Assembly: GCF_009831625.1 (NCBI RefSeq)
Contig: NZ_WUUS01000012.1
Location: forward strand, 1 to 64,000
Direction of reading: 5' to 3'
DNA: 64,000 bases
From: Halobaculum saliterrae
GTDB lineage: Archaea; Halobacteriota; Halobacteria; Halobacteriales; Haloferacaceae
Shown: one piece after another, positions 1-64,000 of the stretch
How positions within the stretch are numbered: the first letter of the stretch is position 1
Layout: each line of letters opens with the position of its first letter
Translations under genes and position numbers: made by a program
Notes under the pieces: generated by a model
The model's input: the letters and a program-made list of their open reading frames with translations, nothing else
Database searches by the model: none
Told to the model about the DNA's origin: nothing

Positions 1-594
1 TTCAATGCTCGCTTCTCCACGGACCTCGATATCGTCGTCGCGCCGGACTCCAAGGCTGACTTCGTCGAGTTCCTCGAACAGCAGGGATTCGAGGAAACGG
101 ACAGTCACGCCAAGAAATGGTTCTACGACACCGAAGTAATCGAGTACGAGAAGCGGCTCACGCCGCAGCAGCCGATCGGCTTCGATCTCCTGGTAAACGG
201 ACTCGGGTGTCGCCAGACGGAGGCACAGTGGTCGTTCGACTACCTGTACGACCACAGCCACCAACAGGAGGTGAGCGGAGGTACAGTGACGACCACAGCC
301 AGAGTCATCGATGGGGCAGTCCTCGTCGCGGCAAAGCTCAATAGCGGCCGTGAAACAGACCTCCGGGACGTCCTGGCAGTAGCAGAAGATATCGATCTCG
401 ACGCTGTCACGCCTCACCTTCGGCGAGGGGACGACGATGCGCTACGGGAGCAGCTTGAGCGTGGACTGGAGATCATAGAGAGCGATGAACTCAAGCACGG
501 GTATCGGAGTGACTTCGGGGCCTCAGCAGTCTCAGAAGAAACGGTCACCGCTCTCCAAGAGTATCTGTCTGCACAGATTAACCACCTGAGCTGA
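1..594 (+). CDS. Nucleotidyltransferase-like (AbiEii/MNT-type) protein, 5' end outside window
   Basis: The reading frame is open from base 1 to the stop at 594, giving 197 residues, with the start lost beyond the window edge. The visible N-terminus reads FNARFSTDLDIVVAP, matching the DxD strand of nucleotidyltransferases, and a later block GLGCRQTEAQWS recurs as GCRQTEAEWS in the complete gene at 30459-31154. The C-terminal half (LVAAKLNSGRETDLRDVL) also matches that gene. Family knowledge: such proteins are toxins of AbiE-like (type IV) toxin-antitoxin pairs, so a winged-helix antitoxin gene is expected just upstream, outside the window. An unassociated minimal nucleotidyltransferase is the alternative. 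Confidence 0.7.
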   Translation, partial: FNARFSTDLDIVVAPDSKADFVEFLEQQGFEETDSHAKKWFYDTEVIEYEKRLTPQQPIGFDLLVNGLGCRQTEAQWSFDYLYDHSHQQEVSGGTVTTTARVIDGAVLVAAKLNSGRETDLRDVLAVAEDIDLDAVTPHLRRGDDDALREQLERGLEIIESDELKHGYRSDFGASAVSEETVTALQEYLSAQINHLS

Positions 595-678
595 AGCGGT
601 CGGGACCCCCTTGATCGGAAGTGAAGATAGGGTCCTTCAGCGGTGCTTGCAGTCAGTCAAAAAATTGGAGGGGCGGTG

Positions 679-984
679 TCAGTCGACCGTCGCTAACACA
701 CGGACATCCGTAGCTGAGTGTCGTTCCCGTTCAGTACGAGCACCATGCTTGCGGAGGAACTCATCAATACGGTCGGCAAGGGACTCCGCGTCCTCTCTAT
801 CAACGTGGACGATCAGCGTCGGATGTTCCTCGTCGCTGTTCTCAATCACGAGCGAGACATCCTTGAATTCGTCCGGCTGTCTGTACGCCTCGAACTCATC
901 GGCGACCTGGTCGGCCAAGTCGTCGAGTACCTCAATCGGTTCCTTTGTCATAGATTGAATTTCGGCCTTGGAAGGTTGTGCCAT
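679..984 (-). CDS. Small acidic hypothetical protein
   Basis: This frame encodes 101 residues from the ATG at 984 (MAQPSKAEIQ). A longer reading from 1065 adds an uncharged arginine-rich N-terminus unlike a haloarchaeal protein, so I prefer the inner start; another Met follows at 951. The product has the salt-adapted Asp/Glu-rich composition and a probable alpha/beta fold (SLVIENSDEEHPTLIVHVD followed by a helix ESLADRIDEFLRKHG). I recognise no family. It stands alone between the nucleotidyltransferase gene and a TRAM gene on the same strand. Confidence 0.55.
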   Translation of the reverse strand: MAQPSKAEIQSMTKEPIEVLDDLADQVADEFEAYRQPDEFKDVSLVIENSDEEHPTLIVHVDREDAESLADRIDEFLRKHGARTERERHSATDVRVLATVD

Positions 985-1113
985 CGCGAACGCGTGAAGA
1001 AAACGTGACGTGACGTGACTTTCAGAACCACCTCCATCAGACAAACGCGAACGGAACCTTCTCACACCGATGGTTTACCGAGAAGAAGACCGATCCACAG
1101 AAGGGACAACAGG

Positions 1114-1548
1114 TTAGAGTGCTCGCGGATCGCTATCGACAATGCTCGCAAACGCGACGTTCTCCTGAACTTGTTCGATTTCGACTGTTGGCTCGTCGCC
1201 GGGTTGAGCGCCGGGAACAATCACGACGTACCCCCGTTCGACTTTCGCAATACCGTCTCCTTGATCACCGACGGTTTCGATTGTCACGTCGCGCACTTCT
1301 CCCTCATCAACAGGAGGACCAGATGAATCGTGGTTCGTGGTCCCCTGAGAGGCGGAATGCCGTGGGCTCTGTGTAGATGTCGATTTAGCTTCGGAGGATA
1401 AATCAAGAAGAGCGATACGGTACGTTTCATCAACAGTCAGCGTCCCATGCTTGATCTCACTCGGAGGAATCTCGATGACGAATGTGCCATCCTCCTCCTT
1501 AATTTTCGCAGTGAACAGCGAACACAGGGAGTCTGGGATTTCTACCAT
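1114..1548 (-). CDS. TRAM domain protein
   Basis: The 144-residue product begins MVEIPDSLCSLFTA, the usual opening of haloarchaeal TRAM proteins, which is why the inner ATG at 1548 is preferred over 1572. The C-terminal third (EVRDVTIETVGDQGDGIAKV, VVIVPGAQPGDEPTVEI) is a TRAM beta-barrel, a nucleic-acid-binding fold also attached to RNA-modifying enzymes. The middle is a Ser/Thr-rich linker. Archaeal stand-alone TRAM proteins are thought to bind RNA and act as cold-shock-like chaperones. The N-terminal 50 residues form a separate strand-rich module. Confidence 0.85.
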   Translation of the reverse strand: MVEIPDSLCSLFTAKIKEEDGTFVIEIPPSEIKHGTLTVDETYRIALLDLSSEAKSTSTQSPRHSASQGTTNHDSSGPPVDEGEVRDVTIETVGDQGDGIAKVERGYVVIVPGAQPGDEPTVEIEQVQENVAFASIVDSDPRAL

Positions 1549-1605
1549 AACTGAGTTTGATACTGGATACAATTAATCGGTCTCTTTGAGAAGGAGCGAA
1601 CTGGA

Positions 1606-2172
1606 TCAGCTGTCCTCAGCTGGTACTTCCCAAGGAATGTCTCGCTTGTGGACTACAGCGAGCTTCGAGTCGTCATCATCTTCCATTGCACTAAGACCAC
1701 GCTGGACGAGAGTGTGAACCTGTCCAGCAGACTCCGGGAACGAAAATTGGTCATCCTCCGCGTCAGCACGGAGTTCGAGATAATGGAGGTACAACCTGAA
1801 CGTCGTATCTGCTCCGATAGGCCACCAAATCGTCCCTATCTGCTCATCTACCTGATTGTCCCAATGCTCTATGAGTTCATGGATATCGTCGACGAGCTCC
1901 TCGCCGGAGGTGCGAAGGCGGAGGGAGTATTCCCGATCCCGCTCCATATCTTCGATTATATCCTGAAGGAAAGGCCCAGCCTCCAAGGCGGTAGGTGAGG
2001 TCTGATCCGCTTCTAGAAGGTGTTCTAACGCCCGAATTTCTTCACGCCGAGCGGCTACAGCGTATGCGACATTGTACTTGTCCTCGGGGAAGATTTCGTG
2101 TTGACTCGGTTGCTGTGCCTGAGGGACAGAATCCCCCGTGGATGAGCTAAATAAGGTCTCAAAGAGTCCCAT
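1606..2172 (-). CDS. Hypothetical acidic protein
   Basis: The frame encodes 188 residues from MGLFETLF at 2172; the upstream Met at 2196 adds only eight residues. It has a Ser/Gln-rich N-terminus, a predicted helical middle (EEIRALEHLLEADQ, DDIHELIEHWDNQVDEQ) and an aromatic stretch (TTFRLYLHYLELRAD). There is no signal peptide or membrane segment and I recognise no family. It is divergent from the recombinase gene that follows, so the two may share the 2173-2303 promoter region. Confidence 0.6.
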   Translation of the reverse strand: MGLFETLFSSSTGDSVPQAQQPSQHEIFPEDKYNVAYAVAARREEIRALEHLLEADQTSPTALEAGPFLQDIIEDMERDREYSLRLRTSGEELVDDIHELIEHWDNQVDEQIGTIWWPIGADTTFRLYLHYLELRADAEDDQFSFPESAGQVHTLVQRGLSAMEDDDDSKLAVVHKRDIPWEVPAEDS

Positions 2173-2303
2173 ACGCTTCGTCCGGAGAGCATCCATAAGT
2201 ATTTCCTGTCATAGTGGGCCTCATCTCCGGCGACTGTGAATTTATTCACCCTGACACTCGGAGAAGATGCGGGTTATCTTTGTATCGCCAGACAGCGATA
2301 TAT

Positions 2304-2975
2304 ATGGTAGCCACACGAGAGAGGGCCCTTAGCGAACGCGAGTTCGAACTATTGTTAGAAGGAGCAGGGCGGATAGGAGATACGCAACGGAGGCTCGAAA
2401 CACGAGCGGCCATTCTCCTTGGAGGCCGTCTTGGACTTAGACCAGGAGAAACAACGCACTTGTCGACAACGTGGGTTGACATAGAGCGGCAGATGATCCA
2501 GATCCCAACACAGGAAAACTGTACGAAGGGACGGGATGGCGGTATCTGTGGCTACTGTCGGCAGGCGGTGAAACAACGGCTGGATCACAATCCCAATACG
2601 GATTTCAAGAGCTTTGCTGAGCGTTATTGGCTCCCAAAAACAGAAGCCGCATCTCGAACAGTTCCGTACCACTTTTCATATAGAGTCCGAGTCGCGGTTG
2701 AACTACTACTCAACGAACATGGTGGCTGGCCCTATTCGTTCTCGACTTTACAGCGGCGACTGGAAACCGCCCTTGAATTGTCCCCAGAACTGTCTAACGA
2801 CGCAACCTCATTACACGGACTACGTGCCACAGCAGCGTCGTACCATGCGGGAAGGGGCTTAGACCTTCCTGCACTCCGAGCAATGTTCGGGTGGGAGGAC
2901 ATCACGACTGCACGTCAATATTTGAATGTTGATGGAGCGATGACCCGACGAGCGCTGGACAGTATTCATCAGTAA
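2304..2975 (+). CDS. Tyrosine recombinase (phage-integrase family)
   Basis: The 223-residue product has the whole catalytic set: the first Arg in GRLGLRPGE, a Lys in the PKTEAASRT beta-hairpin, HxxR in LHGLRATAASYH, Gly-Trp in MFGWEDI, and the nucleophile Tyr in TARQYLNV. A Cys cluster (CTKGRDGGICGYC) between the first Arg and the Lys suggests a zinc knuckle. I chose the ATG at 2304 because a T-rich box lies about 26 bases upstream; a GTG at 2214 would add 30 residues. No separate arm-binding domain is visible, so this is a catalytic-core-only recombinase. It is convergent with the partial methyltransferase gene and is the obvious candidate to act on the 56-bp inverted repeats nearby. Confidence 0.85.
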   Translation: MVATRERALSEREFELLLEGAGRIGDTQRRLETRAAILLGGRLGLRPGETTHLSTTWVDIERQMIQIPTQENCTKGRDGGICGYCRQAVKQRLDHNPNTDFKSFAERYWLPKTEAASRTVPYHFSYRVRVAVELLLNEHGGWPYSFSTLQRRLETALELSPELSNDATSLHGLRATAASYHAGRGLDLPALRAMFGWEDITTARQYLNVDGAMTRRALDSIHQ

Positions 2976-3024
2976 AGCTGAAGCTACTGATGTTCAGGAA
3001 CCAATCGTAGTGCTATTTCAGTAG

Positions 3025-5376
3025 TTACTCCAGCGGGCCTACATCTCCGAGATGAGTGTATTTCTCCGCGACCTTCTCGAAGTACGCTTCCGTCATAATT
3101 CGAGGATTCGACACTCTATGGAAGTCATCAAGGACGAACTGCATTTCCTCCTCATCCAGCCCATATGCGTGGAACACGGCCGCGTCGACTTCGGCTTGTA
3201 GCTCACGCCGAGTCTCCATATCCGTCGCCGGCTCAATCCCGCCAAGTCGCTCACGCATCTCGGTAAACTCCTCACCATAACAGTTGAGCTTCGCCGCTCG
3301 ATCAGCGATGTAATGGAACCAGTCGTCGCCGTCAGTGAGTCGAGGGGCCTGTGACTCCTCAAACTTGTACTTCGAGGCGTGGGAATCAACTTTTGTCCGC
3401 ATCAAGAAATCAAAGGGGATACTGTTGATCAGACCAAGCGCGACGAAAAGCTCCTTATCGGTGAAAACACTGTCGTAAGCGCTGTGCATCGGGAATTCCG
3501 AAAGGTCGTCCTTGGTAGGGTTCGCCTCGAATGGACGGACCGTGTACAGCGTATGGACGACGACTCCACCGGGCGGGATAACAGCTGCAATGAGTGTGCG
3601 TTCATCCGTTGCACGAGCGACTTCACGGAGCACAAGCCGGTAATCAGAGCTATGGAGACGGACGTCTTCCACGGAAAGTTCGGGGCGGTCGAATTCCTCG
3701 GTTAGCAACCGATTGACGAAACGCTTCTGGGAACTTGACGGGAGATGGCTGAACTCAGGGTCATCAGCGAACTTGTTGTAGATAGCCTTCTTGAGGCTGA
3801 TCGCATCGTCCCGGGCACGGAAGTTCTTCTCTCGAACGCGACGCTTTGCGCTCAGCTCCTCGTTATCCTCATCGACACTCCACAAAGAGATGGGCTCGAG
3901 GTCGTCGACGTAGGTCGACTCATAACAGAATTGGTGGATATTCTTTCCCTGATAGACCGGATAATCCCCATTGGATTCGTCTTCGATGAATCTATCCCGA
4001 TCTCGTCCCCGATCCAGTTCCTTGTACAGGACCGTACGCCAAGCATCTTCAATTTCAGCCGCTAATGGTGGTGTCTGGAGAATTTTATCTAGCACTGAGA
4101 CCTCCTGCTGTTTCTCGATGTTAGGGAAAATTCGAGCTCCTGGAGAATACTCTTTGAGGATGCGCGCTGGAATTTCTAGAGCTACGTCGTCAATCGATCG
4201 AAGAGCGTCAACGGAAGTCTGATGAAAGATTCCATGGACAGTATCAGTGCTTCCCGCTGTTCGGAGCGTAACGATACCGAAATTATATCTATTGTCTATG
4301 TCGGAGAAGATACCTCGGTTTTCAAATCCGATGATACTCTGAATCTCCGACTCTTCCAAGGCATGTACTCGCAGATCCTTCCCAGCGGCGGCATTAAAGA
4401 ACGGACCAGGAAGCAGCTGTGAAACATAACCACCATCTCTGACAATATCGTAGACGCGCTCGAAGAACAGTAGAGACAGGTCGTTCGTCCGTGCAACCTG
4501 CTGACCCTCTACGCTTGGCGTCTGGTACTCATATTCTCCACTCTGGTTGATATAGGTCGCTTGCCGTTCCTTGTCCCGCTGGAACTTCTTCCATTCGGCA
4601 GCGATTTCAGGGTTCTCTAAGAGCTCCTCTACCTTCTTGTCCTTTTCATCTGGCGGGCGGCTACGAAACTCAGTATCGTACTTTGGGAAGAAGTCCGTCC
4701 GGTATGGCTTCAGCTCATCCCACGGTGGGTTTCCAATGATGACATCAAAGCCGCCTTCGCGATAGACTGTCGCGAACTCGAGCACCCAATGAAACGGTGA
4801 GAACTCCTCTAGTTCCTCAAGAGAGACATCCTCGTCGACAAGTTCGTTGAACTGATCGCGAATCTTTTCATTAAGCTCCTCGCTGTGAGTGTCGATTTTT
4901 CGCTCAGCCATTTTACGAGCATTCTGCGCTTCACGGGCAGAATCCGCTGCTCGATGGCGGTCCTGTTCCCTGATGATGTCCTCATAGAGGTCTTTGACTG
5001 CAGTTCCGACACCCCAATTCGAGAGTGAAGCATCGCCGGCATCCTCCCGTGCGACTTCTTGGAGCTCGGTGAACCCGATCAGCGAGTTACCCTGACGGAT
5101 GTTGAAATCAATATTCGGGAGTGGTTCGACCTCGTTCGGTTCATCCTCGATATCAGCGACCATCGACAGCCACAAGCGTAGTTTGCAGATCTCGACTGCT
5201 CCGTCCTCGATATCGACACCATAGAGATTGTTAAGGATGATAGATCGCTTTGCGAAAAGTGACATCCCCCCGTGTCCCTCTTCGATACTCTCTAATTCTT
5301 CACGACTACGACTCTCCAGCTCCCAGCCTTGCCCTTCAGATTCGAGCCGTTGGAAATACTCAATGCATTGCATCAA
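3025..5376 (-). CDS. Partial Eco57I-type methyltransferase: C-terminal specificity cassette lacking motif I
   Basis: The frame encodes 783 residues from a TTG at 5376, or 782 from the ATG at 5373. It aligns end to end with residues 436-1203 of the complete gene at 5537-9148 but lacks everything before that point, including the SAM-binding DPAVGSG motif. It keeps the catalytic NPPW motif (residues 216-219) and the C-terminal target-recognition part (FLMRTKVDSHASKYKFEESQ). Similarity begins exactly at a 56-bp block identical to the other copy in inverted orientation, then drops. On its own the product should not methylate, so it reads as a silent alternative C-terminus that inversion could join to the shared promoter and N-terminus. 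A simple decayed duplicate is the alternative, but the frame is fully open. Confidence 0.8.
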   Translation of the reverse strand: MMQCIEYFQRLESEGQGWELESRSREELESIEEGHGGMSLFAKRSIILNNLYGVDIEDGAVEICKLRLWLSMVADIEDEPNEVEPLPNIDFNIRQGNSLIGFTELQEVAREDAGDASLSNWGVGTAVKDLYEDIIREQDRHRAADSAREAQNARKMAERKIDTHSEELNEKIRDQFNELVDEDVSLEELEEFSPFHWVLEFATVYREGGFDVIIGNPPWDELKPYRTDFFPKYDTEFRSRPPDEKDKKVEELLENPEIAAEWKKFQRDKERQATYINQSGEYEYQTPSVEGQQVARTNDLSLLFFERVYDIVRDGGYVSQLLPGPFFNAAAGKDLRVHALEESEIQSIIGFENRGIFSDIDNRYNFGIVTLRTAGSTDTVHGIFHQTSVDALRSIDDVALEIPARILKEYSPGARIFPNIEKQQEVSVLDKILQTPPLAAEIEDAWRTVLYKELDRGRDRDRFIEDESNGDYPVYQGKNIHQFCYESTYVDDLEPISLWSVDEDNEELSAKRRVREKNFRARDDAISLKKAIYNKFADDPEFSHLPSSSQKRFVNRLLTEEFDRPELSVEDVRLHSSDYRLVLREVARATDERTLIAAVIPPGGVVVHTLYTVRPFEANPTKDDLSEFPMHSAYDSVFTDKELFVALGLINSIPFDFLMRTKVDSHASKYKFEESQAPRLTDGDDWFHYIADRAAKLNCYGEEFTEMRERLGGIEPATDMETRRELQAEVDAAVFHAYGLDEEEMQFVLDDFHRVSNPRIMTEAYFEKVAEKYTHLGDVGPLE
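5318..5373 (-). repeat. 56-bp perfect inverted repeat, copy 1 (methyltransferase crossover site)
   Basis: Read on the minus strand this block starts ATGCAATGCATTGAG and is identical over 56 bases to 6842-6897 on the plus strand. Identity stops sharply on both sides (G versus C before, G versus A after), although the flanking coding sequences are only moderately similar. The first 13 bases contain the perfect palindrome CAATGCATTG. Confidence 0.9.
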
Positions 5377-5536
5377 CTGAGCATCTGGCTATTGGCTGTT
5401 TTTCGACTTGAACTACGAGTGCTGGTGAAATACGAGCTGTTTCTTGCACTCTATTCAACAAGTGCATTGACCAGTTCAGTCAAAAGTCACCCTCATATCC
5501 ATCATTTTCATATGAGTAAAGCAACTTTCAGGTGGT

Positions 5537-8500
5537 ATGACTCTCCAGCAGATCACCGCATCCGATATCGCGGGCTGGGACTCTTTACAGGATATAGCGA
5601 ACACCTTTGAAAAACGCGGGCTCAAACCACGCCCGAAACTAGGGGGCGATAACGAGCTCGTAGTCCAGCTTGATGATGACGAATTCATCGTCATCGTCAA
5701 TGCTGGCCCCGGTGAGACTGCCACGGACTTCAAACCGGAAAATCGCTCACGGCACACCAACCTCGTTGCTACCAACGACTTCGAGAATTTCACCTTCATC
5801 ACACGAGTTCGGAGCTGGGAAGGCCAGCAGCACGGCCGAATCAAGCATCAAAAGATTTCGTTCTCAAAGGAGCAGTTCAGGCGGGACAGCGGAGAGAAGA
5901 ACACCATTCTCCAGAAACTGAACGCAATCGAGTACGGTTCCTCTGCTGCGATATACGATACGCTCTACGACACGCAACAGGTTGTCAAGGAGTTCTATGA
6001 ACAGTTCGAGGAACTCCGGACAGATCTCATTCAAGAAGTCACAGGCATCCCTGACGATCGTGGTGATGCGAAGCAACGATATGTGCAGGTCATTCTTGAC
6101 CGGATGATCTTCCTATACTTCATCCAGGAAAAGCGCCTTCTTGATCGAAACCCGAATTACCTCCACGAACAGCCGAATGAAGTCGTTGACGAGGGTGGTG
6201 ACCACTACGAAGAGTTCTACGAACCGCTCTTTTTCGAATACCTGGCAGAAGACAAGCAGAACCCTGACTTCGGTAGCCTTCCGTATCTGAACGGTGGATT
6301 GTTCGCAAAGAATCCCGTCGAAGAAGAGTTCGAGGACGCGAAGTTAGGTGGCCCTGCCGAGGAAACGAACGAGCTCTTCGACGATATCCTCGACTTCCTC
6401 TCCGACTGGAACTGGAACGTTGACGAACGACTCGACATCGTCGATCCCAAGAACCTCTCCCCGGCGATCTTGGGCCACATCTTCGAGCAAACGGTCAATC
6501 AGAAGGAGATGGGAGCGTACTACACGCCGGAAGAGATCACGGGGTTCATGGCCCGCCGGACGATCCATCCGTATCTGCTCGATCAACTCAATGAGGCTGT
6601 GGACGCAGACTACGACGAGGTCGACAATGTATTCGGATTCCCCGTACCCGAGTCAGATAGTGGCGCAGAAGCTGTAGCTGATGGCGGAACCATAACTCAG
6701 CAAGTTCCAACGGAAAACGTTCAGACCAGCCATGTGGAGACTCTCTACCACGATATTCTGAAGGAAGCACACATTCTCGATCCCGCCGTAGGAAGTGGCG
6801 CCTTCCTGCTCGCTGCACAGGAGGTGCTGATGGACCTATACATGCAATGCATTGAGTATTTCCAACGGCTCGAATCTGAAGGGCAAGGCTGGGAGCTAGA
6901 ATCCAGAACACGGGAAGAGATAGAGGAAATCGAGTCTGGAAAAGGCTCATCATCACTCTACGCAAAGCGAACGGCCATCCTCAACAATTTGTACGGAGTC
7001 GATATCGACGAAGGTGCTGTTGAGATTTGCAAGCTCAGGCTCTGGTTGTCGATGGTCGCTGATATTGAGGACGAACCGAGTGAGGTGGAGCCGCTCCCCA
7101 ACATCGATTTCAATGTACGGCAGGGGAACAGCCTAATCGGTCAACTCGATACGGACATCGAGAGTAACGAAGACGGAGACAGCGATCTCGATTCTTGGGA
7201 GGTAAAAACTCGTTTTGAGGACGTGAAAGAAGCCATCAAGAAGCACAAGAAAGCGGAGACCAGTGTTGAAGCTCAAGAATGGCGGAAAGAGGCAGAAGAT
7301 AGAATAGAGGAACACCGGGACAAATTTGACGAAATCCTTCGGCGGGAATTCCAAGACGCTGGCTTTGACGATATAACGATCGAGGAAATTCGGGAGTGGT
7401 CCCCCTTCCACTGGCCGCTGGAGTTCGCCGACGTCTTCGAGAAGGGTGGATTCGACGTGTTCATCGGGAACCCGCCGTGGGACATGCTCTACGCGAATCG
7501 CGACGACTTCTTCATCCGCTACGATGAGCAGTTCCGTACCTATCCGTCGGAGGAAAAGGACGGTGTGATGGAAGACCTCCTCTCAAACCCTGAAGTTGCG
7601 TGGGAATGGGAGGACTACAAGGAATCGATGGAAACGCAGGCAGACTTCTTCACACAGGGAAATGTCTATAAGCTCCAATCTCCGGTGGTAGGCGGTCGAA
7701 CGATGCCGACAAAGAACGAACTTTCGGCTCTTTTTCTTGAGCGGGTCTTCAGACTCTCCAGAGACGGCGTGAAGGTGAGTCTGCTCCTCCCCGGTACTAT
7801 CTTCGGGGGAGTAATGGGGAAAGACCTCCGAATGCATCTGCTGGACCACACGGACGTGAAGAATCTCATCGGGTTCGAGAACAAGGGTGTCTTCGAGGCT
7901 ATCGACGATAGATATCGGTTCGCGATTCTGACGTTCGAATATGGGGGGAAGACATCAGCTCTTCGGGGGATATTCAACCAACGTGACATGGATGTAGTCT
8001 ACCGGATCGAAAATGAGGCAGTCAATATCCCGCGCGACGTACTCGTCAGTTATTCTCCAGAGGGGGGAATCTTCCCATCCATCACCTCGCAGATCGAAGT
8101 AAGCGTCTTGGAGAAGGTAGTTGAGCAGCCTTCCTTGGGTGAAGATTTAGAGGAGACTTGGACAGTTGATATGCTCACTAAGGAGTTCGTTGAATCGACT
8201 GATAAGGATAGGCTCCAGACATCGCCGGAGGAGGCCGACTATCCCGTCTACGGCGGCAAAAATATCCACCAGTTCCAGTACGATAATACCTACACAGATG
8301 CGTTAGATGGACCGCAGTACTGGAGTCGGGGGATGTACGATCCACCGAATAGTGCTCAGTACCGTGTTCGAGAAAAGAAATTCAACAGGGGTAATCTCAA
8401 ACGGGCAATCTACGACGCCTTTGGAGGTTCAGAGACGAGCAAGTCTCAAGTTCAATTCGTAGATGAACTACTCGAAGAGCACCGTGGTCACGGACTTGAG

Positions 8501-9148
8501 GAAGAAGATGTCCTGCTCGATTGTACTGAATACCGAATCGGCATTCGAGACGTTTCTCGAGCCCGGGACGAGCGGACGATAATAGCTACGGTACTTCCGA
8601 AGGACGTCATCTGTCTCCACACCATTAACACGTTCAAGCCGTTCGCTATTGAGCCTGAAGAGGAACACCTCACAGAGTCCCCACTTCGGTCACCCTACGT
8701 CCGGCGATTTACGGATCAAGAACTCTTCGTGGCAACGGGGCTCCTGAATAGCATTGCGTTCGATTTCCTGATGCGGACCAAAGTCGAGACGCATATCGTC
8801 AAGCGCGAGCTACTGGAATCCCAGCTACCACGCCTCACCGACGGAGAGGACTGGTTCCATTATATCGCTGAACGAGCTGCCCGATTGAACTGTTACGGGG
8901 AAGAATTCAAAGAAATGCGTGAGCGACTCGGCGGAATCGAGGCAGCGATAGAAGATCAAGAACGTAGAGAATTACAGGCTGAAATCGACGCGGCCGCATT
9001 CCACGCGTATGGCCTGAAACGTCGTGACGTGAAGTTTGTCCTCGACGACTTCCATCGCGTTGAGAATCCGAAGCTGATGGACGAGATGTACTTCGATCTG
9101 GTCTTGGAGAAATATGATCTGCTGGATCAGAAGGGGCCCCTACCGTAG
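5537..9148 (+). CDS. Eco57I-type adenine-specific DNA methyltransferase, complete
   Basis: The product has 1203 residues. An N-terminal helical region (VILDRMIFLYFIQEKRLLDRN) precedes the SAM-binding motif ILDPAVGSGAF (DPAVGSG from residue 415), the catalytic NPPW (645-648) typical of N6-adenine methylation, and a long C-terminal target-recognition region. Size and motif order match single-chain Eco57I/PglX-like enzymes in which modification and specificity are in one polypeptide; I see no clear PD-(D/E)XK nuclease at the N-terminus. The ATG at 5537 follows GGTGGT and a T-rich box near 5505-5512. The inverted repeat at 6842 falls in frame at Met436, so an inversion would give a 1217-residue protein with the other C-terminus. 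It is convergent with the PLD-helicase gene, 8 bp apart. Confidence 0.9.
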   Translation: MTLQQITASDIAGWDSLQDIANTFEKRGLKPRPKLGGDNELVVQLDDDEFIVIVNAGPGETATDFKPENRSRHTNLVATNDFENFTFITRVRSWEGQQHGRIKHQKISFSKEQFRRDSGEKNTILQKLNAIEYGSSAAIYDTLYDTQQVVKEFYEQFEELRTDLIQEVTGIPDDRGDAKQRYVQVILDRMIFLYFIQEKRLLDRNPNYLHEQPNEVVDEGGDHYEEFYEPLFFEYLAEDKQNPDFGSLPYLNGGLFAKNPVEEEFEDAKLGGPAEETNELFDDILDFLSDWNWNVDERLDIVDPKNLSPAILGHIFEQTVNQKEMGAYYTPEEITGFMARRTIHPYLLDQLNEAVDADYDEVDNVFGFPVPESDSGAEAVADGGTITQQVPTENVQTSHVETLYHDILKEAHILDPAVGSGAFLLAAQEVLMDLYMQCIEYFQRLESEGQGWELESRTREEIEEIESGKGSSSLYAKRTAILNNLYGVDIDEGAVEICKLRLWLSMVADIEDEPSEVEPLPNIDFNVRQGNSLIGQLDTDIESNEDGDSDLDSWEVKTRFEDVKEAIKKHKKAETSVEAQEWRKEAEDRIEEHRDKFDEILRREFQDAGFDDITIEEIREWSPFHWPLEFADVFEKGGFDVFIGNPPWDMLYANRDDFFIRYDEQFRTYPSEEKDGVMEDLLSNPEVAWEWEDYKESMETQADFFTQGNVYKLQSPVVGGRTMPTKNELSALFLERVFRLSRDGVKVSLLLPGTIFGGVMGKDLRMHLLDHTDVKNLIGFENKGVFEAIDDRYRFAILTFEYGGKTSALRGIFNQRDMDVVYRIENEAVNIPRDVLVSYSPEGGIFPSITSQIEVSVLEKVVEQPSLGEDLEETWTVDMLTKEFVESTDKDRLQTSPEEADYPVYGGKNIHQFQYDNTYTDALDGPQYWSRGMYDPPNSAQYRVREKKFNRGNLKRAIYDAFGGSETSKSQVQFVDELLEEHRGHGLEEEDVLLDCTEYRIGIRDVSRARDERTIIATVLPKDVICLHTINTFKPFAIEPEEEHLTESPLRSPYVRRFTDQELFVATGLLNSIAFDFLMRTKVETHIVKRELLESQLPRLTDGEDWFHYIAERAARLNCYGEEFKEMRERLGGIEAAIEDQERRELQAEIDAAAFHAYGLKRRDVKFVLDDFHRVENPKLMDEMYFDLVLEKYDLLDQKGPLP
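6842..6897 (+). repeat. 56-bp perfect inverted repeat, copy 2 (inside the methyltransferase gene)
   Basis: This is the plus-strand partner of 5318-5373. It begins at codon 436 (Met) of the complete methyltransferase gene and lies between motif I and the catalytic NPPW motif. The segment between the two repeats (about 1.47 kb) holds the promoter and the N-terminal third of the gene. Confidence 0.9.
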
Positions 9149-9156
9149 CTCCCGAA

Positions 9157-12100
9157 TCACTGTCCGACAACCCCCCAGCATACGAGCTTCGCTTGTACAT
9201 CACTCTCTCCCATCAGTTTTGTCTGGTATTCAGTAGAGGCTTCGACGTTCTCTTCCAAGAACTCCTCAAGCTGCCTGAGGAACTCAACAGTCGGCCACTC
9301 TGGGAAGGAGTCGTACTGCTCATTCTGACGAAAGATCTCCCGTAGAATTCGATCTTCATCCGTGTTCGCCAGCTTTACCTCCTGCAGCCGCTCTTCGATA
9401 TCGTTAGCCCATTCTCCTATCGTTTCGAACTCTTCAACAGGAGCCGGCTCATCGCCGTGATTCGGCTGAACGTAGTGACTGATAAAATCGAGGATCGTTT
9501 CCTGTTCCTTCGAGAAGGCCTCTCCCTGTTTGAAAGCACCCTCAACTTGGCCTTCTCGAATCACCTCAAGGCGCTCGTCAAGCACTGCTTGAATTTCACC
9601 GCGATTCGATAACACCGTATCTGGATTTCCGGTAATCGGTTCGCCGTCAACTGAAGGGCCGATGTTGAGCGTGCTCACGGGCCGCTCTTTGACCTCGTCG
9701 GCGAAGGGCTTGTAGTAGAAAGCACGACGGACGCGACCAAGCGGGGACTCGTGGTCATCATCGTCGAACCAGAGGTGGGCAAGGGCGAACACGCCCGGAC
9801 GAGGACCGGCATCGTGGTCAGTTACATTCGTGTAGAGGAATTCCCGTTCTTCGGGCGGGTCATCAAAGAAGTCCTCAGCGTACTCGAAGTCTTCCGCGGT
9901 CAGATCGTAATCCTCGTTTAGTTCTCGCTTCAGAAGGTACCGTTCGAATGCAGCGTGCTCATTACTCCCAGCGTTGCGGAGGAGCGGGTTCTTGCTCGTG
10001 TCGTCGAGTTCATTCACGTCGTCAATTTCACGGGACTTCTGGAGGGAGTCCTCGATCTCGTCCACCTGTAGTTCCCCAATCGTCTTCTCCGTGTCCACAC
10101 CTGTCTTTTCCAGAATCTGGTCTTCATTCGGATCGAGGATGTTGTTCTCCTTCCCGACGATGAGCGCGATGTCGTTGATTTTTGCTTGAAGCCGTTTCAG
10201 AAGCTTGATAGCCGCCTCGATGTCGCCGTCTGGGTAGAAGTTGTGGACGTGTTTCTCGGCGGTACTCCCGATCCGGTCGACTCGCCCGACACGCTGGACA
10301 ATCCGCATCGGGTTCCACGGCAGGTCGTAATTGACCACCACATGAACGTCCTGAAGATTAACCCCTTCACTCAGCGTGTCAGTGGCCACTACGTACTGTA
10401 GCTCTGAATCCCCCGACTCAGCGAGCGTTTGCTGATAGCCTGACGCCTCAGGGGCAAAGCGTTGAATGATGTCCTGCTTATTCTCGTCGCCACCTTTGAC
10501 GACGGCACTGTTCGCCTCGGTAAGTGGTGAATCCACGTTGTCACAGAGAGTTCGATAGACGTAGTCTGCAGTTGCCCGGTACTGAGTGAAGATGAGCACT
10601 TTCTGGTCGTGATCAGAGAGGACATCTGCAAGTCGGTCGATCTTCGGGTCGCGGAACTCGCGGAGTGAAAAGACGGCCTCGTAAAAGTCGCGTGTAGCGG
10701 AGTCAACTTCGCTCAGGTCACTATTCGGGTAGAGAATCGGATTCATCTCTTCTTCAGGAATATCTGGAAGGGCACCAGCGTCGTGGTCAGCGAGCCATTG
10801 CCGCGTGGAAACCGCATAATCGCTCACATCACCCGCATCACGGGCGACATCACCGATGAACTGCGAGAGAAAATACGAGAGAAGGGTGAGGTCCTCCCTA
10901 ATGTACGTCTTCACCTCACCGATGGTGGCGTCTGCTAGTTCATCTCCCTCGGTATCAGCTCCTTCTTCCGATTGGATAGCGGTGGTATCGAAACCGAATT
11001 CTTCGAGTGTTTGTTCGAGATCTTCAGCAGCGTCTGCTCCTTCGACAAAGTCACCGAGTTCAGAGTCATCCCTCTCCCGAACAGTTCGGAGCATATCGAT
11101 GTCTTCGTCCTCTGGGAGTTCACCAAGAAGGCCGAGAAGCTGGCGTTCGCTCTGATGCAGCGTCTCGATCGACTGGACGAACGCGTACGTTGAGGACTCG
11201 AGCCGTTTGAGGAGGTTCAGCTTGTAGAGGGCTTTCAGAGTGCTCCCCGCTTTCGGGTTTTTGACTGTGATGTGGGGAAGGTGGAGGGCGTCCATCACGT
11301 CGGGAAGCATCCGATAGATTGGCTGGTAGGCCGCCGGCAGGGAGTACTGTTGCTTGTTGAGTTTCGGCGGCTTGAAGCTCATCTCGAAGTCTTCGCTGTC
11401 CTGAATCTGGTCTTTGACGTGCTTACGCGTCCGGAGAACCATCACTTCGTTCAGGATATTCGAAATCTCAGAGGAGTGTCGCTGGAGCTGCTCGGTGATT
11501 TCTTGCTGTTCGTCGTCGTCGACCTCTTCTTTCCCGGCCGCGATGCGTTTTCGCGTCTCCGAGAGTTCGATGTATTCGTCGAACGCGTCAAAGTCGAGTG
11601 AGGCCTTGTTCCGAAGTTCCTCCGGGCTGGTGAACAAGCTGATGAGGTTCTTCAGGTCGGTAGCGCTGTTATTGATGGGGGTCGCAGTCAGCATAATCAT
11701 CGTCTTTCCGCGGAGCTGCCTGAGATTGGCGTGTCGTCGCGTCCCCTTGTAGTCGTCATCGTGGTCTGGGTTCGGTCGCCACTTCCCATAATTCCGGAAC
11801 CGGTGAGCCTCGTCGATAAGCAGGACGTCGAACTCGTCTTTGAGATCCTGCACCTCGTCGTAGGAAAGATTCTGGAACTTACTGATACTCATCACATCAA
11901 GGTGCGTGCCGTCCACCTCTAACCCGAAGTACGGATTGCCGTCTTCGTCAGTGTCGTTCTGGAGTAAGTCTTCCCACTGATCAGTCAGGTTAGCAGGGAC
12001 AATGAGGAGACAGTGGTCGCCACGTTGGCGGTAGTCGTGGAGGAGTTCACCGCCAATAAATGATTTCCCTAGGCCGACCGAGTCGGAGACGATGCACCCG

Positions 12101-12963
12101 TTGAACTGTGAGAGCTTTTCCTTTGCACTCTCGTACCCGAGCTTCTGGAAGTAATACAGTGGGCTGTCACGGATGTTAACGTTCCCACTCAGTTCGTCGT
12201 AGGCGAGCAGTTTGTAGAGCTCGAACGGTTCGAGATACGTGCCCAGCTCCTCGGATGACGTCTCCTTGTCGGACTCGTCCTCCTGCTGTTCCTTCCAGTC
12301 CTGGTACTCCTTGCTGTTCTCGATGATTCGGATGATCTCCTCACTAAATTCCTCGGCGTTGGCCCACTGGTTGTCATACCACTCCTCGAACGCTTCGGCC
12401 TTGTGTCGATCCTGACTCGTGAGGTTCAGCTCGATGTTGTTCTGGTGGCCGCTCTTGGTGAAGTTCGAGGAGCCGACAACTGTAGCGCATGGGCGGGTGT
12501 CTTCATCCTCGTCTTGTCCCCAATCTTCGTCATCTTCGAGTGGCGCTCGAAATGACGCACCCTTTGCATGGAAGTAACCGTTTTCAGGATTTCGCACACG
12601 GACGCTCACTTCGCCTTCGGCGATAAAGTCTCGTAGCCGGTCTAGTCGGCCGATTTGAGCGTTATTCAGCTCCGAGATGCTTTCTCTCACCTCTCTTTTG
12701 AGTTCCTCTTTGAGATTCTGCCCCTCACCGATTTCGTCAGCAGTTCCCCTATTCGTCTGACGGCCCATCAAGATCCGAAGTGGGGCGTGGCCGAGATCGT
12801 CGGGGTCAGCCAGGTTCTCAAGGTCTTCCCGGTAGAGGTCGAATCCTGAGAGATAAAAGTATCCAGTTGCGATACGGCCCTCCTCGATCTGGGGAATAAT
12901 TCGTTTGTAAGCGTCTTCTAGTGTTCTGTTGGCGTTATCGACAAGCGGAGGAAGCGAGAGCAT
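9157..12963 (-). CDS. PLD-like nuclease fused to SNF2-type helicase
   Basis: The 1268-residue product starts with a phospholipase-D-like domain: HAK at 132-134 and GSSNFTKSG around 164-172 make one HxK...N active-site half, so the domain would work as a dimer. A superfamily 2 helicase follows: Walker A SVGLGKS (Lys300), DEAH (384-387), LTATPINNS, and motifs V/VI in EGVNLQDVHVVVNYD and RIVQRVGRVDRIGS. The remaining C-terminus is acidic and helical. Such a nuclease-translocase next to a methyltransferase is the arrangement of a restriction module in which the helicase-nuclease attacks unmodified DNA. PglZ, BrxC, DrmA and DrmB-like partners are absent here, so I do not call it BREX or DISARM. 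Confidence 0.88.
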   Translation of the reverse strand: MLSLPPLVDNANRTLEDAYKRIIPQIEEGRIATGYFYLSGFDLYREDLENLADPDDLGHAPLRILMGRQTNRGTADEIGEGQNLKEELKREVRESISELNNAQIGRLDRLRDFIAEGEVSVRVRNPENGYFHAKGASFRAPLEDDEDWGQDEDEDTRPCATVVGSSNFTKSGHQNNIELNLTSQDRHKAEAFEEWYDNQWANAEEFSEEIIRIIENSKEYQDWKEQQEDESDKETSSEELGTYLEPFELYKLLAYDELSGNVNIRDSPLYYFQKLGYESAKEKLSQFNGCIVSDSVGLGKSFIGGELLHDYRQRGDHCLLIVPANLTDQWEDLLQNDTDEDGNPYFGLEVDGTHLDVMSISKFQNLSYDEVQDLKDEFDVLLIDEAHRFRNYGKWRPNPDHDDDYKGTRRHANLRQLRGKTMIMLTATPINNSATDLKNLISLFTSPEELRNKASLDFDAFDEYIELSETRKRIAAGKEEVDDDEQQEITEQLQRHSSEISNILNEVMVLRTRKHVKDQIQDSEDFEMSFKPPKLNKQQYSLPAAYQPIYRMLPDVMDALHLPHITVKNPKAGSTLKALYKLNLLKRLESSTYAFVQSIETLHQSERQLLGLLGELPEDEDIDMLRTVRERDDSELGDFVEGADAAEDLEQTLEEFGFDTTAIQSEEGADTEGDELADATIGEVKTYIREDLTLLSYFLSQFIGDVARDAGDVSDYAVSTRQWLADHDAGALPDIPEEEMNPILYPNSDLSEVDSATRDFYEAVFSLREFRDPKIDRLADVLSDHDQKVLIFTQYRATADYVYRTLCDNVDSPLTEANSAVVKGGDENKQDIIQRFAPEASGYQQTLAESGDSELQYVVATDTLSEGVNLQDVHVVVNYDLPWNPMRIVQRVGRVDRIGSTAEKHVHNFYPDGDIEAAIKLLKRLQAKINDIALIVGKENNILDPNEDQILEKTGVDTEKTIGELQVDEIEDSLQKSREIDDVNELDDTSKNPLLRNAGSNEHAAFERYLLKRELNEDYDLTAEDFEYAEDFFDDPPEEREFLYTNVTDHDAGPRPGVFALAHLWFDDDDHESPLGRVRRAFYYKPFADEVKERPVSTLNIGPSVDGEPITGNPDTVLSNRGEIQAVLDERLEVIREGQVEGAFKQGEAFSKEQETILDFISHYVQPNHGDEPAPVEEFETIGEWANDIEERLQEVKLANTDEDRILREIFRQNEQYDSFPEWPTVEFLRQLEEFLEENVEASTEYQTKLMGESDVQAKLVCWGVVGQ

Positions 12964-13044
12964 CGTAATGCCGAGATGTATTCAGTACGCTAACTTAGTG
13001 TTTAGTGACCTTAGACTACAGAGGAGTCACCATACTATGGTCAA

Positions 13045-13278
13045 TCAAACTGGCCGAAGATCCCGCCAGCGGACGTCAACGGAGTCACCGTTGGCGAGTT
13101 CAACCCGGAAAAGATAGCTCTCTCGGTGATCACCAGTCACAGCTCCCGCATCGTCTGAGATAATCTCAATGACGGTTCCGCGACGTCCATGGAGGCGCTC
13201 GTGATCTGGATCTGTCTCGTCCGGGATATCGATTCGGACCGGGTCTCCAATATCGAATCGTTTCATAGTAGGTGTCAT
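13045..13278 (-). CDS. Small SH3/KOW-like hypothetical protein
   Basis: The 77-residue product (MTPTMKRFDIGDPVRIDIPD) resembles short haloarchaeal beta-barrel proteins with GDxVRIDIPDETDPDHERLHG near the start and DVRWRDLRPV at the end. Its ATG overlaps the stop of the upstream membrane-protein gene by four bases (ATGA), which fixes the start and implies translational coupling; an ATG four codons later is also possible. It is the last gene of the TIR/membrane-protein operon. The role is unknown. Confidence 0.75.
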   Translation of the reverse strand: MTPTMKRFDIGDPVRIDIPDETDPDHERLHGRRGTVIEIISDDAGAVTGDHRESYLFRVELANGDSVDVRWRDLRPV

Positions 13279-14057
13279 CAGCTCCGAATCCAGAATAGCC
13301 CTATCGAACCAATCATAACGATTGCACCGATTATTAGCCCGACTGTCGTCGGAGACGGTAGAGAATAGCCTGCACCCGTAAGCAAAGGAGTCAGAATGAA
13401 CCCACCAGCGTATCCTCCGACAGTAAGGTATCCAGCGGCAAGTAGACGGACAAACCACTGTTCGACAATCGTATGCGAGCGGTGATCTGGGTCTTCATCA
13501 GGCCGGGGCTCAACGATTTCCGGATCGGGCTTTTCCCGCTTGAGATATCGCCATTCATCAAGATACATTCGGACGGGAAGGGCAGATTCGATTTGGTTGA
13601 GAATAGCATATCGGGCCTTGTTCAGCCGGCGATACGACTGTAAACTCTGATACCAAAAGTAACAGATCAGACTTCCAAATCCAGAGGCGAATAGAACGAT
13701 TGCAGCACTCGTAGTCGTCAAATTTCCTCGGGCCAGAGCAAAGAGTCCGGCTAGTATCGACGTCAAAATCAAGCCGAAAAATCGGTTCATTTGAACCCGC
13801 TGATTCGCAGTCTCGATTGCCACCTCCCCATAGTGGATGTATTGATCCATCAAGCGGTCCGTCTCTTCGTCGTTCAGATTCGTTAACGGCCCATTCTCTA
13901 CGGCATCGGACTCGGCCGGTTCGGCTGGGTCCCCTCCAGTAACCTCTTCGGGGTGTTCCGGCTCTGTTTCAGGCGTGTCTTTGTCCTCGGTATTTTCGCC
14001 AAGATTTGCATTATTCGGCTCGCTCGCGCCAGAGGTCTCGTCAGTTGATTCGGGCAT
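13278..14057 (-). CDS. Four-helix membrane protein, RipA-like N-terminal pair; putative effector of the TIR operon
   Basis: The 259-residue product has an acidic disordered N-terminus (1-60), an amphipathic helix LMDQYIHYGEVAIETANQRV, transmembrane segments near 93-110 and 116-138, a cytosolic block ending ALPVRMYLDEWRYLKREK, and a second pair near 203-225 and 236-256. The first pair with the SYRRLNKARY...LPVRMYLDEW block resembles a small two-helix membrane family found in defence loci and named RipA-like in automatic annotation. No Macro, SLOG, SIR2 or other ligand-binding domain is visible. Its place directly downstream of a ThsB-like TIR gene suggests that it is a membrane-acting effector. 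That role is inference; the membrane topology is clear. Confidence 0.75.
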   Translation of the reverse strand: MPESTDETSGASEPNNANLGENTEDKDTPETEPEHPEEVTGGDPAEPAESDAVENGPLTNLNDEETDRLMDQYIHYGEVAIETANQRVQMNRFFGLILTSILAGLFALARGNLTTTSAAIVLFASGFGSLICYFWYQSLQSYRRLNKARYAILNQIESALPVRMYLDEWRYLKREKPDPEIVEPRPDEDPDHRSHTIVEQWFVRLLAAGYLTVGGYAGGFILTPLLTGAGYSLPSPTTVGLIIGAIVMIGSIGLFWIRS

Positions 14058-14280
14058 ATTCCGCTAAGGTGTCGTCGAATGTTGCTTTGTGCCATCCTGA
14101 TGATAGGGAACCGTAGAAACAGTTTAGACCCAGACGCTGTTCGGAAGCCGCCATTACGCTTTCTGCGTAGTGCCCGTACTGATTGATGAGCATCTTATCA
14201 CGCTCTGGCCGTCTGAGTGAAGATCGTGTACAGCCATCCCCTTGCATTGGGCCATACTCGTCCGAGGGTAGATCATGCAT
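14041..14280 (-). pseudogene. Remnant of a second effector-like gene (79-residue frame)
   Basis: The short frame contains RDKMLINQYGHYAESVMAAS followed by EQRLGLNCFYGSL, which parallels DRLMDQYIHYGEVAIETANQ and RVQMNRFFGLI in the gene directly downstream, and then runs out before any membrane helix. Its ATG at 14280 overlaps the stop of the TIR gene and its stop overlaps the start of the intact membrane-protein gene. The simplest reading is a tandem duplicate of the effector that has lost its 3' part. A short translated linker that couples the two genes is possible. Confidence 0.6.
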
Positions 14281-15106
14281 GCTTCGCGATGGCGTTCACG
14301 ATAGACTTCTGCCGCCAACCGACAATCTCATCCGCTTCCTCCTTTACCACTGCTGGAAGTCGCTTGTTCCCGTTCGGTCGCACACCAATAATGGGTTTCT
14401 CGAAATGGTCTGCCATCTCAATTTCCTCCTCGATCCACTCGCTGTGCGAGACGTACATCCCAGCGACGACGACGACCACATTTGCCTGCCCAACCTGCTG
14501 GTAGAGCTGTTGACGAAGATCATTCTTATCTTCGAATTCCATCGGATCGTCCTCTGGGACACTGAAGTTCTGCCAGTCCAGCCGACTTTCATCGTCAAGG
14601 AACTCCTCAATGCGTTCACGCTGCTCGGAGTACTTCCACGAGTGACTCACAAACACCCGATACGGCCGATCTTCAAGAGGGAGACGCGGCTGCGTCGACG
14701 TGCCGGTCTTATCTGTTGTTGAACCAGATGAAACTAGGCCACCAAGTCCCTGAGCGCCCTTGTATGTGAAATAGCCTGCTATGGCGGTAGCGATAATGAG
14801 TTCCGGGGCGTCGTGCCAAAGGTAACGAAGTGGATCATCGTGTGGATCATGATCGACTTGTTCACCTTTCCAGTCTGCATATCCGGCGAGGAGTTCTTTT
14901 CCGAGGTCGACGACATCGGGGGTTTGCTCGTTTGCGGTTGGAACTGGTGTTGTATCGGAGCCATCAATAGTGTCCTCGAACAGGCCAGCAAACGGATCGT
15001 CTTCCCCGTTTGATTTGATAAGGGCATTCACGTCAAGGCTTCCAGTGGGGCTTTGCACCTCGACGGTCGGGACGTTGGTGACAGGGTCGTTTTCGTTGGG
15101 TGTCAC
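14273..15106 (-). CDS. ThsB-like (MTH538) TIR domain protein
   Basis: The 277-residue product has a disordered N-terminus, a hydrophobic stretch at about 101-125 (possible membrane anchor) and a C-terminal TIR-like domain at 149-270. Diagnostic blocks are YRVFVSHSWKYSEQ, LDWQNFSVPEDDPM, VVVVVAGMYVSHSEWIEEEI and KPIIGVRPNGNKRLP, typical of ThsB TIR proteins of Thoeris, which sense phage and make a NAD-derived signal. The candidate catalytic Glu lies in SEWIEEEI. The start is GTG at 15106, supported by a TATA-like box 26 bases upstream. It heads an operon with the effector remnant, the membrane protein and a small protein. No ThsA-type NADase is present nearby. Confidence 0.85.
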   Translation of the reverse strand: MTPNENDPVTNVPTVEVQSPTGSLDVNALIKSNGEDDPFAGLFEDTIDGSDTTPVPTANEQTPDVVDLGKELLAGYADWKGEQVDHDPHDDPLRYLWHDAPELIIATAIAGYFTYKGAQGLGGLVSSGSTTDKTGTSTQPRLPLEDRPYRVFVSHSWKYSEQRERIEEFLDDESRLDWQNFSVPEDDPMEFEDKNDLRQQLYQQVGQANVVVVVAGMYVSHSEWIEEEIEMADHFEKPIIGVRPNGNKRLPAVVKEEADEIVGWRQKSIVNAIAKHA

Positions 15107-15126
15107 AGGCGATACATCGCAATTTG

Positions 15127-15137
15127 GATATTTAAAC
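15127..15137 (-). promoter_or_regulatory. TATA-like box of the TIR operon
   Basis: On the minus strand this reads GTTTAAATATC, centred about 26 bases before the GTG at 15106. That is the spacing of a leaderless haloarchaeal promoter and supports the GTG start. Confidence 0.6.
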
Positions 15138-15318
15138 CCAAGGGGATATTTGCTATTCAGGAAGGTTCGTGTTTCAGTGAATTTCCGAAAGCAACCCCTT
15201 CAGAGTTCTACAGAATCACCACAAAGAGACCCGATGGCCGATTGTTGAAATTTGCTTTCCGGAAGCAACCCGGTCACGTATTTATGGCCTGACGCAGAAC
15301 CGGTCACTTACTAACACA

Positions 15319-16347
15319 ATGATCCGCGATGCTCGCGTACTCCGCGCTGGGTTCGTTCCTCGGGAAGTTGAGCATCGCGACGCCGAAGTCAATCACCTCT
15401 CCAGCGTTCTCGAGCCCATTACGAATGGTGAACCCGCCGACACGGCCATCGTCACCGGGCCCAGCGGGACGGGTAAAACCTGTATCTCGCAGTTCGTCAC
15501 CGAACGGCTCCGGGAAGAAGTCCTCGACGTCGAAACCACCTACGTCAACTGCTGGCGCAACTACACCCGATTCCGGACGCTCTACCAGATCCTCGACGAC
15601 CTCGGCACCACCATCGACATCCACCGGCAGTCGACGCCGCACGACGAACTCGTCGACCGCCTCCAGCAACACGACGGCCCACGAACAGTGGTCATCCTCG
15701 ACGAGGTCGACCAACTGGAGGACCCCAGCGTCATCTACGACCTTCACAGCCTCCCGCAGTTTGCGATCATCTGCATCGCGAACAAGGAAGAAGAGCTGTT
15801 CAGCCGCGTCGACGACCGCCTCGTGAGCCGCCTGCGCTCCAGCGAGCACGTCCGGATGGACAAGTACCACGACGAGCAGCTGTACGATATCCTGAGTGCT
15901 CGGGCAAAGTGGGGGCTCGACGAGGACGTCATCACCGACGACCAGCTCTACCGAATCGCCGACGCGGGCGCCGGCGACGCCCGCCTCGCAATCGGCATCC
16001 TCCGAACGGCCGCCGGCAAAGCAGATCGCGAGAACCACGAGCGCATCACCGACGACATTCTCCTGGACGCCGCTGAGGATGCCCGGGCCCAGATTAAACA
16101 GAAGAGCCTTGACTCGCTCACTCCGCACCAGCGCGTCGTCTACGACATCGTTCGCGAGCACGGCCCGGTCGGGCCGAGCGAGATCCACGAGCGCTATTCC
16201 GAGGACGTCGATGATCCGCGGACGAAACGGACTATCCGCACGTACCTCTCGAAGATGGAGCAGTACAACCTTCTCGAGGCGGAAGGGACGAGTCGGGATC
16301 GAGAGTACGCACTCGTCGATTCGGCAGCTGCATCGCCAATTCAGTAA
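15319..16347 (+). CDS. Orc1/Cdc6-family AAA+ protein
   Basis: The 342-residue product has Walker A GPSGTGKT, Walker B VVILDEVDQ, sensor-2-like GDARLAIGILRTAA and a C-terminal winged helix (LTPHQRVVYDIVREHGPVGPSEIHERY). Length and order fit archaeal Orc1/Cdc6 replication initiators. A T-rich box near 15277-15286 lies about 38 bases upstream. No clear origin-box array is visible beside it, unlike the second Orc1 at 24727, so it may serve in regulation or repair instead. Upstream it carries GGAAGC-type motifs also found before the RecA-like and polB genes. Confidence 0.9.
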   Translation: MIRDARVLRAGFVPREVEHRDAEVNHLSSVLEPITNGEPADTAIVTGPSGTGKTCISQFVTERLREEVLDVETTYVNCWRNYTRFRTLYQILDDLGTTIDIHRQSTPHDELVDRLQQHDGPRTVVILDEVDQLEDPSVIYDLHSLPQFAIICIANKEEELFSRVDDRLVSRLRSSEHVRMDKYHDEQLYDILSARAKWGLDEDVITDDQLYRIADAGAGDARLAIGILRTAAGKADRENHERITDDILLDAAEDARAQIKQKSLDSLTPHQRVVYDIVREHGPVGPSEIHERYSEDVDDPRTKRTIRTYLSKMEQYNLLEAEGTSRDREYALVDSAAASPIQ

Positions 16348-16464
16348 GAACGAGGACCCCCAACAGCTGCCCTAACTGAATTCATCGATTCCTGATTTCT
16401 CGTAGTCGCACCGGGAAAACTGTACCGGTAGTGGGAGCCCCATACTTCCGTCAGGTAATTCGGT

Positions 16465-17862
16465 TTACGATTGACATTCCGGACTAGGGTTCAATGGTCC
16501 CACCCGTAGATCCCACCCAGAATCAAGCGACTGAAGATCTTCCTCCTGCTCAAACTCCTGCACGGTAGCTACCTCGTCATCTGTGAGGAACCCGTATTCC
16601 TCGATATTGCGGGTAAATGACTTGATCTTCCGGAGTGTCTGCTGAATACCCATTTCGAGAAGATTGTACAGCTCTCGGAGCAACACCAGATACGCTTTGA
16701 GTCCCAGCACTTCACCGATAATCCCGAGCAAATACGTGTGCGCTCGCTTCACGCCGAAAGACGCAACACGGCTTACCAAGCCGAACTTCGCCAGTAACAG
16801 GTCAGCCACAAGAATACCCAGGCTCAGCAGGAGATCTTCCACGGCATCTGTCAACGCACCTGGCTCTGCTCCCACAACACGGCATGCATCATTAATCACA
16901 TGGTCAATGCTGTTGACGACCGGGAGCACCGACCGCCCCCATCGTGCCCATGTGGATGCACCATCTAGCAGCTGCCGGACGAATGTCGGCGTATACCCAA
17001 GTTTGTCGTCGAGGACCGCGAACACGATCCGTGTGACGGCCACGGCCTCCACAGCGCGCGGCGCCTCCGTCTGCACATCAGCGACGGACAATGTTTTCAT
17101 TTTGTCCGGGACTCGACTGCAGATTGCTTCAGCGACGGGTACCATCGCTTCGACAACTGGCGACCCTGCGGCTCCGACCGTCGTGTAGAGGGTGGAGGCC
17201 TGCGCTGGAGCTACTTCTACCGCTTCCTCCGGCTTATTTCGGCGGACGCGGGCGGATACCTCGACGGTCACATCTTCGCTCCCCGGACTAGACAGGACCT
17301 CGTCGGCCCAGTCGAAGACCAGATGATAGTCGCCGCCAGCGATGACGTTCGCATCACGCCGTGGCCGGGAATTGGTCAGACAGTCCAGCGTCTCAATGTC
17401 GACCATCCCCCCTTCCACATTCCATGACTGCACTTGGTCTAGCTTTCGCGGAATGTTGTCGAAATAGACGACCGGCCAAGGGACCGAACCGAACCAGCCG
17501 AGGTCCTGTGATTGAGTGTCGTATAGGGGAATCGATGCGACCTGTGTCCGGTATTTCTCCAGTCCATCGTCGTCCACGACCAGCACGTCCGGAAGGTGGC
17601 CGCTGTCTTTCGGCCGGACCTCGTACTCGATGATGGCATCATCCGAGAAGTAGGGAATGTCCCACGTCCAGAACGGGTCGTCCTGTGGGAGTTGGAGTTC
17701 GCCATAGATCTCTGCCATCACCGGGTCGACGGGATCCGATTCCGGGCTAGATGGTGTGATTTGATCAGATTGCTCCACTGTAGTTACCTGAGCACCACCC
17801 GCAACTGGGAAGGTCAGGGCAGCCGCAGACATCGAGAGAAACCGGCGGCGAGAATACCTCAT
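16465..17862 (-). CDS. Tat-exported hypothetical protein
   Basis: The 465-residue product begins MRYSRRRFLSMSAAALTF, a twin-arginine signal (SRRRFLS) with a hydrophobic core, so it should be exported folded. The mature N-terminal half is beta-rich and aromatic (FWTWDIPYFSDD, YDTQSQDLGWFGSVPW). The C-terminal half is helical and hydrophobic (VEDLLLSLGILVADLLLAKF, AYLVLLRELYNLLEMG), perhaps membrane-associated. I recognise no family. It is the only clearly exported protein here. Confidence 0.75.
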   Translation of the reverse strand: MRYSRRRFLSMSAAALTFPVAGGAQVTTVEQSDQITPSSPESDPVDPVMAEIYGELQLPQDDPFWTWDIPYFSDDAIIEYEVRPKDSGHLPDVLVVDDDGLEKYRTQVASIPLYDTQSQDLGWFGSVPWPVVYFDNIPRKLDQVQSWNVEGGMVDIETLDCLTNSRPRRDANVIAGGDYHLVFDWADEVLSSPGSEDVTVEVSARVRRNKPEEAVEVAPAQASTLYTTVGAAGSPVVEAMVPVAEAICSRVPDKMKTLSVADVQTEAPRAVEAVAVTRIVFAVLDDKLGYTPTFVRQLLDGASTWARWGRSVLPVVNSIDHVINDACRVVGAEPGALTDAVEDLLLSLGILVADLLLAKFGLVSRVASFGVKRAHTYLLGIIGEVLGLKAYLVLLRELYNLLEMGIQQTLRKIKSFTRNIEEYGFLTDDEVATVQEFEQEEDLQSLDSGWDLRVGPLNPSPECQS

Positions 17863-17863
17863 T

Positions 17864-17875
17864 TACCTATAGGTA
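17864..17875. promoter_or_regulatory. 12-bp palindrome directly before the Tat protein gene
   Basis: TACCTATAGGTA is a perfect palindrome ending two bases before the ATG at 17862. It could be an operator, but chance is not excluded. Confidence 0.35.
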
Positions 17876-17974
17876 TCTTGCAATCAAAAAGAATCTTCTG
17901 CCATCTACTCTGAGACTACCGTAGATCACTATTCGCACTTCAGGAGTAGAAGAACGGGACCAATCGCACTATGC

Positions 17975-19207
17975 CTACTCCCGGACATCGAATGCTTTCA
18001 CCGCGACTCTGACCGGATGCCCACTCTCCGACTCTAGTCGATATACATCGTGATCTGCAATCTCCGACACCTCAGAGACATACTGTTCGTGATCCATCGT
18101 CGCCTCCCGTATCCGGTCCTCAACCGTCCTGAAGTCCTGGCGCCGTGAGAAGATCAAGAGTGCAGCGTGTGAATCCCGGACGGTCAAGTTGTTTAGGAGC
18201 TGGTCGACCGCGTCGGCATACACAGATGGTCCATCCCAGAATTTGCACTCCGCGATGAACAGGTTCTCGTTATCATACCGGAGCAGGATATCCGTCTTCC
18301 CACCGCGATTGAACGTTTCTCCGGTTGCGAACCCGGAGTAATGCGAATTAATCCCCATCAGGAAAATATCGCGCAGCGACTCCTCATCCAGACCCCGGAC
18401 CGGCGTGGTGGACCGTTCCAGATCCCGTCCCAAGTCATCAAGCAGATTCAAGACCTCGATAAAGGTCCGGTCCTGTAGCACCTCGTCATCACTGTCTGCG
18501 GCCGGTGACGGCAACTCAATTTCTCGCTTTTTCTCCGGCACTACATATCCAGATTCCACGGTGTCACCGGTGTCGACACCCAGTTCGGCCATCACCGCAT
18601 GGTTTGTATCAACGATCTCCCGCCGTTCCTCAATTGACCGGCGGGCGGTCCGCCGCAGCTGCTCTTCCATCTCCGTGATATCATCCTCAAGCTGTTCCAC
18701 GAACCACGCCACCTTGTCCACCCATTCGTCAACCTCGGACTGAATCTCGGCCTGGACCTGTTCCGCATCCTTGTTCCCGATCGTGTAGTCGACGTAGTAG
18801 ACGATCTCGTTCCGGTTCAATTCATTGTAGCGCGGTTTGTTCAGCTTCGAGGAGCTGGGATTGATCTGCAGGAAGTCGCGGTCGCCGTGGAATGGCAGCT
18901 TCACACGGATCCGCTGGTACGTCTTAGTAGACCGGCCGCGCTGATTGAGGCCGGGCAGACCTTGGCCACGCGGGATCTCTTTCTCGACCTCGCCCGCCTG
19001 TTCCAGGTCGTAGTCGTTGAGCTGGATCGGGGACGGTGTGTATCTCGACGTGAATATCAAGGTCAGGAGGTCGGTGCTGTCCTGTAGCTCGTCATTGGAC
19101 AGTTCCTTAATTTCGTCCTTCAGCTCTGTCTCTTGCTCCCGCCGGTACTCGTGGATCGATTGGTCGGAGAAGAGATGGTCAACTGATTGTCGTCGCCTCA
19201 TTACCAT
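17975..19207 (-). CDS. PD-(D/E)XK nuclease-like protein
   Basis: The 410-residue product has an N-terminal region with no family I know, a central coiled coil (EQLEDDITEMEEQLRRTARR) and a C-terminal block GKTDILLRYDNENLFIAECK followed by FW, which carries the D...ExK signature of the PD-(D/E)XK nuclease fold, then a helix (YADAVDQLLNNLTVRDSHAA) as in restriction-type nucleases. It has no methyltransferase partner beside it. It is transcribed away from the PolB cassette. A role in defence or DNA repair is plausible but not shown. Confidence 0.65.
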   Translation of the reverse strand: MVMRRRQSVDHLFSDQSIHEYRREQETELKDEIKELSNDELQDSTDLLTLIFTSRYTPSPIQLNDYDLEQAGEVEKEIPRGQGLPGLNQRGRSTKTYQRIRVKLPFHGDRDFLQINPSSSKLNKPRYNELNRNEIVYYVDYTIGNKDAEQVQAEIQSEVDEWVDKVAWFVEQLEDDITEMEEQLRRTARRSIEERREIVDTNHAVMAELGVDTGDTVESGYVVPEKKREIELPSPAADSDDEVLQDRTFIEVLNLLDDLGRDLERSTTPVRGLDEESLRDIFLMGINSHYSGFATGETFNRGGKTDILLRYDNENLFIAECKFWDGPSVYADAVDQLLNNLTVRDSHAALLIFSRRQDFRTVEDRIREATMDHEQYVSEVSEIADHDVYRLESESGHPVRVAVKAFDVRE

Positions 19208-19534
19208 GTAGTTGTGACGTGATCTGTCATAAAATACCGGATCAACTAGTAGATCGGTCGTATTACAGGATCACGAACTACGCGTTCGAACTCGCGCTCT
19301 ACCGCATCCTTATCTTTAGAGGCATTTGAATATTCGAGCTATGCACTGTGTATTCAATACAGCGCCTAAGAACGATCACCACTTGAGAAGACCATTCTGG
19401 AAACATTCTCAGAAGCAAACGAAGCATGCCAGAAATCCAGTGACTAAGTCTGGTTCTAAATTTGTCCCAAGCCTTCCCGGAAACGCGGAAGCGACACGCC
19501 GCGGCTTATCGGGGGCGTAGACAACTAGTCGAGT
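19208..19534. other. 327-base intergenic region between divergent genes
   Basis: It lies between the nuclease-like gene and the RecA-like gene and holds the promoters of both. The right part contains the element at 19481-19509 shared with the polB promoter. I see no further gene. Confidence 0.5.
19481..19509 (+). promoter_or_regulatory. Promoter element shared with polB
   Basis: The 29-base block contains CGGAAGCGACACGCC and ends in GCTTAT, about 30 bases before the ATG at 19535. It matches 22315-22343 in 25 of 29 positions, so the RecA-like and polB genes probably share one regulator. The terminal CTTAT may be the TATA-like box. Confidence 0.55.
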
Positions 19535-20476
19535 ATGGGAGAACACTCAACGTCGAACCGATTGGCGGTGGACCAGCCGACACGAGGGGCTGACCGCAAT
19601 CGGTCCCTCACTGACCAGGCCAATCCGGCTACGGACGAGATGCTGCTACCGCAGCTCGACGACGGCATCACGCTGCTCGACGTCGAGGGAGGCCGCGGCG
19701 TCCCGATCCTGCAGTCACTCGTGCTCGACCATCTCCTCCTGCACGGCGGGCCCGCCTTCTGGGTCGACGCAAATGGTCACGCGACGACGACACTCGCCCA
19801 GATCGCGCCCAGTCAACGGTTGCTCAACCGAATCCACGTCGCACGCGGATTTACCGCGTATCAGCACTACGGCGCCGTCTGTGATCTCCCGTCAGCGGTG
19901 AACAAAGCAATCCAGACGTCCACGGCCGATACTGGGGTGGCCGGTCGACGGGCACCAGGTCGCGACGAGGATACGTCTCCCCATACGCCCGCCCTCATCG
20001 TCGCGCCGGCAGTCGACGCCCAGTACCGCGCCGACGATACCCTCGGCGAGACCCACGCGAAAACCCTCCAGGCCCGGACCCTCGCCCGATTGGCGACCTA
20101 CGCCGAGAGGTACGACATCCCGGTGCTCGTTTCGCGAAACGAACGAAACGAATTCACCGAGCCAGTCGCGACGGTTGCCAACCACCACCTGGAGTGCGAG
20201 CAGACCCGGATGGGGCCACGGGTCGTCGGCGAGGACTTCGAGACGCTCGTCTATCCCGTCGACGACGGCACCTACTACCAAACGACGTTCGCGTACTGGC
20301 GGCAGCTGCTCGCGGCACGCGCCACGCAGGTCGGCGTGGAACCGACGACGCCGGCGCCGTCGACGCCGACTCCGGAGGGCGTCGGGACGGGCGTCACAGC
20401 TGACGGTGAGACGGTGTCGGCCACCGCGGATCCCTTGCTCGATGCGTGGACGGCGAGCGGTACAGGGGGCCGATAG
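19535..20476 (+). CDS. RecA/RadA-superfamily-like protein of the PolB cassette
   Basis: The 313-residue product has the strand-helix pattern of the RecA core (ITLLDVEGGRGVPILQSLVL, AFWVDANG, PALIVAPAVDAQYR, DIPVLVSRN), but the expected Walker A GxxGxGK[ST] is replaced by GGRGVPIL. ATP binding is therefore probably lost or altered. The C-terminus is a Thr/Pro-rich tail. It is followed after two bases by a small partner gene and, beyond an oppositely oriented gene, by a divergent polB. The combination of an inactivated RecA-like protein and a divergent polymerase resembles in logic the bacterial ImuA/DnaE2 translesion cassette. That comparison is inference. Confidence 0.6.
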   Translation: MGEHSTSNRLAVDQPTRGADRNRSLTDQANPATDEMLLPQLDDGITLLDVEGGRGVPILQSLVLDHLLLHGGPAFWVDANGHATTTLAQIAPSQRLLNRIHVARGFTAYQHYGAVCDLPSAVNKAIQTSTADTGVAGRRAPGRDEDTSPHTPALIVAPAVDAQYRADDTLGETHAKTLQARTLARLATYAERYDIPVLVSRNERNEFTEPVATVANHHLECEQTRMGPRVVGEDFETLVYPVDDGTYYQTTFAYWRQLLAARATQVGVEPTTPAPSTPTPEGVGTGVTADGETVSATADPLLDAWTASGTGGR

Positions 20477-20478
20477 CG

Positions 20479-20790
20479 ATGGGGCGTACGAACCCGACGT
20501 ACCGAGATGCGTTGCGAGCCATCGAAGAGCGCTGGGCGGAGTTCCGGCGGGCACTGCGGCGTCGCGACCAGCCGCGCTTCGACCGGCTGATCGAGTACGC
20601 CCGCGAGCACGCCGACGCGAGCGGGCTGTTGAACCACCAGAATCCGCTGCTGCCGGCGCTGTTCAGCATCGATCTCGAACAAGAAGTCCGCCTAGATGAC
20701 CACGAGGAACGTCTTGAGAAGCTTGAAGCCGCGGCCGAAAAGAGCGGAGAGGACCACGAGAGGCTGTCTAGCTGCGACGATCACAGATAG
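20479..20790 (+). CDS. Small hypothetical protein of the PolB cassette
   Basis: The 103-residue product starts MGRTNPTYRDALRAIEERWA two bases after the stop of the RecA-like gene, so the two are an operon. It is helical and charged (FRRALRRRDQPRFDRLIEYA) with a C-terminal coiled coil (LDDHEERLEKLEAAAEK). It looks like a small adaptor; I recognise no characterised family. Confidence 0.7.
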   Translation: MGRTNPTYRDALRAIEERWAEFRRALRRRDQPRFDRLIEYAREHADASGLLNHQNPLLPALFSIDLEQEVRLDDHEERLEKLEAAAEKSGEDHERLSSCDDHR

Positions 20791-20981
20791 GAAGGGCGAT
20801 AACGATACATGAAGTCCCACTTCATGGTACAGTCGTTCGATCTCATCAAGTGAGAGCTATATCTCCACGATTCCAGAGTTTTGCTAAGACTAGATCTTTA
20901 GATTGAGAGTGGGAATTTCTACTCATAGACATTGAGCGTCCTATTTGAAGAAACACGTCACAACCGATTTTCGTACTGAAA

Positions 20982-22040
20982 TCACCAGCTGACACTGGCT
21001 GTAAGATTCCACGTACTGTTTCGGTTGAAAAGGGGCTTGATGTATGTCGCAGATAATCCCTTGAACTCATACTCCCGGTCCTCAGACAGTCCGTGGTTGT
21101 GAGTGAGATCACAGTACAACTCGTCGTAATTTGCTAACACCTCAATATGGTGTTCTGCTTCTGATTTGGACCGATCAGGTCCGCTAAGTTCCGATTTGAG
21201 ATGAGAAAGGAGATCATCGTTATTCTGTAAGGGATTCTCGATGATAAGCCCGTTAACACTTGGGTCGTCGTAGTTCTCCTCTTCCGTGGTGATTTGTTCG
21301 GTAACAACTGGTGTGCTACCTTCTGGTGCGTTGAATCCGGTTCGCGGAAGATCGAACGCCGTGGCATTGAATAGTTCATTAAAGCCAAAAGCGCGAGCCA
21401 GACGTTGATAGAGTGCTCCAGTGACGGGAACGCCTTCTGTGATGAACCGGAGTTCGACATTCGAAAGTACTTGTTTGTCACGGGATGATCGGGGAATCTC
21501 TGCCCTGATAAGCAAGTACTCGTCTTCGTAGGCGAGGTTGGCAATATAGATGAGGTGTCCATTCTTGTACGTTGGAATTTCCTCATCAGCGAACCTGGCG
21601 TGGGCTTCTCTAACTGCCGTGACAAGGTTAGCAGGCCCCCGACCGACGAGTGCTCCACCCAGTTGATGAACGGTGAACCAAGACGTGCTGAGTCTTCCTA
21701 CGTTGTGGAGTCTTGCCAATCGGTCTGTGAACTCATCGACATCCATATCATCCATCCGTGTTCGGATTTCCATTGAGTTCTCACCGAGGTGGAAAAACGG
21801 ATGGAACGTCACTGAGTCATTAATGTCCGGTGAGTCCGTTCCTTGCGTTCGAATAAGTCGTGGCCCAAAATCGTTGTAACTGGGACTTGGAAGAGTAACC
21901 TCTCCCCGCTGTTCGGGAAGATCGCGGACTCCATTCTCAAGGGTTTCAATATACGCTTCCTCGATTGTTTGGTCGGTCTGCTCTGCGTGCTCCTTGATTC
22001 TCCCATGGATGGACCACGGAATGTCAACATTCGGCCTCAT
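20982..22040 (-). CDS. Hypothetical protein with ribbon-helix-helix-like N-terminus
   Basis: The 352-residue product begins MRPNVDIPWSIHGRIKEHAE, a strand followed by two helices as in ribbon-helix-helix DNA-binding domains, followed by about 300 residues I do not recognise. It lies on the opposite strand between the RecA-like/small-protein pair and polB, so it interrupts that cassette. A dyad brackets its TATA-like box, which suits autoregulation. Its codons look less GC-biased than polB, suggesting separate acquisition. Confidence 0.6.
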   Translation of the reverse strand: MRPNVDIPWSIHGRIKEHAEQTDQTIEEAYIETLENGVRDLPEQRGEVTLPSPSYNDFGPRLIRTQGTDSPDINDSVTFHPFFHLGENSMEIRTRMDDMDVDEFTDRLARLHNVGRLSTSWFTVHQLGGALVGRGPANLVTAVREAHARFADEEIPTYKNGHLIYIANLAYEDEYLLIRAEIPRSSRDKQVLSNVELRFITEGVPVTGALYQRLARAFGFNELFNATAFDLPRTGFNAPEGSTPVVTEQITTEEENYDDPSVNGLIIENPLQNNDDLLSHLKSELSGPDRSKSEAEHHIEVLANYDELYCDLTHNHGLSEDREYEFKGLSATYIKPLFNRNSTWNLTASVSW

Positions 22041-22048
22041 ATACCAAT

Positions 22049-22102
22049 ACCATACTCCAGATACTAAATAAGTCTTTGGTCCGTATATACTCAGAGTATG
22101 GT
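22049..22102. promoter_or_regulatory. Dyad flanking the promoter of the ribbon-helix-helix-like gene
   Basis: ACCATACTC (22049-22057) and GAGTATGGT (22094-22102) are perfect inverted repeats. The minus-strand TATA-like box ACTTATTTAG lies between them, about 28 bases upstream of the start at 22040. The layout suggests a repression loop or two operator halves. Confidence 0.5.
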
Positions 22103-22174
22103 TTGGTGGATGGGGATGACGGCCAAAGGCTCTGTTGGCATATAAATGAGATATACGACGATCAAATTCGGTGC

Positions 22175-22215
22175 TTAACCCACAAATGACGGCAGCACCC
22201 GGATCTGTTGGTTAA
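22175..22215. repeat. Dispersed dyad TTAACCAAC-N-GTTGGTTAA, copy 1
   Basis: The left arm is TTAACCCAC (one mismatch) and the right arm GTTGGTTAA, with a 23-base spacer. It lies about 170 bases upstream of polB. Geometry matches the six other copies in the window. Confidence 0.65.
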
Positions 22216-22314
22216 TGCTTGGCTATGTTCCCGGAAAGCACCCCGGAAAAGAGGGTGTACGCGCCAAACAAGACAAGATCGGATATTAGAGACGTTTTGT
22301 ACCTATTCGGTTGA

Positions 22315-22343
22315 AACTCGGAAACGACACGCCTCAGCTTATT
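22315..22343 (+). promoter_or_regulatory. polB promoter element shared with the RecA-like gene
   Basis: It contains CGGAAACGACACGCC and ends GCTTAT, matching 25 of 29 bases at 19481-19509. The polB start lies 44 bases downstream of its end. Nothing else is clear in the 346-base gap 22041-22386 apart from the two dyads listed separately. Confidence 0.55.
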
Positions 22344-22386
22344 AGAAACGCAATCGTCCAAATCGGCAGAGGCGAAATAGCCACAG

Positions 22387-24552
22387 ATGCCGTTCAGTAT
22401 CGACTTTCTGGACGATGGCCGCGTCCTGGAGTGGGAGGCAACCGCCGACGGCGCCGTCGCGACCGAGCGCGATGACTATACCCCACGCTTCTACGTCGCC
22501 CCTCGCGACCCAGAGATCGATCTCGACCTCACGACCCTCCAGTCGGTGTACGACCAGCACCCGGACGTCGTCGCGACCGAGACGATTGCGCGAGGGCCAA
22601 GCTTTCGACGGAACGAGGAACCAGTCCTCGCCGTCGACGTCGCCCACATCGACCGCGTCACCCCACTCGCCCGGCAGGCACGCCAGCTGTCGGAGTATCC
22701 AGTCGGGGATCTCGCCTGTTTCAATGTCGACTTCTCACGGGAGTTCCGATACTGTCTGGAGACCGGTGCCGATCCGACGCCGGCGAGCGAGCTGTCGACG
22801 CTCCGGCTCAGCGTTCCGGTGACCGAAACGAGCAACGACGTCTATGGGGAGCTGTCCGTCGCCGACGACACCGTCACCGGTTCGCCGACGGATATACTGA
22901 CCGCCGTCCAAAGGGCACTCGAAGCGCACGATCCAGATGTCCTGGTCTGCTCGACGAGCGAGATCGTCCCGACCCTATACGAGATGGCGACGGATGCCGG
23001 CGTCGACGACTTCTCGCTGAGTCGGTGGCCGGACGTCGACTACCAGCAGCTCGCGAGCCGGTCGACGTACTCGAGCTACGGCCGCGTCGGTCACTCGCCG
23101 GCGCGGTACAACGTCCCCGGGCGGGCGATCATCGACGAGTCGAACACGTTCTTCTACGGGGAGACGAACCTCGACGGCGTCCTCGACCTCGTGTCGCGCT
23201 CCAAAAAGCCCGTCCAGGAGCTCGCGTGGGCGTCGATCGGGAACGTCCTCACGGCGATCCAGATTTGCGAGGCCCACGACCGCGGTGTCCTCGTCCCGTG
23301 GAACTCCTGGCGCCACGAGTTCTACAAGCCGATGGGGACGCTCCACGACGCCGACCGCGGCGGCTTCATCTTCGCGCCCGAGGTGGGCCTCCACGAGAAC
23401 GTCCACGAACTCGACTTCTCCTCGTTGTATCCGAACATCATCTGCACCCGGAACGTCTCGCCGGACGTCATCCGGTGTGACTGCCACAGCGACCGCGACG
23501 ACGTCCCCGGCCTCGGGTACTCGATCTGCGACGACCGGGGCTACCTCGTCGACGTGCTGCAACCGATCATCGACGCACGCGACGAGATCAAGGCGGCCAT
23601 CCGTCGCGAGAAGGAACGGAATGACCCCGACGAGGACCGACTGGCTGAGCTCGAGGGGCGGTCGGGAGCGCTGAAGTGGATTCTCGTCGCCTGCTTCGGC
23701 TATCAAGGGTTCAGCAACGCGAAGTTCGGTCGCATCGAGTGCCACGAGGCGATTAACGCGTTCGCTCGGGAGATTCTGCTGACGGCGAAACAGCGGCTGG
23801 AAGCCGGCGGCTGGCACGTCGTCCACGGCATCGTCGACTCCATCTGGGTGACCCCGGACCCTGACGTCGACGACGAGGACCGAGAGGACCTCCAGACGCT
23901 CGCAACAGAGATCACAGACTGCGTCGAGATTCGACTCGAACACGAGGCGCACTACGACTGGGTGGCGTTCGTGCCACAGCGCGAGAGCGACGCCGGCGCG
24001 CTGACGAAGTACTTCGGGAAGGTCGCCGGCGACGACGACTTCAAAATCAGAGGTATCGAAGCCCGACAGCGTTCGACCCCGCCGTTCATCGAGGACGTCC
24101 AACGGGATTGTCTCGACCGGCTCGATGCCACACGGTCACCGGACGCAGTGCTCGGACGTCTCGAACGAGCAATCGACGAACTGCAGGCGGGCAACGTAGC
24201 AGTGGAGCGGCTCGTCGAGCGGAATCGTGTTTCCAAGCCGCTGGAAGGCTACTCACAGAATACCCAGAACGTGGCGGCCTTGAAACGGGCTCGCGAGCAG
24301 GATCTGGCGGTCCACCCGGGCCAGGATATCGAGTACGTGGTCGTCGACGACGAGAAATCCTCGCGAGACCGGGTCGCCCTCGCCCACGAAGCGATCGAGA
24401 CCTATGACGCTTCGTACTACGAGACGCAGCTGGTTCGAGCGGTTGAGAGCGTGCTGTTGCCGCTGGGGTGGGATCGTACAGATATTCGACGGAGACTCGC
24501 GGAGACACGAGAGGTGGAGCTGACGGAGTTTACAGCTGCCCGGAACGGATGA
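22387..24552 (+). CDS. Divergent B-family DNA polymerase (PolB2-like)
   Basis: The 721-residue product keeps motif A as DFSSLYPNI (Asp at 343) and motif B as LKWILVACFGYQGFSN (Lys near 430). Motif C reads HGIVDSIWV, so the usual first Asp of DTDS is replaced while the second (about 484) remains. The N-terminal region where the 3'-5' exonuclease should be has no convincing DIE motif (closest is FNVDFSREF). The length is shorter than replicative haloarchaeal PolB. These traits fit an accessory, probably proofreading-deficient polymerase used in repair or plasmid replication. Activity is uncertain. Confidence 0.85.
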   Translation: MPFSIDFLDDGRVLEWEATADGAVATERDDYTPRFYVAPRDPEIDLDLTTLQSVYDQHPDVVATETIARGPSFRRNEEPVLAVDVAHIDRVTPLARQARQLSEYPVGDLACFNVDFSREFRYCLETGADPTPASELSTLRLSVPVTETSNDVYGELSVADDTVTGSPTDILTAVQRALEAHDPDVLVCSTSEIVPTLYEMATDAGVDDFSLSRWPDVDYQQLASRSTYSSYGRVGHSPARYNVPGRAIIDESNTFFYGETNLDGVLDLVSRSKKPVQELAWASIGNVLTAIQICEAHDRGVLVPWNSWRHEFYKPMGTLHDADRGGFIFAPEVGLHENVHELDFSSLYPNIICTRNVSPDVIRCDCHSDRDDVPGLGYSICDDRGYLVDVLQPIIDARDEIKAAIRREKERNDPDEDRLAELEGRSGALKWILVACFGYQGFSNAKFGRIECHEAINAFAREILLTAKQRLEAGGWHVVHGIVDSIWVTPDPDVDDEDREDLQTLATEITDCVEIRLEHEAHYDWVAFVPQRESDAGALTKYFGKVAGDDDFKIRGIEARQRSTPPFIEDVQRDCLDRLDATRSPDAVLGRLERAIDELQAGNVAVERLVERNRVSKPLEGYSQNTQNVAALKRAREQDLAVHPGQDIEYVVVDDEKSSRDRVALAHEAIETYDASYYETQLVRAVESVLLPLGWDRTDIRRRLAETREVELTEFTAARNG

Positions 24553-24609
24553 GTAGTCTCAAATGTCTCCTGAGGTGAGCAGAATCACAAGTGGGCGACG
24601 AGGTCAATC

Positions 24610-24664
24610 CCATTCACACTCTGGGGGGTCTTGCTCCCTGGAACACCCCCCGGAGTGTGAATGG
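24610..24664. repeat. Inverted pair of origin-box-like repeats upstream of orc1
   Basis: CCATTCACACTCTGGGGGGT at 24610-24629 faces its near-complement at 24643-24664. A degenerate copy follows at 24672-24690 and a half site at 24701-24710. They match boxes on the other side of the Orc1 gene, so they are likely binding sites of its product and may also autoregulate it. Confidence 0.7.
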
Positions 24665-24726
24665 AGGTAAATCAATCACACCGAGGGTGGGCAACCTATA
24701 TGTGAATGGGGCGAATTGGTCCGCTC

Positions 24727-25995
24727 ATGCCAAATGACGATTCCACGCAAACAACCGTCGATGAGATATTAAATGTCGACGAGGAGGACAGCGAAGACGA
24801 ATCAGATATTTTTGAGAAGCCGTGGTTGCTCGAGATCGATAACGTTCCTGACGCCAATCGAATTGTCGGACGAGACGACCATATCACGTTCTTGGCCAAG
24901 AATCTCCGAAAGATGCGGACAAACAGCGTCCCGGATAACGTCCTGGAGTGGGGAGAAACCGGGACGGGAAAGACACTAGTTGCAAGACACGTCTGTGAGC
25001 GGCTCGAAGCAGCAACTGCAGGAACGGACTCCCCGATCGTTACTGCCTACATTAATCCGGATCCCATCTCTACATATACCTCCACCTTCCGAAAAATCGC
25101 AGAGCAGGTAAACGCGAAAGCAGAGAACCCACTTGATGTCCCCTATCAGGGCCTCTCAGCCGAGCATTATCGGGATCAGAAATTGTGGCCCGTTGTTCAG
25201 CGGGAGTTTTCTGGTGGGCTCGTCGTCATCATCGATGAAATCGACAAGCACGGAGAAGTCAACGAGGTCCTCTACACGCTATCACGGACACAATCAAAAG
25301 ACGACGTTGACTTCCCAGTCGTTACAATCGGGATTTCGAACGACATCGAATTCAAAGGAGAAATCGAGTCACGGGTTCAATCGACTCTCCAACCAGAACA
25401 CCGAACGTTCACACCGTACGAAGAAGACCAGCTCATTGCAATCCTCGAAAATCGACGGGACGCATTTTACGACGGTGTCCTCGATGACGAGGTGATTCCA
25501 ACCACAGCTGAACTTGCAGCTGAAGAACACGGTGACGCTCGACGGGCAGTCCGATTGTTCCGGAATGCGGGCGAGATCGCCGACGAAGAAGGCGATGATA
25601 TCGTGACCGCGAATCACGTTCTCGAAGCTGACGAACTCGTCGAAGTTGAGCTCTTCATGGAGATGGTGAAAGGGACTCCGTTGTCCGGGAAATTACTCCT
25701 GTTTGCTCTTACACGTCTTGACCGGAATAACCCAGAGAAAGAATGGTTCCGGACGTCAGAGATTCACGAGGTTTACCAAACAGTAGCTCGGGACGTCGAA
25801 GTAGAGCCCAAGGGGTACAATCGTGCGCTTGAGCTTCTGAACAAACACGTCACGACAGGAGTTCTCGAATCGAAAAAGAAGGAAGGCGGAGATCAGGGGA
25901 AGTTCAGGTCGTATTCGCTTCAAGGAGACGTTGAGAGTACACGAACTGGACTGATCAACTCAACGCCGGAACTCCAGACGTTGATGGGATGGTGA
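24727..25995 (+). CDS. Orc1/Cdc6 replication initiator, origin-linked
   Basis: The 422-residue product starts MPNDDSTQTTVDEIL; the upstream Met at 24706 is less likely. It has Walker A as GETGTGKT (76-83), Walker B VVIIDEIDK, an arginine finger region (IESRVQS), HGDARRAVRLFRNAG and a C-terminal winged helix ending RSYSLQGD. It is flanked on both sides by the same origin-box-like repeat, as in haloarchaeal replicons where each orc1 sits beside its own origin. It is therefore the likely initiator of this replicon. Confidence 0.92.
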   Translation: MPNDDSTQTTVDEILNVDEEDSEDESDIFEKPWLLEIDNVPDANRIVGRDDHITFLAKNLRKMRTNSVPDNVLEWGETGTGKTLVARHVCERLEAATAGTDSPIVTAYINPDPISTYTSTFRKIAEQVNAKAENPLDVPYQGLSAEHYRDQKLWPVVQREFSGGLVVIIDEIDKHGEVNEVLYTLSRTQSKDDVDFPVVTIGISNDIEFKGEIESRVQSTLQPEHRTFTPYEEDQLIAILENRRDAFYDGVLDDEVIPTTAELAAEEHGDARRAVRLFRNAGEIADEEGDDIVTANHVLEADELVEVELFMEMVKGTPLSGKLLLFALTRLDRNNPEKEWFRTSEIHEVYQTVARDVEVEPKGYNRALELLNKHVTTGVLESKKKEGGDQGKFRSYSLQGDVESTRTGLINSTPELQTLMGW

Positions 25996-26001
25996 CACCC
26001 C

Positions 26002-26021
26002 CACCCCTCGGTGTGAATGGG
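26002..26021 (-). repeat. Origin-box-like repeat
   Basis: It reads CACCCCTCGGTGTGAATGGG on the plus strand, i.e. CCCATTCACACCGAGGGGTG on the minus strand, and begins a few bases after the orc1 stop. Confidence 0.65.
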
Positions 26022-26340
26022 CCCCCATAGTTCACGACTGTTGTAAAGACGGAGCCGGACTCGACCCGTAAGCTGTGTCGTCCGTCTAAAGTCTCATTAC
26101 GGCACGGAGAGCGCCTTACACGTTCTGCTACGGTAGCTGACCCGGTCCGCTACTGCACTGCACCGCAGTTGTAGTTATCTTTATTATACTACAGTCTAAA
26201 CAGCCCTCCGAGTAGAAGTATTCTAAAAGGCGAGGCCTTGTGCCGAAGCCGAAGGTTCGCCACTGAGGCGAGAACCCTCCCTACGGCGTGAGGACTTCTG
26301 CTGTTAAGGGCTTCTTAATCGCGGTACCCTGGGTGGTGGA

Positions 26341-26360
26341 CCATTCACACTGAGGGGTGT
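26341..26360 (+). repeat. Origin-box-like repeat
   Basis: CCATTCACACTGAGGGGTGT, followed by a GGGGG run. Same orientation as the next two copies and opposed to 26002-26021. Confidence 0.65.
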
Positions 26361-26444
26361 GGGGGTAAACGAGGCGTAATCTATCCGCGTGTTGCTCTGT
26401 CTTCTCTCGGCGTGAAGTCTCGTTAGAGAGTGGCGGTTGGTAGC

Positions 26445-26464
26445 CCATTCACACCGAGGGGTGT
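26445..26464 (+). repeat. Origin-box-like repeat
   Basis: CCATTCACACCGAGGGGTGT, the best match to the apparent consensus. Confidence 0.65.
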
Positions 26465-26478
26465 CGGGTAAACTGATC

Positions 26479-26500
26479 CCATTCACACTCTGGGGGGTGT
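26479..26500 (+). repeat. Origin-box-like repeat
   Basis: CCATTCACACTCTGGGGGGT followed by GT, nearly identical to the copy at 24610. Confidence 0.65.
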
Positions 26501-26557
26501 CATCTGCTACGCTACGAATTACGTTGAAACGAATATCAGGCTACAGTTTCATCTCGT

Positions 26558-26881
26558 CTACTCGTCGGGATTCACCGGCCCTTTGTACTTCGAAGTCACT
26601 GAATCTCCTTCCCGCCACTGCCAGTAGTAGTAGCGGTTGTCGTTGATTTCCTTGATCGTGATCGTCGCCTTCGCTGGCACGTCCTCCGGGAGGTCATCGG
26701 GGCGCTCCTCGACGTCAGCGTCTTCCGCTTCCTCCTCGAGACGAGCTTCACGCTCCTTGTGTTCGGCCAACGCCTCGGCGTAGCTGGCAGCGTCCCGAAG
26801 ATGCTCCGATGTGGCTTCGTTGAGGGCGTCGACGATCTCCGTCGGGAGGTTCACCGGTGGGGTCGGGGGTTCGTAGGACAT
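26558..26881 (-). CDS. Small acidic hypothetical protein
   Basis: The 107-residue product starts MSYEPPTPPVNLPTEIVDAL at 26881; the ORF extension to 26908 runs into the dyad at 26896 and is rejected. It has a helical charged middle (EALAEHKEREARLEEEAEDA) and a C-terminal strand block KATITIKEINDNRYYYWQWR. The Tyr/Trp-rich end resembles short haloarchaeal proteins of unknown role often found beside regulators. It is divergent from the MarR-like gene. Confidence 0.7.
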   Translation of the reverse strand: MSYEPPTPPVNLPTEIVDALNEATSEHLRDAASYAEALAEHKEREARLEEEAEDADVEERPDDLPEDVPAKATITIKEINDNRYYYWQWREGDSVTSKYKGPVNPDE

Positions 26882-26895
26882 CGGGTACTCTCGTG

Positions 26896-26936
26896 TTAAC
26901 CAACACACCCCACGAATCCATAGTATTGTTGGTTAA
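26896..26936. repeat. Dispersed dyad TTAACCAAC-N-GTTGGTTAA, copy 2
   Basis: Ten-base arms TTAACCAACA (26896-26905) and TGTTGGTTAA (26927-26936). The nine-base core arms are 23 bases apart. It lies between divergent genes, 15 bases from the minus-strand start. Confidence 0.8.
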
Positions 26937-26979
26937 GACGATGGAGACGGCTTCCGTGCTTGCTGGATGTAACAATACT

Positions 26980-27005
26980 CGAAACTTCTTTATATACAAG
27001 TTTCG
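26980..27005. promoter_or_regulatory. Operator over the TATA box of the MarR-like gene
   Basis: CGAAACTT (26980-26987) and AAGTTTCG (26998-27005) are a perfect dyad enclosing TTTATATA, whose centre is 27 bases before the GTG at 27020. A repressor here would occlude TBP, consistent with autoregulation. Confidence 0.7.
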
Positions 27006-27019
27006 TACTATGTTACACC

Positions 27020-27943
27020 GTGCTCCGGCGTATCGAACTCGAGGTCCTCGCCACGGTCGACCGCGGCGACACGATCTCCGAACTCGCGACGAAGCTCGAC
27101 CACAGCGAGAGCTACCTCTCCCGTGCCGTCGGTGACCTCGTCGAGAAGGGACTCGTGTACACGGAACGCGACGGCCGGCGAAAACGAGTCGTCCCGTCGG
27201 ATGCTCGCGCCGTCGAACTCTATCGGGACCTCGTCCGCCAGCACTCCCACATCGAGTTCCCCGAGCTGCTGACCGGCAAGGCACTCGAGGTGCTGTACTA
27301 CCTCGACCAGCCACGAACTGTCTCCGAGATCGCCGACCGGAGCGACAACTACCGCAACACGGTTAACCGCGTCCTCAAGCGGTTTCGGAACCGTGGGCTC
27401 GTCGGGACAGCCGACGGCCGATACGAGTTCAACGCCGACTTCGACCGCCTCCACGAGTTCGCCCGTGAACTCGCCCACCATCTACATCGCCAACGCCTCG
27501 AAGCCGTCGCCCTGAAGGGCACGATTCTCTGGGAAGACTACGACGAATTCCTCGCCCAGACCGAGACGGAGATCGACGCAGAGGCGTTCCACGAAACCGG
27601 CCTCGCTCGATTTGCGGCCTTCGACCTCCAATTCCTGCTAACTGGCCATCGATACTACTTCTACTCCGAGGAACTCGACGCAGTCTCGCCGGCGGAGCTC
27701 TGCTGTCACACGCTGCTGATCGACGACGGCAGTCGCCACCGCTCGTACTGTCTCCTCCTGCTCAGCCACGTCGACGTCCACGAGGCGGACCTCCGAGAGC
27801 AGGCAACGAAGTATGGCCTCGAAGACGAAATCGACGCCTTGCTGCGCTACCTCGAGACGCACGGTGAGGTCGACGACGACCGGCTCCCGGCGTGGGACGA
27901 GTTCCAGGAGCTGGCGGCTGAGTACGAGGTGGGACCCTCCTGA
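27020..27943 (+). CDS. MarR-like winged-helix transcription regulator
   Basis: The GTG at 27020 is chosen because a TATA-like box sits 27 bases upstream, implying a leaderless transcript; longer frames start in that promoter. The 307-residue product has two helix-turn-helix units: VDRGDTISELATKLDHSESY and LDQPRTVSEIADRSDNYRNT, each followed by a wing. The C-terminal half (FDLQFLLTGHRYYFYSEELD and beyond) is a separate alpha/beta domain that may sense a ligand or partner. The dyad over its own TATA box suggests negative autoregulation. Confidence 0.8.
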   Translation: MLRRIELEVLATVDRGDTISELATKLDHSESYLSRAVGDLVEKGLVYTERDGRRKRVVPSDARAVELYRDLVRQHSHIEFPELLTGKALEVLYYLDQPRTVSEIADRSDNYRNTVNRVLKRFRNRGLVGTADGRYEFNADFDRLHEFARELAHHLHRQRLEAVALKGTILWEDYDEFLAQTETEIDAEAFHETGLARFAAFDLQFLLTGHRYYFYSEELDAVSPAELCCHTLLIDDGSRHRSYCLLLLSHVDVHEADLREQATKYGLEDEIDALLRYLETHGEVDDDRLPAWDEFQELAAEYEVGPS

Positions 27944-27980
27944 GACCGAACGTCGTCGCCAGCCGTGGCGTCTGCCAGGG

Positions 27981-28415
27981 TTAGTTCGGGTCGTAGGGAT
28001 TCGTTGCTGTCTCGAGCCGATAGACATCCTCGATGGCGTCAAAATCGTCGTCAAACGCATACAGGTAGCCGAGCCCCTCGGTTTGCATATACGCGATAAT
28101 GCAGGCGTCGACGAAGGAGAGCGGTTCGTGTTGGCGAAAGAGGGCCTTCCCGGTCGCGAGGGCGTCGGTGGTGAGTGAATCGATGTGGAAGCGGGCGTTT
28201 TCTTCGATTCGATCGAGAAGATCGACGGCTGCGTCGTGGCCGGCGTGGGTCGTGAGGCCGTTGAGCGTTTCCGCGAGCACGTAGTCGAGGACGACTGCCT
28301 CCGGTAGCGCTCCATTGTCAATGCCTTGGAGCACGGGAAGCGCGGCATCGTGGGATCCATCCCGCCGGTATGCGGCGGCAAAGAGGACTGTCGTATCGAT
28401 CAGTGCACGGGGCAT
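27981..28415 (-). CDS. PIN-domain ribonuclease toxin (VapC-like)
   Basis: The 144-residue product has the PIN acidic set: ALIDTTVLFAA (first Asp), AETLNG (Glu), SFVDACIIAYM (Asp) and AFDDDFDAI (final Asp). PIN toxins cleave tRNA or rRNA when freed from the antitoxin. It begins right after the stop of the AbrB-type gene, so the pair is a typical VapBC operon. Confidence 0.88.
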   Translation of the reverse strand: MPRALIDTTVLFAAAYRRDGSHDAALPVLQGIDNGALPEAVVLDYVLAETLNGLTTHAGHDAAVDLLDRIEENARFHIDSLTTDALATGKALFRQHEPLSFVDACIIAYMQTEGLGYLYAFDDDFDAIEDVYRLETATNPYDPN

Positions 28416-28667
28416 TTACTCGACGTCGACGCCCCAGGCGTCGTGATCGCTCGTGACATCGGTCGGCTCCTCACCAGCGTAGCCGTCGAAGTCGGCGAAC
28501 GTGCCGGTTTGCTGTTGGATGACGTGGACCCGAATGCTCCCGTCATCTTCGAGATGCCAACGGAGCTGGTCACCGTCGTCGATATCGAGTTCACGCCGAA
28601 TCCGGGCCGGAATGTTCGCCTGATTGCCAGACACTTTGCTTTCGGCGTCGATTCTGTCGCTGCTCAT
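28416..28667 (-). CDS. AbrB/SpoVT-type antitoxin (VapB-like)
   Basis: The 83-residue product starts MSSDRIDAESKVSGNQANIP at 28667, where a T-rich box (AGACTTTTCA) lies about 27 bases upstream. The swapped-hairpin signature QANIPARIRRELDIDDGDQL defines the AbrB DNA-binding fold, and the acidic tail probably occupies the toxin active site. It directly precedes the PIN gene. Confidence 0.85.
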   Translation of the reverse strand: MSSDRIDAESKVSGNQANIPARIRRELDIDDGDQLRWHLEDDGSIRVHVIQQQTGTFADFDGYAGEEPTDVTSDHDAWGVDVE

Positions 28668-28700
28668 ACCTCTCGGTACGTGACCGGCCGTGAAAAGTCT

Positions 28701-28716
28701 AGTGTGCCGCCACACT
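28701..28716. promoter_or_regulatory. Probable operator of the VapBC-like pair
   Basis: AGTGTG-CCGC-CACACT is a perfect dyad just upstream of the TATA-like box of the antitoxin gene, a usual place for antitoxin autoregulation. Confidence 0.5.
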
Positions 28717-28741
28717 ACCACGCACTCCAGAAGATATCGTT

Positions 28742-29563
28742 CTAGTTCGAGGGTGCTGGAAGGCGCCCATCCGGACGTGGAACACGACCCTGTTTTATCT
28801 CGTGATCGACGCGACGCAGATGCTTACAGCCGCCTTCGGGTGAGCGCTGCTCCCAGTCAGGGCAGGTACACGACTTGTCGATGACGTCAACTTCGTACCG
28901 GTTCCCGGACGCGGACTGCACCTCGTAGCGGCCACCTTTCGAGAGGAGCGAAACGTCCATCGCTTCGCCGACGGCACGCCTCGTGCGGGGCTCGAGATCG
29001 TCCTGCGACTGTGCGTTCTCGTCGACGACCAGTCGGTCGCGAACGTCGCCCGTTCGGCCACCGTCGGGAGCGACGGCTTCCGCAGGGCCACTGAGCCGCT
29101 CGTGGAGCACTTCCTCCACCGGATGATCTTCCGGCCAGAGGTAATGGACCTCGCGGCGCTCGCGATGGTCATAGGAGCCGCACGCGGCTGCACTCCCGGT
29201 CCAAACCCGCCAGGCACCGAGCGCGGCCATCACGTCGACGATGTCGCGGGGAACCGTCTGGTGGTCGTCCGGGAAGAACACCCGGAAGCGGGTACACGAC
29301 TCCTGTGGCGGGACGGTCTCCCACCAGTCTTCGCTGGAGCTCCAGCTATCGAACATCGCCTTGTCTTCTCCGTACCCGACGGTCACGCCGTCGATATCGG
29401 GCACGTCCGCAACCATCTCGTCAGTCTCGCCTTCGAGCAGCCGAAGGACGCCGTACCGCAGGTACTCGTGTGCTGGATCGTCCGTCGATCGAGCGACCTG
29501 GCCGTGCTGTTTTGCAACTCGTTCCGCCTCATTGAGGACAGCGGACAAATACGGTTCAGTCAT
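28742..29563 (-). CDS. SWIM zinc-finger protein
   Basis: The 273-residue product ends in a SWIM finger, CTCPDWEQRSPEGGCKHLRR, preceded by a strand block (GGRYEVQSASGNRYEVDVID). SWIM fingers bind DNA or proteins. The N-terminal 200 residues are acidic and unfamiliar, with an aromatic core (MFDSWSSSEDWWETVPPQES). It has the T-box/GC-palindrome promoter and the TTAACC dyad upstream. Confidence 0.75.
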   Translation of the reverse strand: MTEPYLSAVLNEAERVAKQHGQVARSTDDPAHEYLRYGVLRLLEGETDEMVADVPDIDGVTVGYGEDKAMFDSWSSSEDWWETVPPQESCTRFRVFFPDDHQTVPRDIVDVMAALGAWRVWTGSAAACGSYDHRERREVHYLWPEDHPVEEVLHERLSGPAEAVAPDGGRTGDVRDRLVVDENAQSQDDLEPRTRRAVGEAMDVSLLSKGGRYEVQSASGNRYEVDVIDKSCTCPDWEQRSPEGGCKHLRRVDHEIKQGRVPRPDGRLPAPSN

Positions 29564-29582
29564 GGTTCGTGGAGACGGGACT

Positions 29583-29613
29583 GCGCCTCCGCCCCTCGGC
29601 GGGCGCTGATAGA
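29583..29613 (-). promoter_or_regulatory. T-box/GC-palindrome promoter (SWIM gene)
   Basis: On the minus strand a TCTATC box is followed by GCGCCCGCC...GGCGGAGGCGC about 25-45 bases before the ATG. It is a weaker member of the shared promoter design. Confidence 0.45.
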
Positions 29614-29614
29614 C

Positions 29615-29656
29615 TTAACCAACGAATAGCGATCATTCGTATCCTTTGTTGGTTAA
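29615..29656. repeat. Dispersed dyad TTAACCAAC-N-GTTGGTTAA, copy 3
   Basis: Perfect nine-base arms at 29615-29623 and 29648-29656, spacer 24. It lies between the divergent SWIM and AbiEi-like genes. Confidence 0.8.
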
Positions 29657-29716
29657 TTCATCTCTGCTCGAATGCTGCGCCGGATCGGACTACCGGAGCC
29701 AAGGAAAGTATATCTG

Positions 29717-29734
29717 TATAGAGATAACTCTATA
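29717..29734. promoter_or_regulatory. Candidate operator of the AbiE-like pair
   Basis: TATAGAG-ATAA-CTCTATA is a perfect dyad about 55 bases upstream of the antitoxin start. AbiEi-type antitoxins repress their own operon through inverted repeats. Confidence 0.5.
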
Positions 29735-29787
29735 GGGAATACGGGGGACAAGACTAATACAGTTAGATACGATACCGATAACTAGCG

Positions 29788-30462
29788 ATGATGGAGTACG
29801 TCGACGAGACCGCGGCGAAGATCATGGTCGCGGCCCGGCCGGGCGACTCGATCCGGCGAATCGCCCAGAAGATCGACGGCTCCTACTCGTGGGTCTACGA
29901 CTGGATCGAGCGGTTGGAGGATGCAGGCTTCATCCGGCGTGAGGACGGCGTCTACATCGAGAATTACGCTGTGAGGGATCGCTACTACGATCTCGTCGCG
30001 GCCATCTCTCGCGCTGTTCCCCCTTCGATCGACGACGCCTACGTCATTCCGCACTTCGCCGGGATGCCCTTTGCGTACACGAAAATCGACGGCGTCTACG
30101 TCTGGACCCACGGCGGCTATCAGATCGCCCGCGGCCACGATGACTATCCGATCTTCATCAAAGTCGCCGACCAGGACGTCGAACGGTGGACGGCGTTCTT
30201 CGACGAGTTCGGCATTCCGAGCCGGATCGAAGAGCGGCCGGATGCAACCGACTACGATGCGACCGTCTCGTACGTGTTGTTCCCGACGAGTGGGGACATC
30301 ACTCGCGAGTGGGTCGACGGCAATCCGGTCATTCCGTTGGATGAGGCAATCGAGCACATGTTGGAGTACCGGGTGAACTACGAGCCGGCGTTGGAAATGA
30401 TCGCTAACGAGTACGACCGCGATATCGACGCGTCCCACGAGGATCCGCGTTTGAACGCATGA
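29788..30462 (+). CDS. Winged-helix antitoxin-like protein (AbiEi-like role)
   Basis: The 224-residue product has an N-terminal winged helix (SIRRIAQKIDGSYSWVYDWI with ERLEDAGFIRREDGVY as wing). A C-terminal alpha/beta domain follows (AYVIPHFAGMPFAYTKIDGV). Its stop overlaps the start of the nucleotidyltransferase gene by four bases, the layout of AbiE-like toxin-antitoxin pairs in which the winged helix represses the operon. The start ATGATG leaves a two-base ambiguity class (29788 or 29791). Confidence 0.75.
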   Translation: MMEYVDETAAKIMVAARPGDSIRRIAQKIDGSYSWVYDWIERLEDAGFIRREDGVYIENYAVRDRYYDLVAAISRAVPPSIDDAYVIPHFAGMPFAYTKIDGVYVWTHGGYQIARGHDDYPIFIKVADQDVERWTAFFDEFGIPSRIEERPDATDYDATVSYVLFPTSGDITREWVDGNPVIPLDEAIEHMLEYRVNYEPALEMIANEYDRDIDASHEDPRLNA

Positions 30463-31154
30463 GTCTCGGCGAACGCGAAGACGAATTGCTGGACACCCTG
30501 GGGGCCGTCATTGATGCTGATCTGCCGTACGTGCTCGTCGGTGGGTGGGCGATTGCGGCGTTCAATCAACGCTTCACCACGGACGTCGACGTCGTCATTC
30601 CGGCACAAGCGGTTGACGACTACACCGACCTTCTCACCGACCGCGGCTACGAAAAAACGGCCGATGTCGAGCGAAACGAGCTCTACGAGGGCCGTACTAT
30701 TCGGTTTACGAAAGATATCGGGAATCCGGTTCGGTTCGACGCGATGGTCGACGCGCTGGGCTGTCGCCAGACGGAAGCTGAATGGTCGTATCGCTATCTG
30801 GCCCAGCACTCTGTCACTGAGGAACTGCGAACCGGGCGCCCGGTAACAGCCAGGATTCCAGAACGGGAGTTGCTGTTTGCAGTAAAACTTCACAGTGGCC
30901 GCAAGGCAGACTCCCGGGATCTGGTGGTGCTTGCTGCTGGCGCGGATTTCGACCTGATCGCGACCCATCTGCATCGCGGGGAGTCCAAGAAGCTCGCTGG
31001 TCGCATCGAGACTGTCCTCGACCGACTCACGTCGGAGGATTTTGCGGACGCATTCAAGGGGGTCTTCGAACAGCAAACGGTTCCCGACCAGGATATCGAG
31101 GCCGTCGTCGAGTTCCTTCGTGACCAGCAGCGCCGAATCGATTCTGAATTATAA
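30459..31154 (+). CDS. Nucleotidyltransferase toxin-like protein (AbiEii/MNT-like)
   Basis: The 231-residue product carries the nucleotidyltransferase signature GGWAIAAFNQRFTTDVDVVI (GG then DxD). The helical C-terminus resembles that of the partial gene at 1-594, so the replicon holds two members. Family knowledge: such toxins transfer nucleotides to tRNA or other targets and are neutralised by the co-encoded winged-helix protein. The four-base overlap with the upstream gene supports coupling. Confidence 0.8.
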   Translation: MSLGEREDELLDTLGAVIDADLPYVLVGGWAIAAFNQRFTTDVDVVIPAQAVDDYTDLLTDRGYEKTADVERNELYEGRTIRFTKDIGNPVRFDAMVDALGCRQTEAEWSYRYLAQHSVTEELRTGRPVTARIPERELLFAVKLHSGRKADSRDLVVLAAGADFDLIATHLHRGESKKLAGRIETVLDRLTSEDFADAFKGVFEQQTVPDQDIEAVVEFLRDQQRRIDSEL

Positions 31155-31216
31155 CATCGACTGTCGGGGGATGTCTTGGGACGATCGAAACACGCAGGGT
31201 CGGACGCCGAACGAAT

Positions 31217-31259
31217 TAACCAACAGTGTGGACAAAGCACCTCCCAAGCGTTGGTTAAC
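31217..31259. repeat. Dispersed dyad TTAACCAAC-N-GTTGGTTAA, copy 4
   Basis: Perfect arms at 31217-31225 and 31251-31259, spacer 25. Unlike the others it sits between convergent gene ends, so it is not obviously a promoter element. Confidence 0.8.
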
Positions 31260-31278
31260 AGACAGGGGGAAGGCGTGT

Positions 31279-32208
31279 TCAGCCCCCGCCGACCGTCCCG
31301 ATTATCTCTTGCGCGGTCGAACTGATCCGGCCGAGACGCTCCTGAATGCTCTCCGTATCGTCGTCCTGCCACGCGGCAAGATAGAACGCTGATCCGCTCG
31401 TATCGAGGTCGAAATACCGCCCGACGATGTACGCAACGGCTTCGGCTTCGATCTCGCGTTTTGCACGCTCGGGTTCGTCGTCGCCATCGAAATGAAGCAG
31501 CGCGTGGGCGTACTCGTGAACCAATGTCACCGCGAGATCAGCCTGATTTGAGCGGGCTTTCGCTTCGACGACGGGTTGGCATTCGTGGAGATTCCGGTGC
31601 TTGCAGACGCCTTTCGCGTCGCCATGCTCCCACTCGGCAGCGTCGACGACACGGACGTCGATATCGAGAGTAGTTGCCGCATGGAGGAGCGCTGGCACCA
31701 GGTCGTCGGCGTCACCAGCTGCCTCGGTTTCCAGCTCGGGTAGCGGTTCGCCCTCGGTTTGAGACACATCGAAGACTGCCGTTGGTTTGAATCCAACCAG
31801 TCCTTTCGACCACTCCTCGGGCGATGTCTCGTCATAGTCACAGTCGCTTTGCTCGTGGTAGCTCGGTGAGTTCTCGCACTCGGGGCACTGCTTCGTAATA
31901 ATGGGTGCCCAGATCCAGATCGCCTGTTCGCCCTCTTGGACGTGCCGGTCGAACTCCGATCTCCACGTATTGTAGCCCGCTACGCGGGTTGCCTCGGGAC
32001 ACTGGAGCTTGATCAAGAGGGTGTTGCGATGTGAGTAGTCATGGAATCGGGACTGGACATCGAGCCACTCCTGGAACTGTTGGCTGGCTTTTGCCTCACC
32101 GACGTCTGCAATGAGCTCGTCGATCCAGTCTTCGATGGTACTGTGCATCTCGTCGTGTCGGGTGTCGGTCTCCTCGAACGAGACCTCCGACTCACTGGTT
32201 GTCAGCAT
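31279..32208 (-). CDS. ArdC-like anti-restriction/metallopeptidase protein
   Basis: The 309-residue product starts at MLTTSESEVS. The N-terminal half has the ArdC ssDNA-binding pattern (FHDYSHRNTLLIKLQCPEAT, then VAGYNTWRSEF). The C-terminal half has a zinc-metallopeptidase helix with HEYAH and a downstream Glu (EIEAEAVAYIVGRYFDLD). ArdC proteins protect incoming plasmid DNA from restriction during conjugation, which suits a mobile replicon. A CPECENSPSYHEQSDC insert may bind zinc. Confidence 0.85.
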   Translation of the reverse strand: MLTTSESEVSFEETDTRHDEMHSTIEDWIDELIADVGEAKASQQFQEWLDVQSRFHDYSHRNTLLIKLQCPEATRVAGYNTWRSEFDRHVQEGEQAIWIWAPIITKQCPECENSPSYHEQSDCDYDETSPEEWSKGLVGFKPTAVFDVSQTEGEPLPELETEAAGDADDLVPALLHAATTLDIDVRVVDAAEWEHGDAKGVCKHRNLHECQPVVEAKARSNQADLAVTLVHEYAHALLHFDGDDEPERAKREIEAEAVAYIVGRYFDLDTSGSAFYLAAWQDDDTESIQERLGRISSTAQEIIGTVGGG

Positions 32209-32254
32209 GGATTGCATCACATCGAGTACGACGATGTCTCCGAGAAGTCAGGAC

Positions 32255-32285
32255 GCGCCGCACCCCTCGGGGGCGCACAATAAAC
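32255..32285 (-). promoter_or_regulatory. T-box/GC-palindrome promoter (ArdC-like gene)
   Basis: The minus strand reads GTTTATTGT and then GCGCCCCCGAGGGGTGCGGC, a stem-forming palindrome. The start codon lies about 45 bases past it. Confidence 0.6.
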
Positions 32286-32366
32286 GACGGCGCGACTGCG
32301 GGGTTTATGCCGGGGTTGCTATCGGAAGCTGGGATTAACAACCAGTGCGATACAATTACCGGGAGG

Positions 32367-32522
32367 ATGGGTCTCGTCGAAACGCTCCGCGGGGTCGTTG
32401 GTACTCGCACGTCCACGACATCCACTCTGTATGAGTGCCGCCACTGCGGAACGACCCTTTCCGAGGACGCCGAAACGTGTCCGACCTGTGGTGGAGAAGA
32501 CGTTGTGTGCTACCAGTTCTAA
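32367..32522 (+). CDS. Small zinc-ribbon protein
   Basis: The 51-residue product starts MGLVETLRGVVGT and carries CRHCGTTLSEDAETCPTCGG, a two-CxxC zinc ribbon. This is a common haloarchaeal micro-protein type. The ATG follows GGGAGG directly. Confidence 0.8.
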   Translation: MGLVETLRGVVGTRTSTTSTLYECRHCGTTLSEDAETCPTCGGEDVVCYQF

Positions 32523-32589
32523 GTACACGTCCTCCTATCTGGGCAGGTTGCAGTCAGACTCGTTTCTGTTCGAGATAGTGCCCGGTCAA

Positions 32590-32610
32590 ACACCCCGCAA
32601 TGTGAATGGG
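32590..32610 (-). repeat. Isolated origin-box-like repeat
   Basis: On the minus strand it reads CCCATTCACATTGCGGGGTG, one clear match to the orc1-linked boxes but 6 kb away. It lies just beyond the stop of the gene at 32617-32964. Confidence 0.5.
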
Positions 32611-32616
32611 GATCGG

Positions 32617-32964
32617 TTATCGAAGCGCCGCCTTCTCGTCAGCGAGGCCGATCGTGACGAGATACTCGAGGAACGAATCGAACTGGTCGACATCGCTCGG
32701 CGTGTCCGTCGCGAGGTGTCGTGCCCACTCGATCGCCCATTGGAACGCGGGATCGATCCCGCCCTTACCATGTATATACCACCAACGGGCGGCCTTCAGG
32801 ACGACGAGCGGATTCGTCGGCGGTTGCTCGCTTGCGAGTCCACGAGTGATCGACCGGATTTCCTCGGGTACCTCGGCGGGGTCGACCTCGCCTGATTGGG
32901 TGTTCGATACGTCGACTGGAATGTCGTCGATCGAGACGTCGTTCGAACGCTGTTGTTGACTCAC
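32617..32964 (-). CDS. Small hypothetical protein
   Basis: The 115-residue product starts with GTG at 32964 (VSQQQRSNDV). It has a disordered N-terminus and a helical C-terminal half (NPLVVLKAARWWYIHGKG, FDSFLEYLVTIGLADEK). It is acidic and soluble; no family recognised. A T-box/GC-palindrome promoter precedes it. Confidence 0.65.
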   Translation of the reverse strand: MSQQQRSNDVSIDDIPVDVSNTQSGEVDPAEVPEEIRSITRGLASEQPPTNPLVVLKAARWWYIHGKGGIDPAFQWAIEWARHLATDTPSDVDQFDSFLEYLVTIGLADEKAALR

Positions 32965-33000
32965 GGAAAATCACCTTCTCGGAGGACTTTTTGAATCGAG

Positions 33001-33029
33001 CCCTCGCCCCCTCCGGGGCGCGAAAAACT
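33001..33029 (-). promoter_or_regulatory. T-box/GC-palindrome promoter
   Basis: Minus strand: AGTTTTTCGCGCCCCGGAGG then GGGCGAGGG. It is the textbook member of the shared design, 37 bases before the GTG at 32964. Confidence 0.6.
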
Positions 33030-33039
33030 ACTCGTAGCG

Positions 33040-34041
33040 TCACGCCGGCGGGAGGTAGACGCTCTGCTCGCCGGCGATCTCCTCCAGGTTGTTCCGATGG
33101 CGATGTGAGAAGTAGCACTCGTAGCTGCAGTAGCCACAGAGCACGCCGGTATCATACTCAGCGATGAAGGGACCGCGCCGAGTCGTCCAGACGTTCGCTT
33201 CGCATTCGGTACACGTAGCACTATCGAGATCGGTTGGTGACGGGCCCTCGTACTCGATTTCGAGGATGTCGTTATGTGGTGTTGAGTCGGGCCAGACACC
33301 GTGAGACTGCCAGAAGGCCTTGATCCGGGCGAGACTGTGTCGGACTGTCTTCCGAACTGTGACGTGGGAGGCGTCACGACCGCTATCATCCCAGCCGTCA
33401 GCCGTCCAGAACTCCCCGAACTGCGCGCCACGATGCAGCCCGTTCCAGTCGAGGCCGACGATGTCGGCCGGTGGGTCGTCCGTGAGTGTCGGTCGGGTCA
33501 GCTGTTGGATGACGTCCCACTGTTTCGGTGGGCTGCCCCCCAAGATGTGAACACGACGGCCACGCCAGTCGGTCGGCTCGGAGAACTCGTGCGCCAATCG
33601 GTCGGCGTACCCCCGCGAGTAGCCGAGCACGACGCCGTCGGGGATCGTGTCGATCACTTCGCGGCACTTCGGGACGATGACGAGTTCTGCGTCGGGATAA
33701 CTCGCCTGAATTTCGCGGGCAGCCGCCACGTACTCGTCGACGTCGTCTCCCTCGTACACATCTCCGATCACGCCAACCTTGGGTTCGTATTCGAAAAATC
33801 GGGCGACGTACCGAGCCAGATCGGGATTCCGAAAGTCGTTATCCAACATCCCGACGGGGATGTTTAGGTCCTGATACTGGGTCTGCTGGTACCCACAGTC
33901 TTCTCGGAACCCAGGCAGGAATCCGAGCCGATACGCATCTAGAGCGAACGGCGCCCGATGGAGGAACGCCACGACATCGGCTTGTCTGGCAGCGGTGATG
34001 TCGCGATCAGTGCTGCTGCTGGAGTTGATTTCGAGCGACAT
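33040..34041 (-). CDS. Conserved haloarchaeal hypothetical protein (DUF6610-like)
   Basis: The 333-residue product starts MSLEINSSSSTDRDI at 34041. It has an alternating strand-helix pattern that suggests a TIM-like barrel (DAELVIVPKCREVIDTIPD, VHILGGSPPKQWDVIQ, ADIVGLDWNGLHRGA). A C-terminal zinc ribbon follows (CTECEANVW, CGYCSYECYFSHRH). I believe it matches the haloarchaeal DUF6610 group, but from memory only. The barrel-like motifs recall tRNA-guanine transglycosylases. The start has a shared-type promoter and the dyad at 34118 upstream. Confidence 0.65.
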   Translation of the reverse strand: MSLEINSSSSTDRDITAARQADVVAFLHRAPFALDAYRLGFLPGFREDCGYQQTQYQDLNIPVGMLDNDFRNPDLARYVARFFEYEPKVGVIGDVYEGDDVDEYVAAAREIQASYPDAELVIVPKCREVIDTIPDGVVLGYSRGYADRLAHEFSEPTDWRGRRVHILGGSPPKQWDVIQQLTRPTLTDDPPADIVGLDWNGLHRGAQFGEFWTADGWDDSGRDASHVTVRKTVRHSLARIKAFWQSHGVWPDSTPHNDILEIEYEGPSPTDLDSATCTECEANVWTTRRGPFIAEYDTGVLCGYCSYECYFSHRHRNNLEEIAGEQSVYLPPA

Positions 34042-34070
34042 GAACATGGGCTGCGAGGGCGAATCCAGCC

Positions 34071-34100
34071 GCCCTGCACCCTCTCTGAGGGGCAATAAAC
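34071..34100 (-). promoter_or_regulatory. T-box/GC-palindrome promoter
   Basis: Minus strand: GTTTATTGCCCCTCAGAGAG then GGTGCAGGGC, a stem directly after the T-rich box and 30 bases before the ATG at 34041. Confidence 0.6.
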
Positions 34101-34117
34101 GGAGCCGCAGTCCGCTA

Positions 34118-34159
34118 TTAACCAACACTAGTCTCCAGAACCCGCACATCGTTGGTTAA
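34118..34159. repeat. Dispersed dyad TTAACCAAC-N-GTTGGTTAA, copy 5
   Basis: Perfect arms at 34118-34126 and 34151-34159, spacer 24, extended outward by A and T. It lies 77 bases upstream of the minus-strand start at 34041. Confidence 0.8.
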
Positions 34160-34205
34160 TATAGAGACGACGTAGCCACCGTGTCCGCTCAGCGGAGTCA
34201 AGTCT

Positions 34206-34337
34206 TCAGTCGAGTCGGTGGGGAACGACACGATGCCCGCACGGCGCGACCACTGCTTCACTCGGCCCGACGATCGTCACGCTCGCGATTCGGCGATCAC
34301 AGACGGGACACTGCTGGTGGGCGTTCTCGTTTGCCAT
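34206..34337 (-). CDS. 43-residue zinc-binding microprotein
   Basis: An ATG at 34337 opens a 43-residue frame MANENAHQQCPVCDRRIA ending VPHRLD. It has CPVC and CGH, enough for a zinc knuckle, and sits in line with the downstream end of the small coiled-coil gene. Size and composition match other haloarchaeal micro zinc proteins. Confidence 0.6.
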   Translation of the reverse strand: MANENAHQQCPVCDRRIASVTIVGPSEAVVAPCGHRVVPHRLD

Positions 34338-34364
34338 ATGGAAACGCGAAAACGGATGACTGCG

Positions 34365-34586
34365 CTAGTTCGTCACCTGCTGGAACCGCTCGCGAAGCGC
34401 CTCTTCACGCGCTTCGAACTGCTCGACGTTGGCCTGCAGGTCCTCGTTCACACGCTCGATGCTCGCGAGCGCTCGCTCGCCGGCGAGCGACGCCTGCGAC
34501 CCGTTGTCGCCGTCCGCCTCCAGCTGCTCCTCGTAGGCTCGTTCGACGCGCTGATACGTGGCCCGCGAGAGTCGGATGTTCTCCAT
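34365..34586 (-). CDS. Small coiled-coil protein
   Basis: The 73-residue product (MENIRLSRATYQRVERAYEE) is almost wholly helical with heptad spacing in the second half (IERVNEDLQANVEQFEAREE). Its start overlaps the stop of the DUF6166-like gene at 34586, so the two form an operon. Role unknown. Confidence 0.7.
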   Translation of the reverse strand: MENIRLSRATYQRVERAYEEQLEADGDNGSQASLAGERALASIERVNEDLQANVEQFEAREEALRERFQQVTN

Positions 34587-35272
34587 CAGATGTCCTCCTC
34601 TGGCTCGACGAGGTCGTTACTCTCAGCGACGAGTTCCTGAACGGCTGAAGCAGGATCGTTCTCAACCGGAAGTGTTCGATGGTCAAGCGGGGCGGGATAC
34701 GCCCGGTCCCCCTGCGCACAAAGTATGATCAACCACTCTTCGCTCCCTTCGGCGAGGACGACGTAGTGGTCGATATCCTGACGTTGGAAGACTGTCCGAT
34801 CTGTCCGGCTCACCGCACTCCAATTCGCCGGCAGTGACGATGACGGCGTCCCACCATCTGGCGTGAGTGCTCGGTACTCTTCGAATTCGGCGAGTGCCGC
34901 CTCGATATCCTCCCCGGTGAGGTGCCAGCAGTCGGCCGGGCCATCACACACCAGCTGACTGACCACGTCGTTGCGGAACTGGATGTAGTGTTGCTGGGCG
35001 ACGGTTTCGTTGTCGGTGTAATCGAGGAGGAGCGCACAGGCGAGCTGTGCCGGTCCGCTTCCCGTATAGCCCCAGTCGAATCCCGCCGGGCTATGCCGCA
35101 CGAGATCGAGACTTCGATTTGGGGAGAGGCGTTCGTGTGCGGTGAGGTTCAGCACCACTGGCGTCCCGTCGACGCGCATCCCGACGTACTCGACGCGGTC
35201 TGCATTCGCCTGACATCGCTCATTTGCATCCTGTACGACTGCTCGTGGGTCGGTAGTCGAATTCATCTCCAT
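34586..35272 (-). CDS. DUF6166-like protein, long form
   Basis: The 228-residue product contains LSPNRSLDLVRHSPAGFDWG followed by YTGSGPAQLACALLLDY, the DUF6166 signature also in the gene at 36352-36753. A C-terminal extension (about 155-228) is not found in that paralogue. It includes DIDHYVVLAEGSEEWLIILC. The function of the family is unknown. It is preceded by a shared-type promoter and followed by the coiled-coil gene. Confidence 0.75.
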   Translation of the reverse strand: MEMNSTTDPRAVVQDANERCQANADRVEYVGMRVDGTPVVLNLTAHERLSPNRSLDLVRHSPAGFDWGYTGSGPAQLACALLLDYTDNETVAQQHYIQFRNDVVSQLVCDGPADCWHLTGEDIEAALAEFEEYRALTPDGGTPSSSLPANWSAVSRTDRTVFQRQDIDHYVVLAEGSEEWLIILCAQGDRAYPAPLDHRTLPVENDPASAVQELVAESNDLVEPEEDI

Positions 35273-35295
35273 CGGTTGTATGCGGGCGTTCGGAT

Positions 35296-35325
35296 TCCCC
35301 GCACCCCTGCTGGGGGTCGAAAAAC
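35296..35325 (-). promoter_or_regulatory. T-box/GC-palindrome promoter
   Basis: Minus strand: GTTTTTCGACCCCCAGCAGG then GGTGCGGGGA, 24 bases before the start at 35272. Confidence 0.6.
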
Positions 35326-35376
35326 CACCACCGGCTATTAGGCCCTCAGCGTCGCTTCAAAGTTAGAACTCAGACT

Positions 35377-35396
35377 ATTATAGTTTAGACTATAAT
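35377..35396. promoter_or_regulatory. AT-rich perfect dyad
   Basis: ATTATAGT-TTAG-ACTATAAT is a perfect eight-base dyad in an AT-rich gap between minus-strand genes. A related sequence (GTTTAGACTGTAGTAT on the minus strand) occurs in the origin core near 26184-26199. It may be an operator or an IS scar. Confidence 0.4.
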
Positions 35397-35428
35397 ATTT
35401 CGGTGGATAACTAATCAATAGAGGCAGT

Positions 35429-35728
35429 TTATTCTTCGAAGAGACAGCGGTCGACCGCATCATCACCAGCGAGGGTCTGCTGGTCTTCGTCTGTATCAGC
35501 GAAGAGGGTCGACTGATCTCCCTCCGATGTTTGCTCAACTTCGGGTCGGTCGTCGACGCCGAACTCACTCGCCTCGGGGCGACCAAGCCGCGAATCCCGG
35601 TCGCGGTGATCCACGTTGGCACCGACGTTCTCGAGTGAGGTCTCGACGCTCGCTTCGGTCACTTCGAGCCGGCAATCATCACCGAACGCTGTCTGTCGCT
35701 GAATCTCGATTTCGATTCGATCGCTCAT
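35429..35728 (-). CDS. Small acidic hypothetical protein
   Basis: The 99-residue product starts MSDRIEIEIQRQTAFGDDCR; an upstream Met would add 19 residues that look non-native. It has a strand-rich first half (RLEVTEASVETSLENVGANV) and a disordered acidic tail. No family recognised. It lies directly downstream of the gene at 35782-36003. Confidence 0.65.
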   Translation of the reverse strand: MSDRIEIEIQRQTAFGDDCRLEVTEASVETSLENVGANVDHRDRDSRLGRPEASEFGVDDRPEVEQTSEGDQSTLFADTDEDQQTLAGDDAVDRCLFEE

Positions 35729-35781
35729 CTGGATTGAGCTTCCACCCACTGAGGCTCCAACAGACACCTCCGGGTGTTGGG

Positions 35782-36003
35782 TCAACCGTCTTCTGCGCGG
35801 ATTTCGCTGGCCCGATGCTCGAGCCGGCGCAGGATCTGGACGCGCTGCTGATTCGCGTTCTCGTAGGCGACGCAGGCTCGTAGCGTCTCCATATCGTTGA
35901 TCGTCACGATGCCGGCGTTGATGAGTCGCGTATTCGGGGCTTCGAGCCGTTGCTCTGGTGAAAGCTCGTTTGCGTCAGTCGATTGTCCATCAGGATTGGT
36001 CAC
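35782..36003 (-). CDS. Small helical hypothetical protein
   Basis: The 73-residue product starts with GTG at 36003 (VTNPDGQSTDANELSPEQRL). A T-run about 30 bases upstream makes that start consistent with a leaderless transcript; the longer frame from 36204 crosses this promoter and the end of the next gene and is rejected. The rest is helical (METLRACVAYENANQQRVQI). Role unknown. Confidence 0.65.
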   Translation of the reverse strand: MTNPDGQSTDANELSPEQRLEAPNTRLINAGIVTINDMETLRACVAYENANQQRVQILRRLEHRASEIRAEDG

Positions 36004-36010
36004 AGATGAT

Positions 36011-36041
36011 CGCCTCCAGCACTGCTGAGGCGCGAAAAAAC
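36011..36041 (-). promoter_or_regulatory. T-box/GC-palindrome promoter
   Basis: Minus strand: GTTTTTTCGCGCCTCAGCAG then TGCTGGAGGC. The T-run is about 30 bases before the GTG at 36003, so the palindrome lies between TATA box and transcription start. Confidence 0.6.
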
Positions 36042-36052
36042 AGCGCTCTCCG

Positions 36053-36328
36053 CTACCCGTCTTCTTCCGGCTGAATCTGACGGGCGTCCTCAGCGAGATC
36101 GTGGATGTACTCTCTGAGGATTTCCATATCCTCGCGGGCGTCTTCGAGGGTCTTGCCTTTCGCTTTGGCCACGATTTTGTCCTGATCGCGGGTGCCAGTG
36201 CCACGAGTGAGTTTTACGGTGAGGGAGACGCCGACATCACTGCGTTCGATGTACTCCGTCGGTGACGATTGCGTATTGTTCGATTTCGATTCACCATTCG
36301 AACGAGACGACTGGTTGTGTTCTGACAT
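36053..36328 (-). CDS. Small conserved haloarchaeal protein
   Basis: The 91-residue product (MSEHNQSSRSNGESKSNNTQ) has a Ser/Asn-rich tail, a strand pair DVGVSLTVKLTRGTGTRDQD and a C-terminal helix (EDAREDMEILREYIHDLAED). It follows the DUF6166-like gene at 36352 by 23 bases and is probably co-transcribed with it. Role unknown. Confidence 0.7.
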   Translation of the reverse strand: MSEHNQSSRSNGESKSNNTQSSPTEYIERSDVGVSLTVKLTRGTGTRDQDKIVAKAKGKTLEDAREDMEILREYIHDLAEDARQIQPEEDG

Positions 36329-36351
36329 GGATCACTCTCGGTGATTGGTGC

Positions 36352-36753
36352 TTAGATGGACGGTGCGACCGGCTCTCCGGATATTTCGTGCAGGACTGCG
36401 TCGATGTCACTGCCGGTGAGGCGCCAGCATCCGTCGGGACCTGTACATTCGAGTTGGCTTACGACCTCGTCTTTGAACTCCTGGTAGTGATCGAGGGCGA
36501 ACGCCTCGTCGCCCGTGTAATCGAGCAGGAGTGCGAGCGCGAGCTGTGCCGGACCACTACCACCATACCCCCATTCGAGCCCCGAGGGACTGTGGTTCAC
36601 CAGCGCGAGACTCCGCTCCGGCGTGAGCTGTTCTTGATCCGATTGGTTCTCGACGATGGCGCGGCCTCGACGACGGTAGCCGACATAGACGGTGTCGCCA
36701 TCATCCGAGACCCGTGACTGTACGTGCGAGCGTGGGTCGCTGATTCCACTCAT
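36352..36753 (-). CDS. DUF6166-like protein, short form
   Basis: The 133-residue product has YVGYRRRGRAIVE, LTPERSLALVNHSPSGLEWG and YGGSGPAQLALALLLDYTGD, the DUF6166 core. It is a paralogue of 34586-35272 without the C-terminal extension. Two paralogues within 2 kb indicate local duplication. It has its own shared-type promoter. Confidence 0.75.
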   Translation of the reverse strand: MSGISDPRSHVQSRVSDDGDTVYVGYRRRGRAIVENQSDQEQLTPERSLALVNHSPSGLEWGYGGSGPAQLALALLLDYTGDEAFALDHYQEFKDEVVSQLECTGPDGCWRLTGSDIDAVLHEISGEPVAPSI

Positions 36754-36783
36754 AGGTTGGCTCGCGGGAGGCTCGTTCGATCA

Positions 36784-36814
36784 CCCCCGCACCCCTCTCG
36801 GGGGTTCAAAAAAC
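36784..36814 (-). promoter_or_regulatory. T-box/GC-palindrome promoter
   Basis: Minus strand: GTTTTTTGAACCCCCGAGAG then GGGTGCGGGG, 31 bases before the start at 36753. Confidence 0.6.
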
Positions 36815-36874
36815 AGGACGGGCTGCGTTCGACAACGTATTTGACAGTTGCAACGTACTGTCCAGTATATCGGG

Positions 36875-38239
36875 ATGGCTGTACTGGACGATCTCTCGGG
36901 GTTCGAGTTTGAGGACGTGATGGAGGACGTGTTCCGCAACCTCGGCTACGAGAACGTCCGCCAGGCCGAGAAGACGGCCGACGAGGGACGCGACGTCATC
37001 ATGGAGGAGGTCGTCGACGGCAGGCGGCGCGCGATCATCGTCGAGTGCAAGCACACGGGGACGGTCGGGCGGCCGGTCGTCCAGAAGCTCCACTCGGCGA
37101 TCGCGACGTTCGACTTCGACGGCCTCAAACGCGGAATGGTCGTCACGACCGGCCGGTTTACGAACCCTGCCCAGGAGTACGCCGACCGCCTCCAGCAGAA
37201 CGACGACCCCCATCCAATCGAGCTGCTCGACGGCGAGGACCTCCGGGAGATCGCCGACGAGATCGGCCTCGACATCTACAACGGGCGCATCGAGATTCTC
37301 TGCGACGAGACGCTACGCCCGTACGACCCGGCCGCCGACGTCGACGCGCCAGTCACGGAGGCGTTCCGCGACATCGAGAACATCGAGGCCGCCGACCTCC
37401 CAGAACCGCAGTCGGCGGTGACGTTCCGCCCGGTGGTCGCGGTCACCGCGGACACGAACGCCGTCTTCGAGACGTCGGTGGGCGTCATCCACCGGATCAA
37501 CGACCGGACCCGATTCGTTGCCCACGCCGAACGCGGGCAGCCGCAGGTCGTCGAAGAGGACGTCGCAACGCTGGTCACCGAGAACCTCCACGCGACGGTC
37601 GAACTCGATACCGAGCAGTTCGCGGAGGTGTTCGACGACGTCGAGGAGCACCGGTTCGGGCAGACCCAAACGGAGTACAAGGAGTGGGCCGTCGAGCGGC
37701 TCCAGCAGCACCATACGACGACGGTCACCTACACCGGCGACAACAACGTCACCTACAACAAGACCTGCGAGCCGAACCGCTCGGACATCTCCGTCCAGTC
37801 GATCGAACCAGTATACCTCCCGGAAGTTCGGCACACTACCGACATCCAGGAGTACACCTACCCCTACGAGTACTACGCGGCAGGTCCGTCAAGAGTGACC
37901 GCCGAGGACGGCATCCATCGGTGCGTTCACTGTGACACGAGCGGCGGCGCCAAGACGTACACCTACTGTCCGAACTGCGGGGCAATCGCCTGCTCCAGCC
38001 ATATTAAAACGGAGCGGCTGGAAGGCGAGCCGATCTGTACGGGTTGTGCGGTGACGGGACGGTTCGCGCTGAAGACGAAGTATTTCTACGACGAGGAGAA
38101 TCTCGAGGCGTTCCGCGAAGAGTACGCCGAGATGCCGCTCCACGAGAAGGCCATGGAGAACAAGTGGCTGGCCGGGGGAAGCGTCATCGCGACGCTGCTG
38201 CTCGTCGTCGGACTCCTCGTCATCGGCGGCGTCATCTGA
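36875..38239 (+). CDS. Mrr-like restriction endonuclease with zinc ribbon and C-terminal membrane segment
   Basis: The 454-residue product starts MAVLDDLSGFEFEDVMEDVF. The Mrr_cat core is clear: LGYENVRQAEKTADEGRDVI (catalytic Asp) and RRAIIVECKHTG (ExK). A beta-rich middle region follows. Next comes a four-Cys ribbon pair (CVHCDTSGGAKTYTYCPNCG, then CTGC), and the chain ends in one hydrophobic helix (GGSVIATLLLVVGLLVIGGV). Mrr enzymes cut modified DNA, so this could restrict methylated foreign DNA at the membrane. It is one of few plus-strand genes in the array. Confidence 0.8.
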   Translation: MAVLDDLSGFEFEDVMEDVFRNLGYENVRQAEKTADEGRDVIMEEVVDGRRRAIIVECKHTGTVGRPVVQKLHSAIATFDFDGLKRGMVVTTGRFTNPAQEYADRLQQNDDPHPIELLDGEDLREIADEIGLDIYNGRIEILCDETLRPYDPAADVDAPVTEAFRDIENIEAADLPEPQSAVTFRPVVAVTADTNAVFETSVGVIHRINDRTRFVAHAERGQPQVVEEDVATLVTENLHATVELDTEQFAEVFDDVEEHRFGQTQTEYKEWAVERLQQHHTTTVTYTGDNNVTYNKTCEPNRSDISVQSIEPVYLPEVRHTTDIQEYTYPYEYYAAGPSRVTAEDGIHRCVHCDTSGGAKTYTYCPNCGAIACSSHIKTERLEGEPICTGCAVTGRFALKTKYFYDEENLEAFREEYAEMPLHEKAMENKWLAGGSVIATLLLVVGLLVIGGVI

Positions 38240-38252
38240 GCGGCCCCGGTGC

Positions 38253-38825
38253 TCACGCCGGCTCAGCGACCATCTCTTCGAGCGCGTCCTCAAGCGGGCC
38301 ATGGAACTGCCAGCTAGCCCGCTCGAAGGCTTCTTCGGTCGGGCCATCCCAGCGCGGGAAGGCGGAGTGACCACTCACCTTGACGGTCCACTCGGAGGGG
38401 TCCTCGAACGGATTCCGGTTCGGGAGTTCGACGACGTAGAGGTACTCTTCGTCGCCGTGGATGCCGTCGGCCGGATTCTCGACACCGTGTCCCAGCAGGA
38501 ACAGCGGCTGGTCGAGATGCTTCATATTGTCCGGGTCGAGTAGATCCGAGGGTTGATCGGCATCGATCGTGCGCTCCGGATCACCATCCAGATACAGGCC
38601 GGCCGTCGAGAGCTTATCGAGGAACACGAACGTCGCCGCCGCGTAACCCGGCCCCCTCTCGGCACGGGTCGCATCGAGAAGCTCCTTCTGTTGCGCAAGA
38701 TCCCGAAGTACGCTCGTCGGGTATCCGTCCGAATGCCGGTACACCTGTGCAACGCGGTTGTCAGCCTTTGATTTGCCGTCCTGGTCGACTCGTTGGACGA
38801 ATCGGAGTTGACTCCGTGTCGACAT
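38253..38825 (-). CDS. Conserved haloarchaeal hypothetical protein
   Basis: The 190-residue product starts MSTRSQLRFVQRVDQDGKSK. It has a strand-rich core (EEYLYVVELPNRN, EWTVKVSGHSAFPRWDG) and an Asp-rich middle. No catalytic motif is visible. It has a shared-type promoter and lies downstream of the HNH gene on the same strand. Confidence 0.65.
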   Translation of the reverse strand: MSTRSQLRFVQRVDQDGKSKADNRVAQVYRHSDGYPTSVLRDLAQQKELLDATRAERGPGYAAATFVFLDKLSTAGLYLDGDPERTIDADQPSDLLDPDNMKHLDQPLFLLGHGVENPADGIHGDEEYLYVVELPNRNPFEDPSEWTVKVSGHSAFPRWDGPTEEAFERASWQFHGPLEDALEEMVAEPA

Positions 38826-38845
38826 TGATACTCTCCGGCGCTTGT

Positions 38846-38877
38846 GCGCCGGCACCCCTCACCGGCGCAATAACAAC
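38846..38877 (-). promoter_or_regulatory. T-box/GC-palindrome promoter
   Basis: Minus strand: GTTGTTATTGCGCCGGTGAG then GGGTGCCGGCGC. GCGCCGG and CCGGCGC form the stem; a second stem CCGGCG/CGCCGG follows at 38836-38851. Confidence 0.6.
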
Positions 38878-38886
38878 TCGCTCCGC

Positions 38887-40146
38887 TCACTCGGGCGGTG
38901 GAAGTGGTTGGATCGGGAGCTGTTCGAGTTGTCTGTGACAGCCCGCACAGACCGTCAGTAAGTTCTGCTCCATGTCGGCGTCTTCGAGCTCTTGATCAGA
39001 AGATTCGACGAACTCTGACCGCGGGATGCGATGATGGACGTGGAGATCCATCCCATATTCGTCCTGATGCCGTTCGCGAGCCATCCCACACCAAACGCAC
39101 TGTTCGTCGTCCCGGCGAATGATCTCTTCCCGCTTGATGTGCCAATTCTCGCCGAACCGTTGCGTGGGACGGAGGGTCTTTCGCAGGAGGTACTCCTCCA
39201 GTATTTGTTGCTCAGCTGCCCGGAGTGCCGCTTCCCACGATGAGAAGATTCGCCGAATTGGAACAGGCGAACAGGACCCATGCTTCCGAATATCTGTTGT
39301 CGTGGGTGGGCGCCCCAACCGCTTGTAGAGGTTCCGTAGCTCCTTACAGGCCTCCTCCTCGGTGAATGGGTCCGGTTGATTTAGAGAAGCTCCAACCGAT
39401 TGAAGCGCAGCATTCCACGACCCAAATTTCCGCCTGTAGGGTTCGGGGCTGTATTCCCCATGCTTGATCATATCCCGCTTGCGAGGGGTTCGCTCCAGCT
39501 CATCCCTAAGCCGTTTGAGTTCCGTCTGAAGTGCAGCCCGAGACAGCGCATCCGGCTGGTTTGGGTCATATCCTGCGGCCTCCAGCGCATTGTTCCATCT
39601 GCCGAACTCCGAGAGGTACACCCAGCTACTGAACTTCCCTTCTTCATCCATTTCGGCAGCAGTCGGCGACGAATCAAGTCGGCTTCCCAGACGCCGTAGC
39701 TCGGCAAGGAGCTCGTCACGGTCCACTTTCCACTGCTTTGCAGGCTGATGACCTGCTTTCCGGAGAGCGTCGTTCCAACTGCCGAACCGATTCTGATATG
39801 TCGTTACGCTGTACTTCCCTTGCCGTTCCATATCCCGCTGTCGCGGTGTCCGATCCAGGTTTACGGCTAGTCGACCAAGTTCCTCCAGTAACTCTCGGTC
39901 TTCGATATTCGCTGTGCTACTGTACCCCGGTTCCAGCCCCGCTTCCTCTACTGCGTTGTTCCAGCTTCCGAACCGGTCTTGATACGTCGTCCTCGAATAG
40001 GAGCTCAATTCGTCGATTTCACGGGACGAGGGGGTCCGACCAAGTTGATCCGCTATGGATTGTAGTTCCTCTATGAGTTTCTCAGGAGGAATACGATTAG
40101 GACTCATGTTCTCACCGGTGGCTTCGCCAGTCGAGGACGGATTCAT
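38887..40146 (-). CDS. HNH endonuclease with five N-terminal DNA-binding-type repeats
   Basis: The 419-residue product has five repeats of about 57 residues, for example LIEELQSIADQLGRTPSSRE and LLEELGRLAVNLDRTPRQRD, each ending in FGSWNxAL-AG or close to it. These match homing-endonuclease-associated HNH repeats. The C-terminal HNH nuclease has CVWC, HVHHRIPRSE and CAGCH. The start at 40146 fits a promoter 40-70 bases upstream; 40107 and 40263 are other Met codons. It could be a homing or restriction nuclease with modular site recognition. Confidence 0.8.
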   Translation of the reverse strand: MNPSSTGEATGENMSPNRIPPEKLIEELQSIADQLGRTPSSREIDELSSYSRTTYQDRFGSWNNAVEEAGLEPGYSSTANIEDRELLEELGRLAVNLDRTPRQRDMERQGKYSVTTYQNRFGSWNDALRKAGHQPAKQWKVDRDELLAELRRLGSRLDSSPTAAEMDEEGKFSSWVYLSEFGRWNNALEAAGYDPNQPDALSRAALQTELKRLRDELERTPRKRDMIKHGEYSPEPYRRKFGSWNAALQSVGASLNQPDPFTEEEACKELRNLYKRLGRPPTTTDIRKHGSCSPVPIRRIFSSWEAALRAAEQQILEEYLLRKTLRPTQRFGENWHIKREEIIRRDDEQCVWCGMARERHQDEYGMDLHVHHRIPRSEFVESSDQELEDADMEQNLLTVCAGCHRQLEQLPIQPLPPPE

Positions 40147-40183
40147 CCACCTTGGTATATGAAGTTCAGGACCCAAACTGCAT

Positions 40184-40214
40184 CGCCGGCACCCATCGCC
40201 GGCGCAGAAACAAC
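40184..40214 (-). promoter_or_regulatory. T-box/GC-palindrome promoter
   Basis: Minus strand: GTTGTTTCTGCGCCGGCGAT then GGGTGCCGGCG, a strong stem, 38 bases before the start at 40146. Confidence 0.6.
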
Positions 40215-40363
40215 CTCTCCTGAATCGAGTGGGGTCTTTGGGTTCTCGACGAATGGCTGTCACTGGACAACTTAAACCCGGTTAAAAATGGATTCCGAAA
40301 TTCGCAAGATGGCGGTCGGGTGGGGTCCTTGCTCGGAAACTGATGCTGTTTCAGCCCAAAGGT

Positions 40364-41233
40364 ATGCGTATGTCATCGGAGTCTGAGAGGGGCTCACCGC
40401 TCCCCGATCCGGATGAGATTGCCAGTCGGGCTGAACGGCAGCGTAGTCTGTACGAAGAGGCCGCTGAGAATCCAGACCGGGTGGTACCAGCGATGTTCAT
40501 CGAGGACTGCGCCCGGTGCGAAACGCTCGCCGACAAGCGGCGTCGTGAGGGCTTCTACAAACACTTCTATCGGACACTCCCTGATCGAGAGACGGCGGAA
40601 CTGTCCAGCGATGACCTTCCCGAGGAGATTCAGTCTGCTGTGCCCGTTCATCGTGCAATCGATGATACGACTCTCGAGGGCGAGAGCGCGGACGTGGCCT
40701 CCGTCTCGGAGCTGTGGGAGCAGATCGGTACTGGTGAGCACCCGGGCAAGCTGTGTCAAGCTCCGCTGGTCCACTATATTGACCGTGAGGACTGCTATAT
40801 CCACGCAGAGCCAACGCGGGTCGGCTTCAGCTATGGCCTCCCCGTATTCGTGTACAAACGCCGGCAATCGGACAACCACTATGGAGTCTTCTTCTCCAGT
40901 GAAAAGGCGTATCTGTGGCTCTGTGGGTGGATTCTTCACGCAAACGGGTTCTTCGACCCAAAAGAATTCATCCCCTCACTCTACTTCTTGAAGGCCTCGG
41001 ACCCATCCACAGTTGCTCCTGAGTTGGTCTCCAATACAGAAGATCTCGTGTTTCGTAACGGATTCCCCGGCGTAGATGCGCCCGAAATAACAGACCTGCC
41101 GGACGGGGTCAATCTGTACCAATTCCCGTACAGCAAGGACACGTATGCGGATCAGTTTGCTCGGTGGCGCCGCCTCTACTTCGGCGAGCGAACCCCTCGT
41201 GGATGCGGGGACTGCGACGTGTGTCGGGCGTAA
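40364..41233 (+). CDS. Hypothetical protein with C-terminal CxxC pair
   Basis: The 289-residue product starts MRMSSESERGSPLPDPDEIA (40343 and 40370 are alternative Met codons). It has an acidic helical N-terminus, an aromatic middle (YLWLCGWILHANGFFDPKEF) and ends CGDCDVCRA, a zinc- or redox-type cysteine pair. I recognise no family. It is a plus-strand gene without the shared-type promoter. Confidence 0.65.
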   Translation: MRMSSESERGSPLPDPDEIASRAERQRSLYEEAAENPDRVVPAMFIEDCARCETLADKRRREGFYKHFYRTLPDRETAELSSDDLPEEIQSAVPVHRAIDDTTLEGESADVASVSELWEQIGTGEHPGKLCQAPLVHYIDREDCYIHAEPTRVGFSYGLPVFVYKRRQSDNHYGVFFSSEKAYLWLCGWILHANGFFDPKEFIPSLYFLKASDPSTVAPELVSNTEDLVFRNGFPGVDAPEITDLPDGVNLYQFPYSKDTYADQFARWRRLYFGERTPRGCGDCDVCRA

Positions 41234-41255
41234 ATTCACCGCCCTAACGTGTGTT

Positions 41256-41651
41256 CTACGCCAGGTGCGACACCTCTGATGGTTCCTCGACATCGTCGAA
41301 CTCGCCGCGCTCGACAGGCTCCCAGTCCTCACCCGGCTCCGGACTCCACCAGTCGACCTCGTAGGCGCCCGGTGCGCCGAAGACCTTCACACGTGCCGAC
41401 CCATTAGGCAGGTCGCGACGTAGCTTCTCGTCGACGTGGAGGTTCCAGGTCGTGGTGGTGTCGAAGCAGGCGAGCACGGCCTCCTCGTAGCCGCGTGTCT
41501 CCCGTGATTCCTGAAGTTCAACCTGTGTGTTGCAGTTCTTGCAGAACACCCCCTCGAAGGGGATGTGGCTGAATATCTCGTGCCCACAGACGGGACACCA
41601 GAGGAACTCGAACAATGCCTCACTGTGTCGGTTGAGTATTTCGAGACTCAT
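41256..41651 (-). CDS. Zinc-ribbon hypothetical protein
   Basis: The 131-residue product starts MSLEILNRHSEALFEFLWCP. It has a zinc ribbon (CPVCGHEIF, CKNCNTQVEL) and an acidic, aromatic C-terminus (YEVDWWSPEPGEDWEPVERG). Conserved-looking haloarchaeal orphan; role unknown. Confidence 0.7.
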   Translation of the reverse strand: MSLEILNRHSEALFEFLWCPVCGHEIFSHIPFEGVFCKNCNTQVELQESRETRGYEEAVLACFDTTTTWNLHVDEKLRRDLPNGSARVKVFGAPGAYEVDWWSPEPGEDWEPVERGEFDDVEEPSEVSHLA

Positions 41652-41672
41652 CGTTGGACTGACCCAGTCGAA

Positions 41673-41703
41673 CCGGGCCACCCCTCTTGCCCGGACGAAA
41701 AAC
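41673..41703 (-). promoter_or_regulatory. T-box/GC-palindrome promoter
   Basis: Minus strand: GTTTTTCGTCCGGGCAAGAG then GGGTGGCCCGG, 22 bases before the start at 41651. Confidence 0.6.
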
Positions 41704-41725
41704 AGCGAGGCGGACGTCCGTTCAG

Positions 41726-42091
41726 TTACCGCTCGGCGCCGTAGACGATGCGTGATGATGCTTCGTACCCACAGTCCGGACAGTCGAACCAGCGCTGGAC
41801 CTTCGCCCCATCTGCTGACTTCTCACCGACGAGGACGTCGTCGTTCGGGCACTCGGGACAACTCAGTTCGGGTGTAGGCCGCTTCCGGAGTTCGTCCCGG
41901 AACGATTTCCCCTCCTTCGTCTCGTATCCTCGCGACCACACCGGGTAGCCGTCGACGAGGATAGTGCCACGCCACTTGTAGCGGTAGGAGCCCAGCGCTC
42001 GATGCAGGACGGCTCGGGCACCGGTCTCGGTGTTCCGATACGCGAGTGTCGGCGAGCGGCTCTCGCGTCGCCAGTTGGTGATGCGAGGCAT
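41726..42091 (-). CDS. Zinc-ribbon hypothetical protein
   Basis: The 121-residue product (MPRITNWRRESRSPTLAYRN) has a WRG-type strand block followed by a C-terminal ribbon CPECPNDDVLVGEKSAD...CPDC. The ribbon resembles TFIIS/RPB9-type zinc folds. It starts four bases after the gene at 42095 ends, so the two are co-transcribed. Confidence 0.7.
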   Translation of the reverse strand: MPRITNWRRESRSPTLAYRNTETGARAVLHRALGSYRYKWRGTILVDGYPVWSRGYETKEGKSFRDELRKRPTPELSCPECPNDDVLVGEKSADGAKVQRWFDCPDCGYEASSRIVYGAER

Positions 42092-42094
42092 TAT

Positions 42095-42586
42095 TCAGAA
42101 GTGGACGTCAGCGGGCAATATCCAGAGCTCTTCACTCTCATCGAGGAGTCGATCCAACTGTCCACGGTGGCGAATGCCGGTTCCGTGTTCGGTGTACAGG
42201 AAGATCGTCGGACCGTCGTACGCACCGACCTGGTGGAAGGCGTGCCGGGCGAGGTCCTCGTCGCGCATGATCTCCTCGTCGGAGAGCTCCTCGATGGCCT
42301 CTTTCACCCGATCGAGATTACGCTCGAATTCCTCCTTCGTCGCCTCCCACCCACGCTCGAGGAGATCCTGGCCGTCATCAGAGTCGACCGGGGCGGCAGT
42401 CGGCAGCTCTCCCCATCGCGCCTGCCCGGCAACGGACGTGTCCTCCTCGTCGAACGTGACGTAGTAGTCGAAGACCGCGCCGGCGTGTGGGTCCGCGCCG
42501 ACCAGGCGGTCGAACACCGTCTTTCCGGTGGCCAGGGCGTCGTCATGCGTCGATGCCTCTACCAGTGCGTAAATCACCATGTGCAT
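42095..42586 (-). CDS. Conserved haloarchaeal hypothetical protein
   Basis: The 163-residue product starts MHMVIYALVEASTHDDALAT (a second Met at 42580). It is an alpha/beta protein with long acidic helices (WEATKEEFERNLDRVKEAIE). No catalytic motif seen. It heads a two-gene operon with the zinc-ribbon gene at 41726. Confidence 0.7.
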   Translation of the reverse strand: MHMVIYALVEASTHDDALATGKTVFDRLVGADPHAGAVFDYYVTFDEEDTSVAGQARWGELPTAAPVDSDDGQDLLERGWEATKEEFERNLDRVKEAIEELSDEEIMRDEDLARHAFHQVGAYDGPTIFLYTEHGTGIRHRGQLDRLLDESEELWILPADVHF

Positions 42587-42637
42587 TTTGAACACCTCGG
42601 AACGCCGACGCACCAGGTGTCGTTGCTCGCTCCAGCT

Positions 42638-42670
42638 GCGCCGGCACCCATCGCCGGCGCTCGAAAAACT
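42638..42670 (-). promoter_or_regulatory. T-box/GC-palindrome promoter
   Basis: Minus strand: AGTTTTTCGAGCGCCGGCGA then TGGGTGCCGGCGC; GCGCCGGC and GCCGGCGC form the stem. Confidence 0.6.
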
Positions 42671-42690
42671 ACTCTCGTGACGGGGGATTC

Positions 42691-43107
42691 TCAGGTTTCG
42701 TCCGCTCGTTCGACAGTGATGGTCAGGTCGCCCGATTCGTAGTCGGCCTCGAAGTCGACGGCGAACGCGTCCGCCTCGTAGGCGGCGTGGTAGGCGCGGT
42801 GCCTTGCGAGCGAGCCGGTGGCCTTGAAGTGGAAGAACGCGGCCGCCGTGTAGGGCTTGCTCTGTGTTTCGACCTGCGACTCGACGGATGCGGGGAGCGC
42901 GATCTGGGGCGTTGCCGTGTCGATACTCGCAGCGAACTCCTTCGCTTCCTCGACAGTTGCTTGCGAATGGGCCGGTGTCTCGCCGGTGAGCACGTTCACC
43001 GGGGTTTCCGTCTCGTCGGTGAACAGGACGTCTTCGAAGGTGTGTGTTCCGAGGATCGCCTCGGGATCCAACTCGCAGTCGTGAAACGGGTCGTCGTCTG
43101 AGGTCAT
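42691..43107 (-). CDS. Acidic hypothetical protein
   Basis: The 138-residue product (MTSDDDPFHDCELDPEAILG) has an Ala-rich helical middle (PYTAAAFFHFKATGSLARHR) and a strand end (GDLTITVERADET). Soluble and acidic; no family recognised. The promoter is a degenerate member of the shared design. Confidence 0.65.
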   Translation of the reverse strand: MTSDDDPFHDCELDPEAILGTHTFEDVLFTDETETPVNVLTGETPAHSQATVEEAKEFAASIDTATPQIALPASVESQVETQSKPYTAAAFFHFKATGSLARHRAYHAAYEADAFAVDFEADYESGDLTITVERADET

Positions 43108-43123
43108 CGAATCACGAGCCTAT

Positions 43124-43156
43124 GGCGGGGCTCACACATTCCGACCCCTGAAAAAC
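43124..43156 (-). promoter_or_regulatory. Degenerate T-box/GC-palindrome promoter
   Basis: Minus strand: GTTTTTCAGGGGTCGG with CCCC further on. The T-box is intact but the stem is weak. Confidence 0.4.
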
Positions 43157-43181
43157 AGCAGCTGCCACGAAGCAGATCGAC

Positions 43182-43844
43182 CTAGGAGTGGTTCAGGCTC
43201 GCCTTCTCGAAGGGTGATTCTCCGGTCGGAATGAGCAGCTCCTGTCGGTCTCCGACTCGCTCGGCCAGCTTCCGTTTCAGGTACTGTCTCGCCGTCGACG
43301 GCGTGAAGACGCCCTTGTCGAGCATGTCGCCGACGACGTCTTTGAGGGCCGCGAACTGGCCCTGCAGGTGGCCGTCGCCGACCGGCTCGCCGTCGTACCA
43401 GCGCACCGTCGCGAGCGCGCCGTTCCCGACCGTCTCTCCCTGTTCGACCGTCTCCGAGTCGTACTGGAGCCCGAACCACAGCGTCCGATAGGCGGTCACC
43501 TCGAACGTCGTCGACACCACGAAGAACGCCTCGTGGTGGAGGTAGTCGAGATGGTCCGCGACGATCTCGTCGAGGGTGAGCCCGGTGGCGCGGGGCTTCG
43601 GTTCGACGACCGTCGACGGCCGATCCTCGCCAGCGAGGTAGCCGTCGACGGCATCTGCCTCAAGGCCATCGGCCAGTTCAGCCAGCAGCTGTTTCGCCCA
43701 CTTGGAGTCGGTGTCGTCGCCACCGAATGGCGACTCAGCAGAGATTCGGTGCTTGAGCTTCAGATTCGCAGCGCCCCAATGAGAGTAGTGGAGCGTGTAT
43801 TGTCCGTCTGTGCGTTCGTACGCAACGAGTGCGCGATGTCCCAT
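43182..43844 (-). CDS. Conserved haloarchaeal protein (DUF6735-like)
   Basis: The 220-residue product starts MGHRALVAYERTDGQYTLHY, which I recognise from memory as the opening of the DUF6735 group; HYSHWGAANLKLKHRI is also characteristic. It is alpha/beta with no obvious catalytic set. Function unknown. It has a shared-type promoter. Confidence 0.7.
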   Translation of the reverse strand: MGHRALVAYERTDGQYTLHYSHWGAANLKLKHRISAESPFGGDDTDSKWAKQLLAELADGLEADAVDGYLAGEDRPSTVVEPKPRATGLTLDEIVADHLDYLHHEAFFVVSTTFEVTAYRTLWFGLQYDSETVEQGETVGNGALATVRWYDGEPVGDGHLQGQFAALKDVVGDMLDKGVFTPSTARQYLKRKLAERVGDRQELLIPTGESPFEKASLNHS

Positions 43845-43880
43845 CGTGCAATCACCTCGCGGGACGACCGCGACTGGATC

Positions 43881-43910
43881 GCCCCGCACCCCTCCGGGGG
43901 GACGAACAAC
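43881..43910 (-). promoter_or_regulatory. T-box/GC-palindrome promoter
   Basis: Minus strand: GTTGTTCGTCCCCCCGGAGG then GGTGCGGGGC, 37 bases before the start at 43844. Confidence 0.6.
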
Positions 43911-43911
43911 A

Positions 43912-44292
43912 CTACCCGTCGATCGGCTCGAGGCAAGTGAGGTCCGCGTGGAGGACCTCTCCGTCGCGAACGACGTACCGCTTGGCCAGGACGGGGAAGC
44001 GGCACTTGGTAAACCCCGCTGTCTGGATATCGAGTTCCTCGTTGGCTTCGATATGGTCGGCGAGTTCTCGCAAGAACTCGTGGGTTACGATGCCACCCTC
44101 GTAGTCCGGGAGGCCGTTCTCCCGCGCCTCGTACACCTCGAAGTCGTCGTACCCCCAGATAGTGAGCTCCCCCTCCTCCGTGACCTCCCAGTCGAGCGTC
44201 CCGAAGCAGTAGCACTCACAGAGCTCGCGGACTGCCTGCGGATCCGATACGATCGCGCCGGTCGATGTCGTCGCAGCTTGTAGTGTCGCCAT
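43912..44292 (-). CDS. Acidic hypothetical protein
   Basis: The 126-residue product starts MATLQAATTSTGAIVSDPQA. It has CECYC near residue 25 and a strand-rich middle (ELTIWGYDDFEVYEARENGL). Haloarchaeal orphan of unknown role with a shared-type promoter. Confidence 0.65.
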   Translation of the reverse strand: MATLQAATTSTGAIVSDPQAVRELCECYCFGTLDWEVTEEGELTIWGYDDFEVYEARENGLPDYEGGIVTHEFLRELADHIEANEELDIQTAGFTKCRFPVLAKRYVVRDGEVLHADLTCLEPIDG

Positions 44293-44311
44293 GTCTGGAT
44301 CTCGCGGGGAA

Positions 44312-44343
44312 GCCCCCGCACCCCTTCTGGGGGGCGACAAAAT
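44312..44343 (-). promoter_or_regulatory. T-box/GC-palindrome promoter
   Basis: Minus strand: ATTTTGTCGCCCCCCAGAAG then GGGTGCGGGGGC, 20 bases before the start at 44292. Confidence 0.6.
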
Positions 44344-44381
44344 AGGCTCATCAGCCCTCTGTAACCGGGTCGGAGACGCCG

Positions 44382-44570
44382 TTACGTGTCTGCTCGGGCG
44401 TCTGTCCCGTCGCCGTCGGCTGGTCGAGTGAGAAGGCTCACCTCTTCCAGGAGAGCTCTTGCTCTCTCGACTCGTTCCTGATCTGCATCGTCCAGTCGGT
44501 CGATATCTAGGCGATTCAGGTTACTGAGCACGCAATGCATCCGGTAGCCCTGTTTGAACTCTTGCTCCAT
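44382..44570 (-). CDS. Small helical hypothetical protein
   Basis: The 62-residue product (MEQEFKQGYRMHCVLSNLNR) is a helical hairpin with an acidic tail. A TCTATC box lies about 31 bases upstream, fitting a leaderless start. Role unknown. Confidence 0.6.
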   Translation of the reverse strand: MEQEFKQGYRMHCVLSNLNRLDIDRLDDADQERVERARALLEEVSLLTRPADGDGTDARADT

Positions 44571-44573
44571 CGG

Positions 44574-44604
44574 AAGCGCCTCACCGCTCGCCGGCGCAGA
44601 TAGA
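44574..44604 (-). promoter_or_regulatory. T-box/GC-palindrome promoter
   Basis: Minus strand: GTCTATCTGCGCCGGCGAGC then GGTGAGGCGC; the stem immediately precedes the start at 44570. Confidence 0.5.
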
Positions 44605-44647
44605 CTCCCCTTCGAGACTGGCGTCGGGCTTGCAGGAGGTCACGGTA

Positions 44648-44690
44648 TTAACCACCGAAACCCGGAGCCATCTGTAGAGATGTTGGTTAA
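44648..44690. repeat. Dispersed dyad TTAACCAAC-N-GTTGGTTAA, copy 6
   Basis: Left arm TTAACCACC (one mismatch), right arm GTTGGTTAA at 44682-44690, spacer 25. It is 78 bases upstream of the minus-strand start at 44570. Confidence 0.7.
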
Positions 44691-44709
44691 TCGACGCCCA
44701 GCACTGCCC

Positions 44710-45591
44710 CTACTCGAGACTGGGTCCGTAGCGAGCTGCGCCACACACCTGGCACTCCCAGATCGGTTGTCCCGACCACGCCTCATCCGGGACCGACTCG
44801 TGGGTCTTGAACCGATGGGCGGTCGCCCGTCCACAGTCTCGACAGTCGAGGTTCTGCGTCGTCGGTACCGACGACACCTGGCGATCAGCCGCAGCCTCGC
44901 CTTTGGATTCGGTCAGTGCCATCGCTGGAACCAGCCACACCGCGTCATCGGCGTCGTCGCGGACCTCAGTGAGCCGTGATGCGTCGCGGATGCCCTCCCC
45001 ACGCTGGTCGTAGAGCCGCGTCGGGGCCTGCTCCTGACGCTCCGACGCTCCCTGCCCATGCCACCCAGCCCGGTCACGGGCGGCACTGAGAAGCCGCTCT
45101 CCCTCCTCTGACGACACCTGTACCGCGTCGGGGAGTGAGGGCCATTGCTCGGACAGCTGGCGCGCCGGCGCCTCGTCGAGATCGTAGATGAGCGTGTAGT
45201 CGTCGACGGCTGGCTCCGACTCGCTGGCAGAGAGGAGGTTCGCCGCGGCGCCGCCCTTCGCAACGGCTCCGTAGAACGTGGTCGACTCGACGATCAGGTG
45301 GACGATGCCGAGGAACGTCGTCGACGCTGGCTCGTCCGTGCTAATGGCATCACTTCCGAGATGGTTGGTGAGGCAGAATCGGCACTTTGTCTGGCCGTCT
45401 GGGACTGACGCCCCACAGGACCGGCACTCACCGTCGGTTACCGTCGGCGCATCGGGGTAGCCACCAGAGCTCGTCGCGACGCGTTGCCGTCGGGGGTCAC
45501 CTTCACACCCCTCGTCCAGCCTCGTGTCCGGAATGTGGGACGCCTCCCCGGTCGGCCGCAGTTCCTCAAAGTCGGAGTAACGACCGTTCAT
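44710..45591 (-). CDS. Hypothetical protein with two zinc ribbons
   Basis: The 293-residue product starts MNGRYSDFEELRPTGEASHI. It has a ribbon near residue 50 (CRSCGASVPDGQTKCRFC) and a second at the C-terminus (CRDCGRATAHRF...CQVCGAARYG). An Ala/Glu-rich middle separates them. Two terminal ribbons suggest nucleic-acid or protein scaffolding. Function unknown. Confidence 0.65.
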   Translation of the reverse strand: MNGRYSDFEELRPTGEASHIPDTRLDEGCEGDPRRQRVATSSGGYPDAPTVTDGECRSCGASVPDGQTKCRFCLTNHLGSDAISTDEPASTTFLGIVHLIVESTTFYGAVAKGGAAANLLSASESEPAVDDYTLIYDLDEAPARQLSEQWPSLPDAVQVSSEEGERLLSAARDRAGWHGQGASERQEQAPTRLYDQRGEGIRDASRLTEVRDDADDAVWLVPAMALTESKGEAAADRQVSSVPTTQNLDCRDCGRATAHRFKTHESVPDEAWSGQPIWECQVCGAARYGPSLE

Positions 45592-45685
45592 AGAGTAGTC
45601 TACAGAGAACATGGCTCGTCTTCGTGTTTAAATCGTAGCGTGGATAGAACGATGTACAGTACAGACGGAGAGACAGTGATCTGCC

Positions 45686-46612
45686 TCAGGCGACCTGTTC
45701 CTCCAACGTATCCCGGTGTGCCCGGACGGTCGCCTTCGAGGCGTTCGCCACGTCCGCGGCCTCGGATTGCGTCAGCCATCGGCCCCCTTCGCGACCGGCC
45801 TTGTAGAGGCAGGCTGCGGCGAACCCGGCCGGATGAACGCCCGTCGTGACGCCTCGCTCCTCGGCCTGTTCCGCGAGGGCTCGGGCCCGCTGTCGGATTT
45901 CGTCCGGACACTCGAGGTCCGAGGCGAGTCGTGGTACGAACATGCTTGGAGAGACGGGCTCGGCAGGGAGGCCCAGCTCTTCGTTCAGCGTTTTGTACGC
46001 GTTCGTGACCCGTGACTCCGCGACGCGGGCCATCTCGCTGACATCGTCCACTAACCGCGAGAGGCCGTTGCACCGGCAGGCCCCGTAGACGCTGGCCGCG
46101 GCGATGGCCTCGATGGATCTGCCTCGAAGCAGATCCTCGTTCTGGGCGCTCCGGAAGAGTTGGCACGCCTGGTCGCGGACCGAATCGGAGAGCTCGAGCG
46201 CGCTCGCCAGCCGACGCACTTCGCCCAGGCCGTGGGCGAGATTCCGTTCCGCTTTCGACCGCCAGCGGCCACGGGTCTGCTCACGACGCATCCGCGCGAG
46301 TCGCCGTCGCTTCTGCCCAGAGATCTCGTTCCCGTTCGCGTCGGTGCCGCGACCGATTTCCGTCGACAGGCCGCGATCGTGGCGAGCCGCAGTGAGTGGG
46401 GCGCCCGTTCGCTCGCGCTCCTTGTCGTCGTACGCCCGCCACTCCGGCCCGTGATCGATACGCTGTTCTTCGATGACCAGGCCACAGTCCTCGCAGACCG
46501 TTTCGACCGCGTTCGTGGTGACTCGGCCCTCGCACTCGGGGCATTGGTTTGCACTCGATTCCGTTTGGACGTCTTCGTCGAATCCGCTTTCGTAGATGTC
46601 TCTGGTTGCCAT
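45686..46612 (-). CDS. tfb: Transcription initiation factor B (TFB)
   Basis: The 308-residue product starts MATRDIYESGFDEDVQ. It has the N-terminal zinc ribbon (CPECEGRVTTNAVETVCEDC), the B-finger region (EWRAYDDKERERTGAPLT) and two cyclin-like repeats (LFRSAQNEDLLRGRSIEAIA; EERGVTTGVHPAGFAAACLY). The C-terminal helix-turn-helix LTQSEAADVANASKATVRAH contacts the BRE. Haloarchaea carry several TFBs with distinct promoter preference, and plasmid-borne copies are known. Here it shares the promoter design of the accessory array. Confidence 0.92.
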   Translation of the reverse strand: MATRDIYESGFDEDVQTESSANQCPECEGRVTTNAVETVCEDCGLVIEEQRIDHGPEWRAYDDKERERTGAPLTAARHDRGLSTEIGRGTDANGNEISGQKRRRLARMRREQTRGRWRSKAERNLAHGLGEVRRLASALELSDSVRDQACQLFRSAQNEDLLRGRSIEAIAAASVYGACRCNGLSRLVDDVSEMARVAESRVTNAYKTLNEELGLPAEPVSPSMFVPRLASDLECPDEIRQRARALAEQAEERGVTTGVHPAGFAAACLYKAGREGGRWLTQSEAADVANASKATVRAHRDTLEEQVA

Positions 46613-46650
46613 CGTTCTCACCGTGTTCAGGGAACTCGCCAGTACAGTGA

Positions 46651-46680
46651 GCCCCTCACCCATCGAGGGGATGATAGAAA
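46651..46680 (-). promoter_or_regulatory. T-box/GC-palindrome promoter (TFB gene)
   Basis: Minus strand: TTTCTATCATCCCCTCGATG then GGTGAGGGGC; CCCCTC and GAGGGG form the stem, 39 bases before the start at 46612. Confidence 0.5.
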
Positions 46681-46784
46681 CCAACCCTCACATCGGCCGT
46701 GGGAAAATCTGAAACGAAGTCAGACCTATTTCCGATATTCTCCACGGAAGAACATTGAAGTGGAATGTAGTCGAATTCGTGGCC

Positions 46785-47339
46785 ATGCTAGACATACGTG
46801 GATTACTGAAGTGGTCATACGGTTTCGAGCGACGTCACCACATCCTTGTGGGTGCTGCAGGCATCGGTGGGATCGATCTTTACTTGGCGAACCTCAATGG
46901 AACCGTCCACCCGATACTCGCGTTCCTCGCTATCCTCTCACCGTTCGCCGCACTAATCGCACTCACTAAGTCGCCCATTGATGAGTTAACAACGCTGTCA
47001 GTTTGGGCCCTTCTCGCACTATTCGGTGGTGGAGCGATCAAACTGTTCGTCCATCCCTATATCGCACCAGGTATGACACTCGACCAGTTTACCGCAGCGA
47101 ACCCAGTAGGAATGGCGATTACAGTAGTAACTGCTGTTGCTATGGTGACCCTTATTGAGGCGGTGATGGTGTTCCTTGGTAAGAAGATATATCACCGGAA
47201 GACCGGTGGCTCCGGTGGTTCCGCAGACACACCCGAAGAACGGGTGCTTACCGAAGAAGAGTATGAGGACTTCGAGCCAATTGAATACACCAAGAGGATC
47301 CTCAACCGAATCACGTCTATCTCTCTCAGCGGAGTGTAG
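46785..47339 (+). CDS. Small membrane protein
   Basis: The 184-residue product starts MLDIRGLLKWSYGF. It has four likely membrane segments: HHILVGAAGIGGIDLYLANL, HPILAFLAILSPFAALIAL, VWALLALFGGGAIKLFV and GMAITVVTAVAMVTLIEAVM. The C-terminus is acidic and cytosolic (ERVLTEEEYEDFEPIEYTKR). No family recognised. Confidence 0.65.
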   Translation: MLDIRGLLKWSYGFERRHHILVGAAGIGGIDLYLANLNGTVHPILAFLAILSPFAALIALTKSPIDELTTLSVWALLALFGGGAIKLFVHPYIAPGMTLDQFTAANPVGMAITVVTAVAMVTLIEAVMVFLGKKIYHRKTGGSGGSADTPEERVLTEEEYEDFEPIEYTKRILNRITSISLSGV

Positions 47340-47440
47340 CCTGTCGAATCCTGACTTCGCTTCAGTAATTGTACTCCGACACCGCCAACTACAGGGCACG
47401 TCTGGCGAATTCGTTTCCACCCGATTGATGAGAAGCAGCA

Positions 47441-48673
47441 TTAGTCATCGGTCAAAATCTCGCGAAGACCAGGAGTCATCACGGTAGCTGCGATACCGGA
47501 AAGGGTCAAATCCTGGGTGAAGTAGTAGGACAAACCAACCATAAGACCCCCAATTACAGACTGCTGTGCACCTTTGGGCAGCCCGTTAAACCAAGCACGA
47601 GCGGGTCCAGTGCCCAGGATCGACTGAACCAACATCGCCGGGATCTCGAACGCCAGTTCCGTCGAGAACGCATCTGCCTTCGGCACCGCGGCATCCATCG
47701 TCGCATCAGCAGGCCTTGTCGTCGAACCTGACGATACCGACGTCTCCAATGATTCTGCCTCAACTGTGGTCGTAGAAGCCTCAGCAACAGCTGGAGTTCC
47801 GGTGGCGGGAGGACCTTCGACTCCCCTGGCGACAGCAGCGGCATTGATCGCAGGCTGAATTGAAGCAAGATCAGCGAAAATTGGCTCTGGAATCCGAATG
47901 TCCGCCATCGCATCCGAAAGTACCCCTGTGATTGCTGAGTTCACGATGGACTGCTGTAACTGGAGCTGTTTCGTCATATCCGGTAGACTGGCAGCGACTA
48001 AAGACGAAACCAAACGCTCCTGCCGAGCAATCATTGGCTCCGCGATGCTCGTGATCATACTCGCTTGCTGAGCGGCAATAGGTTCCGTGATATTCGCGAG
48101 GATACTCGCCTGACTCGCGGTGAGCGGTTCCAAGATACTCTTTTCGAACCCCGCGATCGCACTGGCAGCCAATATCGATTCTGTAGGAAACGTGAGGCTA
48201 TCTGCTATCTGCTCACCAATCTCTGCAAAGTCCACCGCTGGTGGTGGGGTAGATGCCTCTGGGGGCTCTCCAATTGGCTCTTCGTCTAGGTTATGCTCTA
48301 GGTAGATCGCCCCAACGTACTCCCGTAGCAGATCTTCGATTGGCTCTTCCTCGTCATCATCCAGCTCTTCAGTAACGTCCTGGTCAAGCGAGAAAAACGC
48401 TCGGCCAGGCGTCGACGCTTTCACTGCCACTTCCTGCGGAGGCTCCTCAAAAATCAATCGATAGACTGTAACGGCCTCACTGATGCGTTCCTCGGGACGA
48501 TTCAGCTCATCAGATACAGCGTCAATATCCTCCAATTCCCGGTAGAGTTCGCCAGCTTCACGGATGGATTCCACCCACTCGAAGGAAACTTGCTCCCGGC
48601 GCTCCCTTCGCCGTTCCTCAATCGACTCCATGAACTCGTCAAAATTAAGTTCCTCAGCCTCTTCCTCAGCCAT
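47441..48673 (-). CDS. Hypothetical protein with tandem amphipathic repeats and C-terminal hydrophobic end
   Basis: The 410-residue product has an acidic coiled-coil N-terminus (EFMESIEERRRERREQVSFE). The middle shows imperfect repeats: ILEPLTASQASILANITEPI, AAQQASMITSIAEPM, ARQERLVSSLVAASLPDM. A Thr/Ala-rich linker follows, and the C-terminal 60 residues are hydrophobic (SVIGGLMVGLSYYFTQDLTL). The repeats recall phage tail-tape or membrane-remodelling proteins only in form. No family recognised. The next gene is on the same strand 48 bases upstream. Confidence 0.65.
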   Translation of the reverse strand: MAEEEAEELNFDEFMESIEERRRERREQVSFEWVESIREAGELYRELEDIDAVSDELNRPEERISEAVTVYRLIFEEPPQEVAVKASTPGRAFFSLDQDVTEELDDDEEEPIEDLLREYVGAIYLEHNLDEEPIGEPPEASTPPPAVDFAEIGEQIADSLTFPTESILAASAIAGFEKSILEPLTASQASILANITEPIAAQQASMITSIAEPMIARQERLVSSLVAASLPDMTKQLQLQQSIVNSAITGVLSDAMADIRIPEPIFADLASIQPAINAAAVARGVEGPPATGTPAVAEASTTTVEAESLETSVSSGSTTRPADATMDAAVPKADAFSTELAFEIPAMLVQSILGTGPARAWFNGLPKGAQQSVIGGLMVGLSYYFTQDLTLSGIAATVMTPGLREILTDD

Positions 48674-48721
48674 TCTTACAAAGCAGTTAGAAATACGGGA
48701 CCATCAAGGCCCCGCTGAAAT

Positions 48722-49348
48722 TTAGATATCCGGCTCTGACAACGGGTATGGGAGCTGTTCAAGGAATCCCTCATCAGCGACCACGATCCCACCATAATCT
48801 CGGAGCCGGCACTCATCCTGGTAATTCCCCCACGCCTTGATTTGGTATATTTCAGGTTGACCAGTCGTCCGACCGTGGCTCACGAACTCCACGTTCGCCT
48901 CCTCGATTTTATCGGTTAGTGGCCCAAGCCGTTGCGTCACCTCCTGAGATTGAGGCAACGTTTCAGCATACGGCATCACAGTCCATAACGCGTCTTCGTG
49001 GTGATCGAGCACTGGGACAATTACGTCCTCCAGTGGTGCAAAATCGGTTAAAATGATCTCGTGCCAATTCGACATCCAGCCCTCCGTATACTCTTGGGGA
49101 TATAGTGCCTCATCCGTCCCAGAGTTCCCGGATTCAGGGAGAGCGAACTTTACTACGAGGCGGTCGACCCCGTCTGCTACTTTGGACGGAATTTCATATA
49201 CTGCCCGGCTATTTCCCTTCTCCAAGTACCGGAAATGCTCATTCAGTGTTTTATGTGCCCGCTCAAAGTCGTCCTGTTCATGGATTATCTCTGCCACCTT
49301 GTCGAACAGACTCTGGAACGAATCGTCGACAATACCTGATGGTTCCAT
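48722..49348 (-). CDS. Kinase-fold-like hypothetical protein lacking a clear catalytic loop
   Basis: The 208-residue product has a block resembling the kinase N-lobe: YLEKGNSRAVYEIPSK (Gly loop) and RLVVKFALPE (Lys), then a helix and VPVLDHHEDALWTVMPYAET like a hinge. I find no HxDxxxxN loop; RDYGGIVVAD near the end may replace DFG. It could be a pseudokinase or a phage-type inhibitor. The resemblance is by eye only. Confidence 0.5.
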   Translation of the reverse strand: MEPSGIVDDSFQSLFDKVAEIIHEQDDFERAHKTLNEHFRYLEKGNSRAVYEIPSKVADGVDRLVVKFALPESGNSGTDEALYPQEYTEGWMSNWHEIILTDFAPLEDVIVPVLDHHEDALWTVMPYAETLPQSQEVTQRLGPLTDKIEEANVEFVSHGRTTGQPEIYQIKAWGNYQDECRLRDYGGIVVADEGFLEQLPYPLSEPDI

Positions 49349-49510
49349 ATTACCGAACGATATCTGCTGCCAGAAAGTAAACCCCGAACACTTGTCTTCT
49401 CTTTCCAGATCCGACTCAAGTCACCTGGATGGTCACTCCTTCACAAGGTTTCTGGACTGGATAAAAAACCGGTTCTCGAGGTTGTGGCTGCGCGCGCAGT
49501 GACCGTAGGG

Positions 49511-49554
49511 AGCGAGCACGGAGCGGAGGGTGGGGCGGCGGGGCTTGGGCCGGT
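49511..49554. repeat. GC-rich intergenic repeat, copy A
   Basis: It contains GCGAGCACGGAGCGGAGGG and GGGCTTGGGCCGGT, related to copies at 50831 and 52011. Non-coding. Confidence 0.4.
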
Positions 49555-49589
49555 CCGGCAACAGCAAAAAAGAGGGTTGCCTCGACTGG

Positions 49590-50456
49590 CTATTCTTCCC
49601 ACCACCGACCGCGCTCTGGGAACTCGATCCGAGACCACCCGGTCAGCGCGATTGAGCACCGACCTTCGTACCAATTCTTGGCTGCTGCCCGGAACCGCAC
49701 TGTCTGACCTTCACGCACCACCGTCTGCCCGGATTTCTCCCAGCAGGTGAACTTGATTTTCCCGCTATCATCCGCTATCAGCCCGACTTGCTGGATGCTC
49801 GTTGAGGAAGGCTCCCAGAGCGTCTCGATCGTTCCTTCGACCGTCACCTCCCCGACCGGGACGTCCGGCACATCCGCGATGGGCACGATTGCCCCCGGAG
49901 CCGCCTTCAGTTCCTCGAGGGTCTCCAGCACTGCCTTCGTGACGTCCCGCCCGCGCGCCACCTTCTCGGCCAGCTGCTTTGCGACGACCGCTCTCGACCA
50001 GCCGCCCTGCACTTCGTCGCTGATCCGCATCGCCTGCTTGTTGACCGCCGCGAGTTCGTCTTGCGTCAGCTCTTCTCGGGGATCCGTGCGCTCCGTCGGC
50101 GCCGGCTCGTCACGGCTACACAGCTCGCTGACGGCCTCACGCGTGCGCTGCTCCCGACCGTCCTGCGTCCCGAGTTCGGCCTGGGCACTGATGCGCTCCA
50201 GTTCGGCTTCCCGCGCCTGAATGCGCTCCTCCTGTTCGAGGGTGACGCCGTGAATCCGGTCCTCGCTCGTGTCCGCGATCCCGTCCGGGTGGTTTGCATC
50301 CACCTTCGCCTGCGTCTCCTGCTCGACCGTCGCCTCGAACTCCGGCGTCTCGTCGACGACCGGGAAGCCGTCTTCATCGACCGCCTGCTCGCCCGCTTTC
50401 TCGAATGCCTGTTCATCCACCGAAACGACCTTTCCGCTTGCGTTGTTACTAGACAT
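49590..50456 (-). CDS. RPA/SSB-like OB-fold protein
   Basis: The 288-residue product starts MSSNNASGKVVSVDEQAFEK. The N-terminal 120 residues are acidic and helical; the C-terminal part is an OB-fold (VPVGEVTVEGTIETLWEPSS, IQQVGLIADDSGKIKFTCWE, VREGQTVRFRAAAKNWYEGR). This matches single-stranded DNA-binding proteins of the haloarchaeal RPA type. An AATCAC/GTGATT dyad at 50460-50478 directly precedes the start. It may serve the plasmid primase/polymerase system. Confidence 0.8.
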   Translation of the reverse strand: MSSNNASGKVVSVDEQAFEKAGEQAVDEDGFPVVDETPEFEATVEQETQAKVDANHPDGIADTSEDRIHGVTLEQEERIQAREAELERISAQAELGTQDGREQRTREAVSELCSRDEPAPTERTDPREELTQDELAAVNKQAMRISDEVQGGWSRAVVAKQLAEKVARGRDVTKAVLETLEELKAAPGAIVPIADVPDVPVGEVTVEGTIETLWEPSSTSIQQVGLIADDSGKIKFTCWEKSGQTVVREGQTVRFRAAAKNWYEGRCSIALTGWSRIEFPERGRWWEE

Positions 50457-50559
50457 TGGAATCACTCACAAGGTGATTTCCGACGAAGGCGCTCACGCGC
50501 CGACACCGCGATGCTCCTACATCGCGGTTTTCCGACGAGAACGATCGACAGAACCATCT

Positions 50560-50615
50560 GCGCGCTCTCGCTCGCGCCTTCGCGAGCGCCCTACCGGGCG
50601 CGAGCGAGAGCGCGC
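50560..50615. repeat. Perfect 19-bp inverted repeat (hairpin)
   Basis: Arms GCGCGCTCTCGCTCGCGCC and its exact complement at 50597-50615, loop 18 bases. It is far more stable than the promoter palindromes. Confidence 0.8.
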
Positions 50616-50830
50616 CTGCATGAGGTGGCCCCAACCAGCACCGCGCGCCGACCCGCCCGGAGCGAGCGGCCAGCGCATTCCCCGTTCGCCGCGACGCAAC
50701 CACGTCCGTCGCGGTCGGCTTCGCCGAGGTCCGCAGGACCCGAACGGGTGAAGCGCTGGCGTCGAGGGCACATTTACTTTAGCCCGGCAGTCCGCCCGCT
50801 ACTGCAGGCAGACCGCCCGGAATGGTCGGT

Positions 50831-50880
50831 CGCGAGCGACGCGGAGGGCGGAACGCGGCGAGCGGTGCGAGCCGTAGAGT
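50831..50880. repeat. GC-rich intergenic repeat, copy B
   Basis: CGCGAGCGACGCGGAGGGCG at the left end aligns with CGCGAGCAATGCGGAGGGCG at 52015, and both end near GCCGTAG or GCCGGTAG. Confidence 0.5.
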
Positions 50881-51196
50881 ACCACATCAGCCAACCGATG
50901 GAGCGCGTTGATTCCACAAGGAACCCTGGGCGGGACTGAAAGGGGCCGGACGCTCGCCGTGCCCCGACGACGCAAGCACCGCAGGAACGAGGCGCGCAGC
51001 GAGTCGCGGCCGTCGAGCGTCCGGGGGCTTTCGAGGTGACCACACCTGTCGCTAGACGCTGTGTGTCCTTCCAGAGGACGTTCGGCGGGAACTTCGGGGC
51101 TTCTCTACGGCTACCCGAAACGTATGATGGTTCCAGCACGATCAAGCAGCATATCCGTACTGCCCTCCGCTCCTGTGCTATCACGAAGACGGCTGG

Positions 51197-51727
51197 CTAT
51201 TCTTCGAAGTCCTCAGGAAAAGCCGCAGTCACGCTGTCGACCGGCGCGTAGTAATTCTGCTCGTCGATCCACGTCGTGAGCCATTGATCCGCTGTCTCGA
51301 CGGTCAATTCATCGCGAACGACCCCACGAACCAGCAAGCCGATCGATCCGGTGAGCGCAATGTCGTACTCGGTTGTAAGCGATCGGGCGGGCCCGTCATC
51401 CGTTACGAGCGTCCCGTCAGCCGTGTGCGCAGCCACCAGGGCTTCGGCTTCGCCGGGATCGAGGCGGGTCTGTACCTTCGGATAGTCCTGCTGGAGTTGT
51501 TCCGGTGCGGTCTCAGCAATTTCGATCCGTCCCGACTCAAGAACATCGAGGGCGTGCTCTAGATACGCATAGCCGACCTCACGGCCCTGCTCCAGTTCGT
51601 CCCGGACAGCGGGAACTGTCTGGAGGGTATCAAGCGTCGTTGTGAGCCAGGTGACGGAGTCAGTGCTCGCGTAGTTACTGAGTACTGTTGCGTCGAGGAC
51701 AACAGGCCGCGAAAACGGCTCGCTCAT
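51197..51727 (-). CDS. PIN-like nuclease toxin (DUF3368-type)
   Basis: The 176-residue product has VVLDATVLSNYA (Asp), AVRDELEQG (Glu), LDPGEAEALVAAHTAD (Glu) and GTLVTDDGPARSL (Asp pair), the acidic order of PIN-like toxins. Its start overlaps the stop of the small antitoxin gene by four bases. RNA cleavage is the expected activity. Confidence 0.82.
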   Translation of the reverse strand: MSEPFSRPVVLDATVLSNYASTDSVTWLTTTLDTLQTVPAVRDELEQGREVGYAYLEHALDVLESGRIEIAETAPEQLQQDYPKVQTRLDPGEAEALVAAHTADGTLVTDDGPARSLTTEYDIALTGSIGLLVRGVVRDELTVETADQWLTTWIDEQNYYAPVDSVTAAFPEDFEE

Positions 51728-51954
51728 TCAAGATCGAGCGCCACATCGACTTCGTCTTCGAGTTCGTCTATGGATTGCGGGCCGAGTCGCAGCTCAACAC
51801 CGGCTTCTTGGAGAATTTCCTCCATCTCCCAGCGAGTCACGCCGGTCCGCTCGGCGGCCTTGCCGAGTGAGATCTCGCCGAGGACATAGAGCCCGATCGT
51901 GGTCGCGAGCTCCTGTTTGTCCTCGACGGCGTTGCGGCGGCGATCAGTAGCCAT
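51724..51954 (-). CDS. UPF0175-type antitoxin
   Basis: The 76-residue product has a helix-turn-helix pattern YVLGEISLGKAAERTGVTRW followed by EMEEILQEAGVELRLGP, typical of UPF0175 partners of PIN-like toxins. The acidic tail ELEDEVDVALDLE is the likely toxin-binding part. It overlaps the toxin gene by four bases (ATGA). Confidence 0.82.
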   Translation of the reverse strand: MATDRRRNAVEDKQELATTIGLYVLGEISLGKAAERTGVTRWEMEEILQEAGVELRLGPQSIDELEDEVDVALDLE

Positions 51955-52010
51955 GGAGTCTACCTGAACAAAGGGGCGGTGGGCTCATTAATGTGTCTCC
52001 ATAGGGGGTT

Positions 52011-52065
52011 CGGCCGCGAGCAATGCGGAGGGCGGCAGCGGCGAGCGGGGCGGGCCGGTAGTACT
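52011..52065. repeat. GC-rich intergenic repeat, copy C
   Basis: Closest relative of copy B (about four fifths identical by eye), located upstream of the antitoxin gene and downstream of the small membrane-protein gene. Confidence 0.5.
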
Positions 52066-52094
52066 CAGTCGAAAAGAGACGTGTCCACTCAGCC

Positions 52095-52349
52095 TCACGA
52101 GGTCCAGTGGAGCGAATAAAGGAGATACAGGCTACAGAGGCTGATGAATGCGCCCAGAACAATGAGACCGAGCGCACCGAGTCCGGAACCGGCCACTCCG
52201 AACTGGATCGCTTGGGCGCCCACGAGGACCGTGAAAATCGCAAGGACGCTCCAGAAGATGGTGGAGAGGAGCGAGTGGCCTGCTCGGGCAATCGCGTCCT
52301 CGACAGCCTCACTGAGTTCAGTTTCAGCCGTCTCGGGTTGGTCAGTCAT
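52095..52349 (-). CDS. Small two-helix membrane protein
   Basis: The 84-residue product has a polar acidic N-terminus (MTDQPETAETELSEAVEDAI) and two membrane helices (STIFWSVLAIFTVLVGAQAI; GALGLIVLGAFISLCSLYLL). No family recognised. It lies immediately left of the IS element. Confidence 0.7.
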   Translation of the reverse strand: MTDQPETAETELSEAVEDAIARAGHSLLSTIFWSVLAIFTVLVGAQAIQFGVAGSGLGALGLIVLGAFISLCSLYLLYSLHWTS

Positions 52350-52592
52350 ATTGGCTCTTAATCGTTGTCGGAGGAAAATCTTTGTGTGGAAGACCGTGCT
52401 TCAGGGTGATCAGAACGTCCCTTTGGTTAGTGTCCGGCCACTACGATCATTATAGACGACAGCGGCTCTGTTGAAATCCTATTGGTTCGACACCTTTTCC
52501 ACTAAAACAGCTGTTAGGTAGGACCGCGTATCGACCGCTAAAAGCTCTATAATACCCATAGTGTTTTGTGAATATCTGGTGAAGTGTATGGT

Positions 52593-52952
52593 ATGAGTGA
52601 AGAAGAACTCGATCCGGTCGAACAACTTCGTCGAGTCGGGATCGGACTGGTACTCGGTGGGCTGGCCTTTGGTGGGCTGTCGTTTGGTGTCGATGCGGTT
52701 GTGAGTGGTATCGTGCTTCTGGTTGCTGGTATCATCGTCTGGTGGGGTGAATATCGCCGGGAGTTGACTGTCGGGATTGGGGTCGGAATCGGGGTGGCTG
52801 GACTGGTCGCTCTCATCGACGTAGGAACCGACACCGGCTTCAATGGGCTCCGGCTAGCAGGATTCATTGTTGCGCTCGGTGTCGCGGATTACGTGCTTGC
52901 ACCTGTCTACGGTAAAATCCAAGACGCCGGTGAACGGGCCAGTAACCGGTAA
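52593..52952 (+). CDS. Small multi-pass membrane protein, apparent IS passenger
   Basis: The 119-residue product starts MSEEELDPVEQLRRVGIGLV. It has about four hydrophobic helices rich in Gly (LVLGGLAFGGLSFGVDAVVS, GIVLLVAGIIVWWGEYRREL, LTVGIGVGIGVAGLVALIDV, LAGFIVALGVADYVLAPVYG). It lies inside the IS ends on the strand opposite the transposase. No family recognised. Confidence 0.7.
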   Translation: MSEEELDPVEQLRRVGIGLVLGGLAFGGLSFGVDAVVSGIVLLVAGIIVWWGEYRRELTVGIGVGIGVAGLVALIDVGTDTGFNGLRLAGFIVALGVADYVLAPVYGKIQDAGERASNR

Positions 52953-52970
52953 AGACTCTATACTGAACGT

Positions 52971-53792
52971 TCAGAGCGCCTTGTCGATGTTATGAGTGAG
53001 ACAGCCGACAACGAGTTCACGAAACTGCTTCCACCAACGTCGTGAGCGGACGAATCCGCCATATTTCCGTTTAATACGAGAGTTCACCGTCTCGTTCTGA
53101 CTCTGTTGCCCGTAGATGTCGGCGTCTAGCCGAGCGTTCCACGCCTTGTGGAGCGGCGAAAATTCTCGATGTTTGATGACCGGACGAATACCATCTTCAC
53201 GAGCTAACGTGCGAATCTTCTGGTCGTCGTATCCCTTGTCACCGAGGAGAATCGCTACTTCATCGGTATTCCGCTGGATGAGCGACGGCGCGATCTGTGA
53301 GTCGTGCTTTCTGGTCGTAGTCACGTGTAAGTCGATGATTGCGTTCACTCTCGTGTCCACGAGAAGTGTAACTTTCAACTGTTGAATCGTCAGCTTCGTT
53401 CGTTTCGTGTAGTGTTTCGAGGCGTGACTGCGGTCGAATCCAGAGACGTCAATCCCGACGACACCGTTGGTTGGGAGAAGCGTGACTGAGAGATTGAGAA
53501 GAACCCGCCAAACAGCCATACCAAGGCGGTTAAACGCCTTACACAATGTCGAAGGAGACGGGAGTTCCTCAAGATCGATGGCTTTCCGAATGCGGGGCAT
53601 CTCGATGAGTTCGTCGAGAAGCGTCCGGTACGTCGTATTCTTCCGCACTTTGAGACAGAGGAGAACGATGTGCTGGTGGAGTGTGTACCGCCGTTTGGAG
53701 AACTTCGAGGAGTAGCGAGCGACAGCTCGGCGTGCCAAGTGCATCGCTTGCTCAACGAACCGGAGCAATTGCGATTTCGGGAGGGCTTCCAT
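52971..53792 (-). CDS. IS5-family transposase
   Basis: The 273-residue product has DDE elements: GVVGIDVSGFDRSH (first Asp), AILLGDKGYDDQKI (second Asp), and a C-terminal NETVNSRIKRKYGG carrying the Glu. Length and motif spacing fit haloarchaeal IS5-group transposases. The frame is intact, so the element may be active. Confidence 0.88.
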   Translation of the reverse strand: MEALPKSQLLRFVEQAMHLARRAVARYSSKFSKRRYTLHQHIVLLCLKVRKNTTYRTLLDELIEMPRIRKAIDLEELPSPSTLCKAFNRLGMAVWRVLLNLSVTLLPTNGVVGIDVSGFDRSHASKHYTKRTKLTIQQLKVTLLVDTRVNAIIDLHVTTTRKHDSQIAPSLIQRNTDEVAILLGDKGYDDQKIRTLAREDGIRPVIKHREFSPLHKAWNARLDADIYGQQSQNETVNSRIKRKYGGFVRSRRWWKQFRELVVGCLTHNIDKAL

Positions 53793-54043
53793 TCGGTCAA
53801 TCTACCGGACGTTCCTGTAACTCCTTGAGGATTTCAACAGAGCCGATGGAGCCTTAGAATCGTTGCTGAGCGAACTATCCTAACGTCCGGCGGTTTGGAC
53901 GGCTGAGGTTTTAAATGAGGGATATCCAGCACAGATGCGCTCAGTGTCCATCGCAAGTCTCGATCAGTTCGGTCAAGTATTTCGACGTAGACCGCCACGG
54001 AATATTTCAGTATTGAACTCTCAAACAATAGTGAACAAATAGC

Positions 54044-54598
54044 ATGGTTACTGAAGGAGATTCCGCACCCACGTTCACGCTCCCGGGCATCGCTGACGAC
54101 ACGTTCGACACGTTCAACCTCACGGACGCGACTGACCAGGGTCGTGCCGTGCTCCTCTTGTTCTATCCCTTCGATTTCAGCCCGGTCTGTACGAACGAAT
54201 TGTGCGCGATCCGCGATGCCGAATGGTTCCAGTTCACCCCACAACTCGACGTGTGGGCAGCATCAGGGGATAGCGCGTACGCACATCAGGTGTTCGCTGA
54301 AGAATACGGGTTGAAATTCCCACTACTCAGCGACAGTCACGGGAGTGTCGCCTCCGCATACGACGTGTGTTACGATGAGTGGGAGAACCACGAGTGCGTC
54401 CCGAAACGTGCCGTCTTCCTCATCGACTCCGCACAGACGATTCGATACGCCTGGTCAACTGATGACGCCCTCGAGAAACCCGACTTCTTCCCAGTGAAGG
54501 CGGCCCTCGACAAACTGACCGAGGAACGAGATGGCTTTGGTGCCGAGGACGTCGAGCTTATCGTCGAATACGAAGATACCCCAAGTCAGATTTCCTGA
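54044..54598 (+). CDS. Peroxiredoxin (AhpC/TSA redoxin)
   Basis: The 184-residue product has the peroxiredoxin core: APTFTLPGI, AVLLLFYPFDFSPVCTNELC with the peroxidatic Cys in PVCTNE, VWAASGDSAYAHQVFAEEYG and KFPLLSDSHGSVASAY. It reduces peroxides with a thioredoxin-type donor. VCYDEWENHECVPKRAVFLI supplies possible resolving cysteines. It starts about 200 bases right of the IS. Confidence 0.9.
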   Translation: MVTEGDSAPTFTLPGIADDTFDTFNLTDATDQGRAVLLLFYPFDFSPVCTNELCAIRDAEWFQFTPQLDVWAASGDSAYAHQVFAEEYGLKFPLLSDSHGSVASAYDVCYDEWENHECVPKRAVFLIDSAQTIRYAWSTDDALEKPDFFPVKAALDKLTEERDGFGAEDVELIVEYEDTPSQIS

Positions 54599-54780
54599 CC
54601 GGCCGCATGCTCTCCTCCGAGGCGGGCAGTCGTTGAGAAACCGACTAACTACGTCTTGGAGCGGGCGCCATCCAATCAGCATATTGGGAATTCGCCGGAT
54701 GGGTGCCTCGCACGGTCGCGGGACGTCGAGCGGCCGAGGGCTTTCAGATCCCTTCCTCACGCTCTCGATATCGCGCCGAA

Positions 54781-56688
54781 TTAGATTCCTGAGATTTCGA
54801 AGCGGGCACCGCCATCACGACCAGCTGTGACGTCGATTTCCCATCCGTGGGCCTCGACGATTCGTTTAACGATCGCGAGCCCGAACCCGGTGCCGTCCTG
54901 GTTGGTCGTGTACCCACTCTCGAAGATGTCCTCTCGTTCGTCCTCTGGGATACCCGGGCCGGTATCCTCAATATAGAACCCCCCATCGAAGGCCCCGACG
55001 CGAACGGTGACGGTATCGCCCCCGTGTTCGATCGCATTTCGATACAGATTCTCGAACACCTGAATGAACCGACTGTGATCCGCGTCGATCTGTACAGTTG
55101 CCTCGACTTCAAGGGCCGCATCGTTGGTCGCCACGTTGTTCCAGGCTTGCGTAGCGACCGTACGCAGTGCCACTGGCTCCGTTTCGCCGACGGCATCGCC
55201 TTCGCGAGCAAGTGTCAACATATCCTCGATGAGTCGTTCCATCCGATCGAGGGCGCGGTCGATGGCGTCGACGTGGTCCAGTTCGCCAGTCATCTGTATG
55301 AGCTCCAGGCGACCCTGGGCGACGTTCAAGGGATTTCGGAGATCGTGCGAGAGGATGCTGGCGAACTCTTCGAGTCGGTCCCGTTCGCGTCGAATGGTCG
55401 ACTCGGCCTCGATGCGCTGGAGTGCTGTCGTCACGTGTGTCGCGAGCATTTCGGCGACCTGTTCATCGCGTTCGGAGAACGCTGCTGGCTCGTGAGCAAA
55501 CGCTTGTACGACCCCGTACTCTCCGAGGGGGATACTCAACAACGATCGTGGCTCCGCTGGATTCGCCTCCGGCTGTGGCCCCCCGTCCTGGAGCGGGGAC
55601 TGTGCTGCCGAGCGCGTATCCGTCAGGTCATCCAGACGGAGCACCGCACCCGACTGGTAGCTCTGCCCCGCGTAGCCGAGCGTTGCGGACACGGGCTGAC
55701 ACTGGTTGTGGAGGTCGTGGTCCGAACTGGCGGCCGGCACGAACTGGTCTCCGTCCGCGATCGCCACGCGGGCGACATCAGCTGGAAAGACGTCAACGGT
55801 CCCGTCTGCAGTGCGTTGGTACACCTGCTCTTTGGACGCTGCCTTGGTGATCTCGGTTGCAACCTCGTGTAACTGCGTGACTTTCGACGTATGGTCCCGA
55901 AGCTGCTGCTCGGCTGCTTTCCGATCGGAAATATCCTGAATGACGCCCGTGAAGAGGTGGTCGTCGTCGACGACGTATTCGCCGAAACTGATTTCGACGG
56001 GGAATTCTTCGCCGTCGGCTCGCAGTCCGGCCAATTCGAGGCCGTCACAGTCGACGGTTCGGGCACCTTCTGAGAGGTATCGAGACAGCCCCTTGAGATG
56101 CGCCTCACGGAACCGAGTGGGCATGAGCTTCGTCAGCGGTTCCCCGACAAGGTCTGTTGTGGGATAGCCGAAGAGGGCTTCGGTCGCATCGTTCGCGTAC
56201 CGAATCGTACTCGTCTCATCGATCGAGATGACTGCGAACGACGAGTTCTCTGTGAGCGCCCGGAAGCGATTTTCTGAGAGTTCGAGTTGGTGTTCCCGCG
56301 CTTGCAATCCCGTTGCATAATAGCCGAGAAGCACACCGGCGGTCATGAAAATCCCAGCGCCATTGAGATTCAACACGACCGGCTCTCCGGATGGGGCCTG
56401 TTCCAGCGAGATGATGAAGACGAACCAGAGATTGACAGCTACGCCGACGATGCCACCACCGAGTGTCCACTTCGAAAGCTGTCTGACACGGGGTGTTGGA
56501 GTCGTTCTGGCGAGCCATATCCCGCCGAGGATAAGTCCGATTCCGACGACGAACGGTAGCACTACCTCAATGAAGTCAATAAGGGGATCATCGGTGTCTG
56601 CCGCGGCTCGGGCGAGCGTGAGCAGGAGAAGCACAACCCCAAGGATGGTGACCGACCATTGACTCACCGCCCGAGACCAATCCCTCAT
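54781..56688 (-). CDS. Membrane sensor histidine kinase (PAS-GAF-HisKA-HATPase)
   Basis: The 635-residue product has four N-terminal membrane helices (about 10-135), a PAS domain (RFRALTENSSFAVISIDETS), a GAF domain (VARVAIADGDQFVPAAS), a phosphorylated His in FASILSHDLRNPLNVAQ and an ATPase with NLYRNAIEHG, DTGPGIPEDE and GTGFGLAIVKRIVEAHGW. It would sense a signal at the membrane and phosphorylate a response regulator, none of which is adjacent. The kinase half resembles that of the gene at 60539. Confidence 0.9.
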   Translation of the reverse strand: MRDWSRAVSQWSVTILGVVLLLLTLARAAADTDDPLIDFIEVVLPFVVGIGLILGGIWLARTTPTPRVRQLSKWTLGGGIVGVAVNLWFVFIISLEQAPSGEPVVLNLNGAGIFMTAGVLLGYYATGLQAREHQLELSENRFRALTENSSFAVISIDETSTIRYANDATEALFGYPTTDLVGEPLTKLMPTRFREAHLKGLSRYLSEGARTVDCDGLELAGLRADGEEFPVEISFGEYVVDDDHLFTGVIQDISDRKAAEQQLRDHTSKVTQLHEVATEITKAASKEQVYQRTADGTVDVFPADVARVAIADGDQFVPAASSDHDLHNQCQPVSATLGYAGQSYQSGAVLRLDDLTDTRSAAQSPLQDGGPQPEANPAEPRSLLSIPLGEYGVVQAFAHEPAAFSERDEQVAEMLATHVTTALQRIEAESTIRRERDRLEEFASILSHDLRNPLNVAQGRLELIQMTGELDHVDAIDRALDRMERLIEDMLTLAREGDAVGETEPVALRTVATQAWNNVATNDAALEVEATVQIDADHSRFIQVFENLYRNAIEHGGDTVTVRVGAFDGGFYIEDTGPGIPEDEREDIFESGYTTNQDGTGFGLAIVKRIVEAHGWEIDVTAGRDGGARFEISGI

Positions 56689-56814
56689 CTGGAGGGTATA
56701 TCAGATTCCAGCTTCATAATTTGCCTGATTGGGAACCGTACGTGATTCCAAGCCTCACGCCAGCTACAACGGGAATTGAATGAATCCGGGAGTCGATATT
56801 CAACGGACGGCATG

Positions 56815-57057
56815 TTATTGGTCCTCTGCGTGTCCACCTTGGGAATCTACGATTTCGACACCATCGCCTGTAACTGCGAGCTGAATCCCCTCAACAGTCA
56901 CACGAACTTCGACGGCTCCACTGGATCCGGCTACCAGTTGCTCAAGTGCTTCGACGTCGATATAGTCGTGTAACTGGTACTGGTCGCGATCCACTCCACA
57001 CGATTCCAAGGCCTCGATGATCTCTACGGTGAGTGTTTGAGTCGAGGACTGGGCCAT
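56815..57057 (-). CDS. HalOD1-type output-domain protein
   Basis: The 80-residue product starts MAQSSTQTLTVEIIEALESC. The pattern DQYQLHDYIDVEALEQLVAG followed by VEVRVTVEGIQLAVTGDG is that of HalOD1 domains, small haloarchaeal modules often linked to signalling proteins. It lies beside a sensor kinase gene on the same strand. Confidence 0.75.
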   Translation of the reverse strand: MAQSSTQTLTVEIIEALESCGVDRDQYQLHDYIDVEALEQLVAGSSGAVEVRVTVEGIQLAVTGDGVEIVDSQGGHAEDQ

Positions 57058-57179
57058 CTCAATACTTGCACAGTAGGGCGGGGAGCCGTTAAAAACGTTG
57101 TGAGTCAACTATAGTTGCTACTCGCTCCTCTAATTGACTTAGCGCGTTTGGGATAGCGTCGGCGCAACCACAAGCGATT

Positions 57180-57440
57180 ATGCGCTTTGACGCCGACTGG
57201 ATGTCTCGCGCCGATGACCGCATTCTAGAGCATCTTACTGACGACGGACCCGATACCCCGAAAGAAATGGCTGACAGCGACCGCGTGCGATTTTCCCGGC
57301 AACACATCAACGCCCGTTGCAAGACCCTCGTCAAATACGGCCTCCTCGTCCACCTCGGCAACGGCGTCTACGACATCACTCGCCAGGGAGAACAGTATCT
57401 CGCTGGCGACCTCGACGCTCGTAACCTCGCCCCCGAATAG
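57180..57440 (+). CDS. Winged-helix (PhiH1 repressor-like) protein
   Basis: The 86-residue product (MRFDADWMSRADDRILEHLT) has TPKEMADSDRVRFSRQHINA as recognition part and KYGLLVHLGNGVYDITRQGE as wing. This is the haloarchaeal PhiH1-like repressor type. It stands alone and is convergent with the PIN toxin gene, two bases apart. A Met at 57201 is another start. Confidence 0.8.
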   Translation: MRFDADWMSRADDRILEHLTDDGPDTPKEMADSDRVRFSRQHINARCKTLVKYGLLVHLGNGVYDITRQGEQYLAGDLDARNLAPE

Positions 57441-57442
57441 GG

Positions 57443-57952
57443 TCAGCTGTTGCCGCCGACTAGGTCCTCGATGAACCGGAAGCCGTTCACGAACGTCACC
57501 GAGTCACCGTACCCCTCGCTCGCGAGCACGGTTTCAGCGCCTTCGCCGGCCGCGATATCCGTTGTATAGATGTACACCTCCATCACCGCCCCCGCGCTGA
57601 GCTCTTGAGTAGCAAGGGCCGCAAGTGCGGCGTCCGCCCGTTCGACCTCGTCCGCGGGCCGGTCATCGGCGTTCGCGATGTACCGCTGGACGCCGTCCAT
57701 CACCCGGGACACGATGGGCTCCGAAAACTCAAGCGGCGCCGCCACCGTCGCCCATCCCTCGTCGATCGCGGCGTCGACTGGCACGTCCTTGACGTCGGGG
57801 TCGTCGACGGTCAGCTCCTCGTACACCCGTTCGGGCAGGACGAAGGTAACGTCGTTCCGGCGGGCGAATCGCCGCACTGCTTGGTAGCGACTGTTCGACG
57901 GCTGTCCCATCGCGACAAACAGGCCGGTGTCGGCGATGTGGAGCCGGCTCAC
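57443..57952 (-). CDS. PIN-like toxin
   Basis: The 169-residue product has LHIADTGLFVAMG (Asp), LPERVYEELTVDDPD (Glu), VERADAALAALATQ (Asp) and VYIYTTDIAAGEGA (Asp). It is coupled by an ATGA overlap to the winged-helix gene upstream. RNA cleavage is likely. Confidence 0.78.
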   Translation of the reverse strand: MSRLHIADTGLFVAMGQPSNSRYQAVRRFARRNDVTFVLPERVYEELTVDDPDVKDVPVDAAIDEGWATVAAPLEFSEPIVSRVMDGVQRYIANADDRPADEVERADAALAALATQELSAGAVMEVYIYTTDIAAGEGAETVLASEGYGDSVTFVNGFRFIEDLVGGNS

Positions 57953-58548
57953 GCGTCGTCAGCGGAGACGTCGTCGTCGATATCCAACTCCTCGAGCGAC
58001 GCTCCTGCCGCCTCGATGTCGTAGTGCTCGTGGACGACGGGCCGGAGCGCTTGGAGGATCATCTCCGCGGCCAGCGGGGAGATATCGAGGTCGTCGGCCA
58101 TCAGCCGGTGGGTCACTTCGCCGCGTTCGCGAGCGACCGCGTAGGTAAGCGCGGTCGCGAGGCCGGCGACCCCGTGCCGGTCGATGTAGGTGTCGATGTC
58201 GGCGTCCGTCTCACGGCGGCCGACGGCGTCGATGAGCGCCGGCGTGATCGTGTACTCGCGGTCGCCCGCGGCCGTCGTCACGGTCAGATCGATTTCTCGG
58301 GCGGCGTACCGGCGGGGCTGGTCGTCGTCGGTGACGTCGACGACGCCGGCGTCGACGAGCCGGTTCACGTAGCTGTAAGCTGTCCCCTGTGCGAGCTCGA
58401 GGTCGTCCATCACGTTCTGGACGGTCGCCTTGCCCTCCCGAGCGAGGTAGGCGTACAGCTGGGCGAGCTGTGGCTCCTCTAGCAGGTCCGCGACTGAGAG
58501 GAAGTCCCGGACGATGTCGCCGTCGGCGCGATTTGAGGTGCGTGACAC
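57949..58548 (-). CDS. Winged-helix regulator, probable antitoxin of the PIN-like gene
   Basis: The 199-residue product has a helix-turn-helix GKATVQNVMDDLELAQGTAY with a wing (RLVDAGVVDVTDDDQPRRYA). An alpha-helical middle and an acidic C-terminal tail (LEELDIDDDVSADDA) follow; the tail is a common toxin-neutralising element. Its stop overlaps the PIN gene start. Confidence 0.75.
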   Translation of the reverse strand: MSRTSNRADGDIVRDFLSVADLLEEPQLAQLYAYLAREGKATVQNVMDDLELAQGTAYSYVNRLVDAGVVDVTDDDQPRRYAAREIDLTVTTAAGDREYTITPALIDAVGRRETDADIDTYIDRHGVAGLATALTYAVARERGEVTHRLMADDLDISPLAAEMILQALRPVVHEHYDIEAAGASLEELDIDDDVSADDA

Positions 58549-58596
58549 GGTGGTTCTTGATTACAGTTTACAGCGAAACAGTAAAGAGTGTTTGGG

Positions 58597-58935
58597 TCAC
58601 TCCGCCGGCGTCGCGACGAGATGCTCCTCGAGGTCGCGCGTCCAGTACGTCGCGAGCCCGCCCGGACTACAACGGGCGCACAGCTGCAACGGGCCCTCCA
58701 GATGCCCCAGTTCGACACGGAAGCGCGTCAGCGCGGCGAGGGCGTCGACGACGAGCCCACAGCCGTCACAGGCAACGTGATCGCGCTCGTCGGGATCCGG
58801 CTCCGTCTGAATCGCGCAGTCGACACAGATCGGGTGGGTGACCCGCTCGTCCTGCCCCCAAGTGTGGGCTTCGCCAGTCTCGGTACCAGGGGGCGCGTCG
58901 CAGAACGCACAGCCGACGAGGGTCTGCTGCATCAC
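58597..58935 (-). CDS. Zinc-binding hypothetical protein
   Basis: The 112-residue product has CAFCDAPPG, CVDCAIQTE, CDGCGLVVD and CARCSPGG, enough for two zinc sites. ATGA overlap with the gene at 58932 shows coupling. Orphan haloarchaeal type; role unknown. Confidence 0.75.
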   Translation of the reverse strand: MMQQTLVGCAFCDAPPGTETGEAHTWGQDERVTHPICVDCAIQTEPDPDERDHVACDGCGLVVDALAALTRFRVELGHLEGPLQLCARCSPGGLATYWTRDLEEHLVATPAE

Positions 58936-59222
58936 TCACCCTCCCCGTCGGCGTCGCGGTTGGCCATCCAGCCACGGTGGAAGACAGCCAGTTGTGTCGT
59001 CGAGTCGAACGTGGTGCCGCTCGGCTCGTGAACCAGAATCTGGTCTTCGGGAACTGGACTGACGATGTCCGCGTCGATGAGCTCGCTGACCAAGTCCTGG
59101 GCCGTCGTGTCGTCGACGTCCGCCGTGTCGACGCTGGTGGCGCCGCGGTCTTGGGCGAGCTGTTCTTTCTCGAACTGTTCGTAGTCGCGACTTGTGTCGT
59201 CGTGCGGATCGGGACCAGGCAT
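58932..59222 (-). CDS. Acidic hypothetical protein
   Basis: The 96-residue product (MPGPDPHDDTSRDYEQFEKE) is acidic with a strand end (EDQILVHEPSGTTFDSTTQL). It heads a two-gene operon with the zinc protein at 58597. It has a shared-type promoter and a dyad upstream. Role unknown. Confidence 0.7.
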   Translation of the reverse strand: MPGPDPHDDTSRDYEQFEKEQLAQDRGATSVDTADVDDTTAQDLVSELIDADIVSPVPEDQILVHEPSGTTFDSTTQLAVFHRGWMANRDADGEGE

Positions 59223-59233
59223 AATGGGTCACG

Positions 59234-59278
59234 CAGCGCCCGCTGTTGCGCGCTGCACGCCTCCTGGCGCAGACAAAC
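59234..59278 (-). promoter_or_regulatory. Variant T-box/GC-palindrome promoter
   Basis: Minus strand: GTTTGTCTGCGCCAGGAGGC, with GCGCC/GGCGC as outer stem and an inner GCGCGC element. Confidence 0.45.
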
Positions 59279-59388
59279 AGCTCATAGCGTACAGATTCGG
59301 CACCTCCTCGGATCGCCCGGCCGCCAGGATACACTCACTCGAGGAGTCGGCGGTGGGTGGGGGCGAGGGAGTGGAACCAGCCCCAGAG

Positions 59389-59430
59389 TTAACCAACACT
59401 GGGTCGTTATCGGTTCGGAATGTTGGTTAA
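59389..59430. repeat. Dispersed dyad TTAACCAAC-N-GTTGGTTAA, copy 7
   Basis: Ten-base arms TTAACCAACA and TGTTGGTTAA, core spacer 24. It lies between the gene end at 59440 and the promoter at 59234. Confidence 0.8.
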
Positions 59431-59439
59431 GTCTAGCCG

Positions 59440-59880
59440 CTACAGCGTTCGGAGCTCTCGAACTGGCTTCACGACGAAGGTATCTGGCTCGCTGGCTGCT
59501 TCTTCACCTGCCCGCTCCGCCGTCGTTGATGCCGACCGCGTGAGCTGAGTGATGAGCTCGTCGCGAACGGTTCGTCGAGGGACGGTGGTCTCGTGCCAGC
59601 CCAGCCGGTTGTCGAAGTGCCGTTTCTGGAACTGCTCGCCGACGTCGTCGGCGGCGACGTACTGCGTCCGCGTCGACCGTCCGACCTGCCGGGAGATGAA
59701 GACGGCCCCCACGGTTTCGTGCGTGAGTTCGACGAGAGCACACTCCACGAGGGCGACGACCGACGCGTGATCTCGGTCGGTCGGAACTGTCATCTCGAGG
59801 TCTCCCCACGGCGCCTGACTGTCGGGGGTGGTTCCTGCCTGATGCGCTGCTCGTGACTTGCTGCGTCGTTCCGAAGCCAT
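59440..59880 (-). CDS. Hypothetical protein
   Basis: The 146-residue product starts MASERRSKSRAAHQAG; a Met at residue 30 (MTVPTDRDHASVVALVECAL) may be the real start of a folded alpha/beta domain. It has FISRQVGRSTRTQYVAADDV and a basic stretch LGWHETTVPRRTVRDEL. No family recognised. Confidence 0.6.
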   Translation of the reverse strand: MASERRSKSRAAHQAGTTPDSQAPWGDLEMTVPTDRDHASVVALVECALVELTHETVGAVFISRQVGRSTRTQYVAADDVGEQFQKRHFDNRLGWHETTVPRRTVRDELITQLTRSASTTAERAGEEAASEPDTFVVKPVRELRTL

Positions 59881-59902
59881 CGTCTATCGGGGGCACGTGA
59901 TG

Positions 59903-59935
59903 CGCCCCGTCACCCCCTCGCGGGGGGCAATAGAC
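59903..59935 (-). promoter_or_regulatory. T-box/GC-palindrome promoter
   Basis: Minus strand: GTCTATTGCCCCCCGCGAGG then GGGTGACGGGGC, 22 bases before the start at 59880. Confidence 0.6.
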
Positions 59936-60044
59936 ACCACCGAAACGCACCCCGTCAACCTATGCGCTACATCTGATACTTCCGCGACTCCGCTACCCCT
60001 GTGACGGCCCCTCGGCCTGAGAGAGCCGGCGGCCTTCGCACACT

Positions 60045-60083
60045 GCATATCGCCTCTTTCTTTGGACGAAACCCGCGATATGC
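60045..60083. repeat. Spaced dyad
   Basis: GCATATCGC (60045-60053) and GCGATATGC (60075-60083), spacer 21. Confidence 0.6.
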
Positions 60084-60098
60084 AAGACGATATGACGG

Positions 60099-60137
60099 CC
60101 TCAAATCGAAGAAGAACCCCGTCGGGCCGATTTGAGG
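60099..60137. repeat. Spaced dyad
   Basis: CCTCAAATCG (60099-60108) and CGATTTGAGG (60128-60137), spacer 19. Total length equals that of the neighbouring dyad (39 bases). Confidence 0.65.
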
Positions 60138-60414
60138 CGGTAATAAATACCTCGACGAGTTCGGGACTAATACTGGAATCCCAAAATTTGCTCGACGAGG
60201 GGGTAATGAAGGTGATTTCAGACGTGTCTAAATTACACCGGGCCGCTGCTTCACCTGTTCTGAGTCTCTCGAGGCTCCCCGGATCGGTACTTCGAATCGT
60301 GAAACACCCCCGATTCCCTCGATCTGGTTGTGTTAGCCGCTGAAAATTGCTCGACGGGATTCTGAACAGACTGGCTTTGATCTGCAACACAAACCTCGAA
60401 ATTCTAAAATAAGT

Positions 60415-62331
60415 GGCTCTGTTGAAACCCTCAACAGTTGATATTTTCACGGCCTCGGTCGCTCAGTACAGGGTACTCACCAATCGTTCAGTACAGCGGA
60501 CACACTTCGCAGAACAGTCAGTTCCTGTCAGTACAGAATCACTCTACGGTTTCAACGCCGAGGATCTCGAAGCGAGCTCCACCGATCTCGCTCTCAGTCA
60601 CCTGAATCTTCCACCCATGAGCAGCAACTGTCTCAGCGACGATAGCGAGTCCAAACCCGGTCCCTTCCTCGCGGGTCGTATACCCCGGATCGAACACGGA
60701 CTCACGATCACTCTCAGGGATACCGGCCCCATCATCAGCCACGTAAAATCCCGGCCGGTCAGGAAGCACTCCGACGGAGACCGTCACGTCCGGGCCGCCG
60801 TGGTCGATTGAATTCCGAAACAGGTTCTCGAACAGGCGTTGTAGCCGTGTCGGGTCCGCTTTGAACGTCAGGTCGTCCTCGACGCGTAACTCGGCAGCGT
60901 TTGTCTCAACCATCTCCCAACTGTTCTGTGCGACCGACGAGAGCAACACTGCATCCCACTGCTCGACTGGTTGGCCATCACGGGCGAGCGAGAGAATTTG
61001 CCTAATCAAGTCCTCCATCCGAGTTAGCGCCCGCTCGATGGCTGCTGCGTGTTCATTCTCTGCAATCTCCTCGACATCCTCGCGGAGTAATTCGAACCGC
61101 CCTGTGGCCACGTTGAGGGGATTACGGAGGTCGTGACTCACTAAACTGGCAAACTGTTCGAGACGTTCGTTCTGTCGCACTAATTCCTCACGGTACCGCT
61201 CACGGTCAGTTACGTCGGTCAGAAGGATGGTTCGGCCGAGCCCGGCTTTTGCTGTCCCATACGGTGTCTCTGTAACATGGTAATACCGGAGGTGATCCTC
61301 TTGTTGGAGTTTCAAAATAGCGTTGTCGCTGTCAAGACAGTCCGCTACTCGTGGAAGTGTCGTCTTCAGAGGGGTGCCCTCGGCACCGTCAAGGTCAGGG
61401 AAGAGCGTCTGCGCGGCGCGATTCGTGTCTCGAATGTGGTTGCTCGCGTCAAGCGCAATAATTGGCTCGTCCCGTTCGCCGGCCAATTGGATGGCATCGA
61501 ACTGGTCGATATAGACGAACGCGACACCAACGGCGAAGACGGCGACCCCGAGCGGCTCGTAGGTAATATCGATGAGGTAGGGCGTGGTGTACCCGATAAT
61601 ATCGAACACGACGGGCAGGCCGGTGATTCCAACGAGAACGAGGAGCGCTCGTGTGTCGAGGTCGATCTCGGTGAACAGTTCCAGCAGCATGAAGTAGCCG
61701 ACAAAGGCGAGTGCATACGAGAGCCCCATTGCAGTCCAGTGTAGCGGCCCTGTGTACACGGACAGATGAGGGAACGGTGTGGCGACGGCCGTCGTCGTGA
61801 AGTATCCGTGGTGGAGAGGATTGGTGACTTTCACCGCGACAAGTACGATGTAGACGGCGATAGCAAGACGACGGTATGTCGGATTTCGATGGTAGGTCCG
61901 ACCAGTATACGCTGAACAGAAGTAGAGCCATGCGCCGACAGCTGCGAGTCCCAGTACGAGCCCGAACGTATACCACGCGAGTTGGAGTGATATCGTTGAA
62001 GAGACGAGAAATCCGACGTGAGCGGTCGCCCATCCACCGCTCGTCAGGAGGAGTGCCCACAATCCCCGTCGCGTATCAGCATTCGTGATACGCTGAAGGC
62101 GTGTGAGACTTACAAAACAGGCCAATGCAGCCACGACGAAGAGACCAACATAGAGCAGAAAGAGAGGAGATGTCGTCGAGACAGCCATATTGGACCGTCC
62201 CGGGGGCTAGCGTAATACTTTACGGATCTGTAAGGTGACCATGTCTTGATAGCGCGTGATAGACGCGCAGCTCTCATAGACCGTCTGTTTCATATGAAAA
62301 TATATCTGAATAACAGGATTTCAACAGAGCC
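60415..62331. mobile_element. IS-like segment carrying a sensor kinase, no transposase
   Basis: GGCTCTGTTGAAACCCT at 60415-60431 and AGGATTTCAACAGAGCC at 62315-62331 are the IS5-type ends seen at 52464 and 53828, with one mismatch in the left end. The only gene inside is the histidine kinase. The segment could have been moved by the transposase at 52971 or be the scar of two IS insertions. No clear target duplication is seen. Confidence 0.5.
60539..62188 (-). CDS. Membrane sensor histidine kinase (7TM-PAS-HisKA-HATPase)
   Basis: The 549-residue product has seven N-terminal membrane helices (about 8-225) of the HisK_N-7TM type, a PAS-like region (PIIALDASNHIRDTNRAAQT), a phosphorylated His in FASLVSHDLRNPLNVATG and an ATPase part (NLFRNSIDHG, DDGAGIPESD, GTGFGLAIVAETVAAHGW). 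It closely parallels the kinase half of 54781-56688. No response regulator is adjacent. It lies inside the IS-like ends at 60415 and 62331. Confidence 0.9.
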   Translation of the reverse strand: MAVSTTSPLFLLYVGLFVVAALACFVSLTRLQRITNADTRRGLWALLLTSGGWATAHVGFLVSSTISLQLAWYTFGLVLGLAAVGAWLYFCSAYTGRTYHRNPTYRRLAIAVYIVLVAVKVTNPLHHGYFTTTAVATPFPHLSVYTGPLHWTAMGLSYALAFVGYFMLLELFTEIDLDTRALLVLVGITGLPVVFDIIGYTTPYLIDITYEPLGVAVFAVGVAFVYIDQFDAIQLAGERDEPIIALDASNHIRDTNRAAQTLFPDLDGAEGTPLKTTLPRVADCLDSDNAILKLQQEDHLRYYHVTETPYGTAKAGLGRTILLTDVTDRERYREELVRQNERLEQFASLVSHDLRNPLNVATGRFELLREDVEEIAENEHAAAIERALTRMEDLIRQILSLARDGQPVEQWDAVLLSSVAQNSWEMVETNAAELRVEDDLTFKADPTRLQRLFENLFRNSIDHGGPDVTVSVGVLPDRPGFYVADDGAGIPESDRESVFDPGYTTREEGTGFGLAIVAETVAAHGWKIQVTESEIGGARFEILGVETVE

Positions 62332-62346
62332 AAGGAAGTCTATTAT

Positions 62347-63873
62347 TTAGAATTGCTCAGCGGGGCCGGCAGACTGCTCGTCAACTTGTTCGTACATCTC
62401 ATCCGGGAACGGAAGACTGCCCCAGATCGAGTAGGGACATTGGTCCTGGCCGATACAGTACCGTTGCATATCGTCGTTATCGCAGTTCATCGGCAACGGC
62501 GTGTCCCCGCCGATCGTGTTCGAGAACTCGTAGCGGACTTGGTACTCAGTTTCCTGCTCATCGTACCACGGCCACCGAGAGAAGACATCCTTGAGGTCCG
62601 CGACGATTTCGTCGAGGCTGCTGTCTTGGTACTGCGGGAGCCACATCACCATCCGCGCGAAGTTGTAGAGATCCTTCCGAACCGGCTTCTTCTCGTGGAG
62701 TCGGTCCTCCATATTCGCCATACAGGGGAGTTCGAAGAGATCCTCAATCTCTCTCACTTCGATCTGTTCGGCGCCGGTTCCGGCCCGCCCGATTCGGTAC
62801 GTATTGACGCGCCCGTCGCGGTCGATGGTGACCGCCGAATGCGACTCGTGGTCGGCCAGCGTCTTCGCGAGACTGCTTGGACTCGAGATCCAGTCTGTTA
62901 CTGAGGATTCCCAGTCGTCCTCGACGTCGTACGCCGTAACCGCTCGGTAGAGCTCTTTCGCCGTGTAGAATTCGCCCGTTTGCGCGACGTCGTCGGGCGC
63001 ATCACTTAGGGCCCGCCGGAGAACGCGAATCGTCCGTTCCCCACGGTCCCAGTTCCGCCAGATTCGCTCGTGATGGCCGGTCTCGAGGAAGCGATTGATC
63101 CGCTCCGAAATCGCCGACTCGTTCGTGGTCAGCCACGTCAGCTGGTCGTCAGAGAGCCCGTCTTCTTGCACCCGGAGGAGCTTCTTGAACGCCCGTTCAG
63201 CGTAGTCCCGATACTTGCTGTCGAAATCACCGACCGGGACGTACAGGTTGTTGTCCTTCACTCGCGTCAGTATCTCCCCGCCATCGTCACTCCCCGTCGA
63301 TGACTCGCCCTCCGCTCGAACGAGACATTTGCGTGACGCCGCCGCCATCGGGATTTCGAGGTAGAGGCCCTCCCCGAACTCCGGCATCTCTGTGATGCCC
63401 GTACAGACTCGGCCGGGATGCGGTCCATCCTCGCCGGGCTCCTTGCTGTACAGCACGTCGGCGATGTCCTGCTGGAGTGACCCATCGCCGTGTGCGCGGA
63501 TGAGGGAGGCGAGATTGTTGACGTACAGCTCCCGGATGTCGTAGAGCACCTGGATGTTCCGGGGCGACGCGTGCTCGAACTTCGGGTGCTCTTTCACACA
63601 GATCGCACTCAACGTCGCGAGCACGGCGAGCGTCCCCGGCTCGTCGACGAACGGCTCCTCGGCGGCGTCGGCACGAACCTGCTCTTTGAACGCCGCCGTC
63701 CCGAACCGCTCGAGATCGTTCACGAGGTCCTCGGGCTTGTCCTCGCCGTCGACGACGTATCGGTTGTAGCCACGTGTAAACAGCTGGTTGATGCGGGTCT
63801 CACCGTACTCCAGCGGGAGTGCCGCAACTCGATACGCCATGTCCTCGTCGTCGGTGGGCGTACTCGGACTCAT
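62347..63873 (-). CDS. Primase-associated protein with PriL-like Fe-S C-terminus
   Basis: The 508-residue product overlaps the upstream primase gene by four bases. Its C-terminus has four cysteines, 384 (ELPCMANM), 464, 473 and 479 (MNCDNDDMQRYCIGQDQCPY), in a context like the iron-sulphur domain of the archaeal/eukaryal primase large subunit; the first spacing (80) is that of PriL. The N-terminal 380 residues are helical and not recognisable as PriL. It would be the regulatory subunit of a plasmid primase. The last two spacings are shorter than in standard PriL. Confidence 0.7.
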   Translation of the reverse strand: MSPSTPTDDEDMAYRVAALPLEYGETRINQLFTRGYNRYVVDGEDKPEDLVNDLERFGTAAFKEQVRADAAEEPFVDEPGTLAVLATLSAICVKEHPKFEHASPRNIQVLYDIRELYVNNLASLIRAHGDGSLQQDIADVLYSKEPGEDGPHPGRVCTGITEMPEFGEGLYLEIPMAAASRKCLVRAEGESSTGSDDGGEILTRVKDNNLYVPVGDFDSKYRDYAERAFKKLLRVQEDGLSDDQLTWLTTNESAISERINRFLETGHHERIWRNWDRGERTIRVLRRALSDAPDDVAQTGEFYTAKELYRAVTAYDVEDDWESSVTDWISSPSSLAKTLADHESHSAVTIDRDGRVNTYRIGRAGTGAEQIEVREIEDLFELPCMANMEDRLHEKKPVRKDLYNFARMVMWLPQYQDSSLDEIVADLKDVFSRWPWYDEQETEYQVRYEFSNTIGGDTPLPMNCDNDDMQRYCIGQDQCPYSIWGSLPFPDEMYEQVDEQSAGPAEQF

Positions 63874-64000
63874 TCGTCGATTACCTCCGGTGTAGCCGAC
63901 CGAACGTCGAATGCCGGGCTCTCGATGGGTTGAACGATGCTACAAACGTCGGCGTGAAGTGAGTAGGGCAGACGGGCGACCCGCCGGCGGTCGGCCGTCA
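63870..64000 (-). CDS. Primase catalytic subunit (PriS-like), C-terminal fragment
   Basis: The minus-strand frame running in from the window edge to the TGA at 63870 reads DRRRVARLPYSLHADVCSIV and ends TPEVIDE. RxxRLPxSLH is the conserved nucleotide-binding block of archaeo-eukaryotic primases. It overlaps the PriL-like gene by ATGA. Only about 43 residues are inside the window. Confidence 0.7.
   Translation of the reverse strand, partial: TADRRRVARLPYSLHADVCSIVQPIESPAFDVRSATPEVIDE

What the first reader, a model, noticed from the sequence alone, without database searches (positions are those of the whole stretch)
3025..9148. Invertible methyltransferase: one promoter and N-terminus, two alternative target-recognition halves
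Seen: a complete Eco57I-type gene and an oppositely oriented copy that begins exactly at the same Met codon, both fully open, sharing a perfect 56-bp inverted repeat that is in frame. Known: phase-variable hsdS and BREX pglX loci switch specificity by such inversions. Inferred: flipping the 1.47-kb promoter/N-terminus block makes a 1217-residue enzyme with the other specificity, giving epigenetic switching in an archaeon.
Basis: partly seen in the sequence, partly recalled or inferred. Interest (0 to 1): 0.88.

Follow-up and report, generated by a model that had tools for sequence, protein, structure and literature searches.

The report
Flip-switched DNA methyltransferase of haloarchaeal plasmids
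On plasmids of salt-loving archaea, a 1.47-kb DNA segment carrying the start of a DNA-methylating enzyme flips between two different enzyme ends. Both states were found in the DNA of a single strain, so these archaea probably switch which DNA sites they mark by DNA inversion.

Summary
A promoter plus 435-codon N-terminal block (5374-6841) lies between two inverted, in-frame C-terminal halves that share a perfect 56-bp repeat. Two Halorubrum plasmids about 99.5% identical throughout differ only by this flip. In the Halorussus vallis plasmid record NZ_CP100003.1, the first 46.2 kb recur at the end, and the 1,467-bp block is reverse-complemented between the copies with no mismatch, so both states existed in one strain's DNA. 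Silent halves stay under strong purifying selection (dN/dS 0.05-0.09). In this methyltransferase family every locus with the second half has the recombinase; loci without it have one half. The partner gene is a PLD-nuclease/SNF2 helicase; no PglZ occurs in the genome, so this is not BREX. Specificity change and defence are inferred, not shown. A new archaeal variant of a known kind.

The parts
2214..2975 (+). R: tyrosine recombinase, proposed invertase; lies outside the inverted block, convergent with half A
   Evidence: Pfam Phage_integrase 2.6e-10; nearest viral relatives are Int1 of phiCh1/phiH, 41-45% identity, and HCTV-5 integrase, 44%; R..K..HxLR..W..Y conserved with Int1
3025..5373 (-). 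Half A (silent here): alternative C-terminal half of the methyltransferase with NPPW motif and variable recognition region, 782 codons
   Evidence: dN/dS 0.05-0.07
5318..5373 (-). Inverted repeat, left arm (56 bp, in frame)
5374..5536 (+). Intergenic/promoter part of the invertible block, pointing into the N-terminal gene part
   Evidence: position; conserved upstream sequence in relatives; promoter function inferred
5537..6841 (+). Constant N-terminal 435 codons (includes motif I, DPAVGSG)
6842..6897 (+). Inverted repeat, right arm (56 bp, in frame)
6842..9148 (+). Half B (joined to the N-terminal part here)
5537..9148 (+). Intact methyltransferase in the present orientation, 1203 aa (Eco57I/N6 MTase, gamma-class fold with C-terminal recognition region)
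9157..12963 (-). H: PLD-nuclease + SNF2 helicase, convergent partner gene (HxK 132, GSSN 164, GLGKS 297, DEAH 384, QRVGR 890)
   Evidence: next to the MTase also in loci without R
1606..2196 (-). U: 196-aa unknown protein, divergent from R, kept in many group-1 loci
   Evidence: no family match
1114..1572 (-). T: TRAM-domain protein, kept with U

Best explanation
This is a specificity-switching DNA methyltransferase module on haloarchaeal plasmids. The tyrosine recombinase R (2214-2975) recombines the two inverted 56-bp repeats and flips the 1.47-kb block carrying the promoter and the 435-residue N-terminal part. The block then drives either half B (1203 aa) or half A (1217 aa); the unjoined half has no promoter and is stored silent. 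Each half brings motif IV, the target-recognition region and the C-terminus, so the two states should methylate different DNA motifs. The methyltransferase works with the PLD-nuclease/SNF2 helicase H as a restriction-modification-like defence, so flipping changes both the self mark and the site checked on incoming DNA. Shown: the anatomy, both orientations in nature and in one strain, repeated switching, and selection on silent halves. Inferred: that R is the invertase, that specificity changes, and that H restricts.
For: Perfect 56-bp IR and two in-frame open products. Second locus in the same genome in the other orientation, encoding the 1217-aa form. Hrr. salipaludis (L061) vs Hrr. salinarum pHAR02 (L146): 99.1-99.7% identity in recombinase, both halves, block and helicase, opposite block orientation. 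Halorussus vallis NZ_CP100003.1: 1-46,183 repeated at 121,285-167,465, block reverse-complemented with 0 mismatches over 1,467 bp. At least 3-4 orientation changes on trees of 11 loci (2 forced by starred branches). Arms differ by 0.55 of 54 bp within a locus vs 2.7 between loci (0 of 20,000 permutations). Silent-half dN/dS 0.05-0.09, like the expressed half and the N-part (0.04-0.05). R present with a second inverted half in 14 loci, absent with a single half in 20 (p 7e-10, not corrected for kinship). R belongs with halovirus Int1, which flips tail-fibre genes. Foldseek: gamma-class m6A methyltransferases with a recognition domain (CamA, BseCI, PglX, MmeI). Six of nine draft contigs break at an IR arm.
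Against: No reads could be mapped, so the switching rate is unknown, and the window locus itself has been seen in one orientation only. No methylation data. Silent halves are broken in H. roseum (insertion) and XH14 (early stop), so some loci no longer switch. R relatives at 60-65% identity sit by other methyltransferases without any inverted half, so R is not always a half-swapper. Homologous recombination between the repeats is not excluded. The H. vallis repeat could be a true duplication rather than an untrimmed overlap, though an inversion is needed either way. The fold model is partly low confidence and TM-scores are low.
Confidence: 0.83

Rival explanations
1. The inversion is real, but homologous recombination or gene conversion between the repeats drives it, and the recombinase gene is only a passenger.
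For: Variants outside the first 25 bp are often shared by both arms of a locus, which looks like gene conversion. R relatives exist beside methyltransferases without repeats.
Against: The repeats are only about 54-56 bp. R co-occurs with the second half in all 14 such loci and is absent from 20 single-half loci. R is related to a known invertase and has intact catalytic residues. A second subgroup uses a different repeat but keeps R.
Confidence: 0.12
2. It is an on/off or antigenic-type switch without change of DNA specificity: both halves recognise the same motif and flipping only diversifies the protein, for example against phage inhibitors.
For: No methylome data; some parts of the halves are 80-88% identical between A and B.
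Against: The region after motif IV, where gamma-class enzymes carry the recognition domain, is mostly 32-49% identical between A and B, and again low between A and A'.
Confidence: 0.1
3. A dead relic: a duplicated, rearranged methyltransferase with chance identity at the junction.
For: Some relatives carry broken halves or scrambled blocks (L143).
Against: Exact flip with 0 mismatches in H. vallis, strong purifying selection on silent halves, recurrent orientation changes.
Confidence: 0.02

Closest known systems
Inverting hsdS loci of Type I R-M systems (S. pneumoniae, PsrA-driven; abstracts of PMC4948785, PMC7096588)
   Same: Inverted repeats, linked tyrosine recombinase, exchange of recognition segments, switching of methylation specificity by DNA inversion
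   Different: Here one polypeptide carries catalysis and recognition; the moving piece is the promoter plus N-terminus, not the recognition segment; the junction is inside the catalytic domain; host is an archaeon; module is plasmid-borne; partner is a PLD-SNF2 protein
Int1 tail-fibre inversion of haloviruses phiCh1 and phiH (PMC6210493)
   Same: Homologous tyrosine recombinase (41-45% identity), inversion at repeats inside coding sequence, one active and one start-less gene copy
   Different: There the recombinase lies inside the inverted segment and the cargo is a tail fibre; here it lies outside and the cargo is a methyltransferase; repeat sequences show no resemblance
BREX PglX/BrxX
   Same: Gamma-class N6-adenine methyltransferase with C-terminal recognition region; Foldseek match
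   Different: No PglZ in the genome; far below NCBIfam PglX cut-offs (63 vs 500 bits). In the paper read here BREX phase variation is by a homopolymer tract (PMC6326788); reports of pglX inversion are from memory only
DUF499-centred BREX-related (Hma-like) systems, Type-2 (PMC12839542)
   Same: N-terminal HKD nuclease fused to a Swi2/Snf2 helicase plus an N6-methyltransferase
   Different: No DUF499 ATPase near the locus; one marginal hit on another contig
DISARM class 1 (DrmD + DrmMI)
   Same: SNF2 helicase plus Eco57I-type methyltransferase; weak profile matches
   Different: DrmD scores 143 of the required 610 bits; no DrmA/DrmB match among the neighbouring proteins scanned

Membership tests
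DNA-inversion specificity-switching methyltransferase | Two alternative C-terminal/recognition segments in inverted arrangement, in frame with one start | tested here: met
DNA-inversion specificity-switching methyltransferase | Inverted repeats at the crossover, both orientations in one strain | tested here: met
   (H. vallis); different loci of the window's own genome
DNA-inversion specificity-switching methyltransferase | Linked site-specific recombinase | tested here: met
   activity itself not tested
DNA-inversion specificity-switching methyltransferase | Methylation motif differs between orientations | not testable with these tools
   no methylome data
Halovirus Int1 invertases | Homology with conserved catalytic residues | tested here: met
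Halovirus Int1 invertases | Recombinase gene inside the inverted segment | tested here: not met
   R at 2214-2975 lies outside 5318-6897; Int1 lies inside
BREX | PglZ present | tested here: not met
   no PF08665 match in the genome, controls ring
DUF499-centred BREX-related systems | HKD-nuclease/Snf2 helicase fusion with N6-MTase | tested here: met
DUF499-centred BREX-related systems | DUF499 ATPase in the locus | tested here: not met
   only a 27-bit hit on contig C2
DISARM class 1 | DrmD above its curated cut-off, with DrmA and DrmB | tested here: not met
   143 of 610 bits; no DrmA/DrmB among the neighbouring proteins scanned, H only cross-matching a DrmA helicase profile weakly
Type IIG restriction enzyme (fused nuclease) | Nuclease domain in the same chain as the methyltransferase | tested here: inconclusive
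   PADLOC IIG profiles match but no Pfam nuclease domain and the N-terminal model is poor

The most novel reading that the evidence does not exclude
A halovirus tail-fibre invertase lineage was captured by a plasmid-borne methyltransferase plus PLD-helicase defence module, making an archaeal immune system that reprograms its self/non-self mark by DNA inversion. Two subgroups evolved separate crossover repeats in the same gene about 150 bp apart.
Probability: 0.55. Interest if true: 0.85.

Novelty: new variant of a known kind. Interest (0 to 1): 0.74.

Why it matters
Epigenetic switching by programmed inversion is well studied in bacteria. I found no description of it for a DNA methyltransferase in archaea in the open-access papers searched, and a review of archaeal tyrosine recombinases does not mention methyltransferases. 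Here it sits on plasmids across many haloarchaeal genera and is testable in cultivated strains. It links a viral host-range switch (Int1) with a cellular defence switch. It also raises a clear question: how a cell survives changing its protective mark while a linked nuclease-helicase is present.

Tried and rejected
(1) The Halorussus vallis 46.2-kb repeat was considered as a true duplication. Its position at both record ends, and a similar end repetition by gene order in H. aquaticus NZ_CP100403.1 (same orientation twice), favour an untrimmed circular overlap; either reading requires an inversion. (2) Viral contigs were searched for the N-block: none. (3) The phiCh1/phiH repeats were compared with ours by eye: no resemblance. 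(4) A shared YATTGA box sits at positions 9-14 of both repeat types, with codon ATT in all group-1 and group-2 active repeats. Group-1 loci are too alike and the motif too short, so this is only a lead. (5) The full-length AlphaFold model was poor (mean pLDDT 61); the C-terminal 808 residues were better (74). Global TM-scores to known methyltransferases stay low, so I use it only as support for the gamma-class fold. (6) phmmer against PDB sequences: nothing. (7) BREX, DISARM and DUF499 membership rejected as above.

Full report
OBSERVATION. The minus-strand ORF runs 3025-5376 and the plus-strand ORF 5537-9148. The repeat 5318-5373 / 6842-6897 is exact over 56 bp; it is the longest exact inverted repeat in the window, the next being 21 bp. 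Beyond the repeat the halves drop to about 70% DNA identity, so the identity of the arms is special. Joining the N-terminal 435 codons to half B gives 1203 residues and to half A 1217, both open.

BOTH ORIENTATIONS EXIST. The same genome holds a second copy on contig C13, 89-93% identical, with the middle block inverted relative to both flanking halves. That copy encodes the 1217-residue enzyme. Twelve sequences with the same halves-and-block layout were compared (two of them, L061 and L133, are the same locus): in W, L024, L146 and L141 the block is joined to the helicase-side half; in L009, L025, L124, L061/L133, L142, L145 and L144 to the recombinase-side half. L061 (Halorubrum salipaludis) and L146 (Halorubrum salinarum plasmid pHAR02) are 99.1-99.7% identical in every segment and differ by the flip. 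On trees of 11 loci the orientation changes at least 3 or 4 times, with 2 changes forced by well-supported branches.

ONE STRAIN, BOTH STATES. The Halorussus vallis plasmid record NZ_CP100003.1 (167,465 bp) repeats its first 46,183 bases at its end (121,285-167,465) at 99.95-99.99% identity. The 1,467-bp block is exactly reverse-complemented between the copies, with no mismatch. This is most simply a circular plasmid of about 121 kb whose overlapping ends were left in, the two ends built from molecules in opposite states. A Halorussus aquaticus record shows a similar end repetition by gene order, in one state only. If it is instead a real duplication, an inversion followed it. Six of nine draft contigs end at an arm of the repeat, as expected if both paths exist in the reads, although short repeats can also break assemblies.

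SELECTION ON THE SILENT HALF. Intact silent halves compared with silent halves give dN/dS 0.05-0.09, the same as joined halves and close to the constant N-terminal part (0.04-0.05). A half that was never expressed would not be kept this way. Exceptions are H. roseum (insertion in the silent half) and XH14 (early stop).

THE RECOMBINASE. It is a tyrosine recombinase. Its nearest relatives among 50,697 phage records are the HCTV-5 integrase and Int1 of phiH and phiCh1, with the catalytic Arg, Lys, HxLR, Trp and Tyr conserved. Int1 flips a segment that swaps tail-fibre genes (PMC6210493). Among loci of this methyltransferase family with the surroundings visible, 14 have R and an inverted second half, and 20 have neither; kinship is not corrected for. 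In three R-bearing loci of a second subgroup (G093, Halovenus rubra, Natrialba taiwanensis; R 75-78% identical) the repeat lies about 150 bp further into the gene and the silent half begins exactly there. The crossover site has therefore moved or arisen twice, while R stayed. Arms match within a locus (mean 0.55 differences of 54) far better than between loci (2.7; 0 of 20,000 permutations). No locus has a mismatch between its arms in the first 25 bp, so the crossover probably lies there.

WHAT IS SWITCHED. Motif I (DPAVGSG) is at residue 415 of the constant part; NPPW is at residue 215 of half A and 210 of half B. The exchange therefore replaces part of the catalytic domain plus everything after it. 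A and B are 80-88% identical in the first 80 residues and again around 675-715, but mostly 32-49% in between. An AlphaFold model of residues 396-1203 (mean pLDDT 74) matches gamma-class m6A methyltransferases with a recognition domain after the catalytic domain: CamA, BseCI, PglX, MmeI. That the two forms recognise different motifs is an inference from this.

PARTNER GENE. The convergent gene 9157-12963 has a PLD domain and an SNF2 helicase with intact motifs. It stands next to the methyltransferase in loci with and without R, so the basic unit is methyltransferase plus helicase-nuclease and switching is an added feature. PglZ is absent from the genome, a DUF499 ATPase is not near, and DrmD and PglX cut-offs are not reached. 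It works like a restriction-modification or BREX-related system but is not filed as BREX, DISARM or a DUF499 system.

DISTRIBUTION. Thirteen PLSDB records match the R-to-MTase stretch. The best nine (Halobaculum, Halorubrum, Halorussus, Natronomonas, Natrinema) carry an annotated site-specific integrase and cover 53-100% of it; the other four lack R. Draft genomes of Halosimplex, Natrialba, Halobellus and others carry it too. In the class-level sample the N-terminal part is found in 43 of 391 genomes and close R in 24.

LIMITS. No reads, no methylomes and no assays were available. R as the invertase, the change of motif, and restriction by the helicase-nuclease are inferences. The literature check covers open-access papers only; ten searches found no archaeal methyltransferase switched by inversion.

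Noticed in passing
L138 12809-12888 / 14529-14608; L122 7977-8014 / 9640-9677; L139 12839-12919 / 14543-14623: Second subgroup of the same system uses an inverted repeat about 150 bp downstream (codons GVDI..GAVEIC), with the silent half starting exactly at the repeat.
   Followed up: partly
L026, L065, L193 (L192 in part): R relatives at 60-65% identity stand beside a 1278-aa methyltransferase; in L026, L065 and L193 a 1407-aa-type methyltransferase lies head-to-head with it. No inverted halves or repeats of 20 bp or more; what R does there is unexplained.
   Followed up: partly
window:6842-6855 and L138 14529-14542: Both repeat types carry YATTGA at positions 9-14 from the arm start, with the uncommon Ile codon ATT; possible crossover box.
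   Followed up: partly
NZ_CP100003.1 1-46183 and 121285-167465; NZ_CP100403.1 ends: Two 'complete' Halorussus plasmid records appear to keep untrimmed circular overlaps of about 46 kb.
   Followed up: partly
L143 7100-8214 / 8531-9645: In Natrinema sp. DC36 the block is replaced by a 1.1-kb palindromic duplication with broken N-terminal pieces and an IS6 transposase in half A: a dead form of the switch.
   Followed up: no
L136 9707-9799 / 10794-10886: Halostagnicola sp. A56 has a close R (93%) without the methyltransferase, flanked by a 93-bp inverted repeat.
   Followed up: no
L069 8996-9046 / 11507-11557: A more distant R relative (39%) sits between arms of a 51-bp inverted repeat: another candidate invertible segment.
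   Followed up: no
window:13278-15106: 8xMP membrane protein next to a ThsB-like TIR protein, beside the module: possible further defence genes.
   Followed up: no
window:17975-19207: Strong match (9e-94) to PADLOC candidate defence family PDC-S54.
   Followed up: no
window:15319-25995: Two Cdc6 genes (15319-16347, 24706-25995) and a family B DNA polymerase (22387-24552), consistent with a plasmid or megaplasmid.
   Followed up: no
window:1606-2196 and 2214-2975: U is divergent from R with a 17-bp gap and kept with it in many group-1 loci; it could be a helper or regulator of recombination.
   Followed up: no

What the first reader, a model, noticed from the sequence alone, without database searches (positions are those of the whole stretch)
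5318..6897. 56-bp identity block with a palindromic core in otherwise diverged copies
Identity is perfect for 56 bases and then drops at once on both sides, while the downstream coding regions are only moderately alike. The block opens with palindrome CAATGCATTG. Such a sharp boundary points to site-specific exchange or recent conversion at this site, not to an old duplication.
Basis: seen in the sequence. Interest (0 to 1): 0.7.

Follow-up and report, generated by a model that had tools for sequence, protein, structure and literature searches.

The report
Invertible switch in archaeal methyltransferase gene
The two identical 56-base blocks are the mirrored ends of a 1.5-kb piece of DNA that flips back and forth in salt-loving archaea, joining the front half of a DNA-methylating defence enzyme to either of two different back halves, so that the cell probably switches which DNA sequence the enzyme marks.

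Summary
The 56-bp block is real, but its two copies are inverted repeats. They flank a 1468-bp segment (5374-6841) carrying the promoter region and N-terminal 435 residues of an Eco57I/PglX-like adenine methyltransferase (5537-9148). Beyond each repeat lies a different C-terminal half: cassette A (6842-9148, now expressed) and cassette B (5373-3025, silent, inverted). Inverting the segment gives an intact 1217-aa N-B enzyme. The same genome has a second copy of the system in the opposite state. Relatives carry the same cassettes in both orientations. In a Halorussus vallis plasmid record, the first 46 kb repeat the last 46 kb and differ structurally only by an exact, mismatch-free flip of this segment. 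The Int1-like tyrosine recombinase next door (2214-2975) accompanies 16 of 16 complete two-cassette loci and 0 of 11 single-cassette loci; its relative in haloviruses phiH/phiCh1 is the published tail-fibre inversion enzyme. Best explanation: a recombinase-driven inversion switch of methyltransferase specificity, partnered by a PLD-SNF2 helicase. It works like bacterial hsdS inversion, with a different enzyme, in cellular archaea. Inversion is strongly supported; the change in target sequence is inferred.

The parts
5318..5373 (-). Inverted-repeat arm at the promoter end of the invertible segment; outer side joins silent cassette B
   Evidence: 56/56 identical to the other arm; inner flank CAGTTG conserved in relatives
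6842..6897 (+). Inverted-repeat arm at the coding end of the invertible segment; starts at codon 436 and reads MQCIEYFQRLE; outer side joins cassette A
   Evidence: inner flank CTATAC
5374..6841 (.). Invertible segment, 1468 bp: promoter region plus N-terminal module
   Evidence: Found in both orientations relative to the same cassettes; exact inversion of the homologous 1467-bp segment in one plasmid record
5374..5536 (+). Promoter region of the methyltransferase (inferred)
   Evidence: 163 bp upstream of the start codon, conserved in 13 loci; no promoter mapping
5537..6841 (+). N-terminal module of the methyltransferase (aa 1-435), with SAM-binding motif DPAVGSGAF at aa 415-423
   Evidence: about 97% identical among recombinase-bearing class 1 loci
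6842..9148 (+). C-terminal cassette A, now expressed; GNPPW motif at aa 644-648 and probable target-recognition region
   Evidence: dN/dS 0.03-0.13
3025..5373 (-). C-terminal cassette B, silent in this state; intact reading frame without N-terminal module
   Evidence: expressed homologues in L037, L048, L049, L098; dN/dS 0.04-0.15
2214..2975 (+). Int1-like tyrosine recombinase, probable invertase (start possibly at 2304 instead)
   Evidence: Pfam PF00589; R-K-HxxR-W-Y conserved, including in Int1 of phiH and phiCh1; 41-45% identity to them
9157..12963 (-). PLD-SNF2 helicase, probable restriction partner (inferred)
   Evidence: Pfam PLDc_2, SNF2-rel_dom, Helicase_C; PADLOC HKD+Snf2; same neighbour in most related loci with or without the switch

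Best explanation
This is a phase-variation switch made of a tyrosine recombinase and two inverted repeats. The recombinase (2214-2975) recombines the two arms (5318-5373 and 6842-6897) and so inverts the 1468 bp between them. That segment carries the promoter region and the first 435 residues of an adenine DNA methyltransferase, including its SAM-binding motif. In each orientation it is fused in frame to one of two C-terminal cassettes, A or B, each with its own NPPW motif and probable target-recognition region. One complete enzyme is encoded in either state, so the cell alternates between two enzyme forms rather than between on and off. The linked PLD-SNF2 helicase is probably the restriction partner. 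Shown here: the anatomy, both orientations between loci, both orientations in single-strain assemblies, and purifying selection on silent cassettes. Inferred: that this recombinase does the job, that A and B recognise different DNA sequences, and that the function is virus defence or methylome switching.
For: Inverted 56-bp arms at the exact border of homology. In-silico inversion gives an open 1217-aa N-B protein. Second copy in the same genome in the opposite state. Same cassettes in both orientations in relatives, with constant inner flanks; G128 versus G130 match at 98.1% and 99.6% around the flipped segment. Halorussus vallis record NZ_CP100003.1: redundant ends differ structurally only by the flipped segment, 0 mismatches when inverted. 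Junctions of both states in the G038 and Halobellus rufus assemblies. Recombinase homologous to the halovirus inversion enzyme with full catalytic set, present in 16/16 complete two-cassette loci and 0/11 single-cassette loci. Low dN/dS in silent and expressed cassettes alike.
Against: No experiment and no raw reads: within-strain evidence comes from assemblies. No read evidence for the window's own locus. The recombinase is tied to the switch by homology and co-occurrence only, and the loci counted are related. No clean recombinase core site was found, and class 2 loci use repeats at a different place. Some silent cassettes are broken (an insertion in G016, a frame break in G101), so switching is not maintained everywhere. 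That A and B differ in specificity rests on sequence divergence and analogy.
Confidence: 0.88

Rival explanations
1. The segment inverts, but by the host's general homologous recombination between the short repeats; the recombinase is a bystander.
For: Arms are homogenised along their length, as conversion would do. Class 2 loci use repeats at another place in the gene, so one fixed recombinase site is not obvious.
Against: Identity is as short as 25 bp (Halorussus limi, aquaticus) or 33 bp (H. ruber), short for general homologous recombination (general knowledge). The recombinase is in every complete two-cassette locus and in none of 11 single-cassette loci, and its relatives invert DNA in haloviruses.
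Confidence: 0.08
2. A single recent gene-conversion event copied 56 bp between two old diverged copies; nothing inverts.
For: Sharp boundaries and shared variants within loci.
Against: Does not explain opposite orientations with constant inner flanks, the exact flip in the Halorussus vallis record, or the linked recombinase.
Confidence: 0.02
3. Ordinary duplication with constraint: a decaying pseudogene beside its parent, identical in the block because the protein motif MQCIEYFQRLE is conserved.
For: The block encodes a motif conserved also in single-cassette enzymes.
Against: Synonymous sites in the block are identical too. Cassette B is intact, has dN/dS about 0.05-0.08 against its homologues, and is the expressed half in relatives.
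Confidence: 0.01

Closest known systems
Halovirus phiH/phiCh1 Int1 tail-fibre inversion system (PMC6210493, PMC6471424; Klein et al. 2012 as cited there)
   Same: Homologous compact tyrosine recombinase (41-45% identity, same catalytic residues and cysteine motif); inversion swaps parts between an active gene and an inverted copy uncoupled from its start
   Different: Viral tail fibres, with the recombinase inside the invertible segment; here a cellular methyltransferase, recombinase outside the segment, different repeats
Type I restriction hsdS inversion (e.g. Streptococcus pneumoniae, PMC4948785, PMC7096588)
   Same: Recombinase-driven inversion between an expressed and a silent specificity gene changes methylation specificity
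   Different: There a separate specificity subunit is shuffled; here the shared N-terminal half and promoter of a single-chain methyltransferase move, no hsdS, and the organism is an archaeon
BREX PglX/BrxX
   Same: Similar predicted fold (8c45, 8q56; TM-score 0.37-0.40) and weak family match. Inversion of pglX in a BREX locus (Goldfarb et al. 2015) is recalled from memory; the paper was not held
   Different: Score 63 against a cut-off of 500; no PglZ among the neighbours tested
DISARM class 1 (DrmMI with DrmD)
   Same: PglX-like methyltransferase next to an SNF2 helicase
   Different: DrmD score 143 against a cut-off of 610; no DrmA or DrmB among the neighbours tested; PLD domain fused to the helicase

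Membership tests
Recombinase-driven DNA-inversion phase variation | Inverted repeats bounding a segment found in both orientations | tested here: met
Recombinase-driven DNA-inversion phase variation | Both orientations coexist in one strain | tested here: met
   Assembly level only, in relatives: Halorussus vallis, G038, Halobellus rufus; no reads, not tested for the window's own strain
Recombinase-driven DNA-inversion phase variation | Linked recombinase catalyses the inversion | not testable with these tools
   Homology and co-occurrence only
Phase-variable methyltransferase specificity (phasevarion) | The two states methylate different motifs | not testable with these tools
   Cassettes differ most in the middle region; no methylome
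Halovirus Int1-like tyrosine recombinases | Sequence homology with conserved R-K-HxxR-W-Y | tested here: met
BREX PglX | Curated family score and a PglZ partner | tested here: not met
   63 bits against 500; no PglZ among the neighbours tested
DISARM class 1 | DrmD family score with DrmA and DrmB partners | tested here: not met
   143 bits against 610; partners not found among the neighbours tested
Type IIG restriction-modification enzyme | Nuclease domain in the same chain as the methyltransferase | tested here: inconclusive
   Best PADLOC match is REase_MTase_IIG, but no Pfam nuclease domain in the N-terminal part; a diverged nuclease is not excluded

The most novel reading that the evidence does not exclude
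A recombinase family shared with haloviruses has been put to use across haloarchaea for switching methyltransferases in at least three layouts: inversion at the MQCIEYF motif (this window), inversion at the GVDI motif about 24 codons downstream (class 2: G093, G356, G392), and flipping of a promoter between two divergent complete methyltransferases (class 3: G014, G136, G293). That would make it a general archaeal epigenetic or defence switch.
Probability: 0.45. Interest if true: 0.82.

Novelty: new variant of a known kind. Interest (0 to 1): 0.72.

Why it matters
Inversion-based switching of DNA methylation specificity is known from bacterial type I systems. In archaea I found inversion switching reported only for viral tail fibres, and no paper on a cellular archaeal case in the open-access library searched; that library lacks most subscription papers. 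Here an archaeal cell uses a virus-type recombinase to swap the back half of a probable defence methyltransferase. It makes archaeal phase variation and archaeal phasevarions directly testable in cultured haloarchaea, and it can explain assembly breaks and untrimmed redundancy in public haloarchaeal plasmid records.

Tried and rejected
Gene conversion alone and old duplication were rejected (see rivals). Filing under BREX or DISARM was rejected because family cut-offs and partner genes were not met. A search for a symmetric recombinase core site failed: the palindrome varies (CAATGTATTG in contig C13) and no clean inverted half-sites emerged. The strict pattern scan of genome contigs found only 7 stretches, too narrow for a census. 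Contig breaks at or near the repeat in G078, G046, G450 and G344 were not used as evidence for mixed states, because a short-read assembler could break there for other reasons. The sigma-70 promoter scan does not apply to archaea. Goldfarb et al. 2015 was not held.

Full report
Observation. The minus strand from 5373 to 5318 equals the plus strand from 6842 to 6897 at all 56 positions. The next longest identical run in the pair is 19 bases. Inside the block (toward 5374 and 6841) the sequences are unrelated. Outside it they are homologous, about 70% over the next 244 columns and lower afterwards. The chance of such a run at that identity is about 3e-7.

Anatomy. In order: tyrosine recombinase (2214-2975, +), C-terminal cassette B (5373-3025, -), repeat arm, promoter region and N-terminal module (5374-6841, +), repeat arm, C-terminal cassette A (6842-9148, +), and a PLD-SNF2 helicase (12963-9157, -). 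The full-length protein is an Eco57I-type adenine methyltransferase. Its SAM motif DPAVGSGAF (aa 415-423) lies in the N-terminal module, and its catalytic motif GNPPW (aa 644-648) lies in the cassette. Neither half can therefore be a complete methyltransferase alone. The repeat begins exactly at codon 436. Inverting 5374-6841 in silico yields an uninterrupted 1217-aa N-B protein on the minus strand.

Both orientations between loci. The same genome holds a second complete copy on contig C13, with cassettes 93% (A) and 97% (B) identical in protein to those here, but with the N-terminal module pointing at B. Among relatives, G019, G128 and one end of the Halorussus vallis plasmid record have N joined to the helicase-side cassette. 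G130, G016, G101, G078, Natronomonas gomsonensis, Halorussus limi and both Halorussus aquaticus copies have N joined to the recombinase-side cassette. G128 and G130 match at 98.1% and 99.6% on the two sides of a flipped segment. Whatever cassette follows, the inner flank is CTATAC at the coding end (CTATAT in Natronomonas gomsonensis) and CAGTTG at the promoter end, so the join is at the repeat.

Both orientations within one strain. The Halorussus vallis plasmid record NZ_CP100003.1 (167,465 bp) starts with 46,183 bp that repeat its last 46 kb at 99.95-99.99%, with scattered small indels. This looks like an untrimmed overlap of a circle of about 121 kb, though a true duplication is not strictly excluded. 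The only structural difference between the two ends is the 1467-bp segment, identical with 0 mismatches once inverted. In G038 the coding end runs into a recombinase-side cassette (B') on contig C8, and contig C12 begins with 127 bases identical to that same coding end plus repeat before entering cassette A. A 127-base shared end is what a k=127 assembly graph leaves at a fork (inference). In Halobellus rufus CBA1103 both cassettes are joined to the promoter end. In Halorussus ruber two contigs end with exactly 94 inner bases plus the 33 identical repeat bases, again 127. These are assembly-level inferences; reads were not available.

Recombinase. It has the full catalytic set and is 41-45% identical to Int1 of haloviruses phiH, ChaoS9 and phiCh1, and the phiH and phiCh1 segments are annotated as invertible. 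The literature says inversion by the central recombinase was shown there (PMC6471424, PMC6210493). In the family and order searches, recombinases at 73% identity or more all lie beside this kind of locus. By my count, 16 complete two-cassette loci have it and 11 single-cassette methyltransferase loci lack it. The loci are related, so the nominal p of 8e-8 overstates the independence. One locus, G432, is truncated and was not counted.

Selection and repeat evolution. Silent and expressed cassettes alike show dN/dS of roughly 0.03-0.15, as expected if each is expressed often. The two arms of a locus share variants (0.9 differences within, 3.1 between loci; p about 1e-4), so a conversion-like process homogenises them. 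Halorussus limi and aquaticus arms are identical for only the first 25 bp, H. ruber for 33 and G019 for 38, which suggests that the crossover lies in that part. Class 2 loci (G093, G356, G392) use repeats of 38-80 bp about 24 codons further downstream.

What the switch does. A and B are 80-88% identical over the first 80 residues and fall to 35-50% in much of the middle region, where target recognition would lie by analogy with PglX/BrxX and MmeI, to which the predicted model is similar (mean pLDDT 71, pTM 0.56). That the two states methylate different sequences is likely but untested. The PLD-SNF2 helicase is the neighbour in most loci with or without the switch, so the pair is probably a restriction-modification-like defence system whose specificity has become switchable in the recombinase-bearing lineage.

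Position among known systems. It works like type I hsdS inversion and like the phiCh1 tail-fibre switch. It is not a member of BREX or DISARM by the tests here. It is a new variant of a known kind: an inversion that moves the shared N-terminal half of a single-chain methyltransferase, in cellular archaea.

Noticed in passing
L100:4709-4936, L101:7361-7577, L166:14430-14691: More distant recombinases of the same family (60-68% identity) sit beside two divergent complete Eco57I-type methyltransferase genes, with a short imperfect inverted repeat (16-17 of 20) flanking the intergenic region: a possible promoter-flip switch. Symmetric operators are an alternative.
   Followed up: partly
L047, L159, L160, L161: Class 2 loci have the same layout but their inverted repeats (27-80 bp) lie at the GVDI motif, about 24 codons downstream of the site used here.
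   Followed up: partly
window 5466-5474: ATTGACCAG, 62 bp upstream of the methyltransferase start, is invariant in 13 aligned loci while its surroundings drift; a similar CATTGACCAG occurs in class 2 repeats and in the G014 intergenic repeat. Possible recombinase or regulator site.
   Followed up: partly
NZ_CP100003.1 1-46183 and 121286-167465: The public 'complete' Halorussus vallis plasmid record seems to carry about 46 kb of untrimmed end redundancy; the true circle is probably about 121 kb.
   Followed up: yes
L112:7100-9645: In Natrinema sp. DC36 the invertible segment is replaced by a 1115-bp inverted duplication of its promoter end and part of the N-terminal module, and an IS6-family transposase gene interrupts a cassette: a broken switch.
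   Followed up: no
window 13281-15106: An 8xMP membrane protein gene and a Thoeris ThsB-like TIR gene lie next to the helicase; TIR-domain genes also occur near the locus in several related plasmids.
   Followed up: no
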